This document shows, piece by piece, positions 1 to 64,000 of a stretch of 64,000 nucleotides of DNA (position 1 is its first letter; the number at the start of each line of letters is the position of its first letter). The notes under the pieces were generated by a model. The model made no database searches. It worked only from the letters and a program-made list of their open reading frames with translations, and was not told the origin of the DNA. This stretch comes from Streptomyces sp. NBC_01478 (GTDB taxonomy: Bacteria; Actinomycetota; Actinomycetes; Streptomycetales; Streptomycetaceae), in contig NZ_CP109444.1 of assembly GCF_036227225.1 (NCBI RefSeq), positions 124,001 to 188,000 on the forward strand, in the 5' to 3' direction. Position numbers and translations under genes: made by a program.

Positions 1-1
1 C

Positions 2-88
2 CTCGCCCCCGACAGCCGGCCGCAGCCCGTCTCCGACGCCCTTCTCCACGAGGCTGCGCAACGTGTCGGGGCCGACGGACTGGGGTGA
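2..88 (+). CDS. possible C-terminal tail of an upstream gene (partial)
   Basis: The first 88 bases read without a stop in one plus frame and end in TGA at 86-88. The 28 codons give a plausible hydrophilic, helix-like tail rich in Ala, Asp and Gln. Nothing identifies a family and the start lies outside the window. It would converge on the HxlR gene that ends at 180. The segment is short enough for an open frame to occur by chance in this GC-rich DNA. Confidence 0.2.
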   Translation, partial: LAPDSRPQPVSDALLHEAAQRVGADGLG

Positions 89-179
89 CGGAAGCGGTGG
101 GTGCCTCCCAGGGCGGAGTTGTCCCGGCTCGGCGCCGCGGTCGCCTGCGGACTGACAGCGCGGCACCGCCGCGGCGGCG

Positions 180-710
180 TCATCGTGCGGCCGGTGCCTG
201 CTCTCCCGGACCGTCGAGCCGGAAGCGGCGTCGGACGGCCGGACGGCTGAGCAGTTTGGGCGGATAGCCGGGGCCGGGCTGGGGCGTGACGTCTTCCCAG
301 GCGAGCGGCTCCTTGCAGCGCGCGCACACCACTTCCGCGTGGGTGTCGTGCCCGCAGGTGTCGTGGTGGGTGGTGACGGGCACGCCCGCGTCGTCGGCGA
401 GCCATTTGTCCCCCCAGGCCGTCATCGCCAGGATCACGCCGTAGAAGTCGCGGCCGGCCTCGGTGAGCAGGTATTCGTGCCTGACCGGCTGGGTCTCGTA
501 GACCTGCTTCTCCAGCAGGCCTGCGTCCACCAGTCTGCGCAGGCGCTCGGCGAGGGTGGTGCGGGCGATGCCGAGCTCCTGCTGGAAGTCGTCGAAGCGG
601 CGGATCCCGTAGAACGCGTCCCGGAGCACCAGGGGGGTCCACCAGTCACCGAGCAGATCCACCGTCCTGGCAACCGAGCACGGCCAGTTCGCGAATGACG
701 TACGCCTCAT
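180..710 (-). CDS. HxlR-family winged-helix transcriptional regulator
   Basis: The 176-aa protein has the HxlR layout: an N-terminal Cys (C11), then LLGDWWTPLVLRD, a recognition helix around GIARTTLAERLRRLVDAG (residues 48-65) and a wing with the RHEYLLTEAGRD motif (78-88). HxlR proteins are dimeric regulators of neighbouring, often divergent, genes that answer to redox or small electrophiles. The tail is longer than usual and holds C119, C129 and C132, which could bind zinc. The gene is divergent from the SRPBCC/flavin oxidoreductase pair starting at 827, so the 116-bp gap is the likely operator region. Start chosen at 710, in frame with the conserved N-terminal Cys. Confidence 0.9.
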   Translation of the reverse strand: MRRTSFANWPCSVARTVDLLGDWWTPLVLRDAFYGIRRFDDFQQELGIARTTLAERLRRLVDAGLLEKQVYETQPVRHEYLLTEAGRDFYGVILAMTAWGDKWLADDAGVPVTTHHDTCGHDTHAEVVCARCKEPLAWEDVTPQPGPGYPPKLLSRPAVRRRFRLDGPGEQAPAAR

Positions 711-826
711 CCAACCGATGATACGAGTCCCGCAAGAAGACTTAGCAGGCAGCGGCCTGCAATCAGCCTTGCGCGAGTGAGTCCATCTACGAAACTATGC
801 ACTTCAGCGAGGAAGGAGTGGGGTCG

Positions 827-1339
827 ATGAAGTGGACAGGGCAGGTGTATGCGGACTCCCCCACGGTGGCCGCGGACACCTACATCGGCGCTCCGCGCGA
901 GGTGGTCTGGGCGTACGTCAGCGACATCCGCCTCATGCCGCGCCTGAGCGCCGAAGTGCAGCAGGTCGAGTGGCTCGACGGCGCCGACGGCACGCGTCCG
1001 GGGCAGCGCTTCGTCGGGCGCAGCGCGCATCCCGCGCTGGGGAATTGGGAGACCGTCAGCACTCTCGTCGAGTACGAGGCTCCGGAGCGCTTCGCCTGGG
1101 CGGTGGGCGACCCGGAGTACCCGAGCAGCGTGTGGCGGTTCACCCTGCTCCCCCAGGGCGATGGCACCGTGCTGGAGCAGTCGGCGCAGATGGGTCCGGG
1201 GCGCTCGGGGCTGTGCTTCGCCATCGACGCCATGCCCGACAAGGAGCAGAAGATCGTCTTCGTCCGGCTGCGCGAGTTCGAGACCGGTATCAAGGCCAAT
1301 CTCGCCGCCATCAAGGGGCTCGCCGAAGGGCAGCTGTGA
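827..1339 (+). CDS. SRPBCC-family (polyketide cyclase/Bet v1-like) protein
   Basis: A 170-aa single-domain protein. The N-terminal strand leads into APREVVWAYVSDIRLMPRLS, the usual opening of SRPBCC helix-grip proteins, followed by QQVEWLDG and an Arg/Trp-rich beta sheet ending in a long C-terminal helix. These proteins bind hydrophobic ligands in a deep cavity; the ligand here cannot be read from sequence. Start 827 was preferred over the in-frame ATG at 797 because GGAAGGAG at 811-818 lies 8 bases before it. The stop overlaps the next start (TGATG), so translation is probably coupled to the flavin oxidoreductase. Control by the divergent HxlR protein is inferred. Confidence 0.85.
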   Translation: MKWTGQVYADSPTVAADTYIGAPREVVWAYVSDIRLMPRLSAEVQQVEWLDGADGTRPGQRFVGRSAHPALGNWETVSTLVEYEAPERFAWAVGDPEYPSSVWRFTLLPQGDGTVLEQSAQMGPGRSGLCFAIDAMPDKEQKIVFVRLREFETGIKANLAAIKGLAEGQL

Positions 1340-2388
1340 TGCGCACCGCCACCACCATCGAGGCGTCGGGGGGCGACTGGCGGGAGACCGTCGACTTCGT
1401 CCTGGAGGCGGAGAAGCTGGGTCTGGACATCTGCTGGGTGGCCGAGGCGTGGGGCAGTGACGCGCCCTCACCGCTCGGCTTCCTGGCCGCCCGTACCGAG
1501 CGGATGCTGCTGGGCTCCGGTGTGATCCAACTCGGCACCCGCTCGCCCGTCACCCTCGCGCAGACTGCGATGACCCTCGCCCACCTCTCCGATGGGCGCT
1601 TTCTCCTGGGCCTCGGGGCGTCCGGTCCCCAGGTCGTCGAGGGCCTGCACGGGATCCCCTTCGCGCGCCCGCTGGCCCGGATGCGGGAGACCGTCGAGAT
1701 CATCCGCAGCTCCTTCACCGGCGAGAAGATCTCCTATCAAGGACGGCAGTTCACTATCCCCCTCCCCAGCGGGGAAGGACGGCCCATGCGGCTGAGCCTG
1801 GACGCCGTCCCGGTACCGATCTATCTCGCGGCCCTCTCGCCGAAGATGCTGGAACTGACCGGGGAGATCGCCGACGGATGGCTCGGCACCAGCTTCGTCC
1901 CGGAGGGCGCCGACGCCTACTTCACGCATCTGGACGCCGGGCTTGCCCGCGCCGGCCGCACCCGGGCCGGACTCGACGTCTGCCAGGGAGCCGAGATCAA
2001 CATCGTCTCCGATCCGGCCCTGCTGGGCGGGATCGTCGGCAGCCGCAAGAAGGAACTCGCCTTCTCGCTGGGCGGCATGGGCTCGGGCTCCACCAACTTC
2101 TACAACAACGCCTACAGCCGCCAGGGGTGGGCCGAGGTCGCCGCCCAGGTGCGGGAGCGCTGGCAGGCAGGCGACCGTGACGGAGCCGCCGCCCTGGTGA
2201 CGGACGAAATGGTGCTGGCGACCACGCTCATCGGCACCGAGGAGATGGTCCGGGAACGGCTCGGCGTGTGGCGGGACGCGGGGGTCGACACCGTCCGCCT
2301 GTACCCGGCGGGCGACACACTCGAAGCGCGCCTGGCCAATCTCGCCCAGGGCATCGATCTCGTACGTGCGCTGGACCTGGGCACGTAG
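1339..2388 (+). CDS. LLM-class F420/FMN-dependent oxidoreductase
   Basis: A 349-aa bacterial-luciferase-like TIM barrel of normal length. Diagnostic stretches are the N-terminal TTIEASGGDWRETVDFVLEAE, the AARTERMLLGSGVIQLGTRS strand-turn with Gly-rich segment, and LSDGRFLLGLGASGPQVVEGLHG. In streptomycetes most members use coenzyme F420 or FMN to oxidise or reduce secondary metabolites or xenobiotics. It starts inside the stop of the SRPBCC gene, so the two form one operon and probably act on one ligand. Substrate unknown. Confidence 0.88.
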   Translation: MRTATTIEASGGDWRETVDFVLEAEKLGLDICWVAEAWGSDAPSPLGFLAARTERMLLGSGVIQLGTRSPVTLAQTAMTLAHLSDGRFLLGLGASGPQVVEGLHGIPFARPLARMRETVEIIRSSFTGEKISYQGRQFTIPLPSGEGRPMRLSLDAVPVPIYLAALSPKMLELTGEIADGWLGTSFVPEGADAYFTHLDAGLARAGRTRAGLDVCQGAEINIVSDPALLGGIVGSRKKELAFSLGGMGSGSTNFYNNAYSRQGWAEVAAQVRERWQAGDRDGAAALVTDEMVLATTLIGTEEMVRERLGVWRDAGVDTVRLYPAGDTLEARLANLAQGIDLVRALDLGT

Positions 2389-2515
2389 TAGCCCAAGCCG
2401 CACGACTACGCGGTGCACGTGGTTGATCGGTCGGCCGGACCAAGAAACCCTTGGAAGTGCCCGCAGCTTCGACCCCGACCGTTCGACCCCAGCCAGTTTG
2501 ACCCGTGGCAGGGAG

Positions 2516-2690
2516 CGCCTCTTGGAGGAGGACTTCGGCGCGGGTGTTGCAGCCGTTCTTGTCGGCGTCGGACCAGTGCTTGAACTTGTCGCGGGTGTAG
2601 CCGGTGCGGCTCTCGTCCCGCACGGCCAACGCCGCCAGGGCGTCGCGGACCGGCAGGGTGACGGTCTCACCGGGGGGCAAATCGCGTGAG
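2516..2690 (-). pseudogene. remnant of a secreted HNH (DUF1524-type) nuclease
   Basis: One minus-strand frame encodes ALAALAVRDESRTGYTRDKF followed by KHWSDADKNGCNTRAEVLLQ. This matches the N-terminal part of the secreted actinobacterial HNH nuclease family, where a GYxRxxFxHW..CNTRxxVL block precedes the catalytic region. Downstream the similarity stops abruptly at about 2516 and the HNH motif itself is absent, and no signal peptide is found upstream. I read it as a truncated gene. Family recognition is from the conserved block only. Confidence 0.65.
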
Positions 2691-3406
2691 GAACACAGGT
2701 GTTGGGGGCGCCGAAGGAACGGCGTGGGCCGTCCCGGAGGAAAGGGCCGCCAGTGTGAGGAGCGTGGCGGCCCGCAGTACACACGGCGCGGGTGAAGCGC
2801 ACGAGGGCTTCCGCTCGAAGATCGCGAACGGGTTGTGATCTTCGTAGCGGACCGCTCCGGCCTTTGCCCGGCGATCTGTTGGCCGTTCACCCGCTTGGGC
2901 CGAAAGTCACCCCGGTACCCGTACGCCCAGGAGCACACGCTTCTCTCCCCCCGCGTGGCGGGTGGGAGGCATCGTGGTTGAAGTCGGGCAGCCCTTTCCG
3001 GAGGGCAGCCTTCGAATTTGCGCAAACAGAATGGCGATGGAGGGCTGGTGCGGCAGGCTGATCCCCTCCCGCCCCGCAGGGGGTGTGCGCGGGGCGCGTA
3101 AGGGGAGGCTTAATAGGGCGGAATCCCAGTGCCGTGCTGCATTTAGCAGGAAGATCGCTCGACTGGTCAGTCGCGGTCACCTTCGGTCCGATTCGGGCAG
3201 ACCTGAAAGCACTCGTGTGTTCGCCTCGCCCGTGTCCGGTAATTAGTCACCGTCGCGGCGTTCGAACTTTGCGCGATGAACCGTTTATATAGCGCCGGGT
3301 GTGACGGAGGTACTACCGTCCGTTGACGCGAGGAAACCCCGGGCAGGCTCGCTACCAACTCCGGGGTCCCTCATCGACGAGACCAAGAAAGGCAGGTAAG
3401 TGCCCC
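2691..3406. other. gene-free stretch
   Basis: About 700 bases between the nuclease remnant and the small membrane-protein gene. Open frames here are short and lack family features. A CCCCGG/CCGGGG inverted repeat lies just before 3370 and could act in the leader of the downstream gene. No tRNA or clear promoter was recognised. Confidence 0.5.
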
Positions 3407-3673
3407 GTGCTTGACCCGTTTTCCGTCGCCGCTCTCATCCGGGCGGCAACTCGCGACGACGCTAGCATTCCGCGTCTTCCCCGGCATGAAACGCGTATCG
3501 CGAGTGCCTGGACTGTCACGGTGCAGGCGAGTGTGTTCCTGGCCGTTGTAGTGCTGCCTCTGATTCTGATCCTCGGATGGTGGACAGCACCTGCTACCAC
3601 AGCCGTGGTAGCAGGTCTGTTGGCGACGATGCGTCAGTCGCGCTGCTCCTACCAGCGTTTTCGGCTGAGCTGA
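3407..3673 (+). CDS. small single-pass membrane protein
   Basis: An 88-aa protein from a GTG start preceded by AAAGGCAGG at about 3388-3396. Residues from about 39 form one long hydrophobic segment (ASVFLAVVVLPLILILGWW), followed by a short Ala/Thr-rich stretch that may be a second weak segment. The first half is soluble and mildly charged. No known family was recognised. A strong hairpin begins 6 bases after the stop, which fits a monocistronic unit. Confidence 0.5.
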   Translation: MLDPFSVAALIRAATRDDASIPRLPRHETRIASAWTVTVQASVFLAVVVLPLILILGWWTAPATTAVVAGLLATMRQSRCSYQRFRLS

Positions 3674-3678
3674 GCAGC

Positions 3679-3723
3679 CTTGAGGGTGGCGGCGAGCTTC
3701 TGGGCGCGCCGCCACCCGTCAAG
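3679..3723 (+). terminator. GC-rich hairpin downstream of small membrane gene
   Basis: CTTGAGGGTGGCGGCG at 3679-3694 pairs with the complementary arm at 3707-3723 apart from small bulges. There is no T-tract, which is common for actinobacterial terminators. It sits directly after the stop at 3673. Confidence 0.55.
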
Positions 3724-3766
3724 GCGACAGCCAGCACTGCGGCTTTGGGAATGCCGAGTTCCTCTT

Positions 3767-3794
3767 CCAGGTGCGTAAGAAGTGACGCACCTGG
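3767..3794. promoter_or_regulatory. perfect 10-bp inverted repeat, probable operator
   Basis: CCAGGTGCGT (3767-3776) and ACGCACCTGG (3785-3794) form a perfect inverted repeat with an 8-base centre. It lies 15-35 bases before the two possible starts of the zinc-finger/HTH gene. An autoregulatory operator is the simplest reading; a 5' UTR hairpin is the alternative. Confidence 0.5.
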
Positions 3795-3827
3795 GAGAGA
3801 AACGGCCACATGCACGTGGGAGGAACG

Positions 3828-4901
3828 ATGGCGGGTACCAGCCCCCGCTATGACAGTTGCCGCTACTGCCAGGAGCGGTTTATCCGGAGGAACGGCCCCG
3901 GCCGGAAGAAGGAGTACTGCAGCATCGACTGCCGGCGCAAGGCGCAGCGTGAGCGGGACGGCCACCTGGAGCGGCAGGAACACAGTGCGCTCCCGCTGGG
4001 CCGGCGCATCGCGGAGGATCTGCAGGCGCTGTCCGCGGCACTGCTGGAGGCCGAGTACGACGCACGGTCTTTGACGGAACTGCTGCGCTGCGCGGACGAG
4101 GTGGCCCGTGAGGTGGACTACTACCGGGCTGCGGCGGTCCAGGATGCCCGCAATCTGGGTGCGAACTGGGAGCAGGTGGCCGATGCCGCCCGGGTGAGCG
4201 CGACGACGGCGCGCACCCGGTGGCCGGAGAGCCGGGTCAAGGAGCGGCTGAAACGGCGGGCCGGGGAGCGGGCCGCGGTGCGGCAGCCTTCCGTGCCCGT
4301 CGTGTCGGGGCTGGGTGACGCGGAGGGCAAGTTGCTGTCGCAGGCGGCCGAACGGGCATCGGTGAAGCTGGCCTCGGCGCTGTCCTATCTGCAACGGGCC
4401 AGCGGGCTGACGTTCAGGGAGGTGGCCGAGCAGACGTCGTTATCCCCGTCGTACATCTCGCGGATTCTCTCGGGTGATCGCACGCCGACCTGGCCGGTGG
4501 TGTGCACCCTGGTCGAACTGTTCGGCGGCGATCCTGCCGAGCTGAGTGTGCTGTTCGAGAGCGCGCACGGGATGGTGCCGCCAGGGCGGTATGCGATTCC
4601 CGATGCGGTGGCCCGTCTGCAGGCGGCGCTGCGGGGACTGCATCTGGCCGCGGGGCGCCCCCCGTTCGGGGTGGTACGCAAGGCCACGCGCGGGGCGCTG
4701 AGCACGCAGGCAGTCAGCGAGATCCTGGGCGGCGAGATGATAGCGGGCTGGGAACAGACGGCGGCGCTGGTGACCGCGCTGGGCGGCTGGCCGGCGGACG
4801 TGCGGCCGCTGTGGGAAGCCGTCCATTACACGTTCCTGCTCTGTCTCGACCCTCCGGAGAGTCCCGCACAGCTGCCCGCCGCACGTTCCGAGTCCCCCTG
4901 A
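3828..4901 (+). CDS. zinc-finger plus XRE-type helix-turn-helix regulator
   Basis: A 357-aa protein. The N-terminus has a C-x2-C...C-x3-C zinc site (C11, C14, C31, C35) with many basic residues. A middle alpha-helical segment includes a second HTH-like unit (NWEQVADAARVSATTARTRW). At about residues 180-225 is an XRE-type HTH with LTFREVAEQTSLSPSYISRI and then GDRTPTWPVV. Two ATGs compete: 3828, close behind GGGAGG, and 3810, with GGGAGA at 3793-3798. The stop overlaps ATG 4901 of the next frame, so it is likely co-transcribed with the sigma-like gene. The upstream inverted repeat suggests self-regulation. Confidence 0.75.
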   Translation: MAGTSPRYDSCRYCQERFIRRNGPGRKKEYCSIDCRRKAQRERDGHLERQEHSALPLGRRIAEDLQALSAALLEAEYDARSLTELLRCADEVAREVDYYRAAAVQDARNLGANWEQVADAARVSATTARTRWPESRVKERLKRRAGERAAVRQPSVPVVSGLGDAEGKLLSQAAERASVKLASALSYLQRASGLTFREVAEQTSLSPSYISRILSGDRTPTWPVVCTLVELFGGDPAELSVLFESAHGMVPPGRYAIPDAVARLQAALRGLHLAAGRPPFGVVRKATRGALSTQAVSEILGGEMIAGWEQTAALVTALGGWPADVRPLWEAVHYTFLLCLDPPESPAQLPAARSESP

Positions 4902-4930
4902 TGCTTCCCGTGCCCCCGGAGAGAGGTGCC

Positions 4931-5464
4931 ATGTTCGTTTCCTTGCGCCGCCGCGGCGAGGTGCCGGTGCGGGCGTCCCGTCCGCAGTGGTCCCCCGGCG
5001 ATGCCCCGCAGCCGACGATCGAGCTGGTCCTGCCGCTGGAGTACACGGCGTTCTGTCTCCTGCACCAGGACCGCTATCTGCACTACACGCGGGAGCGGGT
5101 GCAGGACGCGTGGATGAGCCGGCAGGTCGTGGAGGCCGTCCTGGGCAATCTCGCCACGATCTGGCCGACGGTCATCAGCAGTCCCCGTCCGGCGGCGGTG
5201 GCGTGGCGGCTGCTGGACGCGCTGATCACTTCTGCGCTGGGCGGCCGCCAGGCCGGGGCCGCGCAGCCGGCGGATGCGGTGCACCAACTGCTGCCGCGGG
5301 CGCAAGCGGATGCGGTGATCCTGCGCTGCCGGCTGGACTTGAGCGAGAAGGAGGCGGCCGAGCTGATGGGGGTCGAGGCTCCGGCGGTCGCATCCCAGCT
5401 GCGGATGGCGCAGCGGGCGCTGCCGGGCCGGTGGACAGCGGCGCCCGCAGGAGCACAGCCGTAG
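4931..5464 (+). CDS. ECF sigma-factor-like protein
   Basis: A 177-aa protein with the two helical parts of a small sigma-70 factor. ELVLPLEYTAFCLLHQDRYL to LATIWPTV resembles region 2, though the usual acidic -10-binding residues are poorly conserved. AVILRCRLDLSEKEAAELMG with VASQLRMAQRAL resembles the region 4 HTH. It may be a divergent sigma factor or a DNA-binding protein derived from one. Start 4931 follows GGAGAGAGG by 4 bases; an alternative ATG at 4901 overlaps the upstream stop. The layout suggests it works with the zinc/HTH protein. Confidence 0.65.
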   Translation: MFVSLRRRGEVPVRASRPQWSPGDAPQPTIELVLPLEYTAFCLLHQDRYLHYTRERVQDAWMSRQVVEAVLGNLATIWPTVISSPRPAAVAWRLLDALITSALGGRQAGAAQPADAVHQLLPRAQADAVILRCRLDLSEKEAAELMGVEAPAVASQLRMAQRALPGRWTAAPAGAQP

Positions 5465-5591
5465 AGGGCCGCGCACGCCGGTGACAGCGAGCATCAGAGA
5501 CTTGCTGTAGCGCACTTCGGGCCGCGGCGAATGATTCTACGAAGAACTATCCCGGCCGGGTGCGGCTTTCCTACCATGGAGTGTCCGCAGC

Positions 5592-6449
5592 ATGCAGCAT
5601 GCTGCGGGTGCCAAGACGGGGTGGGGTGCCGCATTGGAACGCGGGCGGGTGCCGCGGTTGGACGTCCTCGACGTCGCGTCGCCGAATCTTGCCCGGATGA
5701 CGAACTGCCTGCTGGGCGGCAAGGATTACTATTCCGCCGACCGGGAGGCGTGTGAGCGGCTGCTGCAACTGGTGCCCGCCGCGCGGCATGTTGCCGATTC
5801 CGCGCACCGGTTCCTGCTGCGGGTGACCAGTCACCTGGCGCGGGAGTACAAGGTGCGCCAGTTCGTGGTCTTCGGTGCCGGGTTTCCCACCCCGGTGGCT
5901 GTGCATCAGGTCGCCCAGAGCATCGATGCGCGGGCGCGGGTCGTCTATGCCGCTGAGGATCCCCTGGTGCTCGCCCACACCCGGGCGCTGTGGGAGGAGC
6001 GGCGGCGCACCCTGGTGGTGCGGGCCGGCCCGCTGCAGACGGCGCAGCTGTTGTCCGACCCGGCGGTGTGCCGGCTGATCGACATCACCCTGCCGGTGGC
6101 GGTGCTGTTCGTGTCCGTGCTGCACACGATCCCCGAATCCGCCGCCCCTGCCACGGTGCTGGAGCAGACGGCCCGCCTGCTCGCGCCGGGAAGCCTTGTC
6201 GCGGCCAGTCACCTGGTCAGTGAGGACGCCGGCGTGCGGCAGCAGGCCGGTGCGGTGCTGCGGGAGGCTGCCGGGGGACGGTGGGGGCGAGTGCGTCCGC
6301 GCGCGGAGGTCGAGCCGTTCTTCGCCGCGCTGCGGCTGCTCACGCCGGGGCTGGTCGATATCGGCCGGTGGCGGCCGGGCAGTGACCGCCTGGCGGATGC
6401 CGGCGGTCGGGCGTGGGCCGAGCACGGCGGTGTGGGCCTGGTGCCCTGA
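5592..6449 (+). CDS. SAM-dependent methyltransferase of the DUF574 family
   Basis: A 285-aa protein with the family signature near the N-terminus (PNLARMTNCLLGGKDYYSAD) and AHRFLLRVTSHLAREYKVRQ, followed by a Rossmann core with VFGAGFPTPVAVHQVAQ and VVYAAEDPLVLAHTRAL. DUF574 proteins are abundant in streptomycetes and have the fold of SAM methyltransferases, but most have no known substrate. The Gly-rich SAM loop is slightly altered (FGAGFPT), so activity is not certain. The ATG lies next to a 12-bp palindrome (GCAGCATGCTGC, 5594-5605). It converges on the Scr1-type regulator 26 bp away. Confidence 0.88.
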   Translation: MQHAAGAKTGWGAALERGRVPRLDVLDVASPNLARMTNCLLGGKDYYSADREACERLLQLVPAARHVADSAHRFLLRVTSHLAREYKVRQFVVFGAGFPTPVAVHQVAQSIDARARVVYAAEDPLVLAHTRALWEERRRTLVVRAGPLQTAQLLSDPAVCRLIDITLPVAVLFVSVLHTIPESAAPATVLEQTARLLAPGSLVAASHLVSEDAGVRQQAGAVLREAAGGRWGRVRPRAEVEPFFAALRLLTPGLVDIGRWRPGSDRLADAGGRAWAEHGGVGLVP

Positions 6450-6475
6450 CGTGCGGTGTGCGGGCCGCCTGGAGT

Positions 6476-7378
6476 TCAGCTGAGGGTGTACTCGAGCAGG
6501 TCGAGGCTGTCGTGCGGGGAGAGCGCGGCCTGGGCCAGGCCGTCCAGGACACCGCGGTAGTGCTGGGTCTCCTCGGGCTTGTCCATGTACTCGGCGTCCC
6601 GCAGCTGCTCGAGGTAGACGATGTCGGGCAGAGGGGGAAGGTCGAAGCGCAGGTGCGTGATCGGGAAGCCGGCAGCGATGCAGCCGGGCCGGTTGAACGG
6701 TGCGATCTGGATCGTGATGTGGGCGAGCTGCGCCATCTTCGTCAGATGCCGCAGTTGTTCGCGCATGACCTGCTCGCCGCCCATGGGCCGGTGCAGGACG
6801 GCCTCGTCGAGAACGGCCCACAGACGGGGCGGATCCTGGCGGGTAAGGACGTTCTGGCGAGTCATCCGCAGCTCCACCCGGTCGTCGACCTCTTGCTGCG
6901 GTGCCTGGGGGTAAGCCTGGCGCACGAGTGCCTCAGTGTAGGCGGCGGTCTGCAGCAGCCCGGGCACCAGCTGGACTTCGTAGGTGCGGATGGTGGAGGC
7001 GGCCTCCTGCAGGCCGATCAGTTTGCCGCACCAGTCGGGCAGGACCCCGTCGAAGCGATGCCACCAGCCGGGCTGCCGGGAGATGCGCACCATCTCCGCG
7101 AAGTGGGCATGGGCGTGGAGGTCGGTGACGCCGTAGAGGGTGAGCAGGTCCTTCACGTCGTCGTGCTTGCAGGTGACCAGGGCACGCTCCATCCGGGAGA
7201 TCTTGGCTTCCGAGCCGCGGATGGACCGGCCCGCCGCCTCCGCTTCGATGCCGGCTGCCTTGCGCAGTGTGCGCAGAAGGTGCCCCAGCACCAGGCGCAG
7301 CGCGATCGGGCTGCGCGCGGAGGCGGCGAGGTAGTACTCGAGCGTGAGGGCATCAACCGGAGGGGCGGGCGCGGGCAT
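6476..7378 (-). CDS. XRE HTH regulator with DUF5753 (Scr1/WhiJ-like)
   Basis: A 300-aa protein. The N-terminal HTH (ALRLVLGHLLRTLRKAAGIE and SEAKISRMERAL) is followed by a large C-terminal domain with WWHRFDGVLPDW, YEVQLVPGLLQTAAYTEALV and PFNRPG, hallmarks of DUF5753. Such proteins pair with small DUF397 proteins and anti-sigma-like ATPases in streptomycete development and metabolism control. Start 7378 follows AGGAGA. The DUF397 partner lies just upstream on the same strand and the ATPase is divergent from it. Confidence 0.92.
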   Translation of the reverse strand: MPAPAPPVDALTLEYYLAASARSPIALRLVLGHLLRTLRKAAGIEAEAAGRSIRGSEAKISRMERALVTCKHDDVKDLLTLYGVTDLHAHAHFAEMVRISRQPGWWHRFDGVLPDWCGKLIGLQEAASTIRTYEVQLVPGLLQTAAYTEALVRQAYPQAPQQEVDDRVELRMTRQNVLTRQDPPRLWAVLDEAVLHRPMGGEQVMREQLRHLTKMAQLAHITIQIAPFNRPGCIAAGFPITHLRFDLPPLPDIVYLEQLRDAEYMDKPEETQHYRGVLDGLAQAALSPHDSLDLLEYTLS

Positions 7379-7465
7379 GGAGTCTCCTGTGAAGGGCAGA
7401 CGACGAGCGTCAGTTTCGCAGGATGCCGTCCGGCAAGGGCCCAATTGGGCTTTTTCTGCCTGGCG

Positions 7466-7702
7466 TTAGCTGGCGATTAGGTCGAACTCGCCGTCCTTCG
7501 CCCCCGCGATGAAGGCCGCGATCTCCGCCCGCGTGTACACCAGCGCGGGACCGTGCGGATCACGGGAGTTGCGTACCGCCACAGAACCTCCGCCCAGTAA
7601 GGCCAGTTCGACACAGTTTCCGTCAGCCGTGCTGTGACGGCTTTTCAGCCACGTCACATCGCTCAGGGAATCCGCCGGGACACCGTTGGTGATCTGCACC
7701 AT
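7466..7702 (-). CDS. DUF397 small acidic protein
   Basis: A 78-aa protein with the family core WLKSRHSTADGNCVELALL, then VAVRNSRDPHGPALVYTRAE and AFIAGAKDGEFD. DUF397 proteins behave like antitoxin or antagonist partners of the adjacent Scr1-type HTH protein. The gene precedes that regulator by 87 bp on the same strand, so joint transcription is likely. It is divergent from the ATPase gene at 7905. Confidence 0.93.
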   Translation of the reverse strand: MVQITNGVPADSLSDVTWLKSRHSTADGNCVELALLGGGSVAVRNSRDPHGPALVYTRAEIAAFIAGAKDGEFDLIAS

Positions 7703-7904
7703 GTCCGCCTTCCTTCGACCCTGTCCGAATTTCTCTCAACTCTGGTCCGTGCCGTTCTCCTTGCTGAGTACAAGCGTTCTCTCCCCCTCTCGTTCGGATG
7801 CAAGTCACTGATGCAATTGCACCCAGGGCAGGGAGAGGCGGATACTAACCAGTCAGGGCAAGTTGCGCGGCCCGCAAAACTGGACGTCTTCGGGGGGATG
7901 AACA

Positions 7905-8450
7905 GTGGCAGTACACGCGGTAGAGGCACTCGGCCAGGCCGCAGGAACCGAAATTCCACTCCTATCTTCGAACCGTCGCCTGCTGGAGAACATCCCACTG
8001 GTCCCGCCCACCGCACCGGACTGGGGACTTGCGCTGGGAATCAGTACAGCCGACTTCGCTGCCCGGGCTTTCACCTGCGAGCCCACCAGTCTGAAAAACG
8101 TCCGCCGCTTCGTGCGCGAGACCATCAGCGCCTGGGGACTCAGCATGCTCGCCGACGACATGACGACGGTGGTCAACGAGCTCACCACCAACGCAGTGCT
8201 GCACGCGCTGGCCGGATGCGGCGACGCACGCAGCAAGGCATGGCTGGGCGTGGCCCGCACCGGCGGTGCGCTGGTATGCGCCGTGACCGATCCCAGTTCC
8301 GCTCCCCCTGCCCGCTGTCATCCGGAGCATCTGTCAGAAGCAGGCCGGGGCCTGCTTGTTGTAGAGGCTCTGACCAGTCAGTGGGGCTACGCGCAGACCG
8401 ACCCCGACGGAAAAACCGTCTGGGCCCGCATCACCAACCCCCGCTGCTGA
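7905..8450 (+). CDS. RsbW-like ATP-binding regulatory protein
   Basis: A 181-aa GHKL ATPase. The N box is VVNELTTNAVLHA (E92, N96) and the Gly lid is AGRGLLVVEALTSQWG. Its short, single-domain form matches the anti-sigma-like ATPases found beside XRE/DUF397 pairs in streptomycetes. It presumably binds a sigma factor or anti-anti-sigma protein and may phosphorylate it. The start is GTG with GGGGGGA a few bases before it. The divergent region 7703-7904 should carry promoters for both this gene and the DUF397 operon. Confidence 0.88.
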   Translation: MAVHAVEALGQAAGTEIPLLSSNRRLLENIPLVPPTAPDWGLALGISTADFAARAFTCEPTSLKNVRRFVRETISAWGLSMLADDMTTVVNELTTNAVLHALAGCGDARSKAWLGVARTGGALVCAVTDPSSAPPARCHPEHLSEAGRGLLVVEALTSQWGYAQTDPDGKTVWARITNPRC

Positions 8451-8592
8451 CCGGCCGAAGGACAGTGTCCCGGCTCAACGCAGACCGCCCGCAGCCGCCT
8501 GGCAGACCAGGCCGGGTCTGCTCTGCGGAAGGCGGACCGGTTACACCCGCTTCGGGCCATGGCGAGTGATCCATGGAGAGCTGCGCACGGTG

Positions 8593-10053
8593 TCATGGCG
8601 ATCCGTGTGGATGGTCGTGAATCCAGGACAGGCCTCCGAGGTCGAGGCGGGAGCGTGCGCGGGTGACAGCGACGTAGGCAAGACGGGCGTCTGCGTCGTC
8701 GATGGGTCCAGGTACGGCCCGGCCTTCGGCATCTTGCTGATCGGTGTCCCTGGGCGGGGTGAAATCATCAGCGATCTTCACGCGGGGCCATTCGCGGCCT
8801 TTGGCTTTGTGCGCGGTCGACACGGTCACCTGGGCGTGCTGCTCGGGCACGAGCCGAGCGACGGCGGCGAGGATGGCGTCGGTGCCGTGGGTGTCGACGA
8901 GGTCGACCAGGGGCTGCAGGTCGCGGCCGGCCGGGTCGTGGGCGGCGTAGTCCTGCAGTTCGCCCCAGGAGGGGAACAGGATCAGTTCGGGGTGGGTGGT
9001 GCGGCGGCCGTCTTTCAGGTCACGGGCGGCCAGGGCCAGGGCGCGCAGGCTGTCTCCTACCTCAACCAGCGCAACGCGGCATCCGGCGGTCATCAGGTCC
9101 ATGACCTGGGCCATGGCGCCGACGTTGGTGCGGCACAGCACCGCGTCGGGCCGGGTGAGGGGGCCGAGTTCGGTGGGCACGGCGGGGGTGCCGGTCAGGC
9201 GGAGGGGGGCGTCGGCCAGGTGCAGCCACCGGTTTGCTTCTGCGGCGAGGAGGGGGCCGAAGCGGAAGGACTGGGACAGGGTCAGCTGGGTGCCGTCGAA
9301 GCCGGTCATGACGTCTTTGGCGCCGCGCCAGTGGTAGATGGCCTGGGCGGAGTCGCCGACCATGACGAGCTGGGCATGGTCGCGCTGGCTGAGGAAGACC
9401 TGTTCGACGACGGGGTTGGTGTCCTGGGCCTCGTCCAGGAGCAGGAAGTCGGCCTGGATGCGCGGCCGGGTGAGGGCCCAGATCTTCAGGTAGTGGTCGT
9501 GCTCGAAACGGACCGCGCCGTCGTCCGGGTGTTGCAGGTCAGCCCAGGCCTTGCGGGCGAACGGCACGATGTGAGCGGCGAGTTGGGCGTGCAGGTCGGT
9601 GTGTTCCAGGCCGCGTAGTGGCGGCACGTGGTGGCCGGTGATGGCTTCGTCCGCGGTGTGGCAGAAGCGGGTGACGGTGCGCAGCGTGGCGTTGGAGAGG
9701 GCCTTTGGAGTCACCTCGCAGTCGCCGATGCGGATGCCTTTGGTGATACCGAGGGCCTGTCCGGTCTGCCAGGCCGGACGGCGCGGCGCGTTCAGGCGGC
9801 GGCTGTAGCGGTGGCCGACGGCCGCGTAGGCCAGGGCATGCGCGGTCCTGCACTGGACGGTATTCGGGAAGCGGGCGCCTGCCGCCTGGGCGACGGGCCG
9901 GTTGAAGGCGAGATAGCGGCCGCGGCGCCGGGTGGCGTGGGCGAGGAGGGCGAGGGTGGTGGTCTTGCCAGTGCCGGCACCGGCCTGCAGGGCGAGGTGG
10001 TCGCCGGCCTGGAAGGCGTCGGCTGCTGCGGCCTGCTCGTCGGTCGGTTTCAT
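8593..10053 (-). CDS. UvrD/PcrA-like superfamily 1 helicase
   Basis: A 486-aa protein with the SF1 motifs in order: Q motif (TDEQAAAADAF), Walker A (QAGAGTGKTTT, residues 23-33), Walker B (LLLDEAQDTNP, DEAQD at 207-211), motif III (VMVGDSAQAIYHWRG), motif V (STAHKAKGREW) and motif VI (AYVAVTRARSRLDL). It is shorter than housekeeping UvrD and lacks long 1B/2B insertions, as in accessory helicases of phage-defence or plasmid loci. The ATG at 10053 overlaps the stop of the upstream gene by 4 bp, so it is translationally coupled in an operon with the two genes before it. Confidence 0.93.
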   Translation of the reverse strand: MKPTDEQAAAADAFQAGDHLALQAGAGTGKTTTLALLAHATRRRGRYLAFNRPVAQAAGARFPNTVQCRTAHALAYAAVGHRYSRRLNAPRRPAWQTGQALGITKGIRIGDCEVTPKALSNATLRTVTRFCHTADEAITGHHVPPLRGLEHTDLHAQLAAHIVPFARKAWADLQHPDDGAVRFEHDHYLKIWALTRPRIQADFLLLDEAQDTNPVVEQVFLSQRDHAQLVMVGDSAQAIYHWRGAKDVMTGFDGTQLTLSQSFRFGPLLAAEANRWLHLADAPLRLTGTPAVPTELGPLTRPDAVLCRTNVGAMAQVMDLMTAGCRVALVEVGDSLRALALAARDLKDGRRTTHPELILFPSWGELQDYAAHDPAGRDLQPLVDLVDTHGTDAILAAVARLVPEQHAQVTVSTAHKAKGREWPRVKIADDFTPPRDTDQQDAEGRAVPGPIDDADARLAYVAVTRARSRLDLGGLSWIHDHPHGSP

Positions 10054-10526
10054 GGCGTGGGCCTCTCGGGGAGCCGGGTGAGTGCGTGCCCGACTGCGGA
10101 GAGCAGGTGGGCGGGGGTGGTGTGGGCCAGGAGTTCGCCCACCTCCCGGTCCAGGCGGTCGGTCTCCTGGTCGGCGTGCTGGGCCAGGGCCCGGTGCAGG
10201 GCCAGTTCCACGAAGCACTCGGGGCTCTGGTGCGCGCGGCGAGCGGCGGCCTTGAGGGCTGCGTGGGCGGCGGTCGGGAGGGCGACGTTGAGAAGCACCT
10301 TGTGGTCGGCGTCGGGGTAGTGCGTGGTGATCACGTCGATGGGCAGCCGTGCCCCGAGCCGGTGGCGCAGCCTGCGGGCGGCCTGGTGAGGGGTCTTGGC
10401 GTGGACGAGGGCCATGAGGCGGGTGGTGTCGTGGTTGGCGGCGAGCGGCAGTACGCGGGTGGCGTCGCGGAGTTCGGCTTGGGCCAGGGGGCGGGTGAGC
10501 ACGATTTCCAGGGCGTGGTGCGGCAT
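10050..10526 (-). CDS. conserved hypothetical protein, possible RHH-like DNA-binding protein
   Basis: A 158-aa protein. The first half is alpha/beta (LEIVLTRPLAQAELRDATRV). The second half, HKVLLNVALPTAAHAALKAA then a long amphipathic helix, resembles the strand-helix-helix of ribbon-helix-helix proteins. Start 10526 lies 6 bases after GGGGAGGGG; the ATG at 10532 would touch the Shine-Dalgarno. It sits between a DUF6083 gene and the helicase with overlapping ends, so it probably acts with the helicase. Function unknown. Confidence 0.6.
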   Translation of the reverse strand: MPHHALEIVLTRPLAQAELRDATRVLPLAANHDTTRLMALVHAKTPHQAARRLRHRLGARLPIDVITTHYPDADHKVLLNVALPTAAHAALKAAARRAHQSPECFVELALHRALAQHADQETDRLDREVGELLAHTTPAHLLSAVGHALTRLPERPTP

Positions 10527-10528
10527 CG

Positions 10529-11398
10529 TCATCCCCTCCCCTGCCGGCGGTCCGGGGGTTGGGGCAGTCGGGTGTGGATGTGTGCCGCGTGCAGGAGGGG
10601 GTCGAAGGGCTGCCATCCGGCCAGGGCGAGTTCGGCGGCGCCGGATGCGACGTGTGCGGGGCAGCGTTGGGCGCGCCAGCGCAGTTGTTCGCTGTAGGGG
10701 AGCTTGCCGAGGTCGTAGACGGCCATCAGGCCGTCGGGCAGGGCGAGTTGGCCGTGCTGCGCTGTGGCCGGCAGCAGTCTCCAGGTCCCGGTCGGGCCGG
10801 TGGGGGCAGGGATCGTGTGGGTGCAGCGGTGTCGGTGGCGGGTCTGGGCCACGCAGCGCAGATCGTTGAGGGGGCGTTCGGCGAGGTAGCGGCAGAGCAG
10901 GATCTGCACGACGGGGCGGTCGGGCTCGCCGGTGTCGGCATCGGTGACGGTGGCGGGTTGTGTGCTGGTGGCCGGGGCCGGGGTGAAGACGCCGGTGTCG
11001 ATCATGCGGCGGGTACGGACGGCGAGTTGGCGTCGGATCGCTTCGAGGCCCGGGGCCGTGTGGCAGGTGGGGGTGCGGCGGGGGCAGAGCAGGGCGTGCG
11101 GGATGCGGCACCAGTCGCTGCCGTCGCCGTGTGGGTGGGCGATGCCGCCGCTCAGGTGCCAGCGGCAGGATTCGGGGATGTCGGCGGCGGTCAGTTCGCC
11201 GGGGTGCAGGGCGATGGGCCGCTGGTCGGTGCGCTGGTAGAGATCGATGCGGTTGCCGCACTGACGGCAGAGGTGGCTCTGGCCGGCGCGCAGCAGGCGG
11301 CTGGGACTGGTGCCGGCCACCCGCAGAGGTCGGGGGCGGCGGGCGGTGCGGGAGCTGCCGTCCCAGTGGCGGCCGGCGGGGGTGGGAGTAGGGCACAT
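10529..11398 (-). CDS. DUF6083-type zinc-binding protein
   Basis: A 290-aa protein. The diagnostic block is CRQCGNRIDLYQRTDQRPIA, followed by HPGELTAADIPESCRWHLSG and CRIPHALLCP; the Cys and His residues probably bind zinc. The C-terminal half has a second cluster (LRCVAQTRHRHRCTH) and CPAH. DUF6083 proteins are common and unstudied in streptomycetes. It is the first gene of the operon leading to the helicase. The 170 bp upstream hold its promoter; a GAACG/CGTTC inverted repeat lies at about 11487-11509. Confidence 0.8.
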   Translation of the reverse strand: MCPTPTPAGRHWDGSSRTARRPRPLRVAGTSPSRLLRAGQSHLCRQCGNRIDLYQRTDQRPIALHPGELTAADIPESCRWHLSGGIAHPHGDGSDWCRIPHALLCPRRTPTCHTAPGLEAIRRQLAVRTRRMIDTGVFTPAPATSTQPATVTDADTGEPDRPVVQILLCRYLAERPLNDLRCVAQTRHRHRCTHTIPAPTGPTGTWRLLPATAQHGQLALPDGLMAVYDLGKLPYSEQLRWRAQRCPAHVASGAAELALAGWQPFDPLLHAAHIHTRLPQPPDRRQGRG

Positions 11399-11568
11399 GA
11401 CGAGGACCGTGCCAGGCGACACGCGGCGAAAGGTGCCGGAGCGGCCAGTATGTCCTCCGACCGGCCCAGCCGGAGCGAACGGACATGCGAACGAACGGTC
11501 TTGCGTTCTATGCCTGCTCGCCGGTTCGGGTGATTTACGGCGAGGTTCGCGAAGGGCGTGCCGGCAGA

Positions 11569-11832
11569 TCAGGGGCCTTGCGCACCGGGCGGGGTGTGGT
11601 CGTCACAGAGGGGGGCCAGCAGGTGCTCGATGGGTACGTCGAAGGCGTGGGCGAGGGCGTGCCAGGTGGTGACGCTGCCGGTGGTGCGACCGTGTTCGAG
11701 GTCGATGAGGGTGCGCCGGGCCAGGCCGCTGCGGCCTGCGAGTTCGTCGAAGGTCCAGCCACGCTCGCCCCGCAGGCGCGCCAGCGTTACGCGCAGCGCG
11801 GTGAGGTCGGGGTCGGGCGGCAAGATCGTCAC
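11569..11832 (-). CDS. small XRE-family repressor
   Basis: An 87-aa protein that is almost entirely an XRE HTH: LTALRVTLARLRGERGWTFD, ELAGRSGLARRTLIDLEHGR, VTTWHALAHAFDVPIEHLLA. The start is taken as GTG 11832; an ATG at 11883 would place the operator palindrome inside the coding region. Two near-identical palindromes at 11867-11884 and 11912-11929 sit in the divergent gap to the gene at 12006, and the protein is the natural candidate to bind them and control both directions. Confidence 0.85.
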   Translation of the reverse strand: MTILPPDPDLTALRVTLARLRGERGWTFDELAGRSGLARRTLIDLEHGRTTGSVTTWHALAHAFDVPIEHLLAPLCDDHTPPGAQGP

Positions 11833-11866
11833 TCCACCATCCGACGGTGCAGGACCCTGCCCTGTC

Positions 11867-11884
11867 AGTGCAGACCTCTGCACT
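11867..11884. promoter_or_regulatory. 18-bp palindromic operator, copy 1
   Basis: AGTGCAGA-CC-TCTGCACT has perfect 8-bp arms. It lies 35 bp upstream of the XRE start at 11832. A weaker relative (GGTGCAGG-AC-CCTGCC) lies at about 11846-11861, which could be a third, low-affinity site. Confidence 0.7.
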
Positions 11885-11911
11885 ATCTGGCGAGGCGGGA
11901 GTGACGTTCAC

Positions 11912-11929
11912 AGTGCAGAGATCTGCACT
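11912..11929. promoter_or_regulatory. 18-bp palindromic operator, copy 2
   Basis: AGTGCAGA-GA-TCTGCACT has the same 8-bp arms as the site at 11867. Centres are 45 bp apart, a little over four helical turns, so both sites face roughly the same side of the DNA. It lies 77 bp before the divergent gene at 12006. Confidence 0.7.
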
Positions 11930-12005
11930 ACCGTGCGTTCGTTCCGGCCTCCAACGGCCGGGCACCGACCACCGCGGCACGGACAGAGGGGAGGACGACC
12001 AGCAG

Positions 12006-13034
12006 ATGAGGCTTGCCCGCGTGCATGCCGCAGTGCGGCGCATCTGGACCGTGGAGCTGCGTCCGCAGGCAGGCGGCCCCACGCTTGTCTGCCCCTCCTG
12101 CACCGCCCACACCTCTCCCCTCACGTCCTCCTCCGCACGGTCCGCCGCCCTGGCGCATCTGGCCTGCCACGCCCGCGCCGACGCGCTGCCGGTGTATCTG
12201 CGCAGCTGTCAGTGCCGGGCGCAGGGCTGTTCGTGGCATCCGCGTCACCGCGGATGTGCCGGGCCGGTACGTCTTGCCCTCACCCGTGACCGCGGCGGCC
12301 GCACCTGGCGACTGGCCGATGCCTGCACGGCCTGTGCGGGGGCGACCAGTCATACCTCCGTGGTGCCGGACACCCTGCCCGGCTCCACCCGGCCGCACTC
12401 CTCCCCCGGACCTCCGTCCCCTGCCCGCGTCGGTCTCCGCCCGGAATCCGACGAGCGGGTACGCGTGCGGGAGATGCTCACCTACCTCGGCGCCGCGCTG
12501 CCCCGGTTCACCTCCCCCGCCGCCCGGCTGCTGGGCCTGCAGTGCGCCCTGCGCGCCGACACCCGCGGCCATGTACGCCTGCCGGCGGGACTGCTGCGCG
12601 GCATGCGCCTGCGCGGGCACCGGGACCTGTGGCAGGAGTTGGCCCACGCCGGCTGGCTGGAGCCTTCGGGTCCCAGGTCGGCCCTCGTACAGCTGCGGCT
12701 GCTCGATGCCACGGTCCTGGAGCAGGCGCCCGGTCGCCGCGCCCGCTGCCGCGCCGCCCACTGGGCGCTGCATCCCGCCCCGCTGGCCCTGCCGGCGGCA
12801 CCGGCCGCCCTGCGGCTGGCCGCTCTGGCCCTGGCCGCGCACACCTCCGTCGACACCGAACACAGCACCGACATGGACACTCTCGCCCGCCTGTGCGGGC
12901 ACTCTCCGCAGCAGACCGGAGAACTTCTCGACCGGCTGGTGACAACAGGCACCCTGACAACCTGGCACCACAACCGGGAAACCGACGAGGCAGTCTGGCA
13001 ACTGCCCCAGCCCCGGCGCACGAACCCGCCCTGA
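12006..13034 (+). CDS. conserved hypothetical protein with zinc-like N-terminus and helical C-terminus
   Basis: A 342-aa protein. The N-terminus carries CPSC near residue 33 and a CQCRAQGCSWHPRHRGC cluster, followed by a second CTAC and a Pro/Ser linker. The C-terminal half (VREMLTYLGAALPRFTSPAA, then LQCALRADTRGHVRLPAGLL) looks like tandem winged-helix units and ends in MDTLARLCGHSPQQTGELLD, also HTH-like. I recognise no named family. Start 12006 follows GAGGGGAGG. It is divergent from the small XRE repressor, with the twin palindromes between them. Confidence 0.65.
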   Translation: MRLARVHAAVRRIWTVELRPQAGGPTLVCPSCTAHTSPLTSSSARSAALAHLACHARADALPVYLRSCQCRAQGCSWHPRHRGCAGPVRLALTRDRGGRTWRLADACTACAGATSHTSVVPDTLPGSTRPHSSPGPPSPARVGLRPESDERVRVREMLTYLGAALPRFTSPAARLLGLQCALRADTRGHVRLPAGLLRGMRLRGHRDLWQELAHAGWLEPSGPRSALVQLRLLDATVLEQAPGRRARCRAAHWALHPAPLALPAAPAALRLAALALAAHTSVDTEHSTDMDTLARLCGHSPQQTGELLDRLVTTGTLTTWHHNRETDEAVWQLPQPRRTNPP

Positions 13035-13272
13035 GGCAGGCCCCCAAAGGCACCAGACAGCATGGCCCTGGCCTCCGCGCCGAACAGCGGACGCCACTCA
13101 AGAGGAACAACCAGCTCCGCCTGTCCGTAATATCTCTAAACCAAGGCACGTTGCAGCAGTGGTGGCGTCCACCGGCGCCACCAGCACAGACAAAGAGGGA
13201 TGCTGCCCCAATCCGGGACCACCCCCGCACACGCTGCACCACGGCCGCATAACCGAGGAAAGGTCAAGCGAC

Positions 13273-13866
13273 ATGTCCGAAGGCACGACTAGCACCACGG
13301 AACTGACATCGCAGTACATCGCCCAGGTGACCGGCGACCTCGAACGCAACCTCAAGGAGCAGGAACGCATCGGCGCGGAAATCACCACCCTGCAGGAGCA
13401 GTTGGCCGCCCTGCAACAGGACCACACTGTGCTGGTGAACATGCAGCAGGCGCTCGGCATCACGGAATCACCGGCCGAGCCCGCAGCAACCCCCGAGAGC
13501 GCCACCGCGCTCTCCCCCCGAAAGGACGCCGACGCCGACCCTCGCGGCAAGCGAAAGGCGAAGGCCGCGCCCAAGGCGGCTGCAGCGAAGACAGCCCAGC
13601 CCACCCTGGTGGAACTCATCCGCCGCCACCTCGCCGAGCAGAACGAACCGCGCTCCGCTACCGAAATTTCCACCGCGCTCGGCCAGGCCCATCCCGAGCG
13701 CGATATCAAGACCAAGGTCGTACGGGTGACCCTCGAAGGGCTCGTGGCCAAGAGCCAGGCTCAACGGAACAAGCAGGGCGCCTCGGTCTACTACACCGCC
13801 CCCGAGGCAGCGGAGCCGACGGCTGTGGCGCAAGCCGAGAAGCAGCCCGAAGACACGGACCGCTGA
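13273..13866 (+). CDS. coiled-coil protein with C-terminal winged helix
   Basis: A 197-aa protein in three parts. Residues about 15-60 form a coiled coil (QYIAQVTGDLERNLKEQERI, then EITTLQEQLAALQQDHTVLV). A low-complexity Ala/Lys/Pro linker follows (about 65-105). The C-terminus (LVELIRRHLAEQNEPRSATE, then HPERDIKTKVVRVTLEGLVA and VYYTAPE) looks like a winged helix. It may be a dimeric DNA-binding protein. Start 13273 is preceded by GAGGAAAGG. It stands alone between short intergenic stretches. Confidence 0.7.
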   Translation: MSEGTTSTTELTSQYIAQVTGDLERNLKEQERIGAEITTLQEQLAALQQDHTVLVNMQQALGITESPAEPAATPESATALSPRKDADADPRGKRKAKAAPKAAAAKTAQPTLVELIRRHLAEQNEPRSATEISTALGQAHPERDIKTKVVRVTLEGLVAKSQAQRNKQGASVYYTAPEAAEPTAVAQAEKQPEDTDR

Positions 13867-14225
13867 AGCCCAAGGGCAGCAACCGCACGGCCTCATCGTC
13901 CGAGCCCGCTGCCACCCCGCCCATCTGGATGGCGGTTACCGATCCTGGTGTGCCGAAACCCAACGATTGTCACCAGCAGAACCGGTTCGAGGCTGAGTGA
14001 GGCCAGCCGAAGCCGCCGGGTTGTCACCACCAAAGCACACGGCCTGGCACAACCACTCCCACTGCAGTCCTTCTGACACCGGTAGCGAAGATCGGGCAGC
14101 AGCGGCCCAGCCTTCGCCTGCCTGATCCCTTCGGACGCATCCATCTCGCTCTGCTGACAGCTGATGCTCTGTCAGTGGGGGGCGAAAGACTGCTTCCTTC
14201 CGTATCCGAACCGAAGGGAACAGCC
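13867..14225. other. intergenic region with an upstream inverted repeat
   Basis: No convincing gene in these 359 bases. The only clear structure is CTGACAG (14154-14160) paired with CTGTCAG (14169-14175), an 8-base centre, 50 bp before the GTG start of the next gene. It could be an operator. Confidence 0.45.
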
Positions 14226-15134
14226 GTGGCAGTGGTGACGAACGAGGTCGCGGTAGCCGATATGAGACGGCTGGGTCGTGCCGAGCCCCTGGAGCCCTAC
14301 CCCGGCAGGGCGCGTGAGCCGTGGAAGTGCCGGTGTCTCAACCAGCACTGCGGGAAGATCATCTACCCTAACCGGAACAACGTGATGAGCGGGCAGGGAG
14401 CCTGCAAGTACTGTGCGCCCAACGCGCCCGTCGACCCCACGACGGCTGAGACCGTGATGCTCGGCCACGGCTTCGCCGTCCTCGTGCCGTTCCCCGGCAC
14501 CGGGAAGCCGTGGCTGTCGAAGTGCGCCGCTGCCGGCCACCTGGTCGCCCCTCGCTACGACAACATCACGGGCCGCGGCGGACAGTGCCGGTTCTGTACC
14601 CACCGCGGGCCTGGCGACCCGGAGCAGGCGCTGGCGGACATGAAGGCAGCCTGCTTCACTCCCCTGGAGCCCTACCGGAATGCCAGTACCCCCTGGAAGT
14701 CGCTGTGCGACGGCTGCGGAACCATCGTCTCCCCGAATCTGAACAATGTACGAACCCGCGGACGATGCTGCCCGCGTTGCGCAAAGTACGGCCTGAACCC
14801 TGCCGCGCCGACATGGCTGTATGTCATGGCACACGTGGTCTTCGGCGCGGTGAAGATCGGCATCACCGGCCGCCAGGCACACGAAGACCGCATCGCCCGC
14901 CTTGAGGGATCAGGATGGACTGTGGTGCGGACTTGGCCGTTCGACACAGGCACGGCCGCCTACCGCATCGAACAGATCGCCCTGAAGCGATTGCGCGCTC
15001 AGGGGCACGGTCCGTACCTCACCGCCGAGCAGATCTCAGCCGGGGGTTGGACCGAGACCTTCAACGCCGCCACCGTGACAGCGGACACGCTGTGCCGCAT
15101 GGTCACAGATGCCCTGACACAACCGCCGGCGTAG
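14226..15134 (+). CDS. zinc-knuckle repeat protein with GIY-YIG-like nuclease domain
   Basis: A 302-aa protein. Three repeats occur in the first two thirds, each with CxxxC or CxxC, an I/V-x-P-x-x-x-N segment (KIIYPNRNNV, HLVAPRYDNI, TIVSPNLNNV), then a Gly-rich turn and CxxC (CKYC, CRFC, CPRC). They resemble treble-clef or zinc-ribbon units. The C-terminus, TWLYVMAHVVFGAVKIGITG with Trp and a Glu in YRIEQIALKRLR, fits a divergent GIY-YIG fold with KIGIT as the second motif. A sequence-specific endonuclease is likely. Start is GTG 14226 behind GAAGGGAA. It stands alone, as homing or defence nucleases often do. Confidence 0.7.
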   Translation: MAVVTNEVAVADMRRLGRAEPLEPYPGRAREPWKCRCLNQHCGKIIYPNRNNVMSGQGACKYCAPNAPVDPTTAETVMLGHGFAVLVPFPGTGKPWLSKCAAAGHLVAPRYDNITGRGGQCRFCTHRGPGDPEQALADMKAACFTPLEPYRNASTPWKSLCDGCGTIVSPNLNNVRTRGRCCPRCAKYGLNPAAPTWLYVMAHVVFGAVKIGITGRQAHEDRIARLEGSGWTVVRTWPFDTGTAAYRIEQIALKRLRAQGHGPYLTAEQISAGGWTETFNAATVTADTLCRMVTDALTQPPA

Positions 15135-15271
15135 ACACCCACCGGCATGCCGTGCCTGCGCCGGCTGTCGCGGGCGAGCGCGGGCCGCCGACGGTGTTTG
15201 ACGACCCCGAATCCCCGACCCGCTTCAGCCATGGCGCTGGGTCCTGGCGACATGCGGCTGCCGCTGTGACA

Positions 15272-15535
15272 TCAGCCGTGCGTCGGCTCGCCTGGGATGT
15301 GCGGGCAGATCCCTTGCCCATCCCTCTCGTGGTCGGCGAGGTGGAGGGCCAGTGCGGCGGCGTCCCAGATCTCCAGGTCGACCTGATGCGCCTGGGCGGC
15401 TTCGTCGATCAGGGTCGTGCCGTTTCCTGGTGGGCACGGCGGTCACCGTGAAGTAGATGACGCGGTCAACGGGTGTGCCCTGCCCGCAGATCGATGCGAG
15501 GTCCTTTCGGATCTTGTCGGCGCCCGCGTTCAGTG
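15272..15535 (-). pseudogene. frameshifted fragment of a larger accessory protein
   Basis: Two minus frames join into one sensible protein: ADKIRKDLASICGQGTPVDR and VIYFTVTAVPTRKRH in one, then LIDEAAQAHQVDLEIWDAAA and LALHLADHERDG in the next, ending at TGA 15274-15272. The change of frame falls near 15425. The pattern of a strand-rich FTVxxVP segment followed by LEIxDxxALAxxLADxE is familiar from the N-terminal part of large streptomycete NTPase/TPR accessory proteins, but I cannot name a family. Its upstream part is missing, cut near the nitrilase gene's end. Confidence 0.55.
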
Positions 15536-16468
15536 GGCGGGGCGCAGGGTGGGATCGAGGGTAAGACGGTTGTCGGTGGGATGGTGGCCTTCGGGACTGA
15601 AGGGCGGGACAGCGGCGGGGAGGCAGTCGGCGATCAGGAGGCAGTCGTACTGGCGGTCTTCGGCGCCGGCGGCGACCAGGGGCTCGCCGTCGGGGCCCCA
15701 GATGCCGGAGTTTCCCTGGTACTGCCAGCAGCCTGCCGGGACCTGTTCCCAGCCCCGGCGGTTGGCGTAGGCGATGAACAGCCGCCAGATGCTGGCCATG
15801 GCGGGGATGATGTGGCGGGTGGCGTCCTGGTAGGGCACCTGGCTCATGGTCCCGTCTGCCAGGCGGAAGTGGCCGTCGGCCGCCGTGGGGCCCAGCACGA
15901 TCTTCGCTCCCCGCTCGGCCAGATACTGGTAGAGCGGCGGGAACTCGCACTCATAGCAGTTGAGGACGCCCACCTCGACGTCGTTCAAGGAGACGATGGG
16001 CGGCAGGTCCTGACCGAAGGAGTAGTTGCGTCGCTCGGCTGCCCCGTACAGGTGGGTCTTGCGGTAGTTGGCCGTCACCTGGCCGTCGGCAGTGATCACG
16101 CTGATGGAATCGTAGAAGAGTGCCTCGTCGCGTTCGGGATAGGGCAGCACCACAGCCAGGCCGTTCTCCTTGGCTGCCAGTCGGGCGCGCTCGACCGAGG
16201 GGCCCTCACGGTGTTCTGCCAGTTCCCGGCACTGCTCGGGGCCGATGGCGTAGCCGGTGGTGTACTTCTCCGGGAAAACCAGCGCCTGGCAGCCGTAGGA
16301 CGCCGCCAGCGCCGTGACCTCGACCAGGCGCTCAAGGTTCTCCCGCACCGCCTCACGGCTGCCGACCGGCCCCTGCCCCTGGTACAGCGCCACCCGCAGG
16401 CCCTCGCCAGCGGCAGGAGGAGTCCGCGCAGCGGAGCGGGACACAACACGAACGGGCTGCTTCATCAA
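15530..16468 (-). CDS. carbon-nitrogen hydrolase (nitrilase superfamily)
   Basis: A 312-aa enzyme with the nitrilase triad: Glu67 in LVFPEKYTTGY, Lys137 in NYRKTHLYG and Cys171 in LNCYECEFPP. The superfamily hydrolyses nitriles, amides or carbamoyl groups through a thioester on the Cys. Its length and Arg/Tyr-rich KTHLYGAAERRNYSFG loop fit the amidase branches better than true nitrilases. The first 20 residues are not conserved-looking, so the true start may be later, for example near GEGLRVALYQ. It is a stand-alone gene flanked by two gene fragments, a pattern seen at insertion-prone sites. Confidence 0.9.
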   Translation of the reverse strand: MMKQPVRVVSRSAARTPPAAGEGLRVALYQGQGPVGSREAVRENLERLVEVTALAASYGCQALVFPEKYTTGYAIGPEQCRELAEHREGPSVERARLAAKENGLAVVLPYPERDEALFYDSISVITADGQVTANYRKTHLYGAAERRNYSFGQDLPPIVSLNDVEVGVLNCYECEFPPLYQYLAERGAKIVLGPTAADGHFRLADGTMSQVPYQDATRHIIPAMASIWRLFIAYANRRGWEQVPAGCWQYQGNSGIWGPDGEPLVAAGAEDRQYDCLLIADCLPAAVPPFSPEGHHPTDNRLTLDPTLRPAH

Positions 16469-16713
16469 CAGAGTAACTTTCCGTGATCAGCGATCCGCGT
16501 GACCGCCACCGCAGCAAGAACGAATCATGACGCCACCGGATACCGTCATGATCAAGACCTCCATCCAGCCCTCCATCGGCAGGGCCATGCAATGCCCTCG
16601 GCCCCAGAGAGCTGCTCGACGGTGCAGAACCTCGGTCCACCCACGACAGCACTGCTGGTTACAGGCCGTCACTTTGGAGCTGGCCGTCCTTGGGGATTTT
16701 CCGGTGGCCACTG

Positions 16714-16885
16714 TCACTCCGGCCTGGCCCGCGGGGCGGGTACGTCGTCGGCCGGGAAGGAGATGAGTCTGAGGCGGTACAGCACCCAGCGCACGGCCTT
16801 TCGCTGCGCCCCAGGGATGCGGCCAGCTGCTGAACGGGGGTGCCGGCGAGGACCTCGGCACGTAGGTAGTCAGTGTGTGTCGTGC
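16714..16885 (-). pseudogene. frameshifted C-terminal HTH fragment
   Basis: YLRAEVLAGTPVQQLAASLG and RSE lie in one minus frame; VRWVLYRLRLISFPADDVP and the natural stop (TGA at 16716-16714) lie in the next. Joined, they form a helix-turn-helix tail of the type DLRxEVLAGxxVxxLAAxxGRSExAVxWVLxRLRL. The rest of the gene upstream is gone. It lies 46 bp beyond the end of the next operon. Confidence 0.5.
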
Positions 16886-16931
16886 AGCGCAGTGCGCCGG
16901 AACGGGCGGAGTCCGGCCGCGGTGACCGTGG

Positions 16932-17681
16932 TCACTGCGGGCGGGTTTCTGACTCGGGTGCCATCCGCGCTTGCCGGATGGCGGTGGTGATGTCCGGGTG
17001 CCCGTAGCGGTCGGTGAGAGCGGCCAGGGTGTCGATCAGGTGGTTCTTGGCGTCGTCGGTGAGGCGATGGGCGAACGTGTGCAACAGGCGGGCCAGTGGC
17101 GCCCATTGGCCTTGTGGTGCGTAGGCGGCAGCAGTGCTCAGCAGTGCCTCGAGGCGAGGGAGCGTGTCGGTGTCGATGCTCTGGGGGGCAGCGGCGAACC
17201 AGTAGGACAGGGCCAGTGAAGGGTCGCTCATCAGGGTGTCGCGCAGGATGCGGGCTTCGTCCAGGCGGCGGTGGTGTTCGGCGCGGTGCTGCTCGAACTC
17301 ATGCAGGTGACGCTGGTGGCTGAGCGCAGCGTGCACAACCTCGGGTGTGGCGGCGAGGTGGACTTGGCTCCAGACAAGCCGGACCGGGAGGTGAGAGATG
17401 TCGGTGGGGCGGCCGAGGAGAGTGTTGATGCGGGCGGCGGCCGGTACGGCGTCGGTCGCAAGGTAGTCGGCGGTGATGCTCCGGGCGGTCGTCAGGACGT
17501 GGTCCGCGGCGACCGCGGCGGGGCTGTGGTGCGGGCGGGGTGAGGGAAGTTCCTCCCAGGCTCCGGTGAGGGTGAGGGCGAAGAACTGGCCGGGTATGGC
17601 GGTGGGCGCCGGGCAGGCGAGGTCGAGCGTGCCTGCCCGGGGTGGGGGCCAGCCGCTGCTTCTACTCCGTGTCCGGCGCAT
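16932..17681 (-). CDS. helical protein of unknown function, third gene of NTPase operon
   Basis: A 249-aa protein starting 20 bp inside the end of the upstream NTPase gene. An N-terminal beta-rich part (LDLACPAPTAIPGQFFALTL) is followed by long charged helices (HEFEQHRAEHHRRLDEARIL) and a helical C-terminus (LARLLHTFAHRLTDDAKNHL). The layout resembles SPFH/stomatin-like or slipin-type proteins in broad form only; there is no membrane segment. The overlap makes translational coupling to the NTPase likely. Confidence 0.6.
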   Translation of the reverse strand: MRRTRSRSSGWPPPRAGTLDLACPAPTAIPGQFFALTLTGAWEELPSPRPHHSPAAVAADHVLTTARSITADYLATDAVPAAARINTLLGRPTDISHLPVRLVWSQVHLAATPEVVHAALSHQRHLHEFEQHRAEHHRRLDEARILRDTLMSDPSLALSYWFAAAPQSIDTDTLPRLEALLSTAAAYAPQGQWAPLARLLHTFAHRLTDDAKNHLIDTLAALTDRYGHPDITTAIRQARMAPESETRPQ

Positions 17682-19908
17682 GGTGCAGGCGTGCGGGTGC
17701 GGTCGGGTCTGCTTCCCGCAGGGCGATGACGAGCGCGTCGCGCAGGTGTGTGCGTTCGGTGGGCTGCGCTGCAACGCGGGCTGGCTCCCATCCGTAGGCC
17801 GCGTGGTTGAGGACGAGGAAACGCGGTGCGAGATAGGTGCGGTCGGTGTCGGAGCGGAAGACGGCTTCGGTGAAGGTCTTCATGACGGCAGGCTGCAGGC
17901 GGGGGTGGCTCAGGGCGGTGTTGAGCCAGGTGTCGAAGGCTCCCTGCAGGTGGATGTTGGCCTCGTCGTCCAGAGCGCACCGCCAGCCGGTCAGGGCCCA
18001 GGCGTCGGGGCGGCTGTCGTCTCGGGCCAGCAGGAGGGGGGTGCCGTCGGGGGTGGTCCGGTCGGCGAGGTGGAGGAAGGCGCGGCGTGCGGCTGCGGTG
18101 TAGTGGTGCTGGGTGGCGGTGAACCAGGAGGTGAGGGTGGCCCGGATGGTGTTCTGCAGGGCCGGCTGGTCCCACAGGTCGGTCAGGGCGTCCCCGACGG
18201 CGTTGGCGACGGCGGTGTCGGTGGTGTTGGCGGCGAGCTCGGACAGCCGTTTGAGGACGATCCGGGGGTAGGCGGGGCCGAGTTGGGCCAGGGCACCGGC
18301 GAGGACCTGTTTGAGGACGACGGGGGTGTGCCGGCTGTGCGTGAGCTGGTCCGTGTCGGGGGCCTTGGCCCAGGCGAGGTATTGCTCGCGGGCGCGTTTG
18401 CCGGCGGTGGGGTCGACGGCGGCGGCGACGAGGAGTTCCTGGGCGTGTTGCTGCAGGTGGCGGGATTTGGCCCAGTGGGTGGCGACCGCGCGCAGGACGG
18501 TGAAGCTCTGCTTGGCCAGGGCGTAGCGGGTGGCCCACTGGGTGACGCGCTCGGCCAGGGGAACACCGAGGTCGGGAGGCAGTGTTGCGGCCTGTTCGGC
18601 GGTCCATCGGGTGAAAGCGGCGACGTGGTGGGGGCGGTCGACCCAGAAGTAGTCGACGACGGCTTCGGCGTAGCCGGGTTTCAGGAAGCGGATGCGGTCG
18701 TCGTTCCCGAGTTCCGCGCCGATCCTGTCGGTGAGTTCGATGATGCCGGGGCCGTGTTGTCCCTGGGTGGGCTGTGGTGTGTCGTCGAGCGCCTCGCCGA
18801 GTGCCGTGTGGGCTTCGTAGACGGTGGCGGCGGGTGCGCCGTCGAGTGCGGCGGCGGCGAGCAGATAGTTGCGGTGGGCGCTGTCGGTGTTGCCGGTGTG
18901 CCAGATGCGTAGTGTGCGGCGCCAGTTGTGGGCGGACTGGACGGCGGCTTCGACGAGTTCGGTGAAGTCTTTGGGCTCGGTGGTGGAGTCGTTGAGGTCG
19001 ACGGCGGCGATGATGATGCGGGCCCACCGGGCAGCTTCTGCCGGTGCGGCGCGGTTGAGCGGCTGGGTGATCTGGTCTGCGGCAAGCCACTTGTCCAGCT
19101 CGTCGATGGGGGGCTGACGGCAGTCCAGGTGCGCACGGAGCACGCGGAGAGCGTCTGGTGGGGCGAGGGGGTGGGCCAGTTCGGTGGCTTCGCCCGCGAC
19201 GTGTGCCCAGGTGTCGGTGTGGGTGACCACGACGACGAAGGAGCGCATCGTGCGCAGGTGGTCTTCCACTTCGCGCAGGTGGAGCCCGAAGCCGGGGCGG
19301 AGAGTCTCCTCCTCGTCCCTCAGGTCCAGGATCCAGCCGGTGTCCTCGTCTCTGAGTCCTTCGAGGTCCACCCCTTCGTTGGGTTCGCGGCGGACCTGCC
19401 GGATGGCTCTGGCGCCTTGGTGGATGAGCGTGTGCAGGGCGGTGGTGTAGCGGCCGGTGCCGGCGCCGGCGTGGATGACGGCGACGCGGTACGCGACGAG
19501 GAGGGCGTCGATGGCCTTCGTGGTCTCGTCGTCGGGCAGGTAGGGGTGAAGGCGGGCCGCGATCCAGTCGTCGGGCAGGGGTGTTCCCCGCAGTCGCTGG
19601 ATGTCGCTGATGTTCTGGACTGCGACGACCGTCCCGTAGTTGGTGGAGACGTTCTGCACCGCGCTCGTATCCGTCGCGTGGGCGCCGGTCTCGGTGTCGG
19701 CTGTGTCGTCGCTGGGCGGGGCATCGCGAGGCGGGGGCGGCTCGGATGTCTGCCCGGCAGCCGAGGTGTCGTCCGGAGGGTCCGCGGAGGGTTGCGGCTG
19801 CGTCTCGTCGGCTGCCGGGTACGCGGCCGGCCGGGCGCCGTTGTCGGACCGGGCGGGGGCGGCGAGGGCCAGCTCAGTGTTCGGCTCGGCCGGTTCGGTC
19901 AGTGGCAA
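17662..19908 (-). CDS. large P-loop-like protein with helical repeats
   Basis: A 748-aa protein. Residues 1-80 are Pro/Asp-rich and disordered. Residues 82-105 form a short beta segment (SAVQNVSTNYGTVVAVQNIS). A P-loop-like motif follows at 145-156 (IHAGAGTGRYTT), with Arg where Walker A has Lys, then FVVVVTHTDTW as a possible Walker B strand. The remaining 500 residues are helical, Trp-rich repeats such as LRIWHTGNTDSAHRNYLLAA. This layout of N-terminal interaction segment, NTPase and helical sensor is that of bacterial STAND-like conflict proteins, but ATP hydrolysis is doubtful. Middle gene of a three-gene operon. Confidence 0.65.
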   Translation of the reverse strand: MPLTEPAEPNTELALAAPARSDNGARPAAYPAADETQPQPSADPPDDTSAAGQTSEPPPPRDAPPSDDTADTETGAHATDTSAVQNVSTNYGTVVAVQNISDIQRLRGTPLPDDWIAARLHPYLPDDETTKAIDALLVAYRVAVIHAGAGTGRYTTALHTLIHQGARAIRQVRREPNEGVDLEGLRDEDTGWILDLRDEEETLRPGFGLHLREVEDHLRTMRSFVVVVTHTDTWAHVAGEATELAHPLAPPDALRVLRAHLDCRQPPIDELDKWLAADQITQPLNRAAPAEAARWARIIIAAVDLNDSTTEPKDFTELVEAAVQSAHNWRRTLRIWHTGNTDSAHRNYLLAAAALDGAPAATVYEAHTALGEALDDTPQPTQGQHGPGIIELTDRIGAELGNDDRIRFLKPGYAEAVVDYFWVDRPHHVAAFTRWTAEQAATLPPDLGVPLAERVTQWATRYALAKQSFTVLRAVATHWAKSRHLQQHAQELLVAAAVDPTAGKRAREQYLAWAKAPDTDQLTHSRHTPVVLKQVLAGALAQLGPAYPRIVLKRLSELAANTTDTAVANAVGDALTDLWDQPALQNTIRATLTSWFTATQHHYTAAARRAFLHLADRTTPDGTPLLLARDDSRPDAWALTGWRCALDDEANIHLQGAFDTWLNTALSHPRLQPAVMKTFTEAVFRSDTDRTYLAPRFLVLNHAAYGWEPARVAAQPTERTHLRDALVIALREADPTAPARLHHAPDTE

Positions 19909-19979
19909 GGATCAGCCCTTCGGGAAGGTCGGGGTGTGCTTGCGGCACGGCCGTGCCCGTAGATGTGCTGGGCTGGGGG

Positions 19980-20504
19980 CTACTGACTGGTGATCCGGTG
20001 GCCCTTCATGCCGATGAGCTTGCCGCCAGCGTCGACCGTCTCCACGTCCTGGATGACGCGGGAGTTGCCGGTGATCTCGCCGCTGTGCATGCCCGTGGCC
20101 TCTCCGGACAGCGTCGTGACCTTCTGGTGCACGAACGGACCGGAGGCGGGCCGGTCTTCCCCCTCGAAGGTCAGGTGCTGGCCGTAGATGTCTTCCAGGA
20201 CACCGCGCGCGCGGGCCAGATTCCGCAGGAACCGCTGATCGGAAGCGTGTGTGGACATGGTGCCGTCGGCGTAGTCGGCGAGGGCTTCCTGCAGCAGTTC
20301 GAGCTCTGCTCGCCGGGTCTGCAGGATGTCCGGGGCGGGCTGCAGCGGCAGTTGAAGCGTCCCGACCAGGCCGGCGGGGACTGTGACGTCTTCCTCGGGT
20401 TCGGCCCCTCGGGAGTCGAGCAGACGTCCCAGACGCTGGAGAACGAAGGCCAATACGGCGGGCAGAGCGGAACTGATCACGGCGATCTCAGTCGGATCCG
20501 GCAT
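19980..20504 (-). CDS. membrane-anchored small protein, first gene of NTPase operon
   Basis: A 174-aa protein. Residues 6-28 (EIAVISSALPAVLAFVLQRL) can form one membrane helix. A helical middle (LQTRRAELELLQEALADYAD) follows. The C-terminus is beta-rich with repeating turns (VTTLSGEATGMHSGEITGNS). Streptomycetes have many such TM-anchored effector-associated proteins beside P-loop genes. It starts the operon 71 bp before the NTPase gene and probably supplies the membrane anchor or effector. Confidence 0.6.
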   Translation of the reverse strand: MPDPTEIAVISSALPAVLAFVLQRLGRLLDSRGAEPEEDVTVPAGLVGTLQLPLQPAPDILQTRRAELELLQEALADYADGTMSTHASDQRFLRNLARARGVLEDIYGQHLTFEGEDRPASGPFVHQKVTTLSGEATGMHSGEITGNSRVIQDVETVDAGGKLIGMKGHRITSQ

Positions 20505-21247
20505 GCTTCACTCCCCCGTTGCCACGATGAAGGACCGTCTGATTCTTTCCGATGCCACGCAGAGAAAAAACAATCGAAGGAAAGATGGCAAAAAGCCCTC
20601 CCTCCTTCGATTTTCCATCTGTTCGGCCAGATTCCGACGGCCGCTGATCCGGCCATCTGTCCGGTCAGCGAGGGTCTCTCTCGTGAGGCTCACGGGCCGT
20701 CAGAGGGGCGTGTCCATACTGCTGGTAGGCGGATTCGTCGGGAAACCGCTCCACTCGGACCTGCCTCCAGGCCACGTCGAACGATGTCTTTCCACGGCTC
20801 CCAGCAGAGCGCCGGAAAGCCCTCCAGCTCGTCACAGGGTCGAGAATCCAGCGCAGCACATGAAGTCGCATGACCACAGCGTCCACACACCCCAGGAAAC
20901 AGGCGGGCCTTTCCAAGCACCCGTAAAAACAATGACGTTGATGCAGGCGTTTTCCGCCATTGGACTCTCATGCCCGAGTGAATTCTCGGCTCTCATGTTT
21001 CTGCTGTTATTCGAGGGAATTCGGTCTCCCGGATCGGATGCCGTGCATCTCGGCCACAGGCGGTGACCGCCGGCAGCGGGCCGTCCATAGGACCAGGTGG
21101 CATGGTGACGGATGCCGTATGCGGGCCGCGGCCGCCCTATGTCTTGTGTAGCTGTGGCGGCAGTACGCGCCGGCTGTGGGATCTGTCCGGCCTGCCCGGC
21201 GGGCGGCCCGGGAGGAGGCGGGCCGGAGTGGAGGGCCGCCGCCGGGG
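20505..21247. other. gene-free region with AT-rich leader and interleaved inverted repeats
   Basis: About 740 bases upstream of the three-gene operon. AATCGAAGG (20572-20580) pairs with CCTTCGATT (20604-20612). AGATGG (20583-20588) can also pair with CCATCT (20615-20620), an interleaved pattern that would form a pseudoknot-like leader. A CCGAG/CTCGG repeat lies at 20974-20989. The stretch 20505-20630 is AT-rich for this genome and should hold the operon promoter. Minus-strand frames at 20665-20971 are open but show no family features. Confidence 0.5.
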
Positions 21248-22039
21248 TCACGGAGTGGATTCGGTCATGAGGGCGGTGATACCAGCGATGTCGCTGCCCC
21301 AGCCGTTCGGGCTCTGCCGCAGGGCGACCCGCCAGCGGTGACCGGCCAGGCGCTGTTGTCCGGCGGCGATGGCCTCGCCCAGGGTCGTGAGTCCGGGGTC
21401 GAGAACCCATACACCGTCGTGGTAGGGGGCGAAGCCGAGCCGGGACCAGGCCCGGCCCAGGCGGGCGCAGGCCTCTTCGTGGGGGATGTGGTCGGTGCGC
21501 TCGATGGGTCCGGGGAAGAGGGCGATGACGCCTGTTGAACTGCTGAGGTAGTCCAGCGCCATGCCGGTGAGGAAGACGCCGAGCCCGTGTCCGCGCAGGC
21601 GGCTGTCGATGGTGACGCGGTCGACGATGAGGGTGTTGCCGGGAACACTGAGGCGGTCCCACAGATCTTGCCGTACGCCGGGGACAGAGGGGTCGAAGAG
21701 GACCTGGCCGATCGTAAAGAGGTCCTCGCTGAGGGCGTCGAGGGCGTCGATGGGCTCAAGACAGCGGGCGTGGTCGACCAGGTGGAGACGGATGCTGCCG
21801 AATTGAGGGCCGGGGCCGTCCTCGGCGAAGTGCATGCCGATGTCCCATTGCTGGACGCCGTCGTCGAGGCGAGGCGTGATCCAGTAGTCGCTGCGGTAGC
21901 TGAGGATGATGTCGTCGATGCCGAGGTCTGCGGTGATCTCGTCGCTGTCGGACGGTGCGGGGCGGGGGCGCGCGGTCATGGGGATACGCATCTTCTGGAC
22001 GGGGCTGCTCGCCGGCCGGTCAGGGGGTGTCGTCGCCAC
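21248..22039 (-). CDS. GNAT-like acetyltransferase-domain protein
   Basis: A 263-aa protein whose middle has a GNAT-like acetyl-CoA block: TLIVDRVTIDSRLRGHGLGV then FLTGMALDYL, fitting the R/Q-x-x-G-x-G/A pyrophosphate-binding loop. The N-terminus adds a beta-rich extension (IILSYRSDYWITPRLDDGVQ). The start is GTG at 22039, overlapping the end of the SMC-like gene by 20 bp, so the two are coupled. What it modifies is unknown; the context suggests it works with the SMC-like protein. Confidence 0.65.
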   Translation of the reverse strand: MATTPPDRPASSPVQKMRIPMTARPRPAPSDSDEITADLGIDDIILSYRSDYWITPRLDDGVQQWDIGMHFAEDGPGPQFGSIRLHLVDHARCLEPIDALDALSEDLFTIGQVLFDPSVPGVRQDLWDRLSVPGNTLIVDRVTIDSRLRGHGLGVFLTGMALDYLSSSTGVIALFPGPIERTDHIPHEEACARLGRAWSRLGFAPYHDGVWVLDPGLTTLGEAIAAGQQRLAGHRWRVALRQSPNGWGSDIAGITALMTESTP

Positions 22040-23849
22040 TCGTGCGGGCGTGCGGGATGACGGGGTGGTGGCTGTCGTGCTCGGTGGTCACGGTGCCGGG
22101 GGCAGGGGGCAGCTCGTGTGCGGTGGCGACGATGATCTGGGCGTCGTCGGCGGCGGTGGCGCTGATGACCTGCAGGGTCCTGGCGGCCAGAAGGGCGCCT
22201 TCGTCGCCGGCGCCCAGACCGTCGAGGGAGGAGTCCAGCCATTGGACGCAGGGCAGCAGCATGCCGGGCAGGGTGCGGGATGCTTCGAGGAACGCCAGGT
22301 GCAGACCGTTGTTGGCGATGTTGATCATGCCGGCTGAGCGGGCGAGTTGCCGCACGGTGCGGCCGTTCAGCTTGGGAGCGAAGGTCTTGGAGTCGATGCT
22401 GGCGTACCGGATCTTGTCGGGTGCCATGGGGATGACCTTGTCTGCGTAGATCATCGACAGTTCCTTCGCCGTCTGCTGGCGGACATGCTGGGCGTCGCCT
22501 TCGGCCATCGTCCAGGCGGTGCGGGCCTGTTCGGCGGCGTCGGCGGTCCGCTTCTCCATGCGTTCGAGTTCGCTCAGGCGTACCAGTTCCTTGCGGCGCT
22601 CGCGCACCGCGGTGATTGCGGCCCTGGTCTCGGCTGCGGTGGCCGCGGCCTTGGCCTTGGCCTGCTCGCGGGGGGTGATCTCCACCGTGCGGTAGGCGTC
22701 GGACCGGCTTGCGGCCTTCTGTGCGGCCTGGATGCGGATCCCGCGGGTGTCGACAGCCTGCTGCGCGCGAGCCTGGGCGGTCTTGAGGCTGTCCTCGATG
22801 GAGGCCAGGGCATCGAGGGCGGCGGTGTGCCGCTGGGTTTTGCGGGCCTGGCGCCCGTCCCGGGCCGGGTCCGGTTGTCCGCACAGGACGCAGGCGGGGC
22901 CCGGGCCGGCTGCCTGCTGCAGCAGTTGGTCACATTCGGGGCAGTGGGTGCGGGGCCGGGCGTCCTGCTCGGCCTGGGCGAGGGCTGCGCGGGCCTGCCC
23001 GCGCGCCTCATAGAGCGGGGCGAGGGCCTGCTGCGCACGGTCGGCGTCCGTGCCCGCGTCGGCGGCGCGCCGCAGTGCCTGGGCCTGCTCACCGGCACGG
23101 GTGGCGTGGATGGCCAGATGGGCTTCGAGTTCGGTGTCCAGGCGCAGGACCTCGGCGTTTGCCGCGTCGAGGGCCTTGGCCAGGCGGGCTTCGTCGGTGT
23201 CGAGATCGACCGAGGTGGGAAGACCGTCGGCGATGCGCTGTTCCAGGGCCTTCTTCAGGTCTGTGGCGGCCTTCGTCGCGCTGCGTTTGGCGGCGGTGGA
23301 CTGGGCCTTCAGCTTTGTCGCCTTCTCGTCCAGCAGGCCGAAGCAGACCTCGATGGTCACACCGAGATCGTTGAGGTTCGCACCGCCGTAGACGGTGTGG
23401 CCGGCATAGGCCTGCTGGAGGTAGAGCAGGGTCATCACGCTGTCGATGGTCACGCTGCCGCGGGCGGTCTCGACCACGGGGATCCCCATGAGCTCCACGC
23501 TGTAGGAGCCCGCGCTGCGCTCGCCCCCCTCAGCGACAACAGGCAGGTCTTCGACCTGACCGGTGGCGGTGTTGAGGAAGGAGATCTCCTGTGTGAGGAG
23601 GTCGTGCGTGATGACCCAGATGCCGGAGTCGAACGCGACGGTGGCGCGCATGGCCTGGGCCTGCTCGGTCACCGCGGGCAGCAGTTTGAGGGAGACGGCT
23701 CCCAGCGTGATCCAGAAGGCGTCGGCCAGGCTGCTGCACCCGGCCCCGATGCCGGCTTTGAGGTGACGCAGCAGAGCGTCGAGAGCGATCCCGTCCCACT
23801 CGCCGTCGATGAGGAATTCCTGCTTGAGGCAGGTGAGCTTGCCGGGCAT
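22020..23849 (-). CDS. SMC/Rad50-like protein with degenerate ATPase motifs and zinc-hook-like CxxC pair
   Basis: A 609-aa protein with a split ABC-ATPase shape. The N-terminal lobe ends in long coiled coils. At their apex is a CPEC...CVLC pair (C303, C306, C320, C323), like a Rad50 zinc hook, followed by returning coiled coils and a C-terminal lobe. The usual Walker A position reads AGIGAGCSS (32-40) with no Lys. The C-lobe has LPCVQWLDSSLDGLGAGDEG, where Walker B Asp-Glu should be. So it has the shape of a DNA-tethering ATPase but may not hydrolyse ATP. Start 23849 follows GGAGCGG. It overlaps the GNAT-like gene. Confidence 0.65.
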   Translation of the reverse strand: MPGKLTCLKQEFLIDGEWDGIALDALLRHLKAGIGAGCSSLADAFWITLGAVSLKLLPAVTEQAQAMRATVAFDSGIWVITHDLLTQEISFLNTATGQVEDLPVVAEGGERSAGSYSVELMGIPVVETARGSVTIDSVMTLLYLQQAYAGHTVYGGANLNDLGVTIEVCFGLLDEKATKLKAQSTAAKRSATKAATDLKKALEQRIADGLPTSVDLDTDEARLAKALDAANAEVLRLDTELEAHLAIHATRAGEQAQALRRAADAGTDADRAQQALAPLYEARGQARAALAQAEQDARPRTHCPECDQLLQQAAGPGPACVLCGQPDPARDGRQARKTQRHTAALDALASIEDSLKTAQARAQQAVDTRGIRIQAAQKAASRSDAYRTVEITPREQAKAKAAATAAETRAAITAVRERRKELVRLSELERMEKRTADAAEQARTAWTMAEGDAQHVRQQTAKELSMIYADKVIPMAPDKIRYASIDSKTFAPKLNGRTVRQLARSAGMINIANNGLHLAFLEASRTLPGMLLPCVQWLDSSLDGLGAGDEGALLAARTLQVISATAADDAQIIVATAHELPPAPGTVTTEHDSHHPVIPHARTSGDDTP

Positions 23850-24012
23850 ACACCGCTCCGTCACGGGCTGTCGCACGCCACCGAGATGTGCAGCGTGTCA
23901 GTGGCCCCTAACGAGTCGTCCCCCGGTGCCGGCGTCGGGCATCAAGTCCGAAGCATCCCATCGGGCGACGCGACGATCACGGCTTGACTCGCTGGACCGG
24001 GCGCCGGGAGGG

Positions 24013-24429
24013 TCACAGGAACGGCCAGGAGATTCCCTGTCCCCGGCCACGGATCGCGCGCCACTGCGGCACCGGAACTCGGCTCTCTGCCACGCGGATC
24101 CAGCCCTCGTGGAGGGCGCGGTGGATGACATCGCCGAGAACGTGCCAGTCGGCCTGGTGCCCGCAGCTGCCGCACGTGTTCGGGTTGAAGCTGCGTCCCC
24201 GCTGCCGGGCGGGCCGGCCGTGCAGTTGTGCGGCCAGGTCCATGCAGCCGCCGGCGGGGTCGGTGAGAATACTGCGTGCCACGTCAACGGCTTCGGGAAA
24301 GTCCGTCGTGGTGAATTCGTCGCCGTCCGGCCGATGCGAGGGCAGCAGACCGAACACCCACCGCAAAGGCATCGCGCACTGCTGGCAGGGCATGTCGAAT
24401 GCCAGCACGTCCACCCGCAGCGTACTCAC
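24013..24429 (-). CDS. small zinc-binding hypothetical protein
   Basis: A 138-aa protein with two Cys pairs, MPCQQCAMPLRW (C15, C18) and NTCGSCGHQADWH, likely a zinc ribbon. The central part is helical (FPEAVDVARSILTDPAGGCM). It lies 163 bp upstream of the SMC-like gene on the same strand and probably belongs to its transcription unit. No family recognised. Confidence 0.55.
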   Translation of the reverse strand: MSTLRVDVLAFDMPCQQCAMPLRWVFGLLPSHRPDGDEFTTTDFPEAVDVARSILTDPAGGCMDLAAQLHGRPARQRGRSFNPNTCGSCGHQADWHVLGDVIHRALHEGWIRVAESRVPVPQWRAIRGRGQGISWPFL

Positions 24430-24519
24430 CAGGCACCGCCTCCTTCTCGATCACCCTGACACACTCCGATCCCCGCCCTGCAGGCAGGCATGCGGCTCCC
24501 CAGGCTGTGGGCGTTCTCG

Positions 24520-25380
24520 TCACAGGCGGGGCAGTGCGGAGCGGTCCTGGATGGTGATGTGGAGGGTGTGCAGGGGCTGGGTCCGGGTGGGGCGGACGAC
24601 CTCGAACCAGTCGGTGCCCTCCTGCAGGTGGCGGGAGATGCTGCGGTGGTGGCTCCAGCCGAATCCGACGCCGGTCTGCCAGGTGGTGTCGCTGTAGCGG
24701 CTGCCGATGACCGGTTCCCCGTGGAGGTAGACGGAGTCGAGGGGGCGGGAGGCGGCTTCGAGATGGGCGAGGACGGCCGCTGCGGCGCGGCGCAGCGGGC
24801 TGGTCTCGCTCCAGCGGGTGAGTGCCTCGTGGGCTGCGGGATGGGCGGGTTCGGCGTCGGGGAGCTGGAGTTGGCGGATGGTGGCGGCTTTGCGGTCGAC
24901 GAGGTCGGTGAGATCGATGCGGACCGGACGCGGGACCCAGCGGTCGATGCCGTCGAAAGCCTCGATCATGTGGTCGCGTGGAGCCCGGCCTGCCGCGGGA
25001 TCGGGAGTGATGGCGGCGAGCCGGGCACGGGCGGCATCGACGGGTTCGCCCCGCGTCCACAGCAAGGTCAGCTCGAACCCTTCCGCTTCGAGGCTCTTGC
25101 GTTCACCGAAGTGGATCTGCAGGCCGCGGCTTCTGCCCTTGAGGGCGCGCTTCATCGAGGCGGAGGGGTCGCCGCCGTAGGACAGGGAGTGAAGGAACTC
25201 GGAGGTGAGACGGTCGTCACGACGGTGCTCCACGACCATGTCGACGTCCGAGGGGCTCAGTGCGCCACGTGCGTAGGAGCCGAAGACGAGGATCTCGTCG
25301 ACGAGGTCCAGCGGCCAGCCTCCCTCCTCCAGGCGGTCGAGCATGTCGTTGAGGAGCGTGGTGGCGCGCTCGCGTTTCAC
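24520..25380 (-). CDS. nucleotidyltransferase (Pol-beta/MNT superfamily) domain protein
   Basis: A 286-aa protein. The N-terminal 50 residues hold the superfamily signature: VDEILVFGSYARGALSPSDV followed by DMVVE, with Gly34-Ser35 and the metal-binding pair Asp45/Asp47. A third acidic residue is not obvious. The C-terminal half is helical with Arg- and Trp-rich segments. Enzymes of this type move nucleotides onto RNA, protein or antibiotics, and in toxin-antitoxin pairs onto HEPN toxins. No HEPN partner is visible next to it. The gene 100 bp upstream on the same strand encodes an HTH protein. Confidence 0.8.
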   Translation of the reverse strand: MKRERATTLLNDMLDRLEEGGWPLDLVDEILVFGSYARGALSPSDVDMVVEHRRDDRLTSEFLHSLSYGGDPSASMKRALKGRSRGLQIHFGERKSLEAEGFELTLLWTRGEPVDAARARLAAITPDPAAGRAPRDHMIEAFDGIDRWVPRPVRIDLTDLVDRKAATIRQLQLPDAEPAHPAAHEALTRWSETSPLRRAAAAVLAHLEAASRPLDSVYLHGEPVIGSRYSDTTWQTGVGFGWSHHRSISRHLQEGTDWFEVVRPTRTQPLHTLHITIQDRSALPRL

Positions 25381-25481
25381 GGAAGGCCTCCGCTGGTCGG
25401 TTCGGGTGCCGGTGCACCTGGGGCTGCGGTACAGCAGGTCTGCTGCGAAGTGCCCGGCCAGGGGTGGGGTGCGGGGGTGTC

Positions 25482-26858
25482 TTACAGGGTGGTCGGCAGT
25501 GAGATCACCGGCTGGGAGATGGCCTGCGGGATGCAGGCGGGAGCGGTGCGGCCCGCCTGGGTGCAGGTCAGGGTGAGGAGTTGGAGGTAGCCGAGGGAGA
25601 CCGGGCGTCCGGGGAGCTTGCCCGTTGCCTGTTCGAAGCGCTGGAGTGTGGGGGGCTTGATGCCCAGGTGGCCGGCAGCGTCGTGGAGATTGAGTCCTGC
25701 GACCTCGCGAGCTTCCTGAAGGGTTTGGGCGTTGTCGTGCCAGACCTGCGGTGCACTCTCGGCGGTGTCCCGGGCCACGGCTGCCCGGGCTGCGGCAAGG
25801 GCGGTGCGGATCCGGTCGGTACGGGGACCGAGCAGGAACCGGGCGAGCCGGGCAGCGTCGGCCGCGTGGTCGACGCCCTCGTTCCAGGGCTGGGAGGCCT
25901 CCTCGTATACACGGCCTCGGGCCCTGGCGCAGTCCTCGCGCCCGCCGGATTCGGCGCCGTAGGAGCGGTGGCGGTCACTGGTGCAGGCCAGCGTGCTGTC
26001 CTTCGCGAGGTCCATGTCGCGGTCCTCGTCGTCGGTCTCGATCTGATCGATGACGTCCCGGACCTGTTGGCGTTCCTGCGGGGAAAGGACGCTCGCGAGT
26101 GCTTCCGCGGCCGCCTGGGCTTCGGACCGGCCGGCGGGCTCGAAGCTGCCGCCCCAGGCATGGGATGCATCTTCTCCCTCCGCCTTCTGGAAGGCCACGT
26201 CGATGGCTTCGAAGGTGTGCGGGCTCCAGGCGTGCATCATCAGGATGATTTCCTGCAAGGCTCGCTGGGCGGCCGGATCCGCCTCCCGCGCGGTATCGCT
26301 GCTGTGGTGACGCCTGGTTCCGCTCATCCAGTCGGTGAAGGCCTCAGGCCGGCGGGAGTCGGGCGGTTGTGCGTTCGCGAACCAGCGCGCCGCCCTCATG
26401 ACGCAGTCGTGCGCGTGCTGGATGGCGGCATACCAGCCGAACAGCGCCTCCCGGTAGTCATCCACATGCCGGTCCTCGGCAAAGGTGCCGGTCTCCGTGC
26501 GGCAGTGCTGCGGGCATTCCGCCGCGCTCACCCGGTAGAGAGCGGCACGGGTCTCGGGGAACGTCAGCAGAGCGGCGTCCAGGTGCTCATATTTGGGGCC
26601 TCGGTTACGGCGCTTTTCGAGCCCCTGGTCGAGGAAGACTTGGAAGCGGGGTTCCTCACGCCAGTTCGCCGCGGCGCTGCGGACACGGAAGTCGCTCTGC
26701 CACGCTCCGGTCGCGATGACCTCCCGCAGCGCCGAAGCCACGTCCCGCCGCAGTGCCGCACCCCATGTGATCAGGACCGGCAGGCGCTGGGGATCGTCCC
26801 CCAGCGCGGACATCACCAGATCGACGTCGTCATGACGGTGAAGATGACGCTGGAACAC
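25482..26858 (-). CDS. large hypothetical protein with C-terminal XRE-like HTH
   Basis: A 458-aa protein. The GTG start at 26858 was chosen because AAGGGGGAG precedes it by 5 bases; an ORF start further out would put this Shine-Dalgarno inside the gene. The long N-terminal region is helical and unassigned (EALFGWYAAIQHAHDCVMRA). An acidic stretch (IDQIETDDEDRDMDLAKDS) follows in the middle. Near the C-terminus is an XRE-like HTH (TLQEAREVAGLNLHDAAGHL, IKPPTLQRFEQATGKLPG). It lies just upstream of the nucleotidyltransferase gene on the same strand, so co-transcription is plausible. Confidence 0.6.
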   Translation of the reverse strand: MFQRHLHRHDDVDLVMSALGDDPQRLPVLITWGAALRRDVASALREVIATGAWQSDFRVRSAAANWREEPRFQVFLDQGLEKRRNRGPKYEHLDAALLTFPETRAALYRVSAAECPQHCRTETGTFAEDRHVDDYREALFGWYAAIQHAHDCVMRAARWFANAQPPDSRRPEAFTDWMSGTRRHHSSDTAREADPAAQRALQEIILMMHAWSPHTFEAIDVAFQKAEGEDASHAWGGSFEPAGRSEAQAAAEALASVLSPQERQQVRDVIDQIETDDEDRDMDLAKDSTLACTSDRHRSYGAESGGREDCARARGRVYEEASQPWNEGVDHAADAARLARFLLGPRTDRIRTALAAARAAVARDTAESAPQVWHDNAQTLQEAREVAGLNLHDAAGHLGIKPPTLQRFEQATGKLPGRPVSLGYLQLLTLTCTQAGRTAPACIPQAISQPVISLPTTL

Positions 26859-26969
26859 GAACGCTCCCCCTTGAGTCCAACACTCCCCTAACTGCCGCCG
26901 CACCGTGGCGTGGTGGCAGTCCTCCATCTTGCACGAGGGGTACGACAACGCACCGGTGGGTGGGGGGCA

Positions 26970-27149
26970 CCGGAGCTTAAGGAGTTCGACGGCGTCGTCA
27001 CCGTCGAGGGCATCTACAGCTCGAAACTCCTCGACGCGCGACGCACGGATGAGGCGCGACGGCTGCTCCGGGTCGCGATCACACGCGTCCGCCGCACCGT
27101 TGTCTTCGTCCGCCCGGCCGAGCCGGCCTGCGGACGCGAGTCGGGGTGA
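26970..27149 (+). pseudogene. C-terminal fragment of a UvrD/REP-type helicase
   Basis: The frame reads EFDGVVTVEGIYSSKLLDAR then DEARRLLRVAITRVRRTVVF and VRP, ending at TGA 27149. This is helicase motif VI (LLRVAITRARRxVVxLRP) with the usual region before it. All upstream motifs are missing. It differs from the complete helicase at 8593 and is therefore a separate decayed gene. Confidence 0.6.
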
Positions 27150-27462
27150 GCATTTTCCAGCGCGCGGTGTGGGTTCGCCTGCGCGCCTTTCGCATTGCCT
27201 CTCGCTGTCCAGCCAGCGTCCCTGGGAGCGCCGACGTGCAAACGCTGGCCAGCGGCGCGGGGCGGAGGGCCTGTCCGGGCCAGATTCTTCCGCCAGGGGG
27301 TGGTACGCATTTTTCCGGAGCGCCCCCTCAGCGCTTCAATGCGCCTGTGCATATATGCGACGACTTCACCCTTTGGAATGAATTACCGAATCCCGTCCAT
27401 GCAGATACCTGGATACTACTTTCGACTCATCAACGGCTGACATTCCAGTACGGAGGCATACA
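27150..27462. other. upstream region of membrane GAF-like gene
   Basis: No gene seen in these 313 bases. The GC content drops from about 27330 onward. A palindrome GCATATATGC lies near 27349 and the stretch up to 27450 is AT-rich, so this should contain the promoter of the gene at 27463. Confidence 0.45.
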
Positions 27463-28338
27463 TTGCCCCAAGGAAATCCGAAGAAAATAAGGTCACTGGC
27501 CCGCGTTCTGACCATCTCGGCAGGCCCGGCGATCGCCTCACTCATTTTCGGTGCACTCGCAACCGGAAAAATTCTCTGGCTTCCCGCCCTCATCGGAGTC
27601 GCTCTCATTGCAGGCCTCTCCACCTGGCAGTTGATGTCCGAGAACAAGATCCGCGCAACGACCGACCTTCTGGAGAAGCGTGCGGAGGAGGCAGAAAAGG
27701 AGCTGGAGCGAGCAGCCGTATTCGATGCCGGAATCCAGCCGGTGACGCAGTGGTACGGAAAGATCCATCAAGGGGACGAAAATTACGAGATGCTCAGGAG
27801 GCAGATCCTGGACAAGCTGACTGAAACCGCTGGTGAGCTTGTGTGTCCTGACGCCTTGTGTGCCTTCTACAGGCTCGATACCGACCAGGAGGAACTGATC
27901 CTCGAGGCGCCTTCGGGCAACCCCGGCGCTCTCCCCAGGACGTATTCCAAGAACGACGGCAACGGCGGCTCGTACATGCTGTTCCTTGCCACGTCAGGCC
28001 AGGGCGGCTTCAAATTCGTGGAAGACATCGACAGGGCCCACTTCGACGGAGCGGACCGGGTCAGGCTGGTGAACGGCTACCGAACCGCCCTGTTCCTCCC
28101 CGTCACGGCCGGTCCCACGCCTCAAGGCCTGATCGTCATCCAGGCAAGAAAGACCGGGGATATTCCCGCTCCCTTGCCAGGGGAAATTCTTGACGGGAAT
28201 TATCGGAAATTTTATGCAATCGCGAGCCTTGCAAGCCTTCCCAGGGTCCGAAACCAAACAAATGGGCAGCTCCCCCGGCAGGCCGGTGATAACTCCGTAC
28301 GACAGGGAGAGCCAGCCATTCTACCGCACAACGAATAG
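27463..28338 (+). CDS. two-TM membrane protein with GAF-like sensor domain
   Basis: A 291-aa protein. Two N-terminal membrane segments (LTISAGPAIASLIFGALATG, then WLPALIGVALIAGLSTWQLM) lead into a coiled coil (LLEKRAEEAEKELERAAVFD) and a GAF-like domain: LVCPDALCAFYRLDTDQEEL, GFKFVEDIDRAHFDGADRVR, YRTALFLPVTAGPTPQGLIV. The C-tail is polar. Start is TTG 27463, 6 bases after GGAGG. The GC content is clearly below that of its neighbours, which suggests recent transfer. A 77-aa gene follows after 99 bp and may be its partner. Confidence 0.65.
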   Translation: MPQGNPKKIRSLARVLTISAGPAIASLIFGALATGKILWLPALIGVALIAGLSTWQLMSENKIRATTDLLEKRAEEAEKELERAAVFDAGIQPVTQWYGKIHQGDENYEMLRRQILDKLTETAGELVCPDALCAFYRLDTDQEELILEAPSGNPGALPRTYSKNDGNGGSYMLFLATSGQGGFKFVEDIDRAHFDGADRVRLVNGYRTALFLPVTAGPTPQGLIVIQARKTGDIPAPLPGEILDGNYRKFYAIASLASLPRVRNQTNGQLPRQAGDNSVRQGEPAILPHNE

Positions 28339-28437
28339 GTTTTTAGCATGTTTGCGCAAATTCGGAACGGGCAGAATTTTCTGCGGTAGAGACTACGTTA
28401 GAAGTTTCCGACGCACAGGATCATTGGGGGAACGGTG

Positions 28438-28671
28438 ATGGAGTCCAAGATCCAGAAGTCTGGCGAGAATACCGTGGGTCCAGAGCAGGTAGTCGCCACC
28501 TCAGGTCACGCCTGGATGCAGGGGCAGGAGAGCAGGGATTCCTACTTCAGTCGAGCGCGTGACGAAGCCCTGCGAGGCCAGCGACTGTTGACCAAAGAAA
28601 TTACCGAGAGTAGCCAACCGTTGCTGGAGAAATTTCTTCACATTCTCAGGAAGCTCTCCTTCCGAAACTAG
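28438..28671 (+). CDS. small hypothetical protein
   Basis: A 77-aa polar, helical protein (SRARDEALRGQRLLTKEITE, then LEKFLHILRKLSFRN). ATG 28438 lies 5 bases after GGGGGAA; a GTG at 28435 is too close. Like the gene before it, it is AT-rich for this genome and probably arrived with it. No family recognised. Confidence 0.5.
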   Translation: MESKIQKSGENTVGPEQVVATSGHAWMQGQESRDSYFSRARDEALRGQRLLTKEITESSQPLLEKFLHILRKLSFRN

Positions 28672-29612
28672 AACATTCATTGGCTGGCCCGCGCCAGAAA
28701 TGGCGAGCCCTGCGGATCAGCCCCCTGACGAGCGTCGGCCTTCTCCGCGCTGCCGGAAGACTCCCCAGCCTGACACGGTGGCCGTGAGCACGGTGCGCGC
28801 CTGCACCCGATGGAGCACGCCGGTGACGATTGCCTCTACGGGCCCGCTCTCACCAGGCCGGGCGGCAGCCGGGACACCGGCCTCGGTCACGACGGGCCCG
28901 CGTCCCTGGGGCAAGACGAGAGTCCCGGGCGGTTCGGGTGAGAAGACAGATGAGGCTCACTCTCCGACCCCTGATGCGATTTCTCCGTGTCACACCGATA
29001 CGACGCCGGGGTTCCGGGAATCGCCGGTCGGCGTGACCGACTGGGCGCTGCACCGGATGGACAAGCTGGCCTGCAGCTGCCCCGGGCATGCTTGCCGGAC
29101 GAGCGGGGTCGCCGGCGCGCGGCACAAGTGCCCTGCAGCCAGCGGGGGCTTTAGCCGGCTCCCTCCCTGCTGCCGCGCTGTCCCTTGCCCAGGGCGAAGG
29201 ACTTCGCCTCACCAAGCCAGATCCCGTCGGCGTCGGTGTGGCTGAGCGCCTCACTTGGGGCTGACCACTCTTCCGTGATGGCTACGACTGCTGAGGCAGG
29301 CTCCGCAGACGGCGGTGGGGCGGATAAGTTCCGTGCCTCCTTGCGCCCTTGGCGCTTGGACGCAACGCTCATTCGATCTCGATGGCGGTGTAAGCGAGGC
29401 GTGGCATCGTGCGTCGATGAGCACTGCTGAGTCGTTGCGGGAATGTCGGTGTCCGACTGGAAATAGCACCGGTCCCATCGAAGGGAACTGCACCGAAGTC
29501 ACGCCCTTGGGCAGTAGTTTCGGAGGTCCGACGCTTCACCGAGCGCACTCAGTACGGCACGGTGGAGGCGGTGGCCAGGGCGGCGCCATGTGGTCGTGCG
29601 GCAGGGGGCGCG
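28672..29612. other. long gene-free stretch
   Basis: About 940 bases without a supported gene. Open frames (28700-29245 plus, 28850-29254 minus) are Pro/Ser/Arg-rich shadows of GC-rich DNA and show no family motif. A 73-codon minus frame at 29151-29372 has slightly better composition but no ribosome site. The last part before 29613 should hold the promoter of the TPR-NTPase gene. Confidence 0.5.
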
Positions 29613-31718
29613 ATGGGGAGGCGGAGGAGCGCGTACCGCTCGGGAGGGCTGCGACGGCCCGGAGGGTGGCGGCTCCTGTACTGGACGGCGTTCGGCGCCG
29701 GAGCCGTAGCGGTGGTCCTGGCCGTCGTACAGACCTGGATCACGGCTGCCGTCGCAGTGGGCCTTGGCGCCGCGTCAACCGCAGTGCTGGGGCTTCTCGT
29801 TGAGCAGGTCAAGTCCCAAGAGCGATGGCCGGAGAACCTGGCCGGGGCGCGCCCGGGCCGAGTTCCTCGCGTGCGGGAAGCCGACGACCCGGCCGACTGG
29901 GTGGCGCAGCCCGCAGGCCGCGAAAATTGGTCCGAGACCCCCTACGTCGAGCGTGACGTCGACACCGACCTGTCCGACCTGCTGCTGCACGGCGGATTCG
30001 TGCTCCTGCTCGGAGAATCCGCCGCGGGCAAGTCACGTACCGCCTATGAGGCCGTGCGCAGGACACTCCCGGCGCACGCTTGGGTGCGCCCCTTCGCCCG
30101 GTCCTCGATAGGGGTCGCCGTAGAGGCCGCCCTCGCGTGTGCACCGAGCGTGCTGTGGCTGGACGACCTGGAGAACTACCTGGGCCCCGATGGCTTGACC
30201 GTGTCACACGTCCACCACCTGCTCGGGCAACCCCACCCGGCGGTCCTCGTCGCCACGATCCGCAGCGAGGAGTACCGCCGCTACGACACGCATGAGGGAA
30301 GTCGGCTGACCGGCGCCGACCGGGATCTGTGGCGTGCCGAGCGCAGCGTGATCGCCAGGGCGACCGTCGTCCGGGTGCAGCGATTATGGTCGCCGGCCGA
30401 ACTCCGCCGTACTCGGGGCCTCGCCCCGAGCAGGCGCATCGGTGTCGCCCTGCAGGCCTGTGACCGGTTCGGGATAGCAGAGTCACTGTCCTGCGGGCCC
30501 GAGTTGGTGAACGTGTGGAGGGACGCATGGGCCTGCGGCGCACATCCGCGTGGGGCCGCGCTGGTCACCGCGGTGGTGGACTGCCGTCGAGCCGGCCTGC
30601 GCAGGCCGGTGCCTGTGGAGTGGGCGCGACGGGTGCACGAGGCCTATCTGGCGGCACGCGGTGGTGAGTGCCTGCGGCCTGAGTCCTTCGAGGAGGCCGA
30701 GGGCTGGGCATGCCGAACCGTTCGCGCCACCAGCAGCCTGCTGTCGAGGTCGGCTGATCGGGCAGCACTGACCTGCTTCGACTACCTGCTGAGCAGCGAC
30801 GGTCTGGAGCCTGTCCCTGATCACTTGTGGGAGACGCTGCTGCCGCTGGTGCAGGGCGAAGAGGCTTACAATATCGGGCTTGTGGCGCACGGCGAACTCC
30901 GGCTGCGGCACGCGCTCGTCGCGCTGAACCGTGCCCAGCAGGATCAGGTGCTGGGTGCAGATTTCGCGCTGGCCTTGGTGATCGGGGATTCAGGACACCC
31001 TCGGCAGGCAATCGATTTGTTGCGGGCCCAGGCCCGAGGTCGGGTGGTTCCCCTGGCCGTACGCCGCCAGGTGGCCCACTTCCAGGGGGTTGCGGGGGAC
31101 TACGTTGCTGCGGCCGGTGCCTTTCGCGACTTGGTCCATGAGATGACCTCTACGCTCGGAGCCGACCACCCGGACACCCTTGCGGCCCGCCATGAGGCTG
31201 CCTACTACACCGGCGAGTGCGGTCACACCTCGACAGCCGTCGCGGAGCTCACAGCCCTGGTGGCGGACCGTCAGCGGGTTCTGGGCGCCGACCATCACCA
31301 GACCTTGGCAACTCGCCGCAGCATGGCCTGGTTTCAGGGCAAGGGCGGCCAACTGGACCTCGCGATAGGAGAGTTAAACGGCCTGCTCGTCGAGTCCCGG
31401 ACGATTCTTGGGATCCGCGACCCCCACACCCTCGCCGTACGTTCAGCCCTTGCCCAGTTCCAGGGGGAAGCAGGCGGCTGGGAACGGGCTGCCCGCGATT
31501 TGGCCGATATCGCCGACGACCGGCAGGCCACATTGGGGCCCAGCCACCCGCACACTCTGGCCACGCGCCACCAGCTCGCCCTCGCCCTGGCGCACAGCGG
31601 CGATCGCGAGGGCGCTCACACGCTCCTGTCCGCTCTAATATCGGACATGACGTCCCATCTGGCCCCCGACCACCCGCATCTGGCTGCTGCCCGGATCTCC
31701 CATGCCGCGCTCCACTGA
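29613..31718 (+). CDS. membrane-anchored P-loop NTPase with tetratricopeptide repeats
   Basis: A 701-aa protein. Residues about 20-65 hold two membrane helices (LLYWTAFGAGAVAVVLAVVQ, then AVAVGLGAASTAVLGLLV). Walker A is LLLGESAAGKSRTAYE (G134-K140) and Walker B is SVLWLDDLE (Asp184). The C-terminal third has four TPR-like units with the LGxxHPxTLAxRxxxA pattern, for example LGADHPDTLAARHEAAYYTG and LGPSHPHTLATRHQLALALA. This fits membrane-tethered STAND-like signalling proteins common in streptomycetes. Start 29613 was chosen because AGGGGG precedes it; GTG 29562 is the alternative. Confidence 0.8.
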   Translation: MGRRRSAYRSGGLRRPGGWRLLYWTAFGAGAVAVVLAVVQTWITAAVAVGLGAASTAVLGLLVEQVKSQERWPENLAGARPGRVPRVREADDPADWVAQPAGRENWSETPYVERDVDTDLSDLLLHGGFVLLLGESAAGKSRTAYEAVRRTLPAHAWVRPFARSSIGVAVEAALACAPSVLWLDDLENYLGPDGLTVSHVHHLLGQPHPAVLVATIRSEEYRRYDTHEGSRLTGADRDLWRAERSVIARATVVRVQRLWSPAELRRTRGLAPSRRIGVALQACDRFGIAESLSCGPELVNVWRDAWACGAHPRGAALVTAVVDCRRAGLRRPVPVEWARRVHEAYLAARGGECLRPESFEEAEGWACRTVRATSSLLSRSADRAALTCFDYLLSSDGLEPVPDHLWETLLPLVQGEEAYNIGLVAHGELRLRHALVALNRAQQDQVLGADFALALVIGDSGHPRQAIDLLRAQARGRVVPLAVRRQVAHFQGVAGDYVAAAGAFRDLVHEMTSTLGADHPDTLAARHEAAYYTGECGHTSTAVAELTALVADRQRVLGADHHQTLATRRSMAWFQGKGGQLDLAIGELNGLLVESRTILGIRDPHTLAVRSALAQFQGEAGGWERAARDLADIADDRQATLGPSHPHTLATRHQLALALAHSGDREGAHTLLSALISDMTSHLAPDHPHLAAARISHAALH

Positions 31719-31881
31719 CCTGGGGGCGAACGTACGAGACTGACTGACCCGGCACGTCGGCTCCGGGCATGGACGCGGGCTGCCCTTCTGGCGCGGGCAT
31801 CACGGAAACGCGACCAGGGCCCCTCACTTAGCCATTCTGAGCATCACGGTTGGCCGCCGGATAGCTTCGAGGTCCGCCTGG

Positions 31882-32410
31882 TCAACTGCCCGTCGCAAAG
31901 CCGTAAAGCTCGCGAAGCCGAGCAGCGATGGCTCTCGTTGCGGCCTGGTTGGCTTCGAAGAACTCGCGACGATGATTCGGATCGCTTCCAGACTCGCGAG
32001 TCCAGTACATCGGGTACGCGGCAGATGTCAGATGCTTCATTGCCTCGATCACCGGAGGATGCAGCAGCAGAGCGGACTCATGACTGCACCTCGCGGTCGC
32101 GTGCATGGCCGCCGCCTTCAGCTCCTGCCCGTCACCACTCTCGCGCCAGTCCAGACCCGTAACTTCGGCCTTCGCCAAGTGTATGGCGATCGCGTTCACC
32201 CTGCTCAGAAGGTCATGAATGGCCGTGTGAACAGCCCGGAGCCCGTCACGTTCAAACGCCACTCGCTCCAGGTGAGCAACCTGTTGACGTTCAGCGTTGC
32301 GAACATCCTGCACGTTTCTGCGTCGTCCAGCGGTTACGGAGCAACTCAAGCAGGAAGCTTGCGACGAAGCCGAGAACAAGTGTGACCAGGGGCAGCAGCA
32401 CGTCGACCAT
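31882..32410 (-). pseudogene. frameshifted membrane-anchored hypothetical gene
   Basis: The N-terminal part (MVDVLLPLVTLVLGFVASFL, then LELLRNRWTTQK) lies in one minus frame from ATG 32410. The rest (NVQDVRNAERQQVAHLERVA, FERDGLRAVHTAIHDLLSRV and onward to 31882) lies in another. The frames join near 32310. Joined, they make a normal one-TM protein with a helical cytoplasmic tail. A true single-base loss or gain is more likely than two separate genes, because the longer frame's own N-terminus is not protein-like. A read error at this spot would also explain it. Confidence 0.6.
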
Positions 32411-32592
32411 GCCGCCCACCATCGTTGACCTGGCATGTGGTGTCCACAGGGCGTCCAGGACGGCCGACGAGAAACTTACTGAGCGCCCGAGCGGCCAAGC
32501 GGAGTACTCAGTCACAGTCGGCCGAGGTGAAGCCGATATCCGCTAACGGGTCTGTCGCACAGGATCTCGAATCCTGAAGGCCTGCACGGCGT

Positions 32593-32623
32593 GTTCGGGC
32601 AGCCGGGGTGCCGCTGCCCGAAC
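32593..32623. terminator. 10-bp GC-rich hairpin
   Basis: GTTCGGGCAG (32593-32602) and CTGCCCGAAC (32614-32623) form a perfect stem with an 11-base loop. No T-tract follows. It lies between the frameshifted gene's start and the small membrane-protein gene, with no gene ending next to it, so terminator is a guess; an operator is possible. Confidence 0.35.
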
Positions 32624-32826
32624 AGGAACGTCCTCAGCAGGTCCCGGCCCGCCCCTGGCTCGCGGCCCCATGGCATCAACTCAGCCGAGCGCATAGCGGC
32701 TTGACGACGCTCATTGCCTAGTCGGCGATGGCCTGCGCCGTCATACCGGCATCCGCCGCGGACCACAGCACCAACAACCGCACCAGAGAGGGGCGGTGAC
32801 AGCCAATCAGATGAAAGAGGCCGACA

Positions 32827-33012
32827 ATGAACAGTTCCAACCAGCCCCTGTTGAGTCTGCGGACCGCCCTGATCCTGCTGCTCGGTGTCCTCACCGGCGT
32901 CGGGGCAGGTGTCCTGACCGTGGCCGCCGGAGGGGTTCTGGCCGCCGAGCTCCTCACCAACGGCGCCGCGTTCGCCGGAGCGGTGATCTTCTTCCATACG
33001 ATCATCGACTGA
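32827..33012 (+). CDS. small two-helix membrane protein
   Basis: A 61-aa protein consisting of two hydrophobic helices, TALILLLGVLTGVGAGVLTV and GGVLAAELLTNGAAFAGAVI, with a short polar N-terminus (NSSNQPLLSLR). Small proteins of this kind with a C-terminal FFHT-I end are frequent in streptomycetes and have no known role. AAAGAGG lies 7 bases before the ATG. Confidence 0.65.
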   Translation: MNSSNQPLLSLRTALILLLGVLTGVGAGVLTVAAGGVLAAELLTNGAAFAGAVIFFHTIID

Positions 33013-33298
33013 CCGCGCCACCGTACCGGGAGCGTCATGCACGCTCACCAGACAGGTGTCCATCGGGTGCGCCCTGCGTGCGCGCATCGAAAATCTCCAG
33101 CTCAACAGCCGGTCCGCAACCCATACGCATCTATCGGGAGCCGGTCGTCGGCGACATCGCGATGTCGCCCATAACGGCCTGTGCCATGTGAGCAGGCGTG
33201 CGGCTGCCAGTGGCAGCATCCGCGCGAAGGGGGATTCGGCACCTGCTGACGGTGCGCCTGCGCGCGAACGGCAGCTAACTAGAGCTTTGATCTTGTTC

Positions 33299-35482
33299 AT
33301 GTACAAACGTCTGATTCGGGCTCTAGCCATCCTGATCGTCGTTTTCACCACGGTTCTCGCGGCATTGCCAACCGACACGGCCGCACAGCAGACCTGCAAG
33401 GCCGCTGATGGTCACCGGCTGGCGGGCTCGCTGGACCGGGCGCAGGAGCTGTACGAGTCGGTAACAACCGACGGCGACCAGAGCTGCGCCGTGGAGGGTC
33501 TGCGGCTCGTGGCAAAGGCGCGTCAGGAGGCAGCGGAGCTCGTCACTGCCGGGCAGCTGGCCATCCGTTCCGGGAATCTCGGCGAGGCTGCGGACAAGTT
33601 CCGTCAAGCCCTGGGTCTCGATGCAGGCAGTGCTGCGGCGGCTGCAGGTATCGCGCGAGTGGCGGACCTGAAGAGCCGCCCGCTGCCGACGGCGGTATCG
33701 AACGGGAATCGCTTCTATACGGACTGGGTGCTGCCGGTAGGGCGTCTTGCTGTGCTGGCCGCGATCGGGTTGCTGGTCCTCTACGCCCTGAGCGGCGTGT
33801 GTTCGCGCGTGCTGGTGAAAGTGGATGCGGTCGCGTGGACGGCCGGCGTTCGACGTGCCGCTGGCTCGCTGGGTTTGGTTCTGTTGATCGCGGCATCGGT
33901 GATGACGCCGCTGTTTGCCATGTTCAACCCTTTCCGGCCCACCTGGACGCAGTGCTGGATCGGCGCAGTGGTGCTTCTCGTGGTCGGCGTTGTTGCGGTA
34001 GGTCTGGTATTCGCGGGTGCGCGCAGCACGGCGTGGGAGCACTGGCGGGCTCTGCTGCTTGCCCTGGGCGTTGTGACGGCAGCCGGGTGTGTTCTGGGCT
34101 GGACGGCCTGCGTGGGCGCCTACGACGTGCGGCTGATGCTTGTGCATATCGCTCTCGTCGCGGTCGGTGTGCTTCTAACCGCCGCTGCACTTGGTCAGAA
34201 TCTCCGTCTCCAGGTCGAGGTGCAGCAGGCGGACGGGGAGGTGAACGCCGCGTCCTCCGACTACCTGCTCGCCCGGATGAAAGACCTTGGCACGGAGGCC
34301 CCGGCCCTGCACCAAGCCACGTCCGCACCGGGCAGCCGCACGCCGCTGAGCCAGATCCCTGTCGAGGAGCTCAGCGTCCTGCCCGCGGGGAAAGTCGTGG
34401 GGGCGTTGTCCCGCCTGTTCTTCGCCCTCAGACCTGATCTCACCTGGCGTGCCAGGGTCACTCTCGTGGACGACAACCGGGCCTCGACCGCGTTGTCCCG
34501 CAACGGGCAACACGCTGCGAGTGCAGTGTTCAGCCGGGCAGACCTGAAACTCCCCGCAGATTCCGACTCGGATCGCGCCAGGGCGCAGATGCTCACCGGC
34601 GCCGCCGCCTTCATCCTGGTGCACCTCAGCGCGGTGCACCAAGAGCTCGAAGACGGCCTGTACGGGGCCCGCCAGTGGAAGAGCGTCGCCCTTCAGGTGA
34701 TCGCGAAGAGCAGATCGCTGCTCGCCGACGACGAAACCCGCGTTGCCACGCGTGTCCAGCTCCTTGCCAAGGCCGTCGACGAGGACCCCGACAACGAACT
34801 GGCCCGCTTTGAGTACCTGTGGGCCAACTACGATCAACAGCCCGCCGCAGAAACAGACTTCGAAGCGTTCACCCGGGACATCGACCAGCAATACACCCGT
34901 TCCAAGCTCTGCAAAGTCTCCGACAACGAAGAGGGGTGGATGCCGCTGAAGATCCGGGTGCTCTACAGCAGCGCGACCCAGTTGCTCAACGCTTACATCA
35001 CAGCAATTGAAGGAGGCACCCCAGCCACACAGGCCGCCTCGATGCTGACCAGCGCGCGCAAATCCGCGACAAAACTCAGCCGTTTGTGCGACACCGCCAT
35101 CACCTCTTGGAAACGCAAAGAACTATGCCGCCAGCAAGCAGCGATGCACCCTTACGCTCTCAACCTCGTGGACTGCCTCGATGCGCTGTCAGACGATGTC
35201 AAGCCGAGGGCGAAGGCAGGACAGCACCCCCATGACGATCTGTCCGCCTCTCCGCGGCTGGCCTACGACCACGCCTGCCTACACGTGTTCCTCGCCAAAC
35301 GGCAGGACCTCGAAGAACACGACCGCAGCCAGCAGCGGAACTACGCGCTTGAGGACCTCCGACGCGCCCTCGTCACCGACGCCGACAGAGAGAACGCACA
35401 AACCGACCCCTGCTTCACCACCCTCCGTTCCGACCGGCACTTCCAGGAACTAGTCGGTCCACTACAAACGAACAGAAGCTGA
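33299..35482 (+). CDS. multi-pass membrane protein with N-terminal TPR-like part
   Basis: A 727-aa protein. It opens with a signal peptide or anchor (MYKRLIRALAILIVVFTTVL, then ALPTDTAAQQ). A TPR-like soluble segment follows (AIRSGNLGEAADKFRQALGL). Then come four to five membrane helices around residues 145-300 (LAVLAAIGLLVLYALSGVCS, IGAVVLLVVGVVAVGLVFAG). The C-terminal 400 residues are helical and repeat-like (LQVIAKSRSLLADDETRVAT). It may be a scaffold or sensor at the membrane; no family recognised. ATG 33299 is preferred because the signal peptide begins there, though the ribosome site is weak. The next small gene starts 3 bp after the stop. Confidence 0.7.
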   Translation: MYKRLIRALAILIVVFTTVLAALPTDTAAQQTCKAADGHRLAGSLDRAQELYESVTTDGDQSCAVEGLRLVAKARQEAAELVTAGQLAIRSGNLGEAADKFRQALGLDAGSAAAAAGIARVADLKSRPLPTAVSNGNRFYTDWVLPVGRLAVLAAIGLLVLYALSGVCSRVLVKVDAVAWTAGVRRAAGSLGLVLLIAASVMTPLFAMFNPFRPTWTQCWIGAVVLLVVGVVAVGLVFAGARSTAWEHWRALLLALGVVTAAGCVLGWTACVGAYDVRLMLVHIALVAVGVLLTAAALGQNLRLQVEVQQADGEVNAASSDYLLARMKDLGTEAPALHQATSAPGSRTPLSQIPVEELSVLPAGKVVGALSRLFFALRPDLTWRARVTLVDDNRASTALSRNGQHAASAVFSRADLKLPADSDSDRARAQMLTGAAAFILVHLSAVHQELEDGLYGARQWKSVALQVIAKSRSLLADDETRVATRVQLLAKAVDEDPDNELARFEYLWANYDQQPAAETDFEAFTRDIDQQYTRSKLCKVSDNEEGWMPLKIRVLYSSATQLLNAYITAIEGGTPATQAASMLTSARKSATKLSRLCDTAITSWKRKELCRQQAAMHPYALNLVDCLDALSDDVKPRAKAGQHPHDDLSASPRLAYDHACLHVFLAKRQDLEEHDRSQQRNYALEDLRRALVTDADRENAQTDPCFTTLRSDRHFQELVGPLQTNRS

Positions 35483-35484
35483 CT

Positions 35485-35757
35485 TTGGCGGTGGTGCCGT
35501 CTTTGGACGATGCCATGGAGACCGGCTGCCTGACCGCTCTCTCAAAACGTGCCCGGATTCCGCGCCAGCTCACGCAGGCCGAGGCGGAGTTAGAAGAGGC
35601 CCGGGCAGACACCCGTACGCAGGAGGCGGCGCGCGAGGAACTCACCCGTGTACGGCAGCTCAACCGCCAGGACCCGCACCGCAAGGTCGCAGACTCCGAA
35701 CTGGAGGAAGCTCTCCAGGGCTGGAAATCCCTCACGGGGCGCATACCGCCCAAGTAG
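35485..35757 (+). CDS. short coiled-coil protein
   Basis: A 90-aa protein, mostly one coiled coil (LTQAEAELEEARADTRTQEA, then AREELTRVRQLNRQDP). The start is uncertain: TTG 35485 directly follows the upstream stop, with GTG at 35491 and ATG at 35515 also in frame. It is probably translated from the message of the preceding membrane-protein gene. It converges on the tnsC-like gene across a hairpin. Confidence 0.5.
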   Translation: MAVVPSLDDAMETGCLTALSKRARIPRQLTQAEAELEEARADTRTQEAAREELTRVRQLNRQDPHRKVADSELEEALQGWKSLTGRIPPK

Positions 35758-35823
35758 TCAACGCATGCAGTGGTTGTTGGCCCTCCTCCCAGAAGGCCGC
35801 AACAGCATCTCTTGGTGGGGTGA

Positions 35824-35848
35824 CGGGCACGGGGCTTGTCCGTGCCCG
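35824..35848. terminator. bidirectional terminator between coiled-coil gene and tnsC-like gene
   Basis: CGGGCACGG (35824-35832) and CCGTGCCCG (35840-35848) form a perfect 9-bp stem with a 7-base loop. It lies 15 bp after the end of the tnsC-like gene on the minus strand and 67 bp after the plus-strand gene, so it can end both transcripts. Confidence 0.65.
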
Positions 35849-35862
35849 GGGAAGTGCCCGTC

Positions 35863-36636
35863 TCACAGGTCTTCATCGGGCGGGAGGTGGAGGTCGGACG
35901 GGTCGAATGTGGCCAGGGCTTCGCGTGCGATAGCGCGGGTGAAAGCGTCGAGGGGCTGGCCCCGTTCGGTAAGGATTTCCTGGATGGCGCTGGTGAGTTT
36001 GGCCCAGTCGCGGAAGTTGCCGCGACAGGCCGCGTCGTCGAGCCACAGCAGGTCCTCCTCACCGACCTTGCTCCACACCGGGTGGTAGGTGGGCATGTGC
36101 TGGACGACTTCGGTGGGATGCAGCGGTGAGAAGCGCGGCCACTGGGTGACGCGTGAGGCGAGGGCCGCCCGGCGTCGGAGGTGCCTGCGGGTGTCTTCGG
36201 CGCCGACAAAGATGATGGTCGGGCGGTTGTCGTCGGTGTCCCAGAGGGGACGTACCCACTCGAGCGCGTCAGTGGTGAGCCCTTGAGTCTCGTCGAAGAC
36301 GAGGACGTAGGGGCGTTCGGCCAAGGCTGCGCGGATGCGTGGGGTGAGGCTGCGCGTGGTGTCCGGGATGTCGAGGGCCGCGGCGACGGCTTTCTGAATG
36401 TCGCCGAGCGGACAGTGGCGGTGGAACTGGAAGAACAGGGTGTTGTCAGAGGCCAGGTCACGCAGGCAGGTGCGGACGGTGAGTGTTTTACCCAGTCCGA
36501 CGCCGCCGTGGATGCAGAGCATGGCACGGAGCTTGATGGCGGACTGGAGCTGTTTCTGGGTGCGCAGCACGGTGCGGGTGGGCACGAGGCGGGCGTTGGG
36601 CAGGTCGAGGTAGTGGCCGTCACTGCTGGCGTTCAC
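35863..36636 (-). CDS. AAA+ ATPase of the TnsC/TniB type
   Basis: A 257-aa protein. Walker A is CIHGGVGLGKTLT (44-51), Walker B is YVLVFDETQG (Asp115-Glu116) and the sensor 1 strand is PTIIFVGAED. Length and motifs fit the short TniB/TnsC ATPases of Tn5053-like and type V-K CRISPR-associated transposons, which form filaments on target DNA and activate the transposase. ExeA/IstB-like ATPases are the nearest alternative. The GTG start overlaps the stop of the transposase gene by 4 bp (GTGA), so the pair is coupled. It is the last gene of the CRISPR-Cas operon. No TnsD or TniQ partner was seen. Confidence 0.85.
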   Translation of the reverse strand: MNASSDGHYLDLPNARLVPTRTVLRTQKQLQSAIKLRAMLCIHGGVGLGKTLTVRTCLRDLASDNTLFFQFHRHCPLGDIQKAVAAALDIPDTTRSLTPRIRAALAERPYVLVFDETQGLTTDALEWVRPLWDTDDNRPTIIFVGAEDTRRHLRRRAALASRVTQWPRFSPLHPTEVVQHMPTYHPVWSKVGEEDLLWLDDAACRGNFRDWAKLTSAIQEILTERGQPLDAFTRAIAREALATFDPSDLHLPPDEDL

Positions 36637-38240
36637 GACTGGTCTTCCTGTTGCGGTGGCTGGGGGCTGAGAGTGGGCGGGGTGGTGAGCCAGGAGCTGG
36701 TGGGGGCGGGCAGGTCGTCGTCGGTGGCCGGCGGGGGTTGCGGGCGTTCGGTGTGGGTCCAGGAGCCGGTGGGTTCGGGGAGGTTTTCGGGGGTGGCGGC
36801 GTGCGGGTCGCGGGGGTCACGCAGTCTCTGGCGGGCTTGTTCGGTGGTGAGGGTGGTGAGGGGCTGCGGCGGGGCCGGTGTGGCGGTGGCCGCGAAGCGT
36901 TCGCGGACGATCTGAGGGCGTCTTTCCAGGGCTTCTCTGAGGCGGGCGGCGTCGGCCGCGTTGTCCTCTTTGACGCGCTTGAGTAGGTGAGAGCTGGCTG
37001 CGTTGGTCCAGCGGGCGGTGCCGTGGCGGTGGTCGGTGTCGGCGTCGTAGACCTCGACGGTGTCGTAGCGGCCGGGCAGGTGGCGCAGGCGCACACAGTT
37101 GCCGATGAGGTCGCGCATCCAGGTTTCGAGGTAGACGCGGCCGTTCCAGTCGATGCCGGTGCCGGTGATGGTGAAGGTACGGCTGACGAGGGGAAGGGAG
37201 CGGTTGAGGGCGCCGGGGGGCAGGTCGTGGATGACGGTGCGGTCGGCCTGCCAGGCTTGCAGGGGGGTTCGGTTGCCGAGGCTGCGAATGCGGTGCTCGT
37301 GGTTCCAGCGGTGAATGAAGTCGCGGGTGCGGGTGGTGAATTCCTCGAAGGTCAGCAGGTCTTCGAGGGGCGGGGGTTTGGGTTTGGCTGCGGGGTCGGG
37401 GTCGGGGCAGTGGGTGTAGCCGGGCATACCGCGGAAGTGCATGTCTTTGAAGGCCGCGTTGAGGGATTCGACGTAGGGCTTGAGGTCGGGTCGGCGGGGC
37501 GGCAGTTCCACGCGGCGTACGGCGAGGGCGCCCATGGTCTGGGCGACGGCTTTGCTGAGGAAGTCGGCGCCGCGGTCAACGCGGACGAGTTTGGGGATTC
37601 CGCCGAAGGGTCCGTGCGGGCCGCCGCGCTGCAGGGCGCTGTGGATGGCGACGATGATGGCTTGGCTGCTGGGGGTGTGGGGGGTGATGGCCCAGCCGCA
37701 GATGCCGGAGTTGGAGCAGTTGACGAAGAGGGTCAGCCAGGGTTTGCGGGCAGTGCCGGCGACGTTGACCCAGACGTCGGCTTCCTTGTGGTCGGCTTCC
37801 CAGGCGTCGTTGCGGCGGCCGCGTTCGCGGTGGGAGCCGTGCAGGTCGTAGCGTCGGCGGGCTTTTTCACCGGCGCGCAGGCCGGCGAGGAAGCTGGGCG
37901 GGTAGGTGCGGGTGACGGCGCAGTAGAAAGCGGAGTAGCTCAGCGGCATGGCGCCGTCGTCCTGCAGGGCGCTGTGGGCGGCGGCGATGCTGCCGCACCA
38001 CCGGATCAGCTCGTCTTCCATGCGCGGGGTCACTTCGGCGGCGTCACGCTGTTTGCGCTGGTAGTGGCCGTTGTTGTCGCGGGCGCGCTGCATCCAGCGT
38101 TGCACGCTCTTCGGGGTGCGGCCGTGGGCGGCGGCCACGGTTTTCACGTCGTCGGGGGTGAGGGTGCCGGCGGCTTCGAGGGCGAGGAGGTGGGTGACGG
38201 AGGCGGCGCGTTCCTCGTCGGCGGGGCGCTGTGCGGGCAT
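36633..38240 (-). CDS. DDE transposase of the TnsB/TniA (Mu-like) type
   Basis: A 535-aa protein. An N-terminal HTH (TLTPDDVKTVAAAHGRTPKS, residues 27-46) is followed by a helical DNA-binding part. The RNase H-like core has catalytic Asp150 (EADHKEADVWVN), Asp222 (LVRVDRGADFLS) and Glu258 (KPYVESLNAAF). The last two are separated by exactly 35 residues, the D-x35-E spacing of retroviral-type integrases. A Mu-like beta-barrel (TFTITGTGIDWNGRVYLE) and a disordered Pro-rich tail follow. All catalytic residues are present, so it may be active. ATG 38240 lies 14 bp after the cas6e stop, leaving no space for a transposon end between the two. Confidence 0.9.
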   Translation of the reverse strand: MPAQRPADEERAASVTHLLALEAAGTLTPDDVKTVAAAHGRTPKSVQRWMQRARDNNGHYQRKQRDAAEVTPRMEDELIRWCGSIAAAHSALQDDGAMPLSYSAFYCAVTRTYPPSFLAGLRAGEKARRRYDLHGSHRERGRRNDAWEADHKEADVWVNVAGTARKPWLTLFVNCSNSGICGWAITPHTPSSQAIIVAIHSALQRGGPHGPFGGIPKLVRVDRGADFLSKAVAQTMGALAVRRVELPPRRPDLKPYVESLNAAFKDMHFRGMPGYTHCPDPDPAAKPKPPPLEDLLTFEEFTTRTRDFIHRWNHEHRIRSLGNRTPLQAWQADRTVIHDLPPGALNRSLPLVSRTFTITGTGIDWNGRVYLETWMRDLIGNCVRLRHLPGRYDTVEVYDADTDHRHGTARWTNAASSHLLKRVKEDNAADAARLREALERRPQIVRERFAATATPAPPQPLTTLTTEQARQRLRDPRDPHAATPENLPEPTGSWTHTERPQPPPATDDDLPAPTSSWLTTPPTLSPQPPQQEDQS

Positions 38241-38254
38241 GGGCGGTCCGTGGG

Positions 38255-38905
38255 TCAGGCGGGGGCGAGGCTGAGCAGGCCGGCGCCGTAGGACTTGGCG
38301 CGGCCGATGCCGTTGAGCAGTGCGTCGGTGAGGGCGGCCGGGTCGGTGATGCGGGCGGTTCCGTCGAACTGGAGGAGACGGTGGACGGGGCCGGGCCGGC
38401 CGCGGCGGGGACGGCGGAAGGGCTTGGGTTCCATGGTGGTGGCGTGCAGGTGCAGGCCGGCCTCCATGGCGCGGCGGTGCCACCAGTCGAGGGCGGCTGT
38501 GTCGTCGAGGGCGAGGACGCGGCCGTGTTTGGGCAGGGGTTTCTCGCCGGGGCCGGGCCGGCGGCGGCTGCGGGTGGAGGGGTTGGCGGTGATGCGGTAG
38601 CGGACGGGGCGGCCCGGGGTGAGGGCGCTGAGCACGGGGGTGAAGTCGCGGGCCTCGGCGCTGCCATAGTGGTCGGGCAGGCCGGTGAGGTCGGGCGGGA
38701 TGCAGCTCTGCACCAGCAGGAGGGGCTGGTGGTCGTCGCGTTCGAGGCGGAAGAGCGCGCCGGCCCTCTGGCGGGGGTGGGGGCCGAGGTCGTCGGGCAT
38801 CAGCCGCATGACGGTGCGGTGCAGGGCGGTGTAGTCGGCCAGGTCGCGGCGGACCGTGGGGTGGGCGAGGTTGAGGCGGACGCGGGTCAGGGTGACGGTG
38901 GGCAC
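38255..38905 (-). CDS. cas6e: type I-E CRISPR pre-crRNA endoribonuclease Cas6e
   Basis: A 216-aa protein of normal size. Cas6e features are His29 in DYTALHRTVMRLMPDDLG, an RxxGALFRLE strand, and the C-terminal Gly-rich RNA-binding loop NGIGRAKSYGAGLLSLAP. It cuts the repeat hairpin and stays bound to the crRNA 3' end. Start is GTG 38905, six bases after GGAG, and it overlaps cas5e by 19 bp. Its expected substrate is the CCCTACGCGTGGGGG stem of the arrays at 47-54 kb. Confidence 0.95.
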   Translation of the reverse strand: MPTVTLTRVRLNLAHPTVRRDLADYTALHRTVMRLMPDDLGPHPRQRAGALFRLERDDHQPLLLVQSCIPPDLTGLPDHYGSAEARDFTPVLSALTPGRPVRYRITANPSTRSRRRPGPGEKPLPKHGRVLALDDTAALDWWHRRAMEAGLHLHATTMEPKPFRRPRRGRPGPVHRLLQFDGTARITDPAALTDALLNGIGRAKSYGAGLLSLAPA

Positions 38906-39738
38906 GGCTGCTCCAGTCGGTGGCGGTAGGCGGTCAGAGCGGGCAGAGGGTCGGCTCCGGCGTAGAGGGCGGCGGGCAGGCGTTCGGTGGTGGTCCACAG
39001 CGAGCGGACGGTGTACCGGCGGTGGTGGGGGGTGAAGTCGACGGGGTTGTCGGCGAGTTCGCGGTGGGCGGTGGGGTTGGGGGGTGGGGTGTCATGCCAG
39101 AAGGTGACCGGGATGCGGTCTGCTTCCGGGTCGGGTGGGGTGTGCAGGGTGAGGGGGGCGTGGTGACGCAGGTGGGTGAGCGGGTCGCTCAGGGGTGGGG
39201 TGAGGACGAGGGGTTCGTCGGGGACGCAGGCGCGGCGGCCCAGGTAGAGGGCGAAGCAGGGGTGTTCGAGAGTGTGGGCGAGGTAGGCGATGAGGGCGGC
39301 GGGGCCCTGGACGGCGACGGTGAAGCAGGCGTCGGTGAGGTAGTGGCGGTGGGAGACGTGGGTGGTTTTGCCTTCCTGGCGCCGTTCTCCCTTGCTGGTG
39401 CGCAGTTGTTCGTGGCGGGAACGGCCGCTGCCGGTGGTGTGGAAGTCGGTGTAGAGGGTGCTGGGGGTGTCGACGCGGATGGTGAACGCCAGGTCGGTGT
39501 AGCGGGGGCGGCCCGGCAGGTCGAGGGGGTCGAGGGCCTGGTGGCGGGGGCGGCCTGCGGCGGCGGCGAACATGCCGATGAGGGCGGAGCGGGTGGGGTG
39601 GGGCTGGGTGTCGCGGCGGGTGAAGGCGGTGTCGGTGCCGTAGGCACTCAGGACGCCGGCCAGGCGCAGGAGGAGCCCGCCCGGTGCGGTGCGGACGGCA
39701 TCGGTGTTGGTGTCGGCGGGGGTGGCGGGCATGGTCAT
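38887..39738 (-). CDS. cas5: type I-E Cascade subunit Cas5e
   Basis: A 283-aa RAMP protein. LLLRLAGVLSAYGTDTAFTR near the N-terminus, then TQPHPTRSALIGMFAAAAGR, is the standard Cas5e opening; YLTDACFTVAVQGPAALIAY and LYLGRRACVPDEPLVL follow. It caps the 5' handle of the crRNA in Cascade. ATG 39738 overlaps the cas7e stop (ATGA); a second ATG is at 39732. The C-terminal third is longer and more Pro-rich than in E. coli CasD. Confidence 0.95.
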   Translation of the reverse strand: MTMPATPADTNTDAVRTAPGGLLLRLAGVLSAYGTDTAFTRRDTQPHPTRSALIGMFAAAAGRPRHQALDPLDLPGRPRYTDLAFTIRVDTPSTLYTDFHTTGSGRSRHEQLRTSKGERRQEGKTTHVSHRHYLTDACFTVAVQGPAALIAYLAHTLEHPCFALYLGRRACVPDEPLVLTPPLSDPLTHLRHHAPLTLHTPPDPEADRIPVTFWHDTPPPNPTAHRELADNPVDFTPHHRRYTVRSLWTTTERLPAALYAGADPLPALTAYRHRLEQPCPPSP

Positions 39739-40916
39739 GCCGCCGTGTAGGAGCGGGGTGCGGTGGCGGGGGCGGCGGCCGCGGCGGTGACGGCGTCGAC
39801 GAGGTCGTCGTAGCTGGCGTGGCGCGGGCCGAGGTGTTCGAGCGGTTCGGGGGCCTGGGTGACATGGCCGTGGGCGATGCGGTGACGGGTACCGGTCAGC
39901 TGGGTGATGTTGCCGGCGTGCTGGGACAGGATGCTGCGGGTGGGGGCCAGGTGGCCGCCCTGCCTGTCGGCTTTGACGGGCTGGTGGAAGGCGGAGGCGT
40001 AGGAGACGGGGCGGCGGTCGCGGACGACGTAGTGGACGGTGTCGGGCAGGGTGTGCGGGGCGGTGGAGTTCTTCTTGGCCTGCGGCAGGGTGGAGATGAA
40101 CATGTCCGTGAACGCGCCGAGCAGGGCGATGGCCCGGGATGCGTCTCCGTCGAGATTGGCGGTCAGTTCGGTGAGGTTGACACTGACGTAGCGGTAGAAG
40201 ACCCCGGCGCTGAGGTAGGCGGTGTCCAGGTGGGCGCTGGTGGCCTCGCCGGGCTCGGCCCAGTCCTCGTAGGCGGTGAAGAAGTCGGGCTGCGGGTCGC
40301 TGGTGTGGGTGGTGAAGGCCCAGGCCATCTGGACGGCGCCGTCGACGTGGGCGTCACCGAGGCCGGCGAGGAAGCGGCCGAAGAGGCTGATGCTGGCGGT
40401 GCGTGCGCACAGCAGGCTCACCACGTCGCCGGAGGGCAGGTAGGCCCCGGTTTTCGCGGTGGACTTGGCTTCCTTGGCCATGCCCTTTTCCAGGGCGGTG
40501 CGGTGACGGGCGCACAGAGCGGCGAGGTCGTCGAGGATGGTGTCGTCGGGGACGTAGAGCATGGCCAGGGTGCGGCCCTCGGCGCCCGGGTCGGTGGCCA
40601 GGCCTTCGGCGGTGGCACTGCGGGGGACCTGGGCGGCGGCGAAGCGGGCGAGGTCCTCGGGCCAGCCGGCCGCGCGGAGGGCGGCGGCCAGGCGGGGAGG
40701 CAGCCGGCGGGTGCGGGCGGCGGGTTCGCTCAGGAGGGTCTCCAGCGCGTGCCGGACTGCGCGCTTGGCGCACTGGCTGGAGATGGCCGCGCGCTGGGTG
40801 TTGCCGATCATGAGGGTCTTGGGGTCGTTGTGCTCGCCGCGGTTGAGGCAGGAGGCGGGAATGTCCTGGAGGACGTGCAGGTCGATGTAGCGGGCCAGGT
40901 GCGGGTTGGTTGTCAT
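39735..40916 (-). CDS. cas7e: type I-E Cascade backbone subunit Cas7e
   Basis: A 393-aa protein. The opening YIDLHVLQDIPASCLNRGEH, then ISSQCAKRAVRHALE, is typical of Cas7e, as are SISLFGRFLAGLGDAHVDGA and TYRY-like strands (AGVFYRYVSVNLTELTANLD). Six copies wrap the crRNA. The ATG overlaps the cas11 stop by 4 bp. The SQxxKRAxR motif is intact. Confidence 0.96.
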   Translation of the reverse strand: MTTNPHLARYIDLHVLQDIPASCLNRGEHNDPKTLMIGNTQRAAISSQCAKRAVRHALETLLSEPAARTRRLPPRLAAALRAAGWPEDLARFAAAQVPRSATAEGLATDPGAEGRTLAMLYVPDDTILDDLAALCARHRTALEKGMAKEAKSTAKTGAYLPSGDVVSLLCARTASISLFGRFLAGLGDAHVDGAVQMAWAFTTHTSDPQPDFFTAYEDWAEPGEATSAHLDTAYLSAGVFYRYVSVNLTELTANLDGDASRAIALLGAFTDMFISTLPQAKKNSTAPHTLPDTVHYVVRDRRPVSYASAFHQPVKADRQGGHLAPTRSILSQHAGNITQLTGTRHRIAHGHVTQAPEPLEHLGPRHASYDDLVDAVTAAAAAPATAPRSYTAA

Positions 40917-41503
40917 GTGCTGCTCGTCTCTTGTGTGCCGGCCGAAGAGGCCGGGGGCGGAGTGGGTGTGGGGGTGAAGAGGTAGAAGTCGTCCTGCCAG
41001 CGGGTGGCGACGCTGGGACGGTTGCTGCTCCAGTAGGTGAGGTCGGCCAGCAGGACGGCGAAGTCCGGCGGATGGCCGCTGCCCAGCAGTTGGCGGGTCA
41101 GGCCGGGCAGGCGCCGGTGGAGCAGGTCCTCGGACAGGCGGATGAGGACCTGCAGTTCCCTCTCGAAGGGGCCGTCGGTCCGCCCGTGTGCGGCGCGGGC
41201 CAGGGTGGCGCCGAGGCTGGGGCGCGACCGCCAGGCGCGGGGATGGTCGGGGTCTGGGGCGGGGGTGGTGGGGTGGCGGTCGGGGCGTTCGTGGGCGATG
41301 AGGCCGGCGAGGGTGTAGTGGGCGCGCCGGTCGGGGTGGTTGCGGGTGAGGCGGCTGAGGAAGGGGTGCAGGCGCTGGCAGTCGTCGACGGGACGGCCGC
41401 GGCCCGACCCGAGAGCGGCTCTGCTCTCCGGGGCGGTGCACAGGTCACGGACGGCGGCGACGTAGGCGTCGCAGTGGGCGCGGTAGTCGTCACGGCTGGG
41501 CAC
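40913..41503 (-). CDS. cse2: type I-E Cascade small subunit Cas11 (Cse2)
   Basis: A 196-aa helical protein. AALGSGRGRPVDDCQRLHPF matches the Cse2 LRRG-to-P..HPFL region, and LLHRRLPGLTRQLLGSGHPP with DFAVLLADLTYW matches its C-terminus. Two copies form the belly of Cascade. Start is GTG 41503, overlapping cas8e by 14 bp, with a weak ribosome site. The final 20 residues are Pro/Thr-rich. Confidence 0.9.
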   Translation of the reverse strand: MPSRDDYRAHCDAYVAAVRDLCTAPESRAALGSGRGRPVDDCQRLHPFLSRLTRNHPDRRAHYTLAGLIAHERPDRHPTTPAPDPDHPRAWRSRPSLGATLARAAHGRTDGPFERELQVLIRLSEDLLHRRLPGLTRQLLGSGHPPDFAVLLADLTYWSSNRPSVATRWQDDFYLFTPTPTPPPASSAGTQETSST

Positions 41504-43085
41504 GGCGGGCTGCTTTCTTGCGGGCGGTGGCGGCAGGAGCCGCGGCGGCCATGAGGGCGCGGACGGCGCGGGCCAGGGCGGGGCCGGCCATCCGGTGGCG
41601 GGCCAGGTCGGGGCGGACGGTCTGGCGCAGGGCGGCCACGGCGGTGCGGGCGAAGGCCGGATAGGGGTCGCTCGCCTCGTCCGGGTCCTGGTGGACGAGG
41701 TCCCAGAACACCTGCTCGGCGTGCGGCCAGTAATCGGCCAGGGACTCCCTCGCCCACCGGCTGGTGGGCCGGCCCCGGCGCGGGGCGGGCGGTGCGCCGC
41801 CGGCGGCGGCCGGGGTGGAGGTCTCGTTCCAGGCGGTGTTGGCGCAGGAGCGCAGGAGGGCGCCCAGGTGTTCGGCGGCCTGGTGGCAGGAGGCGATCCG
41901 GCGGGCGGCAACAGGGTCGTGTTCTTCGGCCTGGTTCCAGATGGACGGGGTCAGGGCGGTGTACCAGATCCGGTTGGTGGTGCGGCCGTCCTGGTCGAAG
42001 CCGCACACCCGCACCCGCAGCCGCCCCCGTACGGGGGCGGGCAGGTCGTTGAGGGTGTCGAAGACGGCGGGGCGGCGCTGGGCGGAGCTCTCGTCGCCGG
42101 CGAGCAGCAGGGCGTCCAGGTCGCGCCACAGGGCACGGTCGGCATCGGCGCGGCGGGGCCGGTCGCGGTCCTCGGCCTTGGCCTGCGTGTGGGTGTCGAT
42201 GATGAGGTAGGGGTCGGTAGCCGGGTAGGCGGGGTGCTGGGTCGCCCAGGTGAGGTAGCAGTCGGTGGCGGCGCTGCCGTCGTCGTTGGGGATCAGGAGC
42301 ACGGCGTGCCGGGAGCGGCCGGTGAGCAGGCGTTTGGGCCAGGTCACCGGGGGCGGGGCGTGGACGGGGTCGGGTGGTGTGGATTCCTGCCAGGGACAGG
42401 TGTCCGCGGAGTGCTGGGGGGTGCCGCGGTAGGGGAACTGGTGCATCAGGAGTGTCTCCAGGAGGGTGGCGCCCTGAGGGTGGAAGGAGAGGGTGGAGCG
42501 CAGGGGGCCGGCGGTGGCCCGGCCGCTGGTGTGGGGGCCGGCGCTGCGGGTGGTGCAGCGGCCGGCGGCACCGTAGAAGTGCTGGATCAGCAGGTGCCAG
42601 AAGGCCTCGTCGCTGGACAGAGGCCACGGGGCGGTGTCGGTGTGGACACTGAGCCATTGAAGGTTGTTGCCGGCGGGCCGGCCGAAGACGAGTTTGTTGA
42701 TGCCGGAGGTCTTGGTGCACTGCTCGGTCAGACGCGGGTCCTGCAGGAAGGGGCGGCTCGGGTGGTAGAGGTCCCACGTGGAGGCGTCGCAGTAGTCGTG
42801 GACGTCCTGGGCTTTCAGTCCGCGGCCGCTGCTCAGCAGGTCGCCTCGCCGCTCGTGCCACTCCTCCAGTGACAGGTCCGGGTCGTCCAGGCCGGTGAGT
42901 TCGGCGGTGATGGCAGTCAGCATCCGCAGCAGCGCGGAATGCGCGGGCGGCAGCGGCAGCGCCAGGTCCTCGATGCGGTGTGCCTGGATGAGTACCTCGC
43001 GCAGCCCGAACACCTCGTGCTGCTCGTCCAGGCGCACCGGGATGCAGGGGCGCAGGTCAACGGGGTAGGCCGGCAGGGAGGGCAT
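41490..43085 (-). CDS. cas8e: type I-E Cascade large subunit Cas8e (Cse1)
   Basis: A 531-aa protein. It starts with the Cse1-like PCIPVRLDEQHEVFGLREVL and contains WHERRGDLLSSGRGLKAQDV, YLHPSRPF-like FYxP segment (WDLYHPSRPFLQDPRL), and KTSGINKLVFGRPAGNN. It recognises the PAM and recruits Cas3. ATG 43085 follows AAGGAGAC. The 488-bp gap upstream separates it from cas3 and probably holds a promoter for the Cascade-transposition part of the locus. Confidence 0.93.
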   Translation of the reverse strand: MPSLPAYPVDLRPCIPVRLDEQHEVFGLREVLIQAHRIEDLALPLPPAHSALLRMLTAITAELTGLDDPDLSLEEWHERRGDLLSSGRGLKAQDVHDYCDASTWDLYHPSRPFLQDPRLTEQCTKTSGINKLVFGRPAGNNLQWLSVHTDTAPWPLSSDEAFWHLLIQHFYGAAGRCTTRSAGPHTSGRATAGPLRSTLSFHPQGATLLETLLMHQFPYRGTPQHSADTCPWQESTPPDPVHAPPPVTWPKRLLTGRSRHAVLLIPNDDGSAATDCYLTWATQHPAYPATDPYLIIDTHTQAKAEDRDRPRRADADRALWRDLDALLLAGDESSAQRRPAVFDTLNDLPAPVRGRLRVRVCGFDQDGRTTNRIWYTALTPSIWNQAEEHDPVAARRIASCHQAAEHLGALLRSCANTAWNETSTPAAAGGAPPAPRRGRPTSRWARESLADYWPHAEQVFWDLVHQDPDEASDPYPAFARTAVAALRQTVRPDLARHRMAGPALARAVRALMAAAAPAATARKKAARRAQP

Positions 43086-43573
43086 AGGGCGGTCTCCTTC
43101 CCGTGGCACCGCGGACAAGGCAGCGGTACGCGGCGCGGGAGGATTCGGAGTGGACAAGACGTTCGGGCCGTGCGCAGAGCAGGCGGAACACCATGCGGCG
43201 GGAACCGGTGCAGGCGGTGCCTGCCTCCGGGTGTCTTTCACTGAAGCACGCATGTCCAAGGCCGAGGCGGTGATGAGGGATTCAGCCCGTAGCTCCGCCC
43301 CGGCGGTGCATAATGCCCGCGCGCGAGAACGGCCTGGTCACAGCGTCGGCGGCGTGCCGGTCATTGCTGTGGAGCCTCCCCCGGCGCGTACACCGGCGCG
43401 TGCGCCGCCCTTCCCGCAACGGGCCGGGATAGGTTCCGCCGGCGACGAGAATCCGGCTTCGCCTCGCACGGCTGTGCCTGAGTGGGGTGGGCAGCAACTG
43501 CCCGTGTCGCAGGGCTCGAAGACAGTTCTCGGTGTTCCCTGCACCGTGTGGTGCTCCAGTCCTGGCCTTCCGG
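43086..43573. other. intergenic region between cas3 and cas8e
   Basis: 488 bases with no convincing gene. E. coli has a promoter at the same place in its type I-E locus, and a separate promoter for Cascade is plausible here too. I could not identify -35/-10 boxes with confidence; GGCATTATGC near 43310 on the minus strand is AT-rich for this DNA. Confidence 0.4.
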
Positions 43574-46429
43574 TCAGGACCGGGCCTCGTCATGGACGAG
43601 GCCGAGGTGGGCATCGAGGTGCAGCAGGTGGGTGCCGAAGCGGACAGGGCCCGGGACGGCGGCGTCGTGGATCAGCAGGGTCAGGTCCGCCAGCAGGGCA
43701 TGCTGGCGCCAGGATTCGGGCGGACGTGCGGGGGCGTCGGCGAGCCAGTCCTCGGGGACGTCCAGGGTGCGTTCGAGGATCGCGCGGATGGCGGGCGCCG
43801 GCAGCCGGGGGCTGTCGGGCAGGGGCTGGGTGCCGGCCGGGTCCAGGTGGAGCGATCCGTCCGGCTGGCGGTAGCAGGCCAGCAGGCGCCGCGGGCGGGA
43901 GCCTTCCCGGGTGGGGGCCGCACCGGCGGTGGTGGGATGACGGTAGAGATCAGCCAGGGAGCCGGTGCGGGCGGGCGGCGGCACGGCTTGTTCCTGCCCG
44001 AGGTGTTCATAGCGCTGCAGGTCGGCCTGGTAGGCGGTGTGCAGGGCGGCCAGTGTGTCGGGGATGCGGGTGCTGGCCGTCTCCAGCAGGCCGGGGAGCT
44101 GGGCGGGCAGGTCGAGCGGGCGGGCGGGCGTCTGCGCCAGCAGGTGTGCGGCTGCGTGCAGTTCGAAGGCCGGCTCTCCCCTGCCCCACCAGTGCGGGAG
44201 GTGTGTGCGGCCGTCGGCAACTGGGGCCAGTACCGTCAGACGCGGCCCGCGCTCCAGGATCCAGCCCGGCCTGCGGCGGTCTGTGCCGTCTTCCTGCCAC
44301 AGCCGTTCGAAGCGCCACAGCCGGCCCGCCCGCTGCAGCAGCCGGGACAGCGAGGCCAGGTCACTGATCATGAGGTCGCAGTCGATGTCCAGGCTCATGT
44401 CGAGCAGGCTGGTGGTGACCACGGCCAGCCGTTCGGGGCGTGTCCCGGCGGGGCCGAGCCGGGCGCGTACCCGCCGGGTGATGGCTTCGCGCTGGTGGCC
44501 GGGGAATCGGGCATGAAGCAGGACCAGGTTCTCCCGGGGCCTGGGCCAGGGCATGCGGGCGAGGTGGCGGAAGGTGTCCTGTGCGTCGGCGACGGTGGCA
44601 CAGACCACGATCATGCAGCCGCCGTGTGCCAGGACGAGACTGCTCTCCTCGGCGATGCGGTGCAGCCGTTCCCCGTCGGCGACGGTCCGTTCCACGGCGC
44701 CGAGCCGGGCCGCGAGCACGGGCTGGTGCTGCACCGTCAGTCGGCGGCGGGTCATCGTGACGTGGGCGGCGGCCTGGGCGGGGTCGATACGGGTGACGGC
44801 GCCGTCGCGGGCCGCGGCAAACAGCCAGCCCGGGTAGGGCACGTCCACGTCCAGGCCGTCCAGCTGGCCGGGCTTCAGTCCGGCGCCGGCCAGATAGGCG
44901 TGCACCAGTTCCCGGGCCACGGGCGGCGCCAGTGTGGCGGACAGCAGCACGACCGGTGTACCCAGCGCTGCCAGCCAGTGCAGGAGCCGTGCCGTGAGGC
45001 GCCGCATGTAGGGGGTGGCGACGTGGACTTCGTCCAGGATGACGGTGCGGCCGGACAGGGCCAGCATCCGCAGCGCGCTGTAGCGCACCGGCAGCACGGC
45101 CATCAGCGCCTGGTCGATGGTGGCGACGGTGAACTGCGCCAGCAGCGCTCTGTCCCAGCCGCGCAGAAAGGGGTCCGGGACCGTGACGTGTTGTCCGGGA
45201 CGGCCTGCGCCGTCCTGTGATGCGTCGAAGTACTCGTCCAGGGTCAGCTGGCCGCCGGCTTCCAGCAGCCGTTTGTCGTGATAGGCGGCACTGGTCCAGG
45301 GGTGGCTGTGCACCAGTGTCACCGGGGCCCGCCGGGGACGGTGCGCGGCCACGTAGGCCACGAGGTCGTCGTAGGCGGCATCCGCGATGGCGGTGGTGGG
45401 CTGCAGGACGGCCATCCCGCGGGTGCCGCAGTGGCGGTTGAAGGTCCGGGCGGCCTCCCGGCCTGTGATCGTCTTGCCGGCGCCGGTGGAGTCGGTGACC
45501 ACCAGGATGCCCGCTCCCTGCTCGCGTACCACCGGCTCGAGTTGGGCGATGACCGAGGCCTGCAGCCGGTTGGGGCCGGTGGTGTGCGGATGGGCCTGGG
45601 TGAAGGGCACCTCGGGCAGAGTGATCCGCTCCAGCCCGGACGCGGTCACCACCTCGGCGGCCCACCCCTCTTCGGCGTCCGCGTCCGCCGGGTGACGGGT
45701 ATTGATCCAGTGCGTCAGTGCGCACGAGGCCGGCGCCATCGCGCGCCGCATCCATACATGAGGCTGGCTCACCAGCCGGTCCGCAACCATGATCAGCCCC
45801 GTCAGCAGCACCGCGGCCTCGGTGGAAATCCTGGGCGGCGGCGTGCCGGCACCCGTCAGATAGCGGACCTGGGCGAGGTAGCGGCGGCGCAGGTCCTGCC
45901 ACAACGGGCCGCCGAGATCCAGACGCACCCGCTCGGGACGGGCCGCTCCAAGGAGGTCGCACTGCAGATAGCGGCCGTGATGGGCGCCGAGAATCTGGGC
46001 CGCGCGCACCGCCGGGCTGGTGTTGCCTCCCAGCCGGTATCCGAGATCCGCCAGGAGTTCAACGGCCGTGTGCATGGAGGCACGTTCGTGCCGTATCAGC
46101 CTCCACGGCCCCGCATCCGCACGCAGTTCATCGCTGACCTGTGCCCATGCTCCCGGCTCGCACATCTGGAAGCGGCCCGCCTTGCCGATGTCGTGTGCGC
46201 CGGCCAGGAACATGGCCTCGCACCGCGCCTGGGCCGGCTCCAGTCCCAGTCCTCGGCAGATCACCCGGCGCTGCGCGGGCGTCAGGTACCGGTCCCACAA
46301 CTCCCCCATCACCGCAGCCGCATCCAGCTGATGGAACAGCAATGAGTAGGCCAGGCCGTAGAGCAGGCTGTACTTGCCCCACAGTGACAGGTCCAGCCCG
46401 CCGGGCCGGCTGTCCTCGACCACGCCCAT
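43574..46429 (-). CDS. cas3: type I CRISPR helicase-nuclease Cas3
   Basis: A 951-aa protein with HD nuclease and SF2 helicase. The HD residues are present: His33, the HD pair in LAGAHDIGKAG (H79, D80), His114/120 and the ILGAHHGRYL pair (H150, H151). Helicase motif I is TDSTGAGKT (316-320), motif II ILDEVH (466-469), motif III VLLSATLAPP, and motif VI LLQRAGRLWR. Nothing suggests it is dead, although the strand before motif VI reads SLLDMSLDID where EQSLDLD is usual. ATG 46429 follows GGGGAGGGG. Known type I CRISPR-guided transposons lack Cas3, so an intact copy is informative. Confidence 0.94.
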   Translation of the reverse strand: MGVVEDSRPGGLDLSLWGKYSLLYGLAYSLLFHQLDAAAVMGELWDRYLTPAQRRVICRGLGLEPAQARCEAMFLAGAHDIGKAGRFQMCEPGAWAQVSDELRADAGPWRLIRHERASMHTAVELLADLGYRLGGNTSPAVRAAQILGAHHGRYLQCDLLGAARPERVRLDLGGPLWQDLRRRYLAQVRYLTGAGTPPPRISTEAAVLLTGLIMVADRLVSQPHVWMRRAMAPASCALTHWINTRHPADADAEEGWAAEVVTASGLERITLPEVPFTQAHPHTTGPNRLQASVIAQLEPVVREQGAGILVVTDSTGAGKTITGREAARTFNRHCGTRGMAVLQPTTAIADAAYDDLVAYVAAHRPRRAPVTLVHSHPWTSAAYHDKRLLEAGGQLTLDEYFDASQDGAGRPGQHVTVPDPFLRGWDRALLAQFTVATIDQALMAVLPVRYSALRMLALSGRTVILDEVHVATPYMRRLTARLLHWLAALGTPVVLLSATLAPPVARELVHAYLAGAGLKPGQLDGLDVDVPYPGWLFAAARDGAVTRIDPAQAAAHVTMTRRRLTVQHQPVLAARLGAVERTVADGERLHRIAEESSLVLAHGGCMIVVCATVADAQDTFRHLARMPWPRPRENLVLLHARFPGHQREAITRRVRARLGPAGTRPERLAVVTTSLLDMSLDIDCDLMISDLASLSRLLQRAGRLWRFERLWQEDGTDRRRPGWILERGPRLTVLAPVADGRTHLPHWWGRGEPAFELHAAAHLLAQTPARPLDLPAQLPGLLETASTRIPDTLAALHTAYQADLQRYEHLGQEQAVPPPARTGSLADLYRHPTTAGAAPTREGSRPRRLLACYRQPDGSLHLDPAGTQPLPDSPRLPAPAIRAILERTLDVPEDWLADAPARPPESWRQHALLADLTLLIHDAAVPGPVRFGTHLLHLDAHLGLVHDEARS

Positions 46430-47284
46430 CCCGCCGCCCCTCCCCTGGCCTCAAGGCCAGGACAGCAGCCACGGCGGCCGCAGGGCCATCCCCCACACCG
46501 GTGAACCGTGCCCGCCTGCGCCGAAGAGCCGGTCGGACCTCCCGGGCTCCCGGCCTCTGCCGGCACCGCCGGGGAGGCAATACCCGCCATCGCCAAAGGA
46601 ATCGGCCGGACAGCGTCGCACGGCTGTGACGGCACACGGCACACGGCACATCACAGTAGAAAAGGCACTACGCGCTCGTCACTCCCGGGTGACACGGCGC
46701 GAAGCGATGCCCGGGTCTCATGTCCGCCCGCTCCCCCAACCGGCACAAGGCGAGCATGGGGCGGCTTCAGTGTGTTGTCAGCGAACCTCGGCCCGCAGCA
46801 CGTCCGACCGGTTTGCCTTCACCTTCACCGATAACACCACACACGACCGTTAAGGGGGTATACCGTCATACCGCGACGCCGCCTTCACTCAACAGCCTCT
46901 CGTTCAAGCTCCAACCGCGTTCTCCTTGCGCACTGTCCGGTTCAGCCCGTGGGGGTCCTGCCGTCTTCTCCACCAACCGGCACCCCTCCCCACGCCGAAC
47001 CGAACCCACCTCGTTTGTTTCGCAAGCATCAAACGACAGGCGCACCCCAACAAAGCAGCACAAAATAACCAAGCAGCCCTGGCACTTCACGCAGAAATCC
47101 CTGTCGCCACAGGACTGCTACGTAGCGGTCGACAGCACACCAGTCTCCAGCCATCGCCCTACGGCCGTCCGGAATCTCACCGCCGTCCTCTGCCCACAGG
47201 GGGTCTGCCCAGCGGCGTTGCCGTGACGTCGATGCCGGCATAGCGCCCTCCTCACGCCCACAAGGCCAAAGAGGCGTTCCATGT
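46430..47284. other. gene-free region upstream of cas3
   Basis: No cas1, cas2 or other gene could be found in these 855 bases. Two places look like worn CRISPR repeats: near 46938-46966 (CAGCCCGTGGGGGTCCTG) and near 47188-47212 (CTGCCCACAGGGGGTCTGCC), about four repeat-spacer units apart. An inverted repeat TCGTTTG/CAAACGA lies at 47011-47036. The minus strand around 46860 (GGTATGACGGTATACC) is AT-rich and may belong to the cas3 promoter. Confidence 0.4.
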
Positions 47285-47395
47285 CTCAACCTGCCCTGTA
47301 AAAGCAGCAGTTCAGGCTTCCATGGAAAGGCTCCTGCCATGAGAAAAGAACAGCGAAATCCTTCCGGACAGCTCCAGAGCCGCAGGCCAGCGAGG
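47285..47395 (+). promoter_or_regulatory. degenerate CRISPR leader of array A
   Basis: The sequence just before the first repeat of array A aligns with the leaders of the other arrays at about 60-65%: GAACAGCGAAATCCTTC corresponds to AACAGTAAAATCYTCTC and GCAGGCCAGCGAGG to GCAGGTCAGCGAGG. It appears to be an old, decayed leader copy. Confidence 0.5.
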
Positions 47396-48091
47396 CGCGT
47401 TCCCACCCGTGAGGGTCAGTCGGACTCCGACCCGCTGCTCGTGCTCACGGCAGCCCGCGTTCCCCACCCGTGGGGGTCTGTCGCTCCGCATCGATCTCGC
47501 GTGGATCTTGGCAGTGTCCCGTCCCTACGCGCGTAGGGGTCAGTCCACCGGAACGATCAGCGTGGCCAGCTTCCCCACGTCCAATCCCTACGCGTGGGGG
47601 TCTGTCGCCGAAGGCATAGCCGTCGTCGATCTGGCGGAAGTGCCGTCCCTACATGTGGGGGTCTGTCCGACAGGTGCTCCGTCACCTGTTCGCTGCCGTA
47701 GTCCCGTCCCCACGCGCGAGGGGGGGAGCCCACGCCCGCCGCCCCAACCTCGAAAGCGAGCAGGTCCTCTCCCTTCCCTACACGTGGGGGTCCATCGGGC
47801 ACCGTGGATGGCCTCAATCGGGCAGTGGAACCCAGTCCCCGGTGGGGTCCCACCGGTGGGCGACCTGGTTGGAGTTCTTGCAGCCGAGGTCCAATCCCTA
47901 AGAGTGGGGGTCCGTCCCGAGGAGTTCCGTCCGGTCGTAGCTGGTGAATGTCCAGTCCCCACGCGTGGGGGTCAGTCCTGATCGACGACTATCAGCGCTC
48001 CCTCGACGGTGTCCTCTCCCTACCCGTGGGGGTCAGTCCTCCGCACCGCGCTCGCTGTTCTGCCGCAGGAGGTCCAGTCCCTACAGCCCGG
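47396..48091 (+). CRISPR. CRISPR array A, about 12 degenerate repeats
   Basis: Repeats recur every 60-62 bases (near 47396, 47457, 47518, 47579, 47640, 47701, 47768, 47827, 47888, 47950, 48010 and a half repeat at 48072). They match the consensus GTCCMGTCCCTACGCGTG with GGGGTCAGTC, but most have several changes, and repeats 6-8 carry small indels. Spacers are about 33 bases. It is the most decayed array; its last half repeat runs directly into the leader of array B. Confidence 0.9.
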
Positions 48092-48214
48092 CCATCTCGT
48101 GCACATGCAGGCTCTGACCCACAACACCTGCACGAGATCGAGGAAACCCCCCACACCCGCACAAATAACAGTAAAATCTTCTCTGCGCGGTCATGGCCGT
48201 GCAGGTCAGTAAGG
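48092..48214 (+). promoter_or_regulatory. CRISPR leader of array B
   Basis: It shares with leaders C and D the blocks ACAGTAAAATCTTCTCTGC and CCGTGCAGGTCAGTAAGG. It also contains, like leader C, GCAGGCTCTGACCCACA followed by CCTGCACGAG, which can pair with the preceding CTCGTGCA. Position and conservation make it the promoter/adaptation leader of the array to the right. Confidence 0.75.
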
Positions 48215-48665
48215 GGCCAGTCCCTACGCGTGGGGGTCAGTCCTCGGCGGCGCCGGCCGGATAGTGGCCACGTCTGTCCAGTCCCTACGCGTGGGGGTCA
48301 GTCGCTGGCCGCTCTACACGGCGCCTGCCCCTTTCCGTCCAGTCCCTACGCGTGGGGGTCAGTCCGCGCCGGGATGGTCGAAGCGGGAGCCACGCCAGTC
48401 CAGTCCCTACGCGTGGGGGTCAATCCCGACGAGCTCGTGATCCACTTTCCTGGAGGCAATCCCGTCCCTATGCGTAGGGGTCAGCCCTGGTCAACCGCTT
48501 CGCGGGGCGTATCGGCGGTGTCCAGTCCCTACGCGCGTGGGGGTCAGCCCGAGCTGCTTAGCGCTGTCGATGCGCTGTTGAAGTCCCGTCCCTACGCGTG
48601 GGGGTCTGCTTGGGCTACTTGCCGCCGTCACCGAGCTCAGCCAGTCCCCACGCGTGGGCAGGGCT
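48215..48665 (+). CRISPR. CRISPR array B, 8 repeats
   Basis: The first four repeats are almost identical (28 bases, stem CCCTACGCGTGGGGG). Later ones drift, repeat 6 has a 2-base insertion, and the eighth is clearly degenerate. Spacers are about 33 bases, as usual for type I-E. Fresh repeats near the leader and worn repeats far from it fix the direction of growth as left to right. Confidence 0.96.
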
Positions 48666-48732
48666 TCGATCTCCCGAGCCGTGTTGGCTCCAAGCACAAA
48701 ACTCCAGCTCAACAGCTCCTCCGCTATCAAGA

Positions 48733-48772
48733 CTTACACGAAAGCGTCCTGGCATTTTGCGCGCAAGTGTCC
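48733..48772 (+). repeat. pair of transposase-binding-like 17-bp boxes after array B
   Basis: CTTACACGAAAGCGTCC (48733-48749) and TTTGCGCGCAAGTGTCC (48756-48772) are variants of one 17-bp box, starts 23 bp apart. The surrounding 90 bases, from about 48680, align with the sequence after array D (54190-54280), so both arrays end in copies of the same segment. The boxes here are more worn than those near 54.3 kb. Confidence 0.6.
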
Positions 48773-49249
48773 CGCCTAGAAAGAGACCTGGTCCGCCATC
48801 ACCACAGGTCAGCGCACGTTTCCAGGAGGGGTCCGGCTGGACCGGGAGGCACTGCGGCGGCGCGCGGACCATCCGGTGCCCGAAGCTGTCCGCGGCCGCT
48901 GGGGGTAGCCGTCGGCACGCCACGATCCTCTGTACTCAGCGAGTTCGCGCAACCGGTCGGTGAACTCTCGGGCAACGGCGAAGATGGTCTTGCCCGCAGC
49001 GGCGCAGGTGATCGTGCCCTGGCCGGCTCGGCGTACGGGGTGAGTCGTCGTCGCGGCTCGTCGGACTCCTCCCCCGGGCCGGTGGCCGGACGGCGATACG
49101 GACGCAGGCCGCTGGTCGTATGTGGACAACTGCTGCTCGCTATGGGCATAGACCTGCGTCTGCATACCGGAGCGGAAAGGTACGTCGGCCCAGGACCGGG
49201 CGGTGCGCAGGTCACCACCACTTCCACTGACCGCACCGCCACCGAAAGC
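48773..49249. other. region between arrays B and C, possible gene relic
   Basis: About 480 bases. A minus frame around 48880-49030 gives a protein-like stretch (GKTIFAVAREFTDRLRELAE, then YRGSWRADGYPQRP) that fades on both sides, perhaps a relic of a gene. No start, no ribosome site and no family could be assigned. Confidence 0.3.
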
Positions 49250-49376
49250 TGGCCACCACGTGCTCGTGCAGGCTCTGACCCACAGCACCTGCACGATTTC
49301 GAAGAAGAACTCATCTCACCCGCATAAAAACAGTAAAATCCTCTCTGCACGGTCACAGTCGTGCAGGTCAGCGAGG
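49250..49376 (+). promoter_or_regulatory. CRISPR leader of array C
   Basis: It contains a perfect inverted repeat TCGTGCAGG (49264-49272) / CCTGCACGA (49288-49296) with a 15-base loop, then the conserved AACAGTAAAATCCTCTCTGC block, then a third TCGTGCAGG directly before the first repeat. Three copies of one 9-mer suggest a protein-binding leader element. Confidence 0.75.
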
Positions 49377-50269
49377 GTCCCGTCCCTACAGGTGGGGGTC
49401 AGTCGCCTGCTCATCCACCACGAGGTCGCCTTCGCCGGTCCCGTCCCTACAGGTGGGGGTCAGTCCTTGGCCGTGGCCGCCGCGACGGGCGTGATGCAGT
49501 CCCGTCCCTACAGTTGGGGGTCAGTCCGCCGCGTACGCGAGGAGGCGGGCGCCTTCGCCGGTCCCGTCCCTACAGGTGGGGGTCAGTCATGAGACCAGGC
49601 CGGGCCGACCGCTGCCGAGGAGTCTCATCCCCACACGTGGGGTCCGTCCGAGACCCCCAAGGTCGAACCGACCGCGTGATCGTCCAGTCCCTATGCGTGG
49701 AGGTCCATCTCCGGGCCTGGTGAAGTGGGAGGGCACCCAGAGGTCCAATCCCTACGCATGAGGGTCCATCTAGCGAACCGCTCGCACAAGCCCTCACCAT
49801 CGTGTCCAATACCTACGCGTAGAGGCCCGCCCTCTACACCCAAGTCGCCCAGCGTCTTGAGTTCGTCCAGTCCCTACGCGCGTGGGGGTCATTCGTTCGT
49901 CTCCACCATGGGCGAGTCGAACTGCAAGCCCAGTCCCTACACGTTGGGGTCAGTCGTTCAAGGATGCCGAGAGCGCGGGACTGGTGACGTCCCGTCCCTA
50001 CGCGTGGGGGTCAGTCCATTCCGTTCGCCGACGAGGTCTGCAACGTCGGGTCCTGTCTCTACGCGTGGGGGTCAGTCCCACTTCGACTTCGTCGCCTTGA
50101 TCGCTCTGTCGTTCAGTCCCAACACGGTGGGGGTCAGTCCGAGTGGCTGTCTGAACGCATGCCGGCGGGCATCGCCCAGTCCCCACCCATGTGGGGGCCA
50201 GTCCGCCGTGAGCGCGGCCGGATCACGTTCTTCGCTGTCCATCCAGTTCCTACGTGCGAGGGTCTATCC
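49377..50269 (+). CRISPR. CRISPR array C, 15 repeats
   Basis: Repeats start near 49377, 49438, 49499, 49560, 49621, 49681, 49742, 49802, 49866, 49928, 49989, 50050, 50112, 50173 and 50239. The first four share a private variant (CCCTACAGGTGGGGG). Repeats 5-8 are worn, 11-12 match the consensus, and the last is degenerate. Spacers are 32-34 bases. No repeat of a whole spacer was noticed, but spacers 1 and 3 share the last ten bases. Confidence 0.96.
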
Positions 50270-50445
50270 ACGCGTGCCGCGCGCACCCGCGTGGCGTCAA
50301 GGTCCAGCACGGGGCGTCCCGCAGCACCCAACCACCGCCAGTCCGCCGGTACCGCGTCGCTGCCACCCGGTCCGGGCGTCGGAGCGGCGGGCCGCCCTTC
50401 GCCGCTCGGTGGCCTCGTCCCGAGCGCGTCGTCCGTACGCATCAG

Positions 50446-50475
50446 GGCCCGGAAACAGTTCCTGCTTCCGGGCCC
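50446..50475 (-). terminator. terminator of the cold-shock gene
   Basis: GGGCCCGGAA (about 50446-50455) and TTCCGGGCCC (about 50466-50475) form a perfect 10-bp stem with a 10-11 base loop, 13 bp after the cold-shock stop codon. It may also stop transcripts that run out of array C. Confidence 0.75.
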
Positions 50476-50488
50476 TGACAGCGAGGGG

Positions 50489-50692
50489 TCAGGCAGGGGT
50501 GATGTTCTCCGCCTGCGGGCCCTTCTGCCCCTGGGTGATGTCGAAGGTGACCGTCTGGCCCTCTTGCAGTTCGCGGAAGCCGGAGGCGTTGATGTTGGAG
50601 TAGTGCGCGAAGACGTCCGGCCCGCCGCCGTCCTGCTGGATGAAGCCGAAACCCTTTTCGGCGTTGAACCACTTGACGGTTCCGCTGGCCAT
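50489..50692 (-). CDS. cspA: cold-shock domain protein
   Basis: A 67-aa protein with both RNA-binding motifs intact: [20 protein letters not shown] (RNP1, KGFGFI) and [10 protein letters not shown] (RNP2, DVFAHY). It is a single OB-fold that melts RNA structure. GAGAGGC precedes the ATG. Its place between CRISPR arrays C and D is unusual for a housekeeping-type gene and suggests that the arrays were moved or duplicated around it, or that it is cargo. Confidence 0.95.
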
Positions 50693-51121
50693 GCTGGTGC
50701 CTCTCAGTCAGTGTCAGGAGCCGCACCGCGCGACCCCGAAGGCGATCGTCCTGGTCCGGCCACCGCACAGCAAAACGCCCGCGCAACAGCGCGGGCAGGT
50801 ACTGCGAACCACGACATCTGACGGTGACGCTACACGGCGAGACCAGCACCCACCAGAGGGAGTGACAGCCCTGCACGGCGCCACACCACCAGGGGATCCA
50901 GGGCCTTCGCCCTGGCTCGGGGTCCGTCCGCGCGGCCTGGTGACGCAGGCGATGGCGGTGAAGTCCGACCTCCCGTGAGAATGGCATCTGGCATGAGCGT
51001 TTGGACCATTGTCCTCAGGACGTCCGGTCCCAGACGCGAGTGCTGGCTGCGTTTCAGGGCGATCCGTGACGCTACCCGTCCGCGGCGCCGCTGGGCCGAC
51101 TGCGTCCGCCGCCGTACCCGG
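50693..51121. other. intergenic region upstream of cspA
   Basis: 429 bases with no supported gene. The part nearest 50693 should contain the cspA promoter and a long 5' UTR, as is common for cold-shock genes; no specific boxes were recognised. Confidence 0.4.
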
Positions 51122-53020
51122 TCAGGTCGTCGGCTGTTCGCGCTTGAGCAGGGCGGTTTCCAGCGGCCGGAGTGCTTCACTGATCTTGCCCTCGAAACGC
51201 TGCGGATGGCTGAAGGCGGTGGTGATGGTGGCGTAGAGGAAGCTGCGCATCGGCATGCGCTCCAGGTGGCTGGCCTGCTTGCGCTGGATGAGCGTCAGCA
51301 GGCTGACGCCCTGTTGTTCCTGGAGAGCCTCGATCAGCTCGAGTTCTTCGACGTCGAGGACTTCGAGCGGCATGACGTCCTGGCCCTGGAGCAGGCCGTC
51401 GCGGTCGGCGCGTTCCCTGATCACGGTCATGGTGACCGGGTTGACCGGGAACCCTTCGGTGAGCAGGAGAAGCGGCAGGTATCTGCGCCGGACAGGGCCG
51501 GCGACGCCGGTGAGGCGGGATTCGTCCCGGCGCAGGGCCTGGATCGTGGCGTCGATCTGGTGGACCTCATCGAGGAGTTTGTCGATGTCGTTGACCTGCG
51601 CGTCGCCGGGGACGGCTGTGGCGGCGTCTCGCTGGAGCTGGCTGGTGGTGACCTCGACGACGATCCAGGTGTCGCCGTAGTCGATGGCCGCGTCTGCGAT
51701 CTTCTGCTTCTTTTCCTGGAATGCCGTCTTGAGTTCGGCGTCGTCGTAGACGCGACGTGCACCTCCCTGCCCGGTGATGCTGTGCAGGATCTCCGATACG
51801 TACAGTTCGCTGAGCCGGCGCAGGGTGTGGACCGCCTGCTCGGCGCGTTTCTTGTGGCCGGCAGGCCGGGAGCGGGTACGGGGCGGGAAGCGGATGTCGT
51901 TGATCGGCAGCCATCCGAAGGCGCGGTCGATGAGGTAGCGCTGGTCCACCACCAGGAGGAGATCGCCGAGGCGGACCACGGGGTACTGCTGGAAGGCGTC
52001 GAAAGTCCATTCGGTGCGGCGCTGCGCCCGCTCCGCCTGCACGGCCTCGCGCAGCGTGTCCGGATGGGCGCTGATGAGGGACAGGGCGCCTGCCGCCCGC
52101 CCGGCCGGCAGGAGGGTCTCCAGTTCGGCGGCCGGTGTGAGCACCTCCCCGTGGCAGGCGGCGATCCACAGGGCGCCCGCGACGATCGTGAGGTCGTCCA
52201 GGGTGACACCGGTGCATTCCTCGTAGACAGCGGCGAGGTCGACCAGGCCGCCGATGTTGTCCACCTGCGGGAGTCCATGGCGCCACCGCCGCACGTAGCG
52301 GGTGAGGGTGTGCGCGACGGAGGTGCTGTTGTTGAAGTACTGGTTCGCGATGATCTCCCGGCCCAGCTCGCCCGGCTGGTCGGTGATCACCGTCGGGCCC
52401 TGCCGACCGGAGGCCCCGGTCAGGTCGGAAAACGTCAACAGCGCCCCGACCAGGTTGCCCTGCTCGGTGTCCTCGGGCAGCGTGTCGGGGCTGTGCTCGA
52501 CAGCCGCGCGGGCCAGGAGCATCAGGGCCTGGGGCACCAGGAGAGCCCGGCGCGGATCACGCAGCAGGTTGAGCACGCGCGTGCGGAACGGATCACGCAG
52601 CCACTGTGTCGCGAAGTGCCGGTCGAGGTCGGCACGCGAGGCCCCGGGCTGGCTGAGAGCGTTGAGGAGCTCGGCGCAGAACTGCAGCACCACACCGAGG
52701 GGAAGCACACGAAGCTGCCGCACGGTATAGCCGGAATCGGCGGGGAAGCCGAAGATCTCGCTGAAGGTGAGATAGACCCCCAGGAGGTCTATCGGCTGAG
52801 TCGGCGCCGTGGCCGGGGTGATCAGCCCGCTCGGCTGCTGCTGCCACTGCGGGGTGAGCGCGGGAGCCGTCGTCCCCTCGAGGACGGGCCGCCCCGGGAC
52901 CGGCACGGCCAGGTACGCGTCCCGCAGCGATCCCGGCTCTCGATCCGCCAACTGCCTCCGAAGGAACTCGATCTGTGCCGCCACCTGTTGACCTGCATCC
53001 GCCACGCCGCCCCGCCTCAT
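51122..53020 (-). CDS. large hypothetical protein with PD-(D/E)xK-like nuclease segment
   Basis: A 632-aa protein. The long N-terminal part is helical and Leu-rich (IDLLGVYLTFSEIFGFPADS; NQYFNNSTSVAHTLTRYVRR). In the last third, YDDAELKTAFQEKKQKIADA, AIDYGDTWIVVEVTTSQL has the order K...D-(x)n-(I/V)VEV of a PD-(D/E)xK fold, though the final Lys is not clear. The C-terminus is helical. It may be a nuclease-type accessory or defence protein; no named family. ATG 53020 was chosen; a GTG at 53005 is the alternative. It lies between array C/cspA and array D, so it could be cargo of the element. Confidence 0.55.
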   Translation of the reverse strand: MRRGGVADAGQQVAAQIEFLRRQLADREPGSLRDAYLAVPVPGRPVLEGTTAPALTPQWQQQPSGLITPATAPTQPIDLLGVYLTFSEIFGFPADSGYTVRQLRVLPLGVVLQFCAELLNALSQPGASRADLDRHFATQWLRDPFRTRVLNLLRDPRRALLVPQALMLLARAAVEHSPDTLPEDTEQGNLVGALLTFSDLTGASGRQGPTVITDQPGELGREIIANQYFNNSTSVAHTLTRYVRRWRHGLPQVDNIGGLVDLAAVYEECTGVTLDDLTIVAGALWIAACHGEVLTPAAELETLLPAGRAAGALSLISAHPDTLREAVQAERAQRRTEWTFDAFQQYPVVRLGDLLLVVDQRYLIDRAFGWLPINDIRFPPRTRSRPAGHKKRAEQAVHTLRRLSELYVSEILHSITGQGGARRVYDDAELKTAFQEKKQKIADAAIDYGDTWIVVEVTTSQLQRDAATAVPGDAQVNDIDKLLDEVHQIDATIQALRRDESRLTGVAGPVRRRYLPLLLLTEGFPVNPVTMTVIRERADRDGLLQGQDVMPLEVLDVEELELIEALQEQQGVSLLTLIQRKQASHLERMPMRSFLYATITTAFSHPQRFEGKISEALRPLETALLKREQPTT

Positions 53021-53289
53021 CTCTGCCTGCTCCGGCCAGCCCCCGAGGGAAGCGTCCAGCCCGGTCCCTCGCCCCGGCATGCCGACACAAACAGACTTCC
53101 CGCGCTGAACCGGCGTCGGGTGAGAGTTTCGCAGCAGCCACCGACAACCAGCGCGCCGCCCGACCACAGCGGCCTCCTACGTACCGTCGACGCCGAGAAC
53201 AAACCCATCTCACGCCCAACCCGTCACGAGACCGCCCGGCTCCGCCACTCGCATGCCACCTCCTCTGACCGCATCGCGCCACCGACAGC

Positions 53290-53398
53290 CGGCCGGCCAC
53301 CACGTGCATGTGCACGAGATCAAGGAAGAACCCCTCACACCCACATGAAAGACAGTAAAATTCTCTCTGCGCGGTCACAATCGTGCAGGTCAACAAGG
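53290..53398 (+). promoter_or_regulatory. CRISPR leader of array D
   Basis: It has the shared blocks GACAGTAAAATTCTCTCTGC and TCGTGCAGGTCAACAAGG, but lacks the left arm and loop of the inverted repeat seen in leader C (GTGCATGTGCACGAG instead). The body of the leader is otherwise alike, so it is a diverged copy. Confidence 0.75.
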
Positions 53399-54158
53399 GT
53401 CCAGTCCCTACACATGGGGGTCAGTCCGTGATCAGGCCCTTTTCGGAGTTGTCCGCATTGTCCAGTCCCTACACGTGGGGGTCAGTCGATGGGAGCGGAC
53501 AGATAGACGACCGCGGCGGCGTCCCGTCCCTACGCGTGGGGGTCAGTCCACCGCGCCGCTGAACTCCCCGGCCTACCGCCGGTCCCGTCCCTACGCGTGA
53601 GGGTCAGTCGTGGGAACCGACCGAGGGCGATCGTCCCCGCGGCGTCCCGTCCCTACGCGTTGGGGTCAGTCGCACTCACGGATCGAGGAGATCGTCGACT
53701 CGCTGTCCCGTCCCCTACACGTGGAGGTCAGTCCGAGGCATCCGGCTGAAGGTCCGTGTCGATGTAGTCCCGTCCCTAAACGTGGGGGTCAGTCGGTGTG
53801 GCAGACCGCGGGGGTGATCTGGGCCTGGTCCCGTCCCCACACGTGGAGGTCAGCCCTAGCGCGAAAGTGTGCAAGGTATCTTGCGTGAGTCCCGTCCCTA
53901 CACATGGGGGTGAGCCCGGATCGGCCACGTGCTGGAAACGGTCGACGAGGTCCCATCCCTACGCGTGGGGGTCAGTCCACACCGACCGCCGTCGCCGCCC
54001 GCAACAAGTCCAGTCCCTACGTGCAGGGGTCAGTCCACGCACATCGAGCAGGAACAGCGCGACGTTCCATCCAGTCCCTGCGCGTAGGGGTCAGTCCCCC
54101 ACTCACCTGGAGCGCCAGCCGATCCAGCAATCCAGTCCCTACGCGTGAGGGCCCGTTC
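53399..54158 (+). CRISPR. CRISPR array D, 13 repeats
   Basis: Repeats start near 53399, 53460, 53521, 53582, 53643, 53704, 53766, 53827, 53888, 53949, 54009, 54070 and 54131; unit length is 61. The repeat is 28 bases with stem CCCTACRCGTGGGGG, and the base before GTCCC alternates between A and C. Arms drift mainly by C-to-T or G-to-A changes. The last repeat is truncated in its 3' half and leads into the box-containing segment. Confidence 0.96.
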
Positions 54159-54237
54159 GGACCACTTGCCGCCGTCGCCGAACTGCGTTGTTCCCGAGCA
54201 TAAAACTCCTGTTCAGCAGCTCCTCCGCCTATCAGGA

Positions 54238-54372
54238 CTTGCACGAAAGTGTCCTGGGATCTTGCGCGAAAATGTCCGGCCCACAAAGACATTCGCCACG
54301 CCAAAGAAGCAGGTCACAGAACGTTTTTAGCGGACACTTTCACGCAAGACGACCCGGACACTTTCACGCGAG
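54238..54372. repeat. two opposed pairs of 17-bp transposase-binding-like boxes
   Basis: Boxes 1 and 2 (CTTGCACGAAAGTGTCC, 54238-54254; CTTGCGCGAAAATGTCC, 54261-54277) run one way. Boxes 3 and 4 (GGACACTTTCACGCAAG, 54332-54348; GGACACTTTCACGCGAG, 54356-54372) run the other. Starts within a pair are 23-24 bp apart and the pairs are separated by 54 bp. Tandem 15-22 bp sites in opposite orientation at the two ends are how TnsB-type transposases mark their elements. Here they lie directly after a CRISPR array. The alternative is an operator for the adjacent HTH gene. Confidence 0.7.
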
Positions 54373-54902
54373 TTACCAGGCCGTTCGGGCTGTGTGCTGC
54401 GATGTCTCGCGCGTTGGGTCGGGGGGGATTTCAGTGAGTGAGGTGGGGGTGCTTGTGGCAGCGCGAGCGCATTCTGCTTGGTCCAGGTGCTGGGGGAATC
54501 CTTCGATTTGTTCTGTGGCGGGCTGGCCACACAAAATGCATGGTCTGGCGAGTTCAGGTTGTAGTGGCTTTGGTTTTTGGAGTTGGCCAGTCGGTGTTGA
54601 GGGGGTGGCCTGGTCTGCGGCCTGTTTGGGGGTTGAGAGGTGTTGGATGAGCGGCGGCGTTCCGGGGGAAGGGATTCGCATGCCACGGTTGGGCCGGCCA
54701 GTAGCTGCAGTACGTTCATCCCGTAGTGGGCGGCCAGTGCGTCGCAGTCGGCCAGGGTCCAGGAGGTTTGGCCGAGTTGACGGCGGGAGACTTTTGGTTG
54801 GGTCAGCCCGGTTCCGGCCGCGAGGTCGGTCTTTGATTCCCCGGTGGCGTGCATCAGAGCCGCGACGGTGAGGCGCAGCGTCTCTTCTGTAGACGTCGTC
54901 AT
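54373..54902 (-). pseudogene. frameshifted HTH/zinc-ribbon regulator gene
   Basis: From ATG 54902 the frame encodes an XRE-like HTH (LRLTVAALMHATGESKTDLA, GTGLTQPKVSRRQLGQTSWT, LADCDALAAHYGMNVLQLLA). The usual C-terminal zinc part of this streptomycete family, ARPCILCGQPATEQIEGFPQ with HLDQAECARA, lies in a different frame that stops at 54373. The shift falls in the linker, between about 54680 and 54580. Either the gene is broken or one base is misread. The unshifted frame runs on into boxes 3 and 4. Confidence 0.65.
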
Positions 54903-55007
54903 GCCTGCAAACTCTAGCTGTTCCATCTATTTATTGCATGGAAGGAACGTTGCTTGTTGTCTGCGCGGTGAGGTTGAAGCCGTGCTGCCCCGAGCGTTGC
55001 CTCACGT

Positions 55008-55133
55008 TCACGAAGACATGCGGGCGACGAGCTCCTCTTGCCCGCATGGATCGCACATGTCCAAGTCTCGCTCGACGGGAGCTGTCTGGCAGACCAGGCA
55101 TACCGGGAAGGCGCACCGGATGCAGGTGGTCAT
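55008..55133 (-). CDS. very small zinc-binding protein
   Basis: A 41-aa frame from ATG 55133 to TGA 55008: MTTCIRCAFPVCLVCQTAPV, then ERDLDMCDPCGQEELVARMS and S. Two CxxC pairs plus a CxVC pair indicate a zinc ribbon. It lies just upstream of the frameshifted HTH/zinc gene on the same strand. Compact Cys spacing, not length, supports it as a gene. Confidence 0.5.
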   Translation of the reverse strand: MTTCIRCAFPVCLVCQTAPVERDLDMCDPCGQEELVARMSS

Positions 55134-55185
55134 GGCGCTGTCTGCACTGACAGCGGTCGGTTGGTTCACCGTGTGGGCCGAGTCG

Positions 55186-55755
55186 TCAGGCCGCGAATCC
55201 CACGGAGGTCACGTACTCGTATTTTCCCCATTGCGAGCCGAGGTTGACCATCTGGTCGATCCAGGCGTCGTCGAGGGCTGGGGCGTTTGTTGTGGCCCAG
55301 GCTTCGATGATGGCGTCCCAGTTGCGGATGTTGAGTCTGCGGTATTCGAGGACGCGTTGGTGGGGGGTGGGTACGTGGCTTTGGTCGAGGGGGTGGATTT
55401 CTACTCGTGTTCCGCCGTTGGCGTTCAGGCGTTTGAGTAGGTATCGGGCGACGTTGTGGCGGCGGAGTGTGCGGTATGCGGTGTCGATTTTGGCGAGGTT
55501 GGCTTTGTTGGGGCGTTGTTTTCCGGTGAGCCAGGCTTTGAGGGTGCGGGGGGTGACGCTGATACCGGCTTGGTTCATGGCGTTGTGGCCGGTGGTGGAG
55601 CGGGTGAGGTAGCGCAGGCGGGCGGAGAGGCCGCGGGGGGTGGTGACGGGTGAGGTGATGCCGCCGGCGAGGGTGTCGAGTACGCGGGCTGCGGCTTCGC
55701 TGCCTCGGTCGCCTTGGGCGCCGTAGTGTCCGAAGTCGTGTGTCCTGTCGGGCAT
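55186..55755 (-). CDS. DNA-binding protein with terminal-protein-like layout
   Basis: A 189-aa protein. An HTH-like unit (GISVTPRTLKAWLTGKQRPN, residues 65-84) is followed by a helix-rich basic part (YRTLRRHNVARYLLKRLNAN) and a strand (GTRVEIHPLD), ending in WGKYEYVTSVGFAA. The order HTH, Arg-rich helix, GxxVEI strand, helical C-terminus and length near 185 aa resemble Streptomyces telomere terminal proteins (Tpg), but identity is low by eye and a plasmid- or ICE-borne regulator is equally possible. It starts 8 bp after the end of the upstream small gene, so they form an operon. Confidence 0.5.
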   Translation of the reverse strand: MPDRTHDFGHYGAQGDRGSEAAARVLDTLAGGITSPVTTPRGLSARLRYLTRSTTGHNAMNQAGISVTPRTLKAWLTGKQRPNKANLAKIDTAYRTLRRHNVARYLLKRLNANGGTRVEIHPLDQSHVPTPHQRVLEYRRLNIRNWDAIIEAWATTNAPALDDAWIDQMVNLGSQWGKYEYVTSVGFAA

Positions 55756-55763
55756 GGGTGCTC

Positions 55764-56096
55764 TTAGCGTGGGCTGGTGTGGGGGGCGTGGTTTTCTTTT
55801 GTTTTTGACTGTGTCACGTCGCGCCTTTCCCTGGGGGTTTTTCGCCGGTCGCCGGTGATGTGTAGTTCGTGGGTTCCCGTGCCGCGCACGGACTTAGAAT
55901 ACATGTATTTCGCGTATTCGAGAATTTCTTCGTCTTCTTCGGTGATGGCTTTTTGTCGGGTGTCGCGTAGGGCTGGTGGAATTTTTTGAAGGGTTGTTCT
56001 GTCGGTCCGGAGGTCGCCGGGGTGCGAGGCGGTGCATGAAGCCTCGGGGGTGGGTTCGGTGGCCCAGGCGGAGGGGGTGGTGAGGTGGGGGCTCAC
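55764..56096 (-). CDS. small charged hypothetical protein
   Basis: A reading frame of 110 codons whose second half is convincing (ITEEDEEILEYAKYMYSKSV, then RGTGTHELHITGDRRKTPRE). Its first half is Pro/Thr-rich and the start is uncertain, since no ribosome site is clear before GTG 56096. It ends 8 bp before the terminal-protein-like gene and presumably shares its transcript. No family recognised. Confidence 0.4.
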   Translation of the reverse strand: MSPHLTTPSAWATEPTPEASCTASHPGDLRTDRTTLQKIPPALRDTRQKAITEEDEEILEYAKYMYSKSVRGTGTHELHITGDRRKTPRERRDVTQSKTKENHAPHTSPR

Positions 56097-56298
56097 TGGG
56101 CACTGCCGTGCTCCCCCGTCCCCCTCTCCTCATGCGCAACATCCGAGGTCAGGCGCGGTGTGGTGGTTTGTTCAGGGAGTTTGTCGGAAGTGCTGCGCCC
56201 GGTGCGGGAGGCGCATAGCGTGCGGTGATCCGGGCCGTTTTCCCCGCGTTTCGCGGTCCGTGCCTTGTGGGGCCCCCGACCCTCTAGGAGATCTTGGG

Positions 56299-56697
56299 AT
56301 GTCTTCCGACAGCTCCGAGTTACGTCCGCTGCCGCATCGGGCCGGGCGGCACGCTTCCGCTGTTGCGCCGGGGTGGGCGGTGGGCCGGGTCCGTCCGTGG
56401 ACCGGGCCGCACCGGGATCTGCGGCTGTTGCGGCGGGCGTGCCGGTGGCAGCGGCGGGTCGCGGCGCTGGCGGCGCTCGGTTATTTCGCGGTGTTTCTGG
56501 CGCTGACCGTCGAGATGCCTTCGCTGATGGGTCGTCCGGCGCCGGGCGGGCTGCCGTTGGGGCTGGTGCTGGCGCTGGTGCAGTTGCCGGTGACCTGGCT
56601 GGCGGTGGTGTTCTACGAGCTCACCGCGCGCCGGTTCGTGGATCCGCTGGCGCGGCGGGTGCGGCGGCAGGGGCGTGACGGGGAGTGGCGGCGGTGA
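56299..56697 (+). CDS. DUF485 membrane protein, partner of acetate-type symporter
   Basis: A 132-aa protein with two membrane helices (VAALAALGYFAVFLALTVEM; LPLGLVLALVQLPVTWLAVV) and the DUF485 tail VFYELTARRFVDPLARRV. DUF485 proteins nearly always precede an ActP-type solute:sodium symporter and are thought to help its function. ATG 56299 follows TAGGAG by 8 bases. The stop overlaps the GTG of the symporter (GTGA), a sign of coupling. Confidence 0.9.
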   Translation: MSSDSSELRPLPHRAGRHASAVAPGWAVGRVRPWTGPHRDLRLLRRACRWQRRVAALAALGYFAVFLALTVEMPSLMGRPAPGGLPLGLVLALVQLPVTWLAVVFYELTARRFVDPLARRVRRQGRDGEWRR

Positions 56698-58301
56698 CGG
56701 ATTTCGAGGGTGCCGCGCAGTCCTGGTCGCTGGTGGCGTTCTGCAGTGTGGTGACGCTGACGCTGCTGTTGTGTGTGATCACGGGTCCCGACCGGGAGGA
56801 TCTGGACGAGTTCTATACCGGGTACCGGTTCCTGTCGCCGTTGCGCAATGGTCTGGCGATCGCCGGTGACTACATTTCGGCGGCCACGGTGCTGACGGTG
56901 GGCGGGATCATCGCGTTGTGCGGGTACGACGGTGTGGTGCTGGCGCTGAGCACGCTGTTGTCGCTGCTGCTGCTGATGTTCGTGCTGGCGGAGCCGCTGC
57001 ATCACACGGGCCGGTTCACGATGGGTGATGTGCTGGGGCGTCGTATGCCGGGGCGGGCGGTGCGGATCACGGCGTGCGGGGTCACGCTCGCGGCGCTGGT
57101 GCCGATGATGGTGGTGCAACTGGCCGGTGTGGGGCAGTTGTTGGCGTTCGTCCTGGGGTTCTCCGACGGTGCGATGCGTACGGGGTGTGTGGTGGGGGCG
57201 GGGGCGCTGATGATCACGTATGCGGCGATCGGGGGGATGCGGGGGACGGCGTTGATCCAGATCCTGAAGACGGTGATCCTGCTGGGTTCGGGTCTGGTGG
57301 TGGCCGCTCTGGTGCTGCACACGTTCGGGTGGAGTCCCCGGGCGTTGTTCGGGGCGGCCGCGGCGCACAGTGGTGCGGGGGCGGGGTATCTGCGGTACGG
57401 GCTGCAGTTCGCCGGGGGGCGTTATCCGGCGTGGGACATGGTGAGTACGCAGTGCGCGATCGTGCTGGGGGGTGCCTGTCTGCCGCATGTGACGATGCGG
57501 ATGTACACGGCGGGCAGTACGCGGCAGGTGCGCCGGGCGATGTCCTGGGCGGTGTCGGCGGTCGCCCTGTTCATGGGGGTGATGACGGTGGTGGCGGTCG
57601 GGGCGACGGCGTTGATCGGGGGCAGGGAGATCGCGGCGGCGGATCCGCGGGGCAATACCGCGTATCTGCTGGGGGCGCGGGCCGCGTTCGGGGCGGATCT
57701 CTCGCGTGCGGAGGGGTTGTTGTTCACCACGGTCACCACGGCCATTTTTCTGACGCTGCTGGCGTCGGTGGCGAGCATGACGCTGGCGTGTGCGAATTCG
57801 CTGGCGCACGATGTGCTGGCCCGTGCGGGTACGGCGCCGTTGCGGGAGATGGCGTTGGCGCGGCTGGCCGCGCTGGGGGTGGGGGTGCCGGTGATCGGGC
57901 TGGCGGTGCTCGCGCAGCATCGCAGTCTGCAGCCGTTGGCCATTGTGTCGTTCTGTCTGGGTGCCTCGGCGATCGCGCCGGCGCTGGTGCTCGGTCTGTT
58001 CTGGCGGCGTTATACGCGTGCGGGTCTGCTGTGGACGCTGATCGGCGGGAGTGTCAGTGTGCTGGTGCTGATGAGCGGCACCAATCTCGTCTCCGGTTCT
58101 CCTCAGTCGGCGTTCCCGGGGGCCGACTTCAACTGGTTCCCCTTCACGACCACCGCCCTGGTGTCGGTGCCGGCGGGTTTTCTGTGCGGTGTGGTGGGGA
58201 CCGTGGTGTCGGGCAGGAGGGCGGCGGCGCGGGATCGCGGCCGGTACGAGGCGGTCGAGGCCGTGGTGCTGGCCGGGCCGTCGCATCCCCGGGGCGGCTG
58301 A
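56694..58301 (+). CDS. ActP-type solute:sodium symporter (SSS family)
   Basis: A 535-aa protein with about 13 membrane helices. SSS signatures are EDLDEFYTGYRFLSPLRNGL near the N-terminus, AIAGDYISAATVLTVGGIIA, and YAAIGGMRGTALIQILKTVI. The close relatives carry acetate, pyruvate or other monocarboxylates. GTG 56694 lies 9 bases after GGGGAG and overlaps the DUF485 stop. The pair is probably one transcription unit; after it comes a tandem direct repeat (GTCGTAYGTCTGCTGTGTCC, twice, near 58326-58371). Confidence 0.92.
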   Translation: MTDFEGAAQSWSLVAFCSVVTLTLLLCVITGPDREDLDEFYTGYRFLSPLRNGLAIAGDYISAATVLTVGGIIALCGYDGVVLALSTLLSLLLLMFVLAEPLHHTGRFTMGDVLGRRMPGRAVRITACGVTLAALVPMMVVQLAGVGQLLAFVLGFSDGAMRTGCVVGAGALMITYAAIGGMRGTALIQILKTVILLGSGLVVAALVLHTFGWSPRALFGAAAAHSGAGAGYLRYGLQFAGGRYPAWDMVSTQCAIVLGGACLPHVTMRMYTAGSTRQVRRAMSWAVSAVALFMGVMTVVAVGATALIGGREIAAADPRGNTAYLLGARAAFGADLSRAEGLLFTTVTTAIFLTLLASVASMTLACANSLAHDVLARAGTAPLREMALARLAALGVGVPVIGLAVLAQHRSLQPLAIVSFCLGASAIAPALVLGLFWRRYTRAGLLWTLIGGSVSVLVLMSGTNLVSGSPQSAFPGADFNWFPFTTTALVSVPAGFLCGVVGTVVSGRRAAARDRGRYEAVEAVVLAGPSHPRGG

Positions 58302-58493
58302 CGGGACGGTGCGGGGGCCTGGCCGTCGTATGTCTGCTGTGTCCCGCTGTCGTACGTCTGCTGTGTCCCTCTCCCCCGCTTCCCCGCTTCCCCGGGCCGG
58401 GGGTGGCCGGATTGTGTGGTGGTGGCGGTGTGGGCGGTGGACTCGTCGCCGGTCCGTGCCGGTGTGCCGCGGTGGAGCGGATATAACACTCGT

Positions 58494-58522
58494 GAGGGCC
58501 TGACGGCTGGTCAGGTGCCCTC
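58494..58522 (+). terminator. hairpin with downstream T-tract before the ahpD-like gene
   Basis: GAGGGCCTGAC (58494-58504) pairs with GTCAGGTGCCCTC (58510-58522) with a two-base bulge. TTTTT follows at 58531-58535 after a C-rich gap. It may end the symporter transcript or act as an attenuator for the next gene, whose start is 60 bp away. Confidence 0.5.
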
Positions 58523-58581
58523 CCCTCCCCTTTTTCTTCTTTTCTCGGGGGTGGGTATCGACGAGGACACAGGAGTGCGGC

Positions 58582-59055
58582 ATGGAAGCCCGGTTGAACA
58601 TCATGGCCAGTGCGGTGGCGGCCAAGGCCATGAAGCACATCGTCGCGGCGGCCGGGGCGCTGGCGGAGTCGACGGTGCCGGCTTCGACGCGGGAGCTGGT
58701 GATGCTGCGTGCCAGTCAGATCAACGGCTGCGGGGGGTGTGTGGACATGCACACCAAGGACGCGGCGGCGGCCGGTGAGACGGCGCTGCGGCTCAACCTG
58801 GTCGCGGTGTGGCGGGAGGCGACGGTGTTCACCGATGCCGAGCGGGCGGCGCTGGAGCTGGCGGAGGAGGGGACCCGGATCGCGGACGCGGCCGGCGGGG
58901 TGTCGGACGAGGTGTGGGCGAATGCCGCCAAGCACTACGACGAGGACCAGCTCGCCGCTCTGGTGACCCAGATCGCGGTGATCAACGCGTTCAACCGCGG
59001 GAACGTCATCACCCGTCAGCCCGCCGGGGGGTATGAGGTCGGCCAGTTCCACTGA
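58582..59055 (+). CDS. carboxymuconolactone decarboxylase/AhpD-family protein
   Basis: A 157-aa protein with the CxxC redox centre in ASQINGCGGCVDMHTKDA and the following ALRLNLVAVWREATVFTDAE block. Proteins of this subgroup are peroxidase-like and use the two Cys with the His of VDMH. They are typical genetic partners and targets of ECF41 sigma factors; one such sigma gene lies 4.1 kb downstream on the other strand. ACAGGAG precedes the ATG. No ECF41-type promoter was seen in front of it. Confidence 0.92.
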   Translation: MEARLNIMASAVAAKAMKHIVAAAGALAESTVPASTRELVMLRASQINGCGGCVDMHTKDAAAAGETALRLNLVAVWREATVFTDAERAALELAEEGTRIADAAGGVSDEVWANAAKHYDEDQLAALVTQIAVINAFNRGNVITRQPAGGYEVGQFH

Positions 59056-59085
59056 TGCCGCGGGCGCGGACTCCGTGACGGCGGC

Positions 59086-59121
59086 GGCACCCCGGCAGCG
59101 CCTCCTGGCGCCCGGGGTGCC
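59086..59121. terminator. bidirectional terminator
   Basis: GGCACCCCGG (59086-59095) and CCGGGGTGCC (59112-59121) form a perfect 10-bp stem; GCGCC and GGCGC inside the loop can extend it. It lies between the convergent ahpD-like and MFS genes. Confidence 0.75.
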
Positions 59122-59139
59122 GGTGTTGGGGCCTGTGTC

Positions 59140-60549
59140 TCACTGCTGTTCGGGGACGGGGAGCGGGAGCGGCCGGGGGGCGGGGTGGGGCTCGGCGGTG
59201 TGGAGTTCGGCCGCCCGGGGGGTGCGGTGTCGGGACTGGAGGGTGAGGGCGGCCAGGACGCACAGGGCGACGGGGGCGGCGAGGGTGAGCAGGACGGTGG
59301 AGAGGGTCCAGCCGGCTCTGACCATCAGGCCGCCGAGGAGGCCGCACAGGACGGGGCCCAGTTTGCCCATGCTGCTCGCCCAGCTCATGCCGGTGGCGCG
59401 GGCGGAGGACGGGTAGGCGAGGGCGGTGATCGCCTGCAGGGTGGCGTTGGCGGCCGGGAGGCAGCAGCCCAGGACGAAGGCGGCGGCGAGCAGTGCGGTG
59501 AACTGCACGGCCCACAGGGCCGCCGCCAGGAGGGCGAGGGTGCTCATGGTCCACAGGGTGGTCAGGACCCGGAAGCGGTCGAGGCGTTTGAGGGCGAAGG
59601 ACACCGAGAGCTGTCCGGCCAGGCCGCCCCATCCGAACAGGGCGACGGCCGCGCCGGCCTGTGCGGAGCTCAGGCCCGTGCGTTCGCCGAGCAGGGGCAG
59701 GTAGCTGAGGATCACGAAGACGACGCCGAGGCCGACGAAGAAGCACAGCCACAGCAGGAGGGTGGTGGCGGCCAGGCCCTTGGCCAGGAGGGTGCGCGGG
59801 GAGGGGCGTGCGGGGAGGGGGGTGGCGGGCCGGCCCGGGGCGGGGTGGGTGAGGTGGGTGAGGTCCTGGTGGGGGGCGACGGCGGCGAGGGCGCGGTGCA
59901 CTGCTTCCGGGCGGCCCCGGGCGGCGAGGACGCTCACCGACTCGGGGACCAGGCGCAGGACGGCGGGCAGGAGCAGGAGCGGGGCCAGGCCGGCCACGGC
60001 CAGGAGGGTGCGCCAGCCGAACGCGGGGATCAGGAGTGCGGACAGGACGCCGCCGAGGGTGGTGCCGGCGGTGACGCCGGTGAAGGACAGGGCGACCATC
60101 TGGCTTCTGCGCCGGGCCGGTGTCCAGTCCGCGACCAGGGCCATCACGCCGGGCAGGACGGCTCCCAGTCCCAGGCAGGCCACGGTGCGCAGGGCGGCGA
60201 GGGTGGTGATGCTGTGGGTGAGTGCCATGGCGGCCGTGCCCAGGCCGAAGACGGCGATGCCGGTGACGGTGATGCCTTTGCGGCCGTGCCGGTCGGCGAG
60301 CGGGCCGGTGGCCACGCCGCCGGCGACCATCGCCACGATGCCCAGGGTCACGGTGGCGGTCACGGCGTCGATGCCGGTCCCCCAGTCCTTCTTGATCAGG
60401 GGGTAGACGAAGGCGGCGACGGTGGCGTCGAGGCCTTCGGCGATCATCATGAGCAGGCCCAGGGTCACGATGAGCCACTGCCGGCGGCTCATCGGGCCGC
60501 GGTCGATGAACTCCTGCGGGCTCAGCCGTGGCGAGGTGTCCGTGGTCAT
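59140..60549 (-). CDS. MFS transporter, aromatic acid:H+ symporter (AAHS)-like
   Basis: A 469-aa protein with 12 predicted membrane helices. The loop 2-3 signature is GPLADRHGRKGITVTGIAVF and the N-terminal DGLD-like motif of AAHS carriers appears as MIAEGLDATVAAFVYPLI. AAHS relatives import or export aromatic acids such as benzoate or protocatechuate. It is downstream of the halogenase gene on the same strand, but a hairpin lies between them, so joint transcription is uncertain. Confidence 0.88.
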   Translation of the reverse strand: MTTDTSPRLSPQEFIDRGPMSRRQWLIVTLGLLMMIAEGLDATVAAFVYPLIKKDWGTGIDAVTATVTLGIVAMVAGGVATGPLADRHGRKGITVTGIAVFGLGTAAMALTHSITTLAALRTVACLGLGAVLPGVMALVADWTPARRRSQMVALSFTGVTAGTTLGGVLSALLIPAFGWRTLLAVAGLAPLLLLPAVLRLVPESVSVLAARGRPEAVHRALAAVAPHQDLTHLTHPAPGRPATPLPARPSPRTLLAKGLAATTLLLWLCFFVGLGVVFVILSYLPLLGERTGLSSAQAGAAVALFGWGGLAGQLSVSFALKRLDRFRVLTTLWTMSTLALLAAALWAVQFTALLAAAFVLGCCLPAANATLQAITALAYPSSARATGMSWASSMGKLGPVLCGLLGGLMVRAGWTLSTVLLTLAAPVALCVLAALTLQSRHRTPRAAELHTAEPHPAPRPLPLPVPEQQ

Positions 60550-60692
60550 GAGCGGGCCCTTTCGCGCGCGTGGTCGTAGCCGTGGCCGTGGGTCGTTGGT
60601 GGCCGTTCGTGGCCGTGGCCGTTCGTGGTGGTGCGGGGTGTCCCGCGGCCCCGCCCGGGGCCGCCCGTACGGCGTGCCGGGGGCGGGCGGCG

Positions 60693-60721
60693 CCGGCCCC
60701 CGGCTGTGGGCCGGGGGCCGG
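60693..60721 (-). terminator. strong GC hairpin after the halogenase gene
   Basis: CCGGCCCCCGGC (60693-60704) pairs perfectly with GCCGGGGGCCGG (60710-60721), 5-base loop. It lies 45 bp after the halogenase stop. Between it and the MFS start is a low-complexity stretch rich in GTGGCCGT repeats (60567-60640). Confidence 0.7.
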
Positions 60722-60766
60722 GGCTGTCGTCGTCCGGCGGGGGCCGGCCCGGGGTGAGAAGGGGTG

Positions 60767-62041
60767 TCAGCCGGCGGCGGGGGCCGCTTCGGCGTCCGCG
60801 ATGAGGTCGTCGAACTCGAGGTTGAACAGGGCGTGTTTGCCGCTGAGCCCGGAGATCAGCTTGACGAAGTCGACCTCGTTGGCGTTCTCCCGGCCGGGGT
60901 CGGTGATCTCCTGGGCCAGGCTCCAGTAGAAGCCCTTGCTCTTGGAGCGGTCGTAGAACTGCTCCACGAAGTAGCGGATGTCGCCGAAGAAGTCGCGGTA
61001 GGCGGTGGCGTAGCGGTCCAGTGCCTTCTCCTCGATCTCCGGGTGTTCGAGGATGGTGTCGACGATCTTCGACAGGGTGCTGCCGGCCATGGTCGCCAGG
61101 GCGACGCCGGTGGAGAAGAGCGGGTCGACGAAGGCGGCGGCGTCGCCGACCAGGACCCAGCCGTTGCCGTAGAAACGCTCGTTGGTGTAGGACCAGTCGC
61201 GGGCGGTGCGGTAGCCCGAGGTCTGGTGGGCGTCCTTGAGGAGTTCCTTGAGCTTGGTGGTCTGGGCGAGTTCGGAGGCGAAGAGGTCTTCCATGGAGGC
61301 GTCGGCGGCGCTGGCGGTGGCGGAGCGGGTCACGTAGCCGACGCTGAAGACGCCCTTGTCGATGGGGATGCCCCAGAACCAGCCGTCCTTGATGCCCTCG
61401 ATGAGGATGTTGCTCCACTCGTCGCCGGGCAGGCGGTGGCAGCCGTCGAAGTACGTCCACACCGCGACGTTCTGCAACTGGTCGTGCCAGTTGATCTCGG
61501 AGTACCTGCGGCCGATGACGCGGGCCTGGCCGGAGGCGTCGATGACCAGGGACGCCCTGGCCTCCTGGACGCCGGGCAGGCCGCGCAGTGTGTAGGTGAC
61601 GCCGACGACGCGGCCGTCCTGTTCGAGGGTGTCCTTGACGGTCGCTTCCTCGACGACGGTGACGCCGAGTTCGCGGGCCCGGTCCAGGATCATCGTGTCC
61701 AGGTCGGCGCGGCGTGTGTGGTAGGAGTACGGGATGCGGCCGCCGGTGGAGAACGAGAAGTTCCAGGGGATCTCGTTGTTTCCCCACACCAGTGTGCCGC
61801 CGTATTTGCGTTCGAATCCCCTGGCTTCCATGCGCTCGGTCAGGCCGAGTTCCTCCATGGGCAGCATGAATCCGGGGATGAGGGACTCCCCGACGTGATA
61901 GCGGGGAAAGCGTTCACGGTCGAGTACGAGAACGCGGCGCCCGCGCTGGGCGAGCAGCCCCGCGGTGGTCGCACCGGCGGGTCCGCCGCCGATGACGATG
62001 ACGTCGAAATCGTCAGAAATCCCGAGCAGAGTGGACGACAT
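60767..62041 (-). CDS. flavin-dependent halogenase
   Basis: A 424-aa FAD enzyme. The dinucleotide-binding motif is VIVIGGGPAGATTAGLLAQR (Gly18-Gly23), with FPRYHVGESLIPG after it and the halogenase motif GWFWGIP (W221, W223). The second FAD motif is WVLVGDAAAFVDPLFSTGVA. Conserved G-rich and WxWxIP motifs separate halogenases from monooxygenases, because the Trp pair blocks monooxygenation. The sequence is closest in layout to the phenol/pyrrole-acting PrnC/CndH-like group, which acts on free or carrier-bound substrates. No PKS or NRPS lies within the window, so the substrate is unknown. A flavin reductase partner is not seen. Confidence 0.88.
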   Translation of the reverse strand: MSSTLLGISDDFDVIVIGGGPAGATTAGLLAQRGRRVLVLDRERFPRYHVGESLIPGFMLPMEELGLTERMEARGFERKYGGTLVWGNNEIPWNFSFSTGGRIPYSYHTRRADLDTMILDRARELGVTVVEEATVKDTLEQDGRVVGVTYTLRGLPGVQEARASLVIDASGQARVIGRRYSEINWHDQLQNVAVWTYFDGCHRLPGDEWSNILIEGIKDGWFWGIPIDKGVFSVGYVTRSATASAADASMEDLFASELAQTTKLKELLKDAHQTSGYRTARDWSYTNERFYGNGWVLVGDAAAFVDPLFSTGVALATMAGSTLSKIVDTILEHPEIEEKALDRYATAYRDFFGDIRYFVEQFYDRSKSKGFYWSLAQEITDPGRENANEVDFVKLISGLSGKHALFNLEFDDLIADAEAAPAAG

Positions 62042-62246
62042 ACGAGACCTTCCCCAGTCGATGTGGCGGCGCTCGCGGGTCGCGTGAAGAGTTTCCGTGC
62101 GGAAGGTTCCGGTGGGGAGTTCTCTTCCGGCCGCCGAGCGCGTTCATGAACCAGGGTGCAGGGGGCGTCGGGGTGGTGTCACCGCCGATATTGCTCAGTT
62201 ACCGCCCCGCTTTTTCTCGATTGCTCCTCCGTTGTTTCCCAGGGGT

Positions 62247-63197
62247 TTATCCGTTTTCCCCGGGCGGGAATTCCCGGCCGGCCTGCCTGCGGGCCCGGTT
62301 GGCCTCGCGGCTGACGGCCCAGGCGTCCGCGACCGGGCCCAGGTGGCCGAGCTTGTCGGGGTTGCTGACCGAGCGGATCGTCTGGATCCGTCCGTCCAGG
62401 ACGTCGAGGGTCCAGGTGTTGAGGACCCTGCCGTCGCGGTCGCGGAAGATCGCGCCGGGCTGGCCGTTGACCTCGTGCGGCTCCATGGTGACGTCGACGC
62501 TCAGCAGCGGCGGGAAGTAGGAGGCGAGGAGGCGGGCGACGTTGTCGGCGCCGACGACGGCCTTCGCCAACTGCGGGGACTTGCCGCCGCCGTCCCCGAC
62601 GATCTGCGCGTCGGCGGCGAGCAGGTCGCGCAGGCACGCGACGTCGCCGTCGCGGACGGCGTCGAAGAAGCGCCCGGCGAGGTGCTCGCGTTCCTGGCGG
62701 TCGGCCTCGAAGCGGGGCCGGCCCTCTTCCATGTGGCGCCGTGCGCGGACCACGAGCTGGCGGCAGGCGGCCTCGGAGCGGTCCAGGGCCGAGGCGATCT
62801 CGGGGAAGCCGAAGGAGAACACCTCCCGCAGGACGAACACCGCCCGCTCCAGCGGGGAGAGCCTCTCCAGCAGCAGCAGGGCCGCCATGGAGAGCGAGTC
62901 GGCCAGTTCCGCGGAGCGTGCCGGGTCCTCGTAGGGGTCGGCCAGCAGGGGCTCGGGCAGCCACTGGCCGACGTACACCTCGCGCCGTGCGCGGGCCGAG
63001 CGCAGCACGTCGATGGAGATGCGGGTGACGGTGGTCGACAGGAAGGCCTTGGTGGAGCGGGGCTGGGTCGGGGAGGCGGTGAAGCGCAGCCAGGACTCCT
63101 GGACCGCGTCCTCGGCCTCGCTGACGCTGCCCAGGATGCGGTAGGCGATCGAGAACAGCAGGGGCCGCAGTTCCTCGAACTCCTCGGTCCTGCTCAT
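62247..63197 (-). CDS. sigJ: ECF41-family RNA polymerase sigma factor
   Basis: A 316-aa protein. Region 2 is LLFSIAYRILGSVSEAEDAV and QESWLRF; region 4 is LSPLERAVFVLREVFSFGFP with ALDRSEAACRQLVVRARRHM. The C-terminal 140 residues are a SnoaL-like domain (HLAGRFFDAVRDGDVACLRD; VTMEPHEVNGQPGAIF) ending in the ECF41 motif SNPDKLGHL, which controls activity. ATG 63197 follows GAAGGAG. An exact ECF41 promoter (TGTCACA-N16-CGTC) lies upstream, so it is likely autoregulated. The gene symbol is given for the SigJ-like class only. Confidence 0.92.
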   Translation of the reverse strand: MSRTEEFEELRPLLFSIAYRILGSVSEAEDAVQESWLRFTASPTQPRSTKAFLSTTVTRISIDVLRSARARREVYVGQWLPEPLLADPYEDPARSAELADSLSMAALLLLERLSPLERAVFVLREVFSFGFPEIASALDRSEAACRQLVVRARRHMEEGRPRFEADRQEREHLAGRFFDAVRDGDVACLRDLLAADAQIVGDGGGKSPQLAKAVVGADNVARLLASYFPPLLSVDVTMEPHEVNGQPGAIFRDRDGRVLNTWTLDVLDGRIQTIRSVSNPDKLGHLGPVADAWAVSREANRARRQAGREFPPGENG

Positions 63198-63392
63198 GCC
63201 GGCTCCTTCGGGAAGCCCTGGCGCCGCCGGGTGCGCGGCGCCCGCCCTGTCCGGCGCCGGCCGCCCCGGTGCTGTCTGCCGGGAGCGTAGCGGGTCGGCG
63301 GTGGTGCGGGAGCGGTGGTCGGGGTGCGGCATATCGGCCTTCTTGGCGGTGGTCGTCGCGGGGCTGGGCGGGGCGGGGTGTTCTGAGTCCGG

Positions 63393-63419
63393 GACGAGGC
63401 AGCCCGGCCGGCTGTGACA
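63393..63419 (-). promoter_or_regulatory. ECF41-type promoter
   Basis: Reading the minus strand, TGTCACA (63419-63413), a 16-base spacer, then CGTC (63396-63393). This matches the published ECF41 consensus exactly in sequence and spacing. It lies about 195 bp before the sigma start codon, leaving a long 5' UTR. Confidence 0.75.
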
Positions 63420-63473
63420 CGGCCGGCCGGTGGCGGCGGGTCCCGCCGTCCCGGGTGCCGGGCGGGGCGCGGG

Positions 63474-64000
63474 TCACGGGGCGGAATCCGGGAGCGGGGG
63501 GCGGGCCGGTACGGCCGGCGGGGCGGGGGGTGCGCCCCAGCGGACCGTCTGGATGCGGCCGTCGAGGATGTCGAGGGTCAGGGCGCCCAGGACGGTGCCG
63601 TCCGTGCCGCGGAAGACCGCGCCGGGGCGGGAGCCGTGGGGCCGCGGCTCCATGGTGACGCCGACGGCGAGCAGTGCCGGGACGACGGCGGCCAGGACTC
63701 GGGCCACCGGTGCGGAGCCGGCGATCAGTCCGGGCCAGGGCCGTGCCCCGCCCACCGTGTCGCCCGCCTCGGCGACGGCGGCGGCCAGACGGCGGCAGAC
63801 CGCCGGTGAGCAGCCCACCACCGACGCGGTCTGCGCGAGGGTGCGTCCGAAGACCTCCCGCAGGACGAAGAACGCGCGGGCGGGCGGGGGCAGCCGCTCC
63901 AGCAGCAGGGCGGCCGCCGCCGACGCCGACAGCGGCCCGGCCGGCTCTCCCAGGTCCTGGAAGGGGTCGGCGGGCGGGGGTGCGGGCGGGGGCGGCCCGG
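63474..64000 (-). CDS. second ECF41-like sigma factor, partial, with shortened C-terminal domain
   Basis: The frame is open from the window edge to TGA at 63474. It contains region 4 (ARAFFVLREVFGRTLAQTAS, then GCSPAVCRRLAAAV) and a SnoaL-like end (VTMEPRPHGSRPGAVFRGTD; LTLDILDGRIQTVRWG). Compared with its neighbour it lacks about 45 residues between region 4 and the SnoaL core and lacks the NPDKL motif. Its 5' part is outside the window. It may be a decaying paralogue. Confidence 0.75.
   Translation of the reverse strand, partial: GPPPPAPPPADPFQDLGEPAGPLSASAAAALLLERLPPPARAFFVLREVFGRTLAQTASVVGCSPAVCRRLAAAVAEAGDTVGGARPWPGLIAGSAPVARVLAAVVPALLAVGVTMEPRPHGSRPGAVFRGTDGTVLGALTLDILDGRIQTVRWGAPPAPPAVPARPPLPDSAP

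Follow-up and report, generated by a model that had tools for sequence, protein, structure and literature searches.

Type I-E CRISPR loci of Streptomycetaceae in which tnsB and tnsC replace cas1-cas2 are known from Faure et al. 2019, whose proposal for these I-E/tnsBC loci is reported as an "alternative adaptation module" (PMC12231136, PMC8730458). A classification from 2025, citing Hsieh et al. 2025, describes I-E5 as a CAST without TniQ-TnsD that is tied to telomeric transposons and has an active HD domain with a possible dual function (PMC12669027). The purpose of I-E/tnsBC loci is disputed in print, a spacer integrase being one view and a dual-function CAST the other. We analyzed a unit of this sort within a window of 64,000 nucleotides from Streptomyces sp. 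NBC_01478, and by these published summaries it is an already described kind, namely the I-E/tnsBC variant or CAST variety I-E5. Like the loci of Faure et al. 2019 as they are summarized, the unit comprises cas3-cas8e-cse2-cas7-cas5-cas6-tnsB-tnsC with an array, is devoid of cas1-cas2, and has ends that were not found. Like the I-E5 CASTs, it combines a type I-E effector with a Cas3 carrying an HD motif, has no TniQ-TnsD beside it, and encodes a TnsB related to transposases that frequently occur at the ends of linear replicons; the published description shows no point of difference. The Tn7-like CASTs I-F3, I-B2, and V-K also pair TnsB-TnsC with a CRISPR effector, but as described they use TniQ and have lost target cleavage, whereas the unit has no TniQ nearby and a Cas3 that is apparently intact by its motifs (PMC12669027, PMC11656645). 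An earlier sequence-only reading of this DNA had held that the layout does not match the well-described ones, a view that is out of date, as the unit is real, conserved, and already classified as a kind.

Reading each gene from start to stop confirmed the order that had been proposed for the operon, cas8e-cas11-cas7e-cas5e-cas6e-tnsB-tnsC, all on the minus strand, with junction overlaps of 14, 4, 4, 19, and 4 nt; between cas6e and tnsB there is instead a gap of 14 nt. The sequence-only reading had these seven genes right and overlooked cas3 and four CRISPR arrays. All eight genes (cas3 and the seven-gene operon) are open from start to stop, and the five Cas proteins of the operon are named by NCBIfam with scores above cut-off: cas8e (41490-43085, TIGR02547, E 2.4e-52), cas11 or cse2 (40913-41503, TIGR02548, E 1.1e-14), cas7e (39735-40916, TIGR01869, E 5.5e-69), cas5e (38887-39738, TIGR01868, E 2.9e-47), and cas6e (38255-38905, TIGR01907 and PF08798). 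Upstream of the Cascade operon, and on the same strand, sits an apparently intact cas3 (43574-46429, 951 aa, PF18019 E 3.3e-32, PF22590 E 1.2e-29), in which the HD and helicase motifs HDIGK, STGAGKT, DEVH, SAT, and QRAGR can be read. The tnsB-like gene (36633-38240, minus strand) encodes a DDE transposase of 535 aa whose nearest solved chain is 7svw, named TnsB (E 3.4e-10). The D-x71-D-x35-E spacing claimed for it was borne out as D150-x71-D222-x35-E258, a triad identical in all 47 aligned sequences. The last gene of the operon (35863-36636, minus strand) encodes a tnsC-like AAA ATPase of 257 aa (AAA_22, E 3.8e-13) that does keep its Walker A (GGVGLGKT) and Walker B (LVFDE) motifs, again as first read. 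No TniQ lies beside the operon, the three TniQ matches of the genome being at 5.5 and 8.29 Mb, which agrees with the initial impression that none was evident; TnsA was not seen by eye beside the operon.

The same operon is found well beyond this genome. A TnsB relative at E <= 1e-40 is present in 46 of 199 sampled Streptomyces genomes, and among the 39 for which the surroundings were fetched, cas genes adjoin it in seven, the window's own genome included. With S. coacervatus (82%) and plasmids of S. cadmiisoli and BB1-1-1, this gives ten loci with the same operon order, a count that includes G096, which is cut by a contig end after cas5e and has no array within its contig. Because the order recurs in nine other loci, it is neither unique to this genome nor a product of chance. 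In the window's genome (12.12 Mb, one contig), a second, inverted copy of the locus lies on the other arm with 99.991% identity over the 33,191 bp compared; its tnsB contains a 1-base gap, perhaps from an error in sequencing. The two copies are each approximately 160 kb from a chromosome end, as in a terminal inverted repeat. Homology with S. coacervatus spans window positions 35858-48426 with gaps and stops on both sides, apart from a rearranged patch of 67-79% identity some 22-27 kb off (window 8609-13814), while between G117 and BB1-1-1 the cassette is homologous (~91%) up to the tnsC stop and shared sequence beyond that point is broken up. The cassette is thus a conserved unit with variable flanks, which was the pattern that had been proposed as a check, and the earlier claim that this is not a simple insertion into a cas locus is also supported. 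We also considered whether tnsB and tnsC have terminal repeats of their own. A repeat-cluster scan of nine solitary tnsB-tnsC loci together with the cassette comparison found no transposon end next to the unit: clusters of 14-mers gave none in five of the nine loci and a few in four, none of them compelling. Likewise, no target-site duplication and no insertion beside a protospacer were found.

In a TnsB tree from which the short TnsB of L085 was omitted, a branch supported at 100/100 divides the ten I-E TnsBs, as one group, from 37 solitary ones. The relatives are often located near the ends of linear replicons, and tap/tpg-like sequence is present in the fetched flank of 17 of the 38 solitary tnsB-tnsC loci, so that TnsB-TnsC of the I-E loci are akin to telomeric transposons. 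A third gene family, mostly right after tnsC, occurs in the fetched stretch of 31 of these 38 loci (a count in which L008 and L049 are the same plasmid, L071 and L072 the same genome, and some loci are cut by contig ends) and in none of the ten I-E loci; it has no Pfam match and no meaningful PDB match. Its presence with tnsC in solitary elements and its absence from I-E loci suggest that Cascade may replace a protein that selects targets or has an assisting role. Cascade in such a position favors RNA-guided transposition.

These observations bear on an explanation in which the system serves interference only: Cascade-Cas3 would destroy linear plasmids and telomeric transposons, in competition or in defense, while TnsB-TnsC would do no more than mobilize the cassette or would themselves be passengers. 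Cas3 fits this role, since HDxGK is kept in 8 of 9 tnsBC loci (in G028, the HD and Walker A motifs are absent in the frame read) and a DEAH-type box in 9 of 9. It is harder to reconcile with the placement of tnsB-tnsC directly against the cas operon, where 14 nt separate cas6e from tnsB in the window, and with the persistence of the pair across loci, where outside S. coacervatus the proteins are ~34-60% identical to those of the window and the DDE triad is intact in every locus. The absence of the third gene from all ten loci likewise speaks against it. On balance we consider interference alone unlikely, though it is a serious contender.

A different function has been proposed for tnsB-tnsC, whose position is that of cas1e-cas2e in ordinary relatives. 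Among the plasmid I-E relatives without tnsBC that were opened, the two closest have cas1e-cas2e after cas6e. Canonical Streptomyces type I-E systems (S. albus plasmid L087 and NBC_00464 plasmid L088) share the cas gene order and 33-nt spacers with the unit, as well as the leader anchor in three of four arrays, but carry cas1e-cas2e in the tnsB-tnsC position and near-invariant repeats. No PF01867 (Cas1) match exists anywhere in the window's genome and no TIGR01873 Cas2 match in G000, and the family search found no Cas1 in the eight genomes and two plasmid records with I-E/tnsBC loci; an orphan cas2e is kept near two other I-E5 loci. This distribution, and the fact that few spacers are common between loci, would be expected if TnsB-TnsC replaced Cas1-Cas2 and inserted new spacers, in the manner of the adaptation module of Faure et al. 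2019.

The arrays offer a means of weighing this idea. Four lie on the plus strand between 47394 and 54190. Array 1 (47394-48098) has degenerate repeats and mostly 33-nt spacers; array 2 (48215-48667) follows a leader at 48090-48214 that contains the anchor GTGCAGGTCAGTAAGGGG; array 3 (49377-50268) follows a related leader at 49251-49376; and array 4 (53399-54190) has 13 repeats and a leader anchor at 53386. Repeats of the window are degenerate, with 30 distinct forms among 33, compared to 1 of 32 and 7 of 21 in two cas1-cas2 arrays. By eye, the stems are kept while the loops drift. A private loop variant (TACAGG) is carried by three of the four repeats nearest the leader in array 3 and the fourth is one base off, as if repeats had been copied at the leader end. 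In G117 and BB1-1-1, two arrays have identical leader-proximal spacers and one differing inner unit each, whereas a third array has two differing spacers next to the leader and two common ones below them, as new acquisition would give; arrays further out have nothing in common. One of the two differing G117 spacers has a homologue elsewhere in BB1-1-1, and rearrangement is possible. Private repeats at the leader end and leader-proximal differences together indicate that spacers were indeed acquired with copying of repeats, perhaps recently, in lineages in which no Cas1 was found.

The form of the spacers nevertheless points away from TnsB-TnsC as the integrase. Variable spacer length is reportedly among the grounds of the adaptation proposal; here, 23 of 29 spacers in arrays 1-3 of the window are 33 nt long, as are 67 of 67 in the cas1-cas2 arrays; spacer length varies more in other tnsBC loci, and much of the apparent variation in the window is due to repeat indels. 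Seven of nine tnsBC loci, the exceptions being G034 and G160, have the leader anchor (CAGG[T/C]CA), as do three of four cas1-cas2 arrays. Furthermore, the target duplication made by TnsB is short and not of 28 nt, and two of the three comparable G117/BB1-1-1 arrays are identical at the leader-proximal end and differ inside alone. Since mostly 33-nt spacers and leaders common with cas1-cas2 arrays argue against TnsB-TnsC as a spacer integrase, we infer that the spacers derive from acquisition of the Cas1-Cas2 type, either past or in trans, and consider an adaptation role for TnsB-TnsC improbable.

To learn what the guides match, we took as candidate spacers the 33 nt that follow each called repeat, a rule that also admits a few non-spacers (in one case leader sequence), and compared them mainly to a 675-kb set of solitary tnsB-tnsC loci, for which TnsB was the sole criterion of choice. 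Eighteen of 189 candidates from I-E/tnsBC loci match this set at >=80%, and none of the 189 does so when reversed; the 189 omit BB1-1-1 spacers as near copies of those of G117, and three of the 18 are variants of one. The cas1-cas2 arrays, used as control, gave one match among 73 (Fisher p 0.03). The matched sites fall in tap (four), tnsB (one), tnsC (three), helicase genes (four), and unnamed sequence (six). AA precedes the match in 14 of the 18 best hits, although in five tap genes it makes up 1.6-2.5% of positions. This agrees with the PAM of S. avermitilis, reported as AAN (PMC12231136).

Several spacers of the window, all on the plus strand, have specific targets. Two are directed at canonical tap, one at approximately residue 215 (47422-47454; PAM side CAA; target Tap by NF047542) and one near the 3' end (49710-49742; 32/33, PAM side GAA); canonical tap products are Tap by NCBIfam at 1092-1120 bits, above cut-off, and in the two tested the next gene encodes Tpg, likewise above cut-off. 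The spacer S1 (49895-49927) matches tap2 at approximately residue 426 with up to 31/33 and GAA on the PAM side, and is common, in register, to two spacers of G028. S1 matches 66 plasmid records, 43 of them over >=80% of its length, and its target is a tap-like gene with an N-terminal NF047542 match (E ~1e-20, below cut-off); in the two records that were opened, a gene of tpg size comes next. Its site is present with at most two mismatches in 38 of 198 Streptomyces genomes, and in G000 and G028 the sites are the arrays themselves. Other spacers match a helicase gene adjoining tap2 (47546-47578; 32/33, PAM side GAA), tnsB at nine places in solitary loci (47797-47829; best 29/33, all with AA), and genes, one of them annotated HNH, located 5.7-9.7 kb from one end of three plasmids (48487-48519, which also matches BB1-1-1). 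Spacers of S. coacervatus, G090, G028, and G117 also match tap, tnsC, or helicase genes; the S. coacervatus spacer 1381 matches solitary loci L048 and L046 and, when compared to plasmids, no Streptomyces record. Spacers from different loci are more alike than chance would give, with 14 similar pairs as opposed to 1-2 in shuffles; some of the pairs counted come from a single locus or from control arrays.

The breadth of this targeting was gauged with a background of 440 kb of subtelomere and plasmid, which 10 of the 189 candidates match. Four of these involve copies inside arrays, and seven matches lie outside them (one array-copy spacer also matches outside), six on BB1-1-1, so that the density on telomeric elements is only ~1.7 times higher. 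Because matches also fall on other linear-plasmid genes, the guides are aimed at DNA of the linear-plasmid type generally, tap, tnsB, and tnsC being recurrent targets. An earlier tap/tpg set at >=78% gave matches for 15 of 209 candidates, one when reversed and none of 73 from the canonical I-E arrays, and is weaker evidence than the 18 of 189 because the set was partly chosen with window spacers. Phages do not appear among the targets: nothing convincing emerged when the array region and S1 were compared to 50,697 phage records (best E 0.03 for S1, in tape measure genes, and 0.9 for the array region), and a degenerate S1 pattern had no match in viral contigs.

Two apparent regularities in the matches were set aside. 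All eight distinct tap protospacers are on the coding strand, but with AA itself biased to that strand (~72%) this has p 0.07, and guide direction was dropped as evidence for transposition. A mismatch at every sixth base was rejected as a feature of guide design, as codon wobble explains the pattern: of 66 best-hit mismatches, 41 fall at multiples of 3, with five at index 0, 18 at 6, 12, 18, 24, and 30, and 18 at 3, 9, 15, 21, and 27.

Varied plasmid and telomere gene targets with an AAN-type PAM are also what an interference system would select. The tnsB-directed spacer does not match the host's own tnsB (18/33), and the own chromosomal tap-like gene is likewise unmatched (23/33); this sparing of the own copies tested, and the repeat stems kept while the loops drift, are further points for interference alone. 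The same matches weigh against a decayed relic, in which a once active I-E system would have lost cas1-cas2 within a subtelomeric repeat and come to adjoin a transposase pair by chance. Degenerate repeats, the orphan cas2e near two other I-E5 loci, and a gene remnant and decayed tap nearby would suit such a history. However, all eight genes are open, the motifs and the DDE triad are conserved in a single TnsB group, and spacers with a PAM match current plasmids at up to 32/33, making decay very unlikely. The choice that the sequence-only reading had posed, between RNA-guided transposition and a defense locus that uses transposition proteins for another purpose, is live on both sides, and the spacer targets bear on both.

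The reading that we prefer, with a probability of roughly one half (0.49), is that of an I-E5-type unit for RNA-guided transposition toward linear replicons. According to this model, a type I-E effector (Cascade and Cas3) would have been joined once to TnsB-TnsC from telomere-associated transposons, which came to occupy the spot held by cas1-cas2 in ordinary relatives. Cascade loaded with crRNA would find tap, tnsB, tnsC, and helicase genes on a linear replicon, whether incoming or co-resident, and, standing in for the third gene found with tnsC in solitary loci, would recruit TnsC and TnsB so that element DNA is inserted at the target. Insertion would allow the element to move onto a rival chromosome-end element or to replace it, and Cas3 may destroy the target in parallel. 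The spacers would stem from integration of the Cas1-Cas2 type, at an earlier time or in trans, and not from TnsB-TnsC. Because neither ends nor insertions beside protospacers were found, the transposition step is an inference, and because Cas3 looks active by its motifs, unlike in most CASTs, cleavage is favored; a dual role in transposition and interference is possible. More tentatively, the arrays may constitute a register of the telomeric transposons and linear plasmids that rival the element. The guides would match the tap, tnsB, and tnsC genes of such rivals and spare the element's own copies, Cascade would do the work of the missing third gene, and TnsB-TnsC would carry out an RNA-guided takeover of the chromosome end of a rival, in effect a telomere replacement steered by CRISPR.

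This guide register against telomere and transposase genes could be the part that is new: our literature search, confined to one library, found no paper on such guide targets, which Hsieh et al. 2025 may report. The targets turn a disputed purpose into a concrete, testable answer, in that the protospacers are named, with their PAMs, in tap, tnsB, tnsC, and helicase genes. For genome engineering, a path that links Cascade to TnsC without TniQ would be of interest. For the streptomycetes that carry these loci, matches to telomere and transposase genes suggest a tool with which rival elements at chromosome ends are invaded or fought. If it is true that the guides steer transposition to the ends of linear replicons, CRISPR would here serve chromosome-end elements in displacing one another.

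The genome carries a second tnsB copy on the right arm of the chromosome (G000:C1:11962568-11964174), in which a 1-base gap splits the gene and the remainder is near identical. In the window, a gene on the plus strand (33056-35482) encodes an 808-aa protein with a weak end-of-group TPR match. This gene faces the cas-tnsB-tnsC operon.

Two orphan cas2e genes, both without cas1, lie near I-E5 loci, the cas8e-to-tnsC units of this class: one on a plasmid (L155, NZ_CP030074.1 953670-954020), about 26 kb away, and one in genome G034 (G034:C47:33071-33265), a few kb away. The plasmid copy lies next to a helicase gene and to a second tnsB-tnsC set, this one solitary. Such solitary units, which are not joined to a cas operon (L045-L078, L152, L155), are often within tens of kb of the ends of linear chromosomes and plasmids and contain an unnamed third gene family, which matched nothing in Pfam and nothing meaningful in the PDB.

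The window also contains a tpg2-like gene (55186-55755, minus strand; 62% to a plasmid copy), with a decayed tap2 upstream of it at 55860-55930. Read by eye, similarity in this tap2 remnant ends where the protospacer of S1, the tap2-matching spacer at 49895-49927, would start. Between arrays 2 and 3, a 99-bp stretch (48823-48921) matches hypothetical genes close to linear-plasmid ends at 83-86% and is a gene remnant. The window, S. cadmiisoli and G034 each have spacers that match inside a block of GNAT, XRE, hypothetical, HNH or hypothetical, and DUF4262 genes (L136, NZ_CP134205.1 231586-251585, and L125). A spacer of another tnsBC-bearing genome, G117, matches a gene about 5 kb away from this block, which in NBC_00445 lies close to an end.
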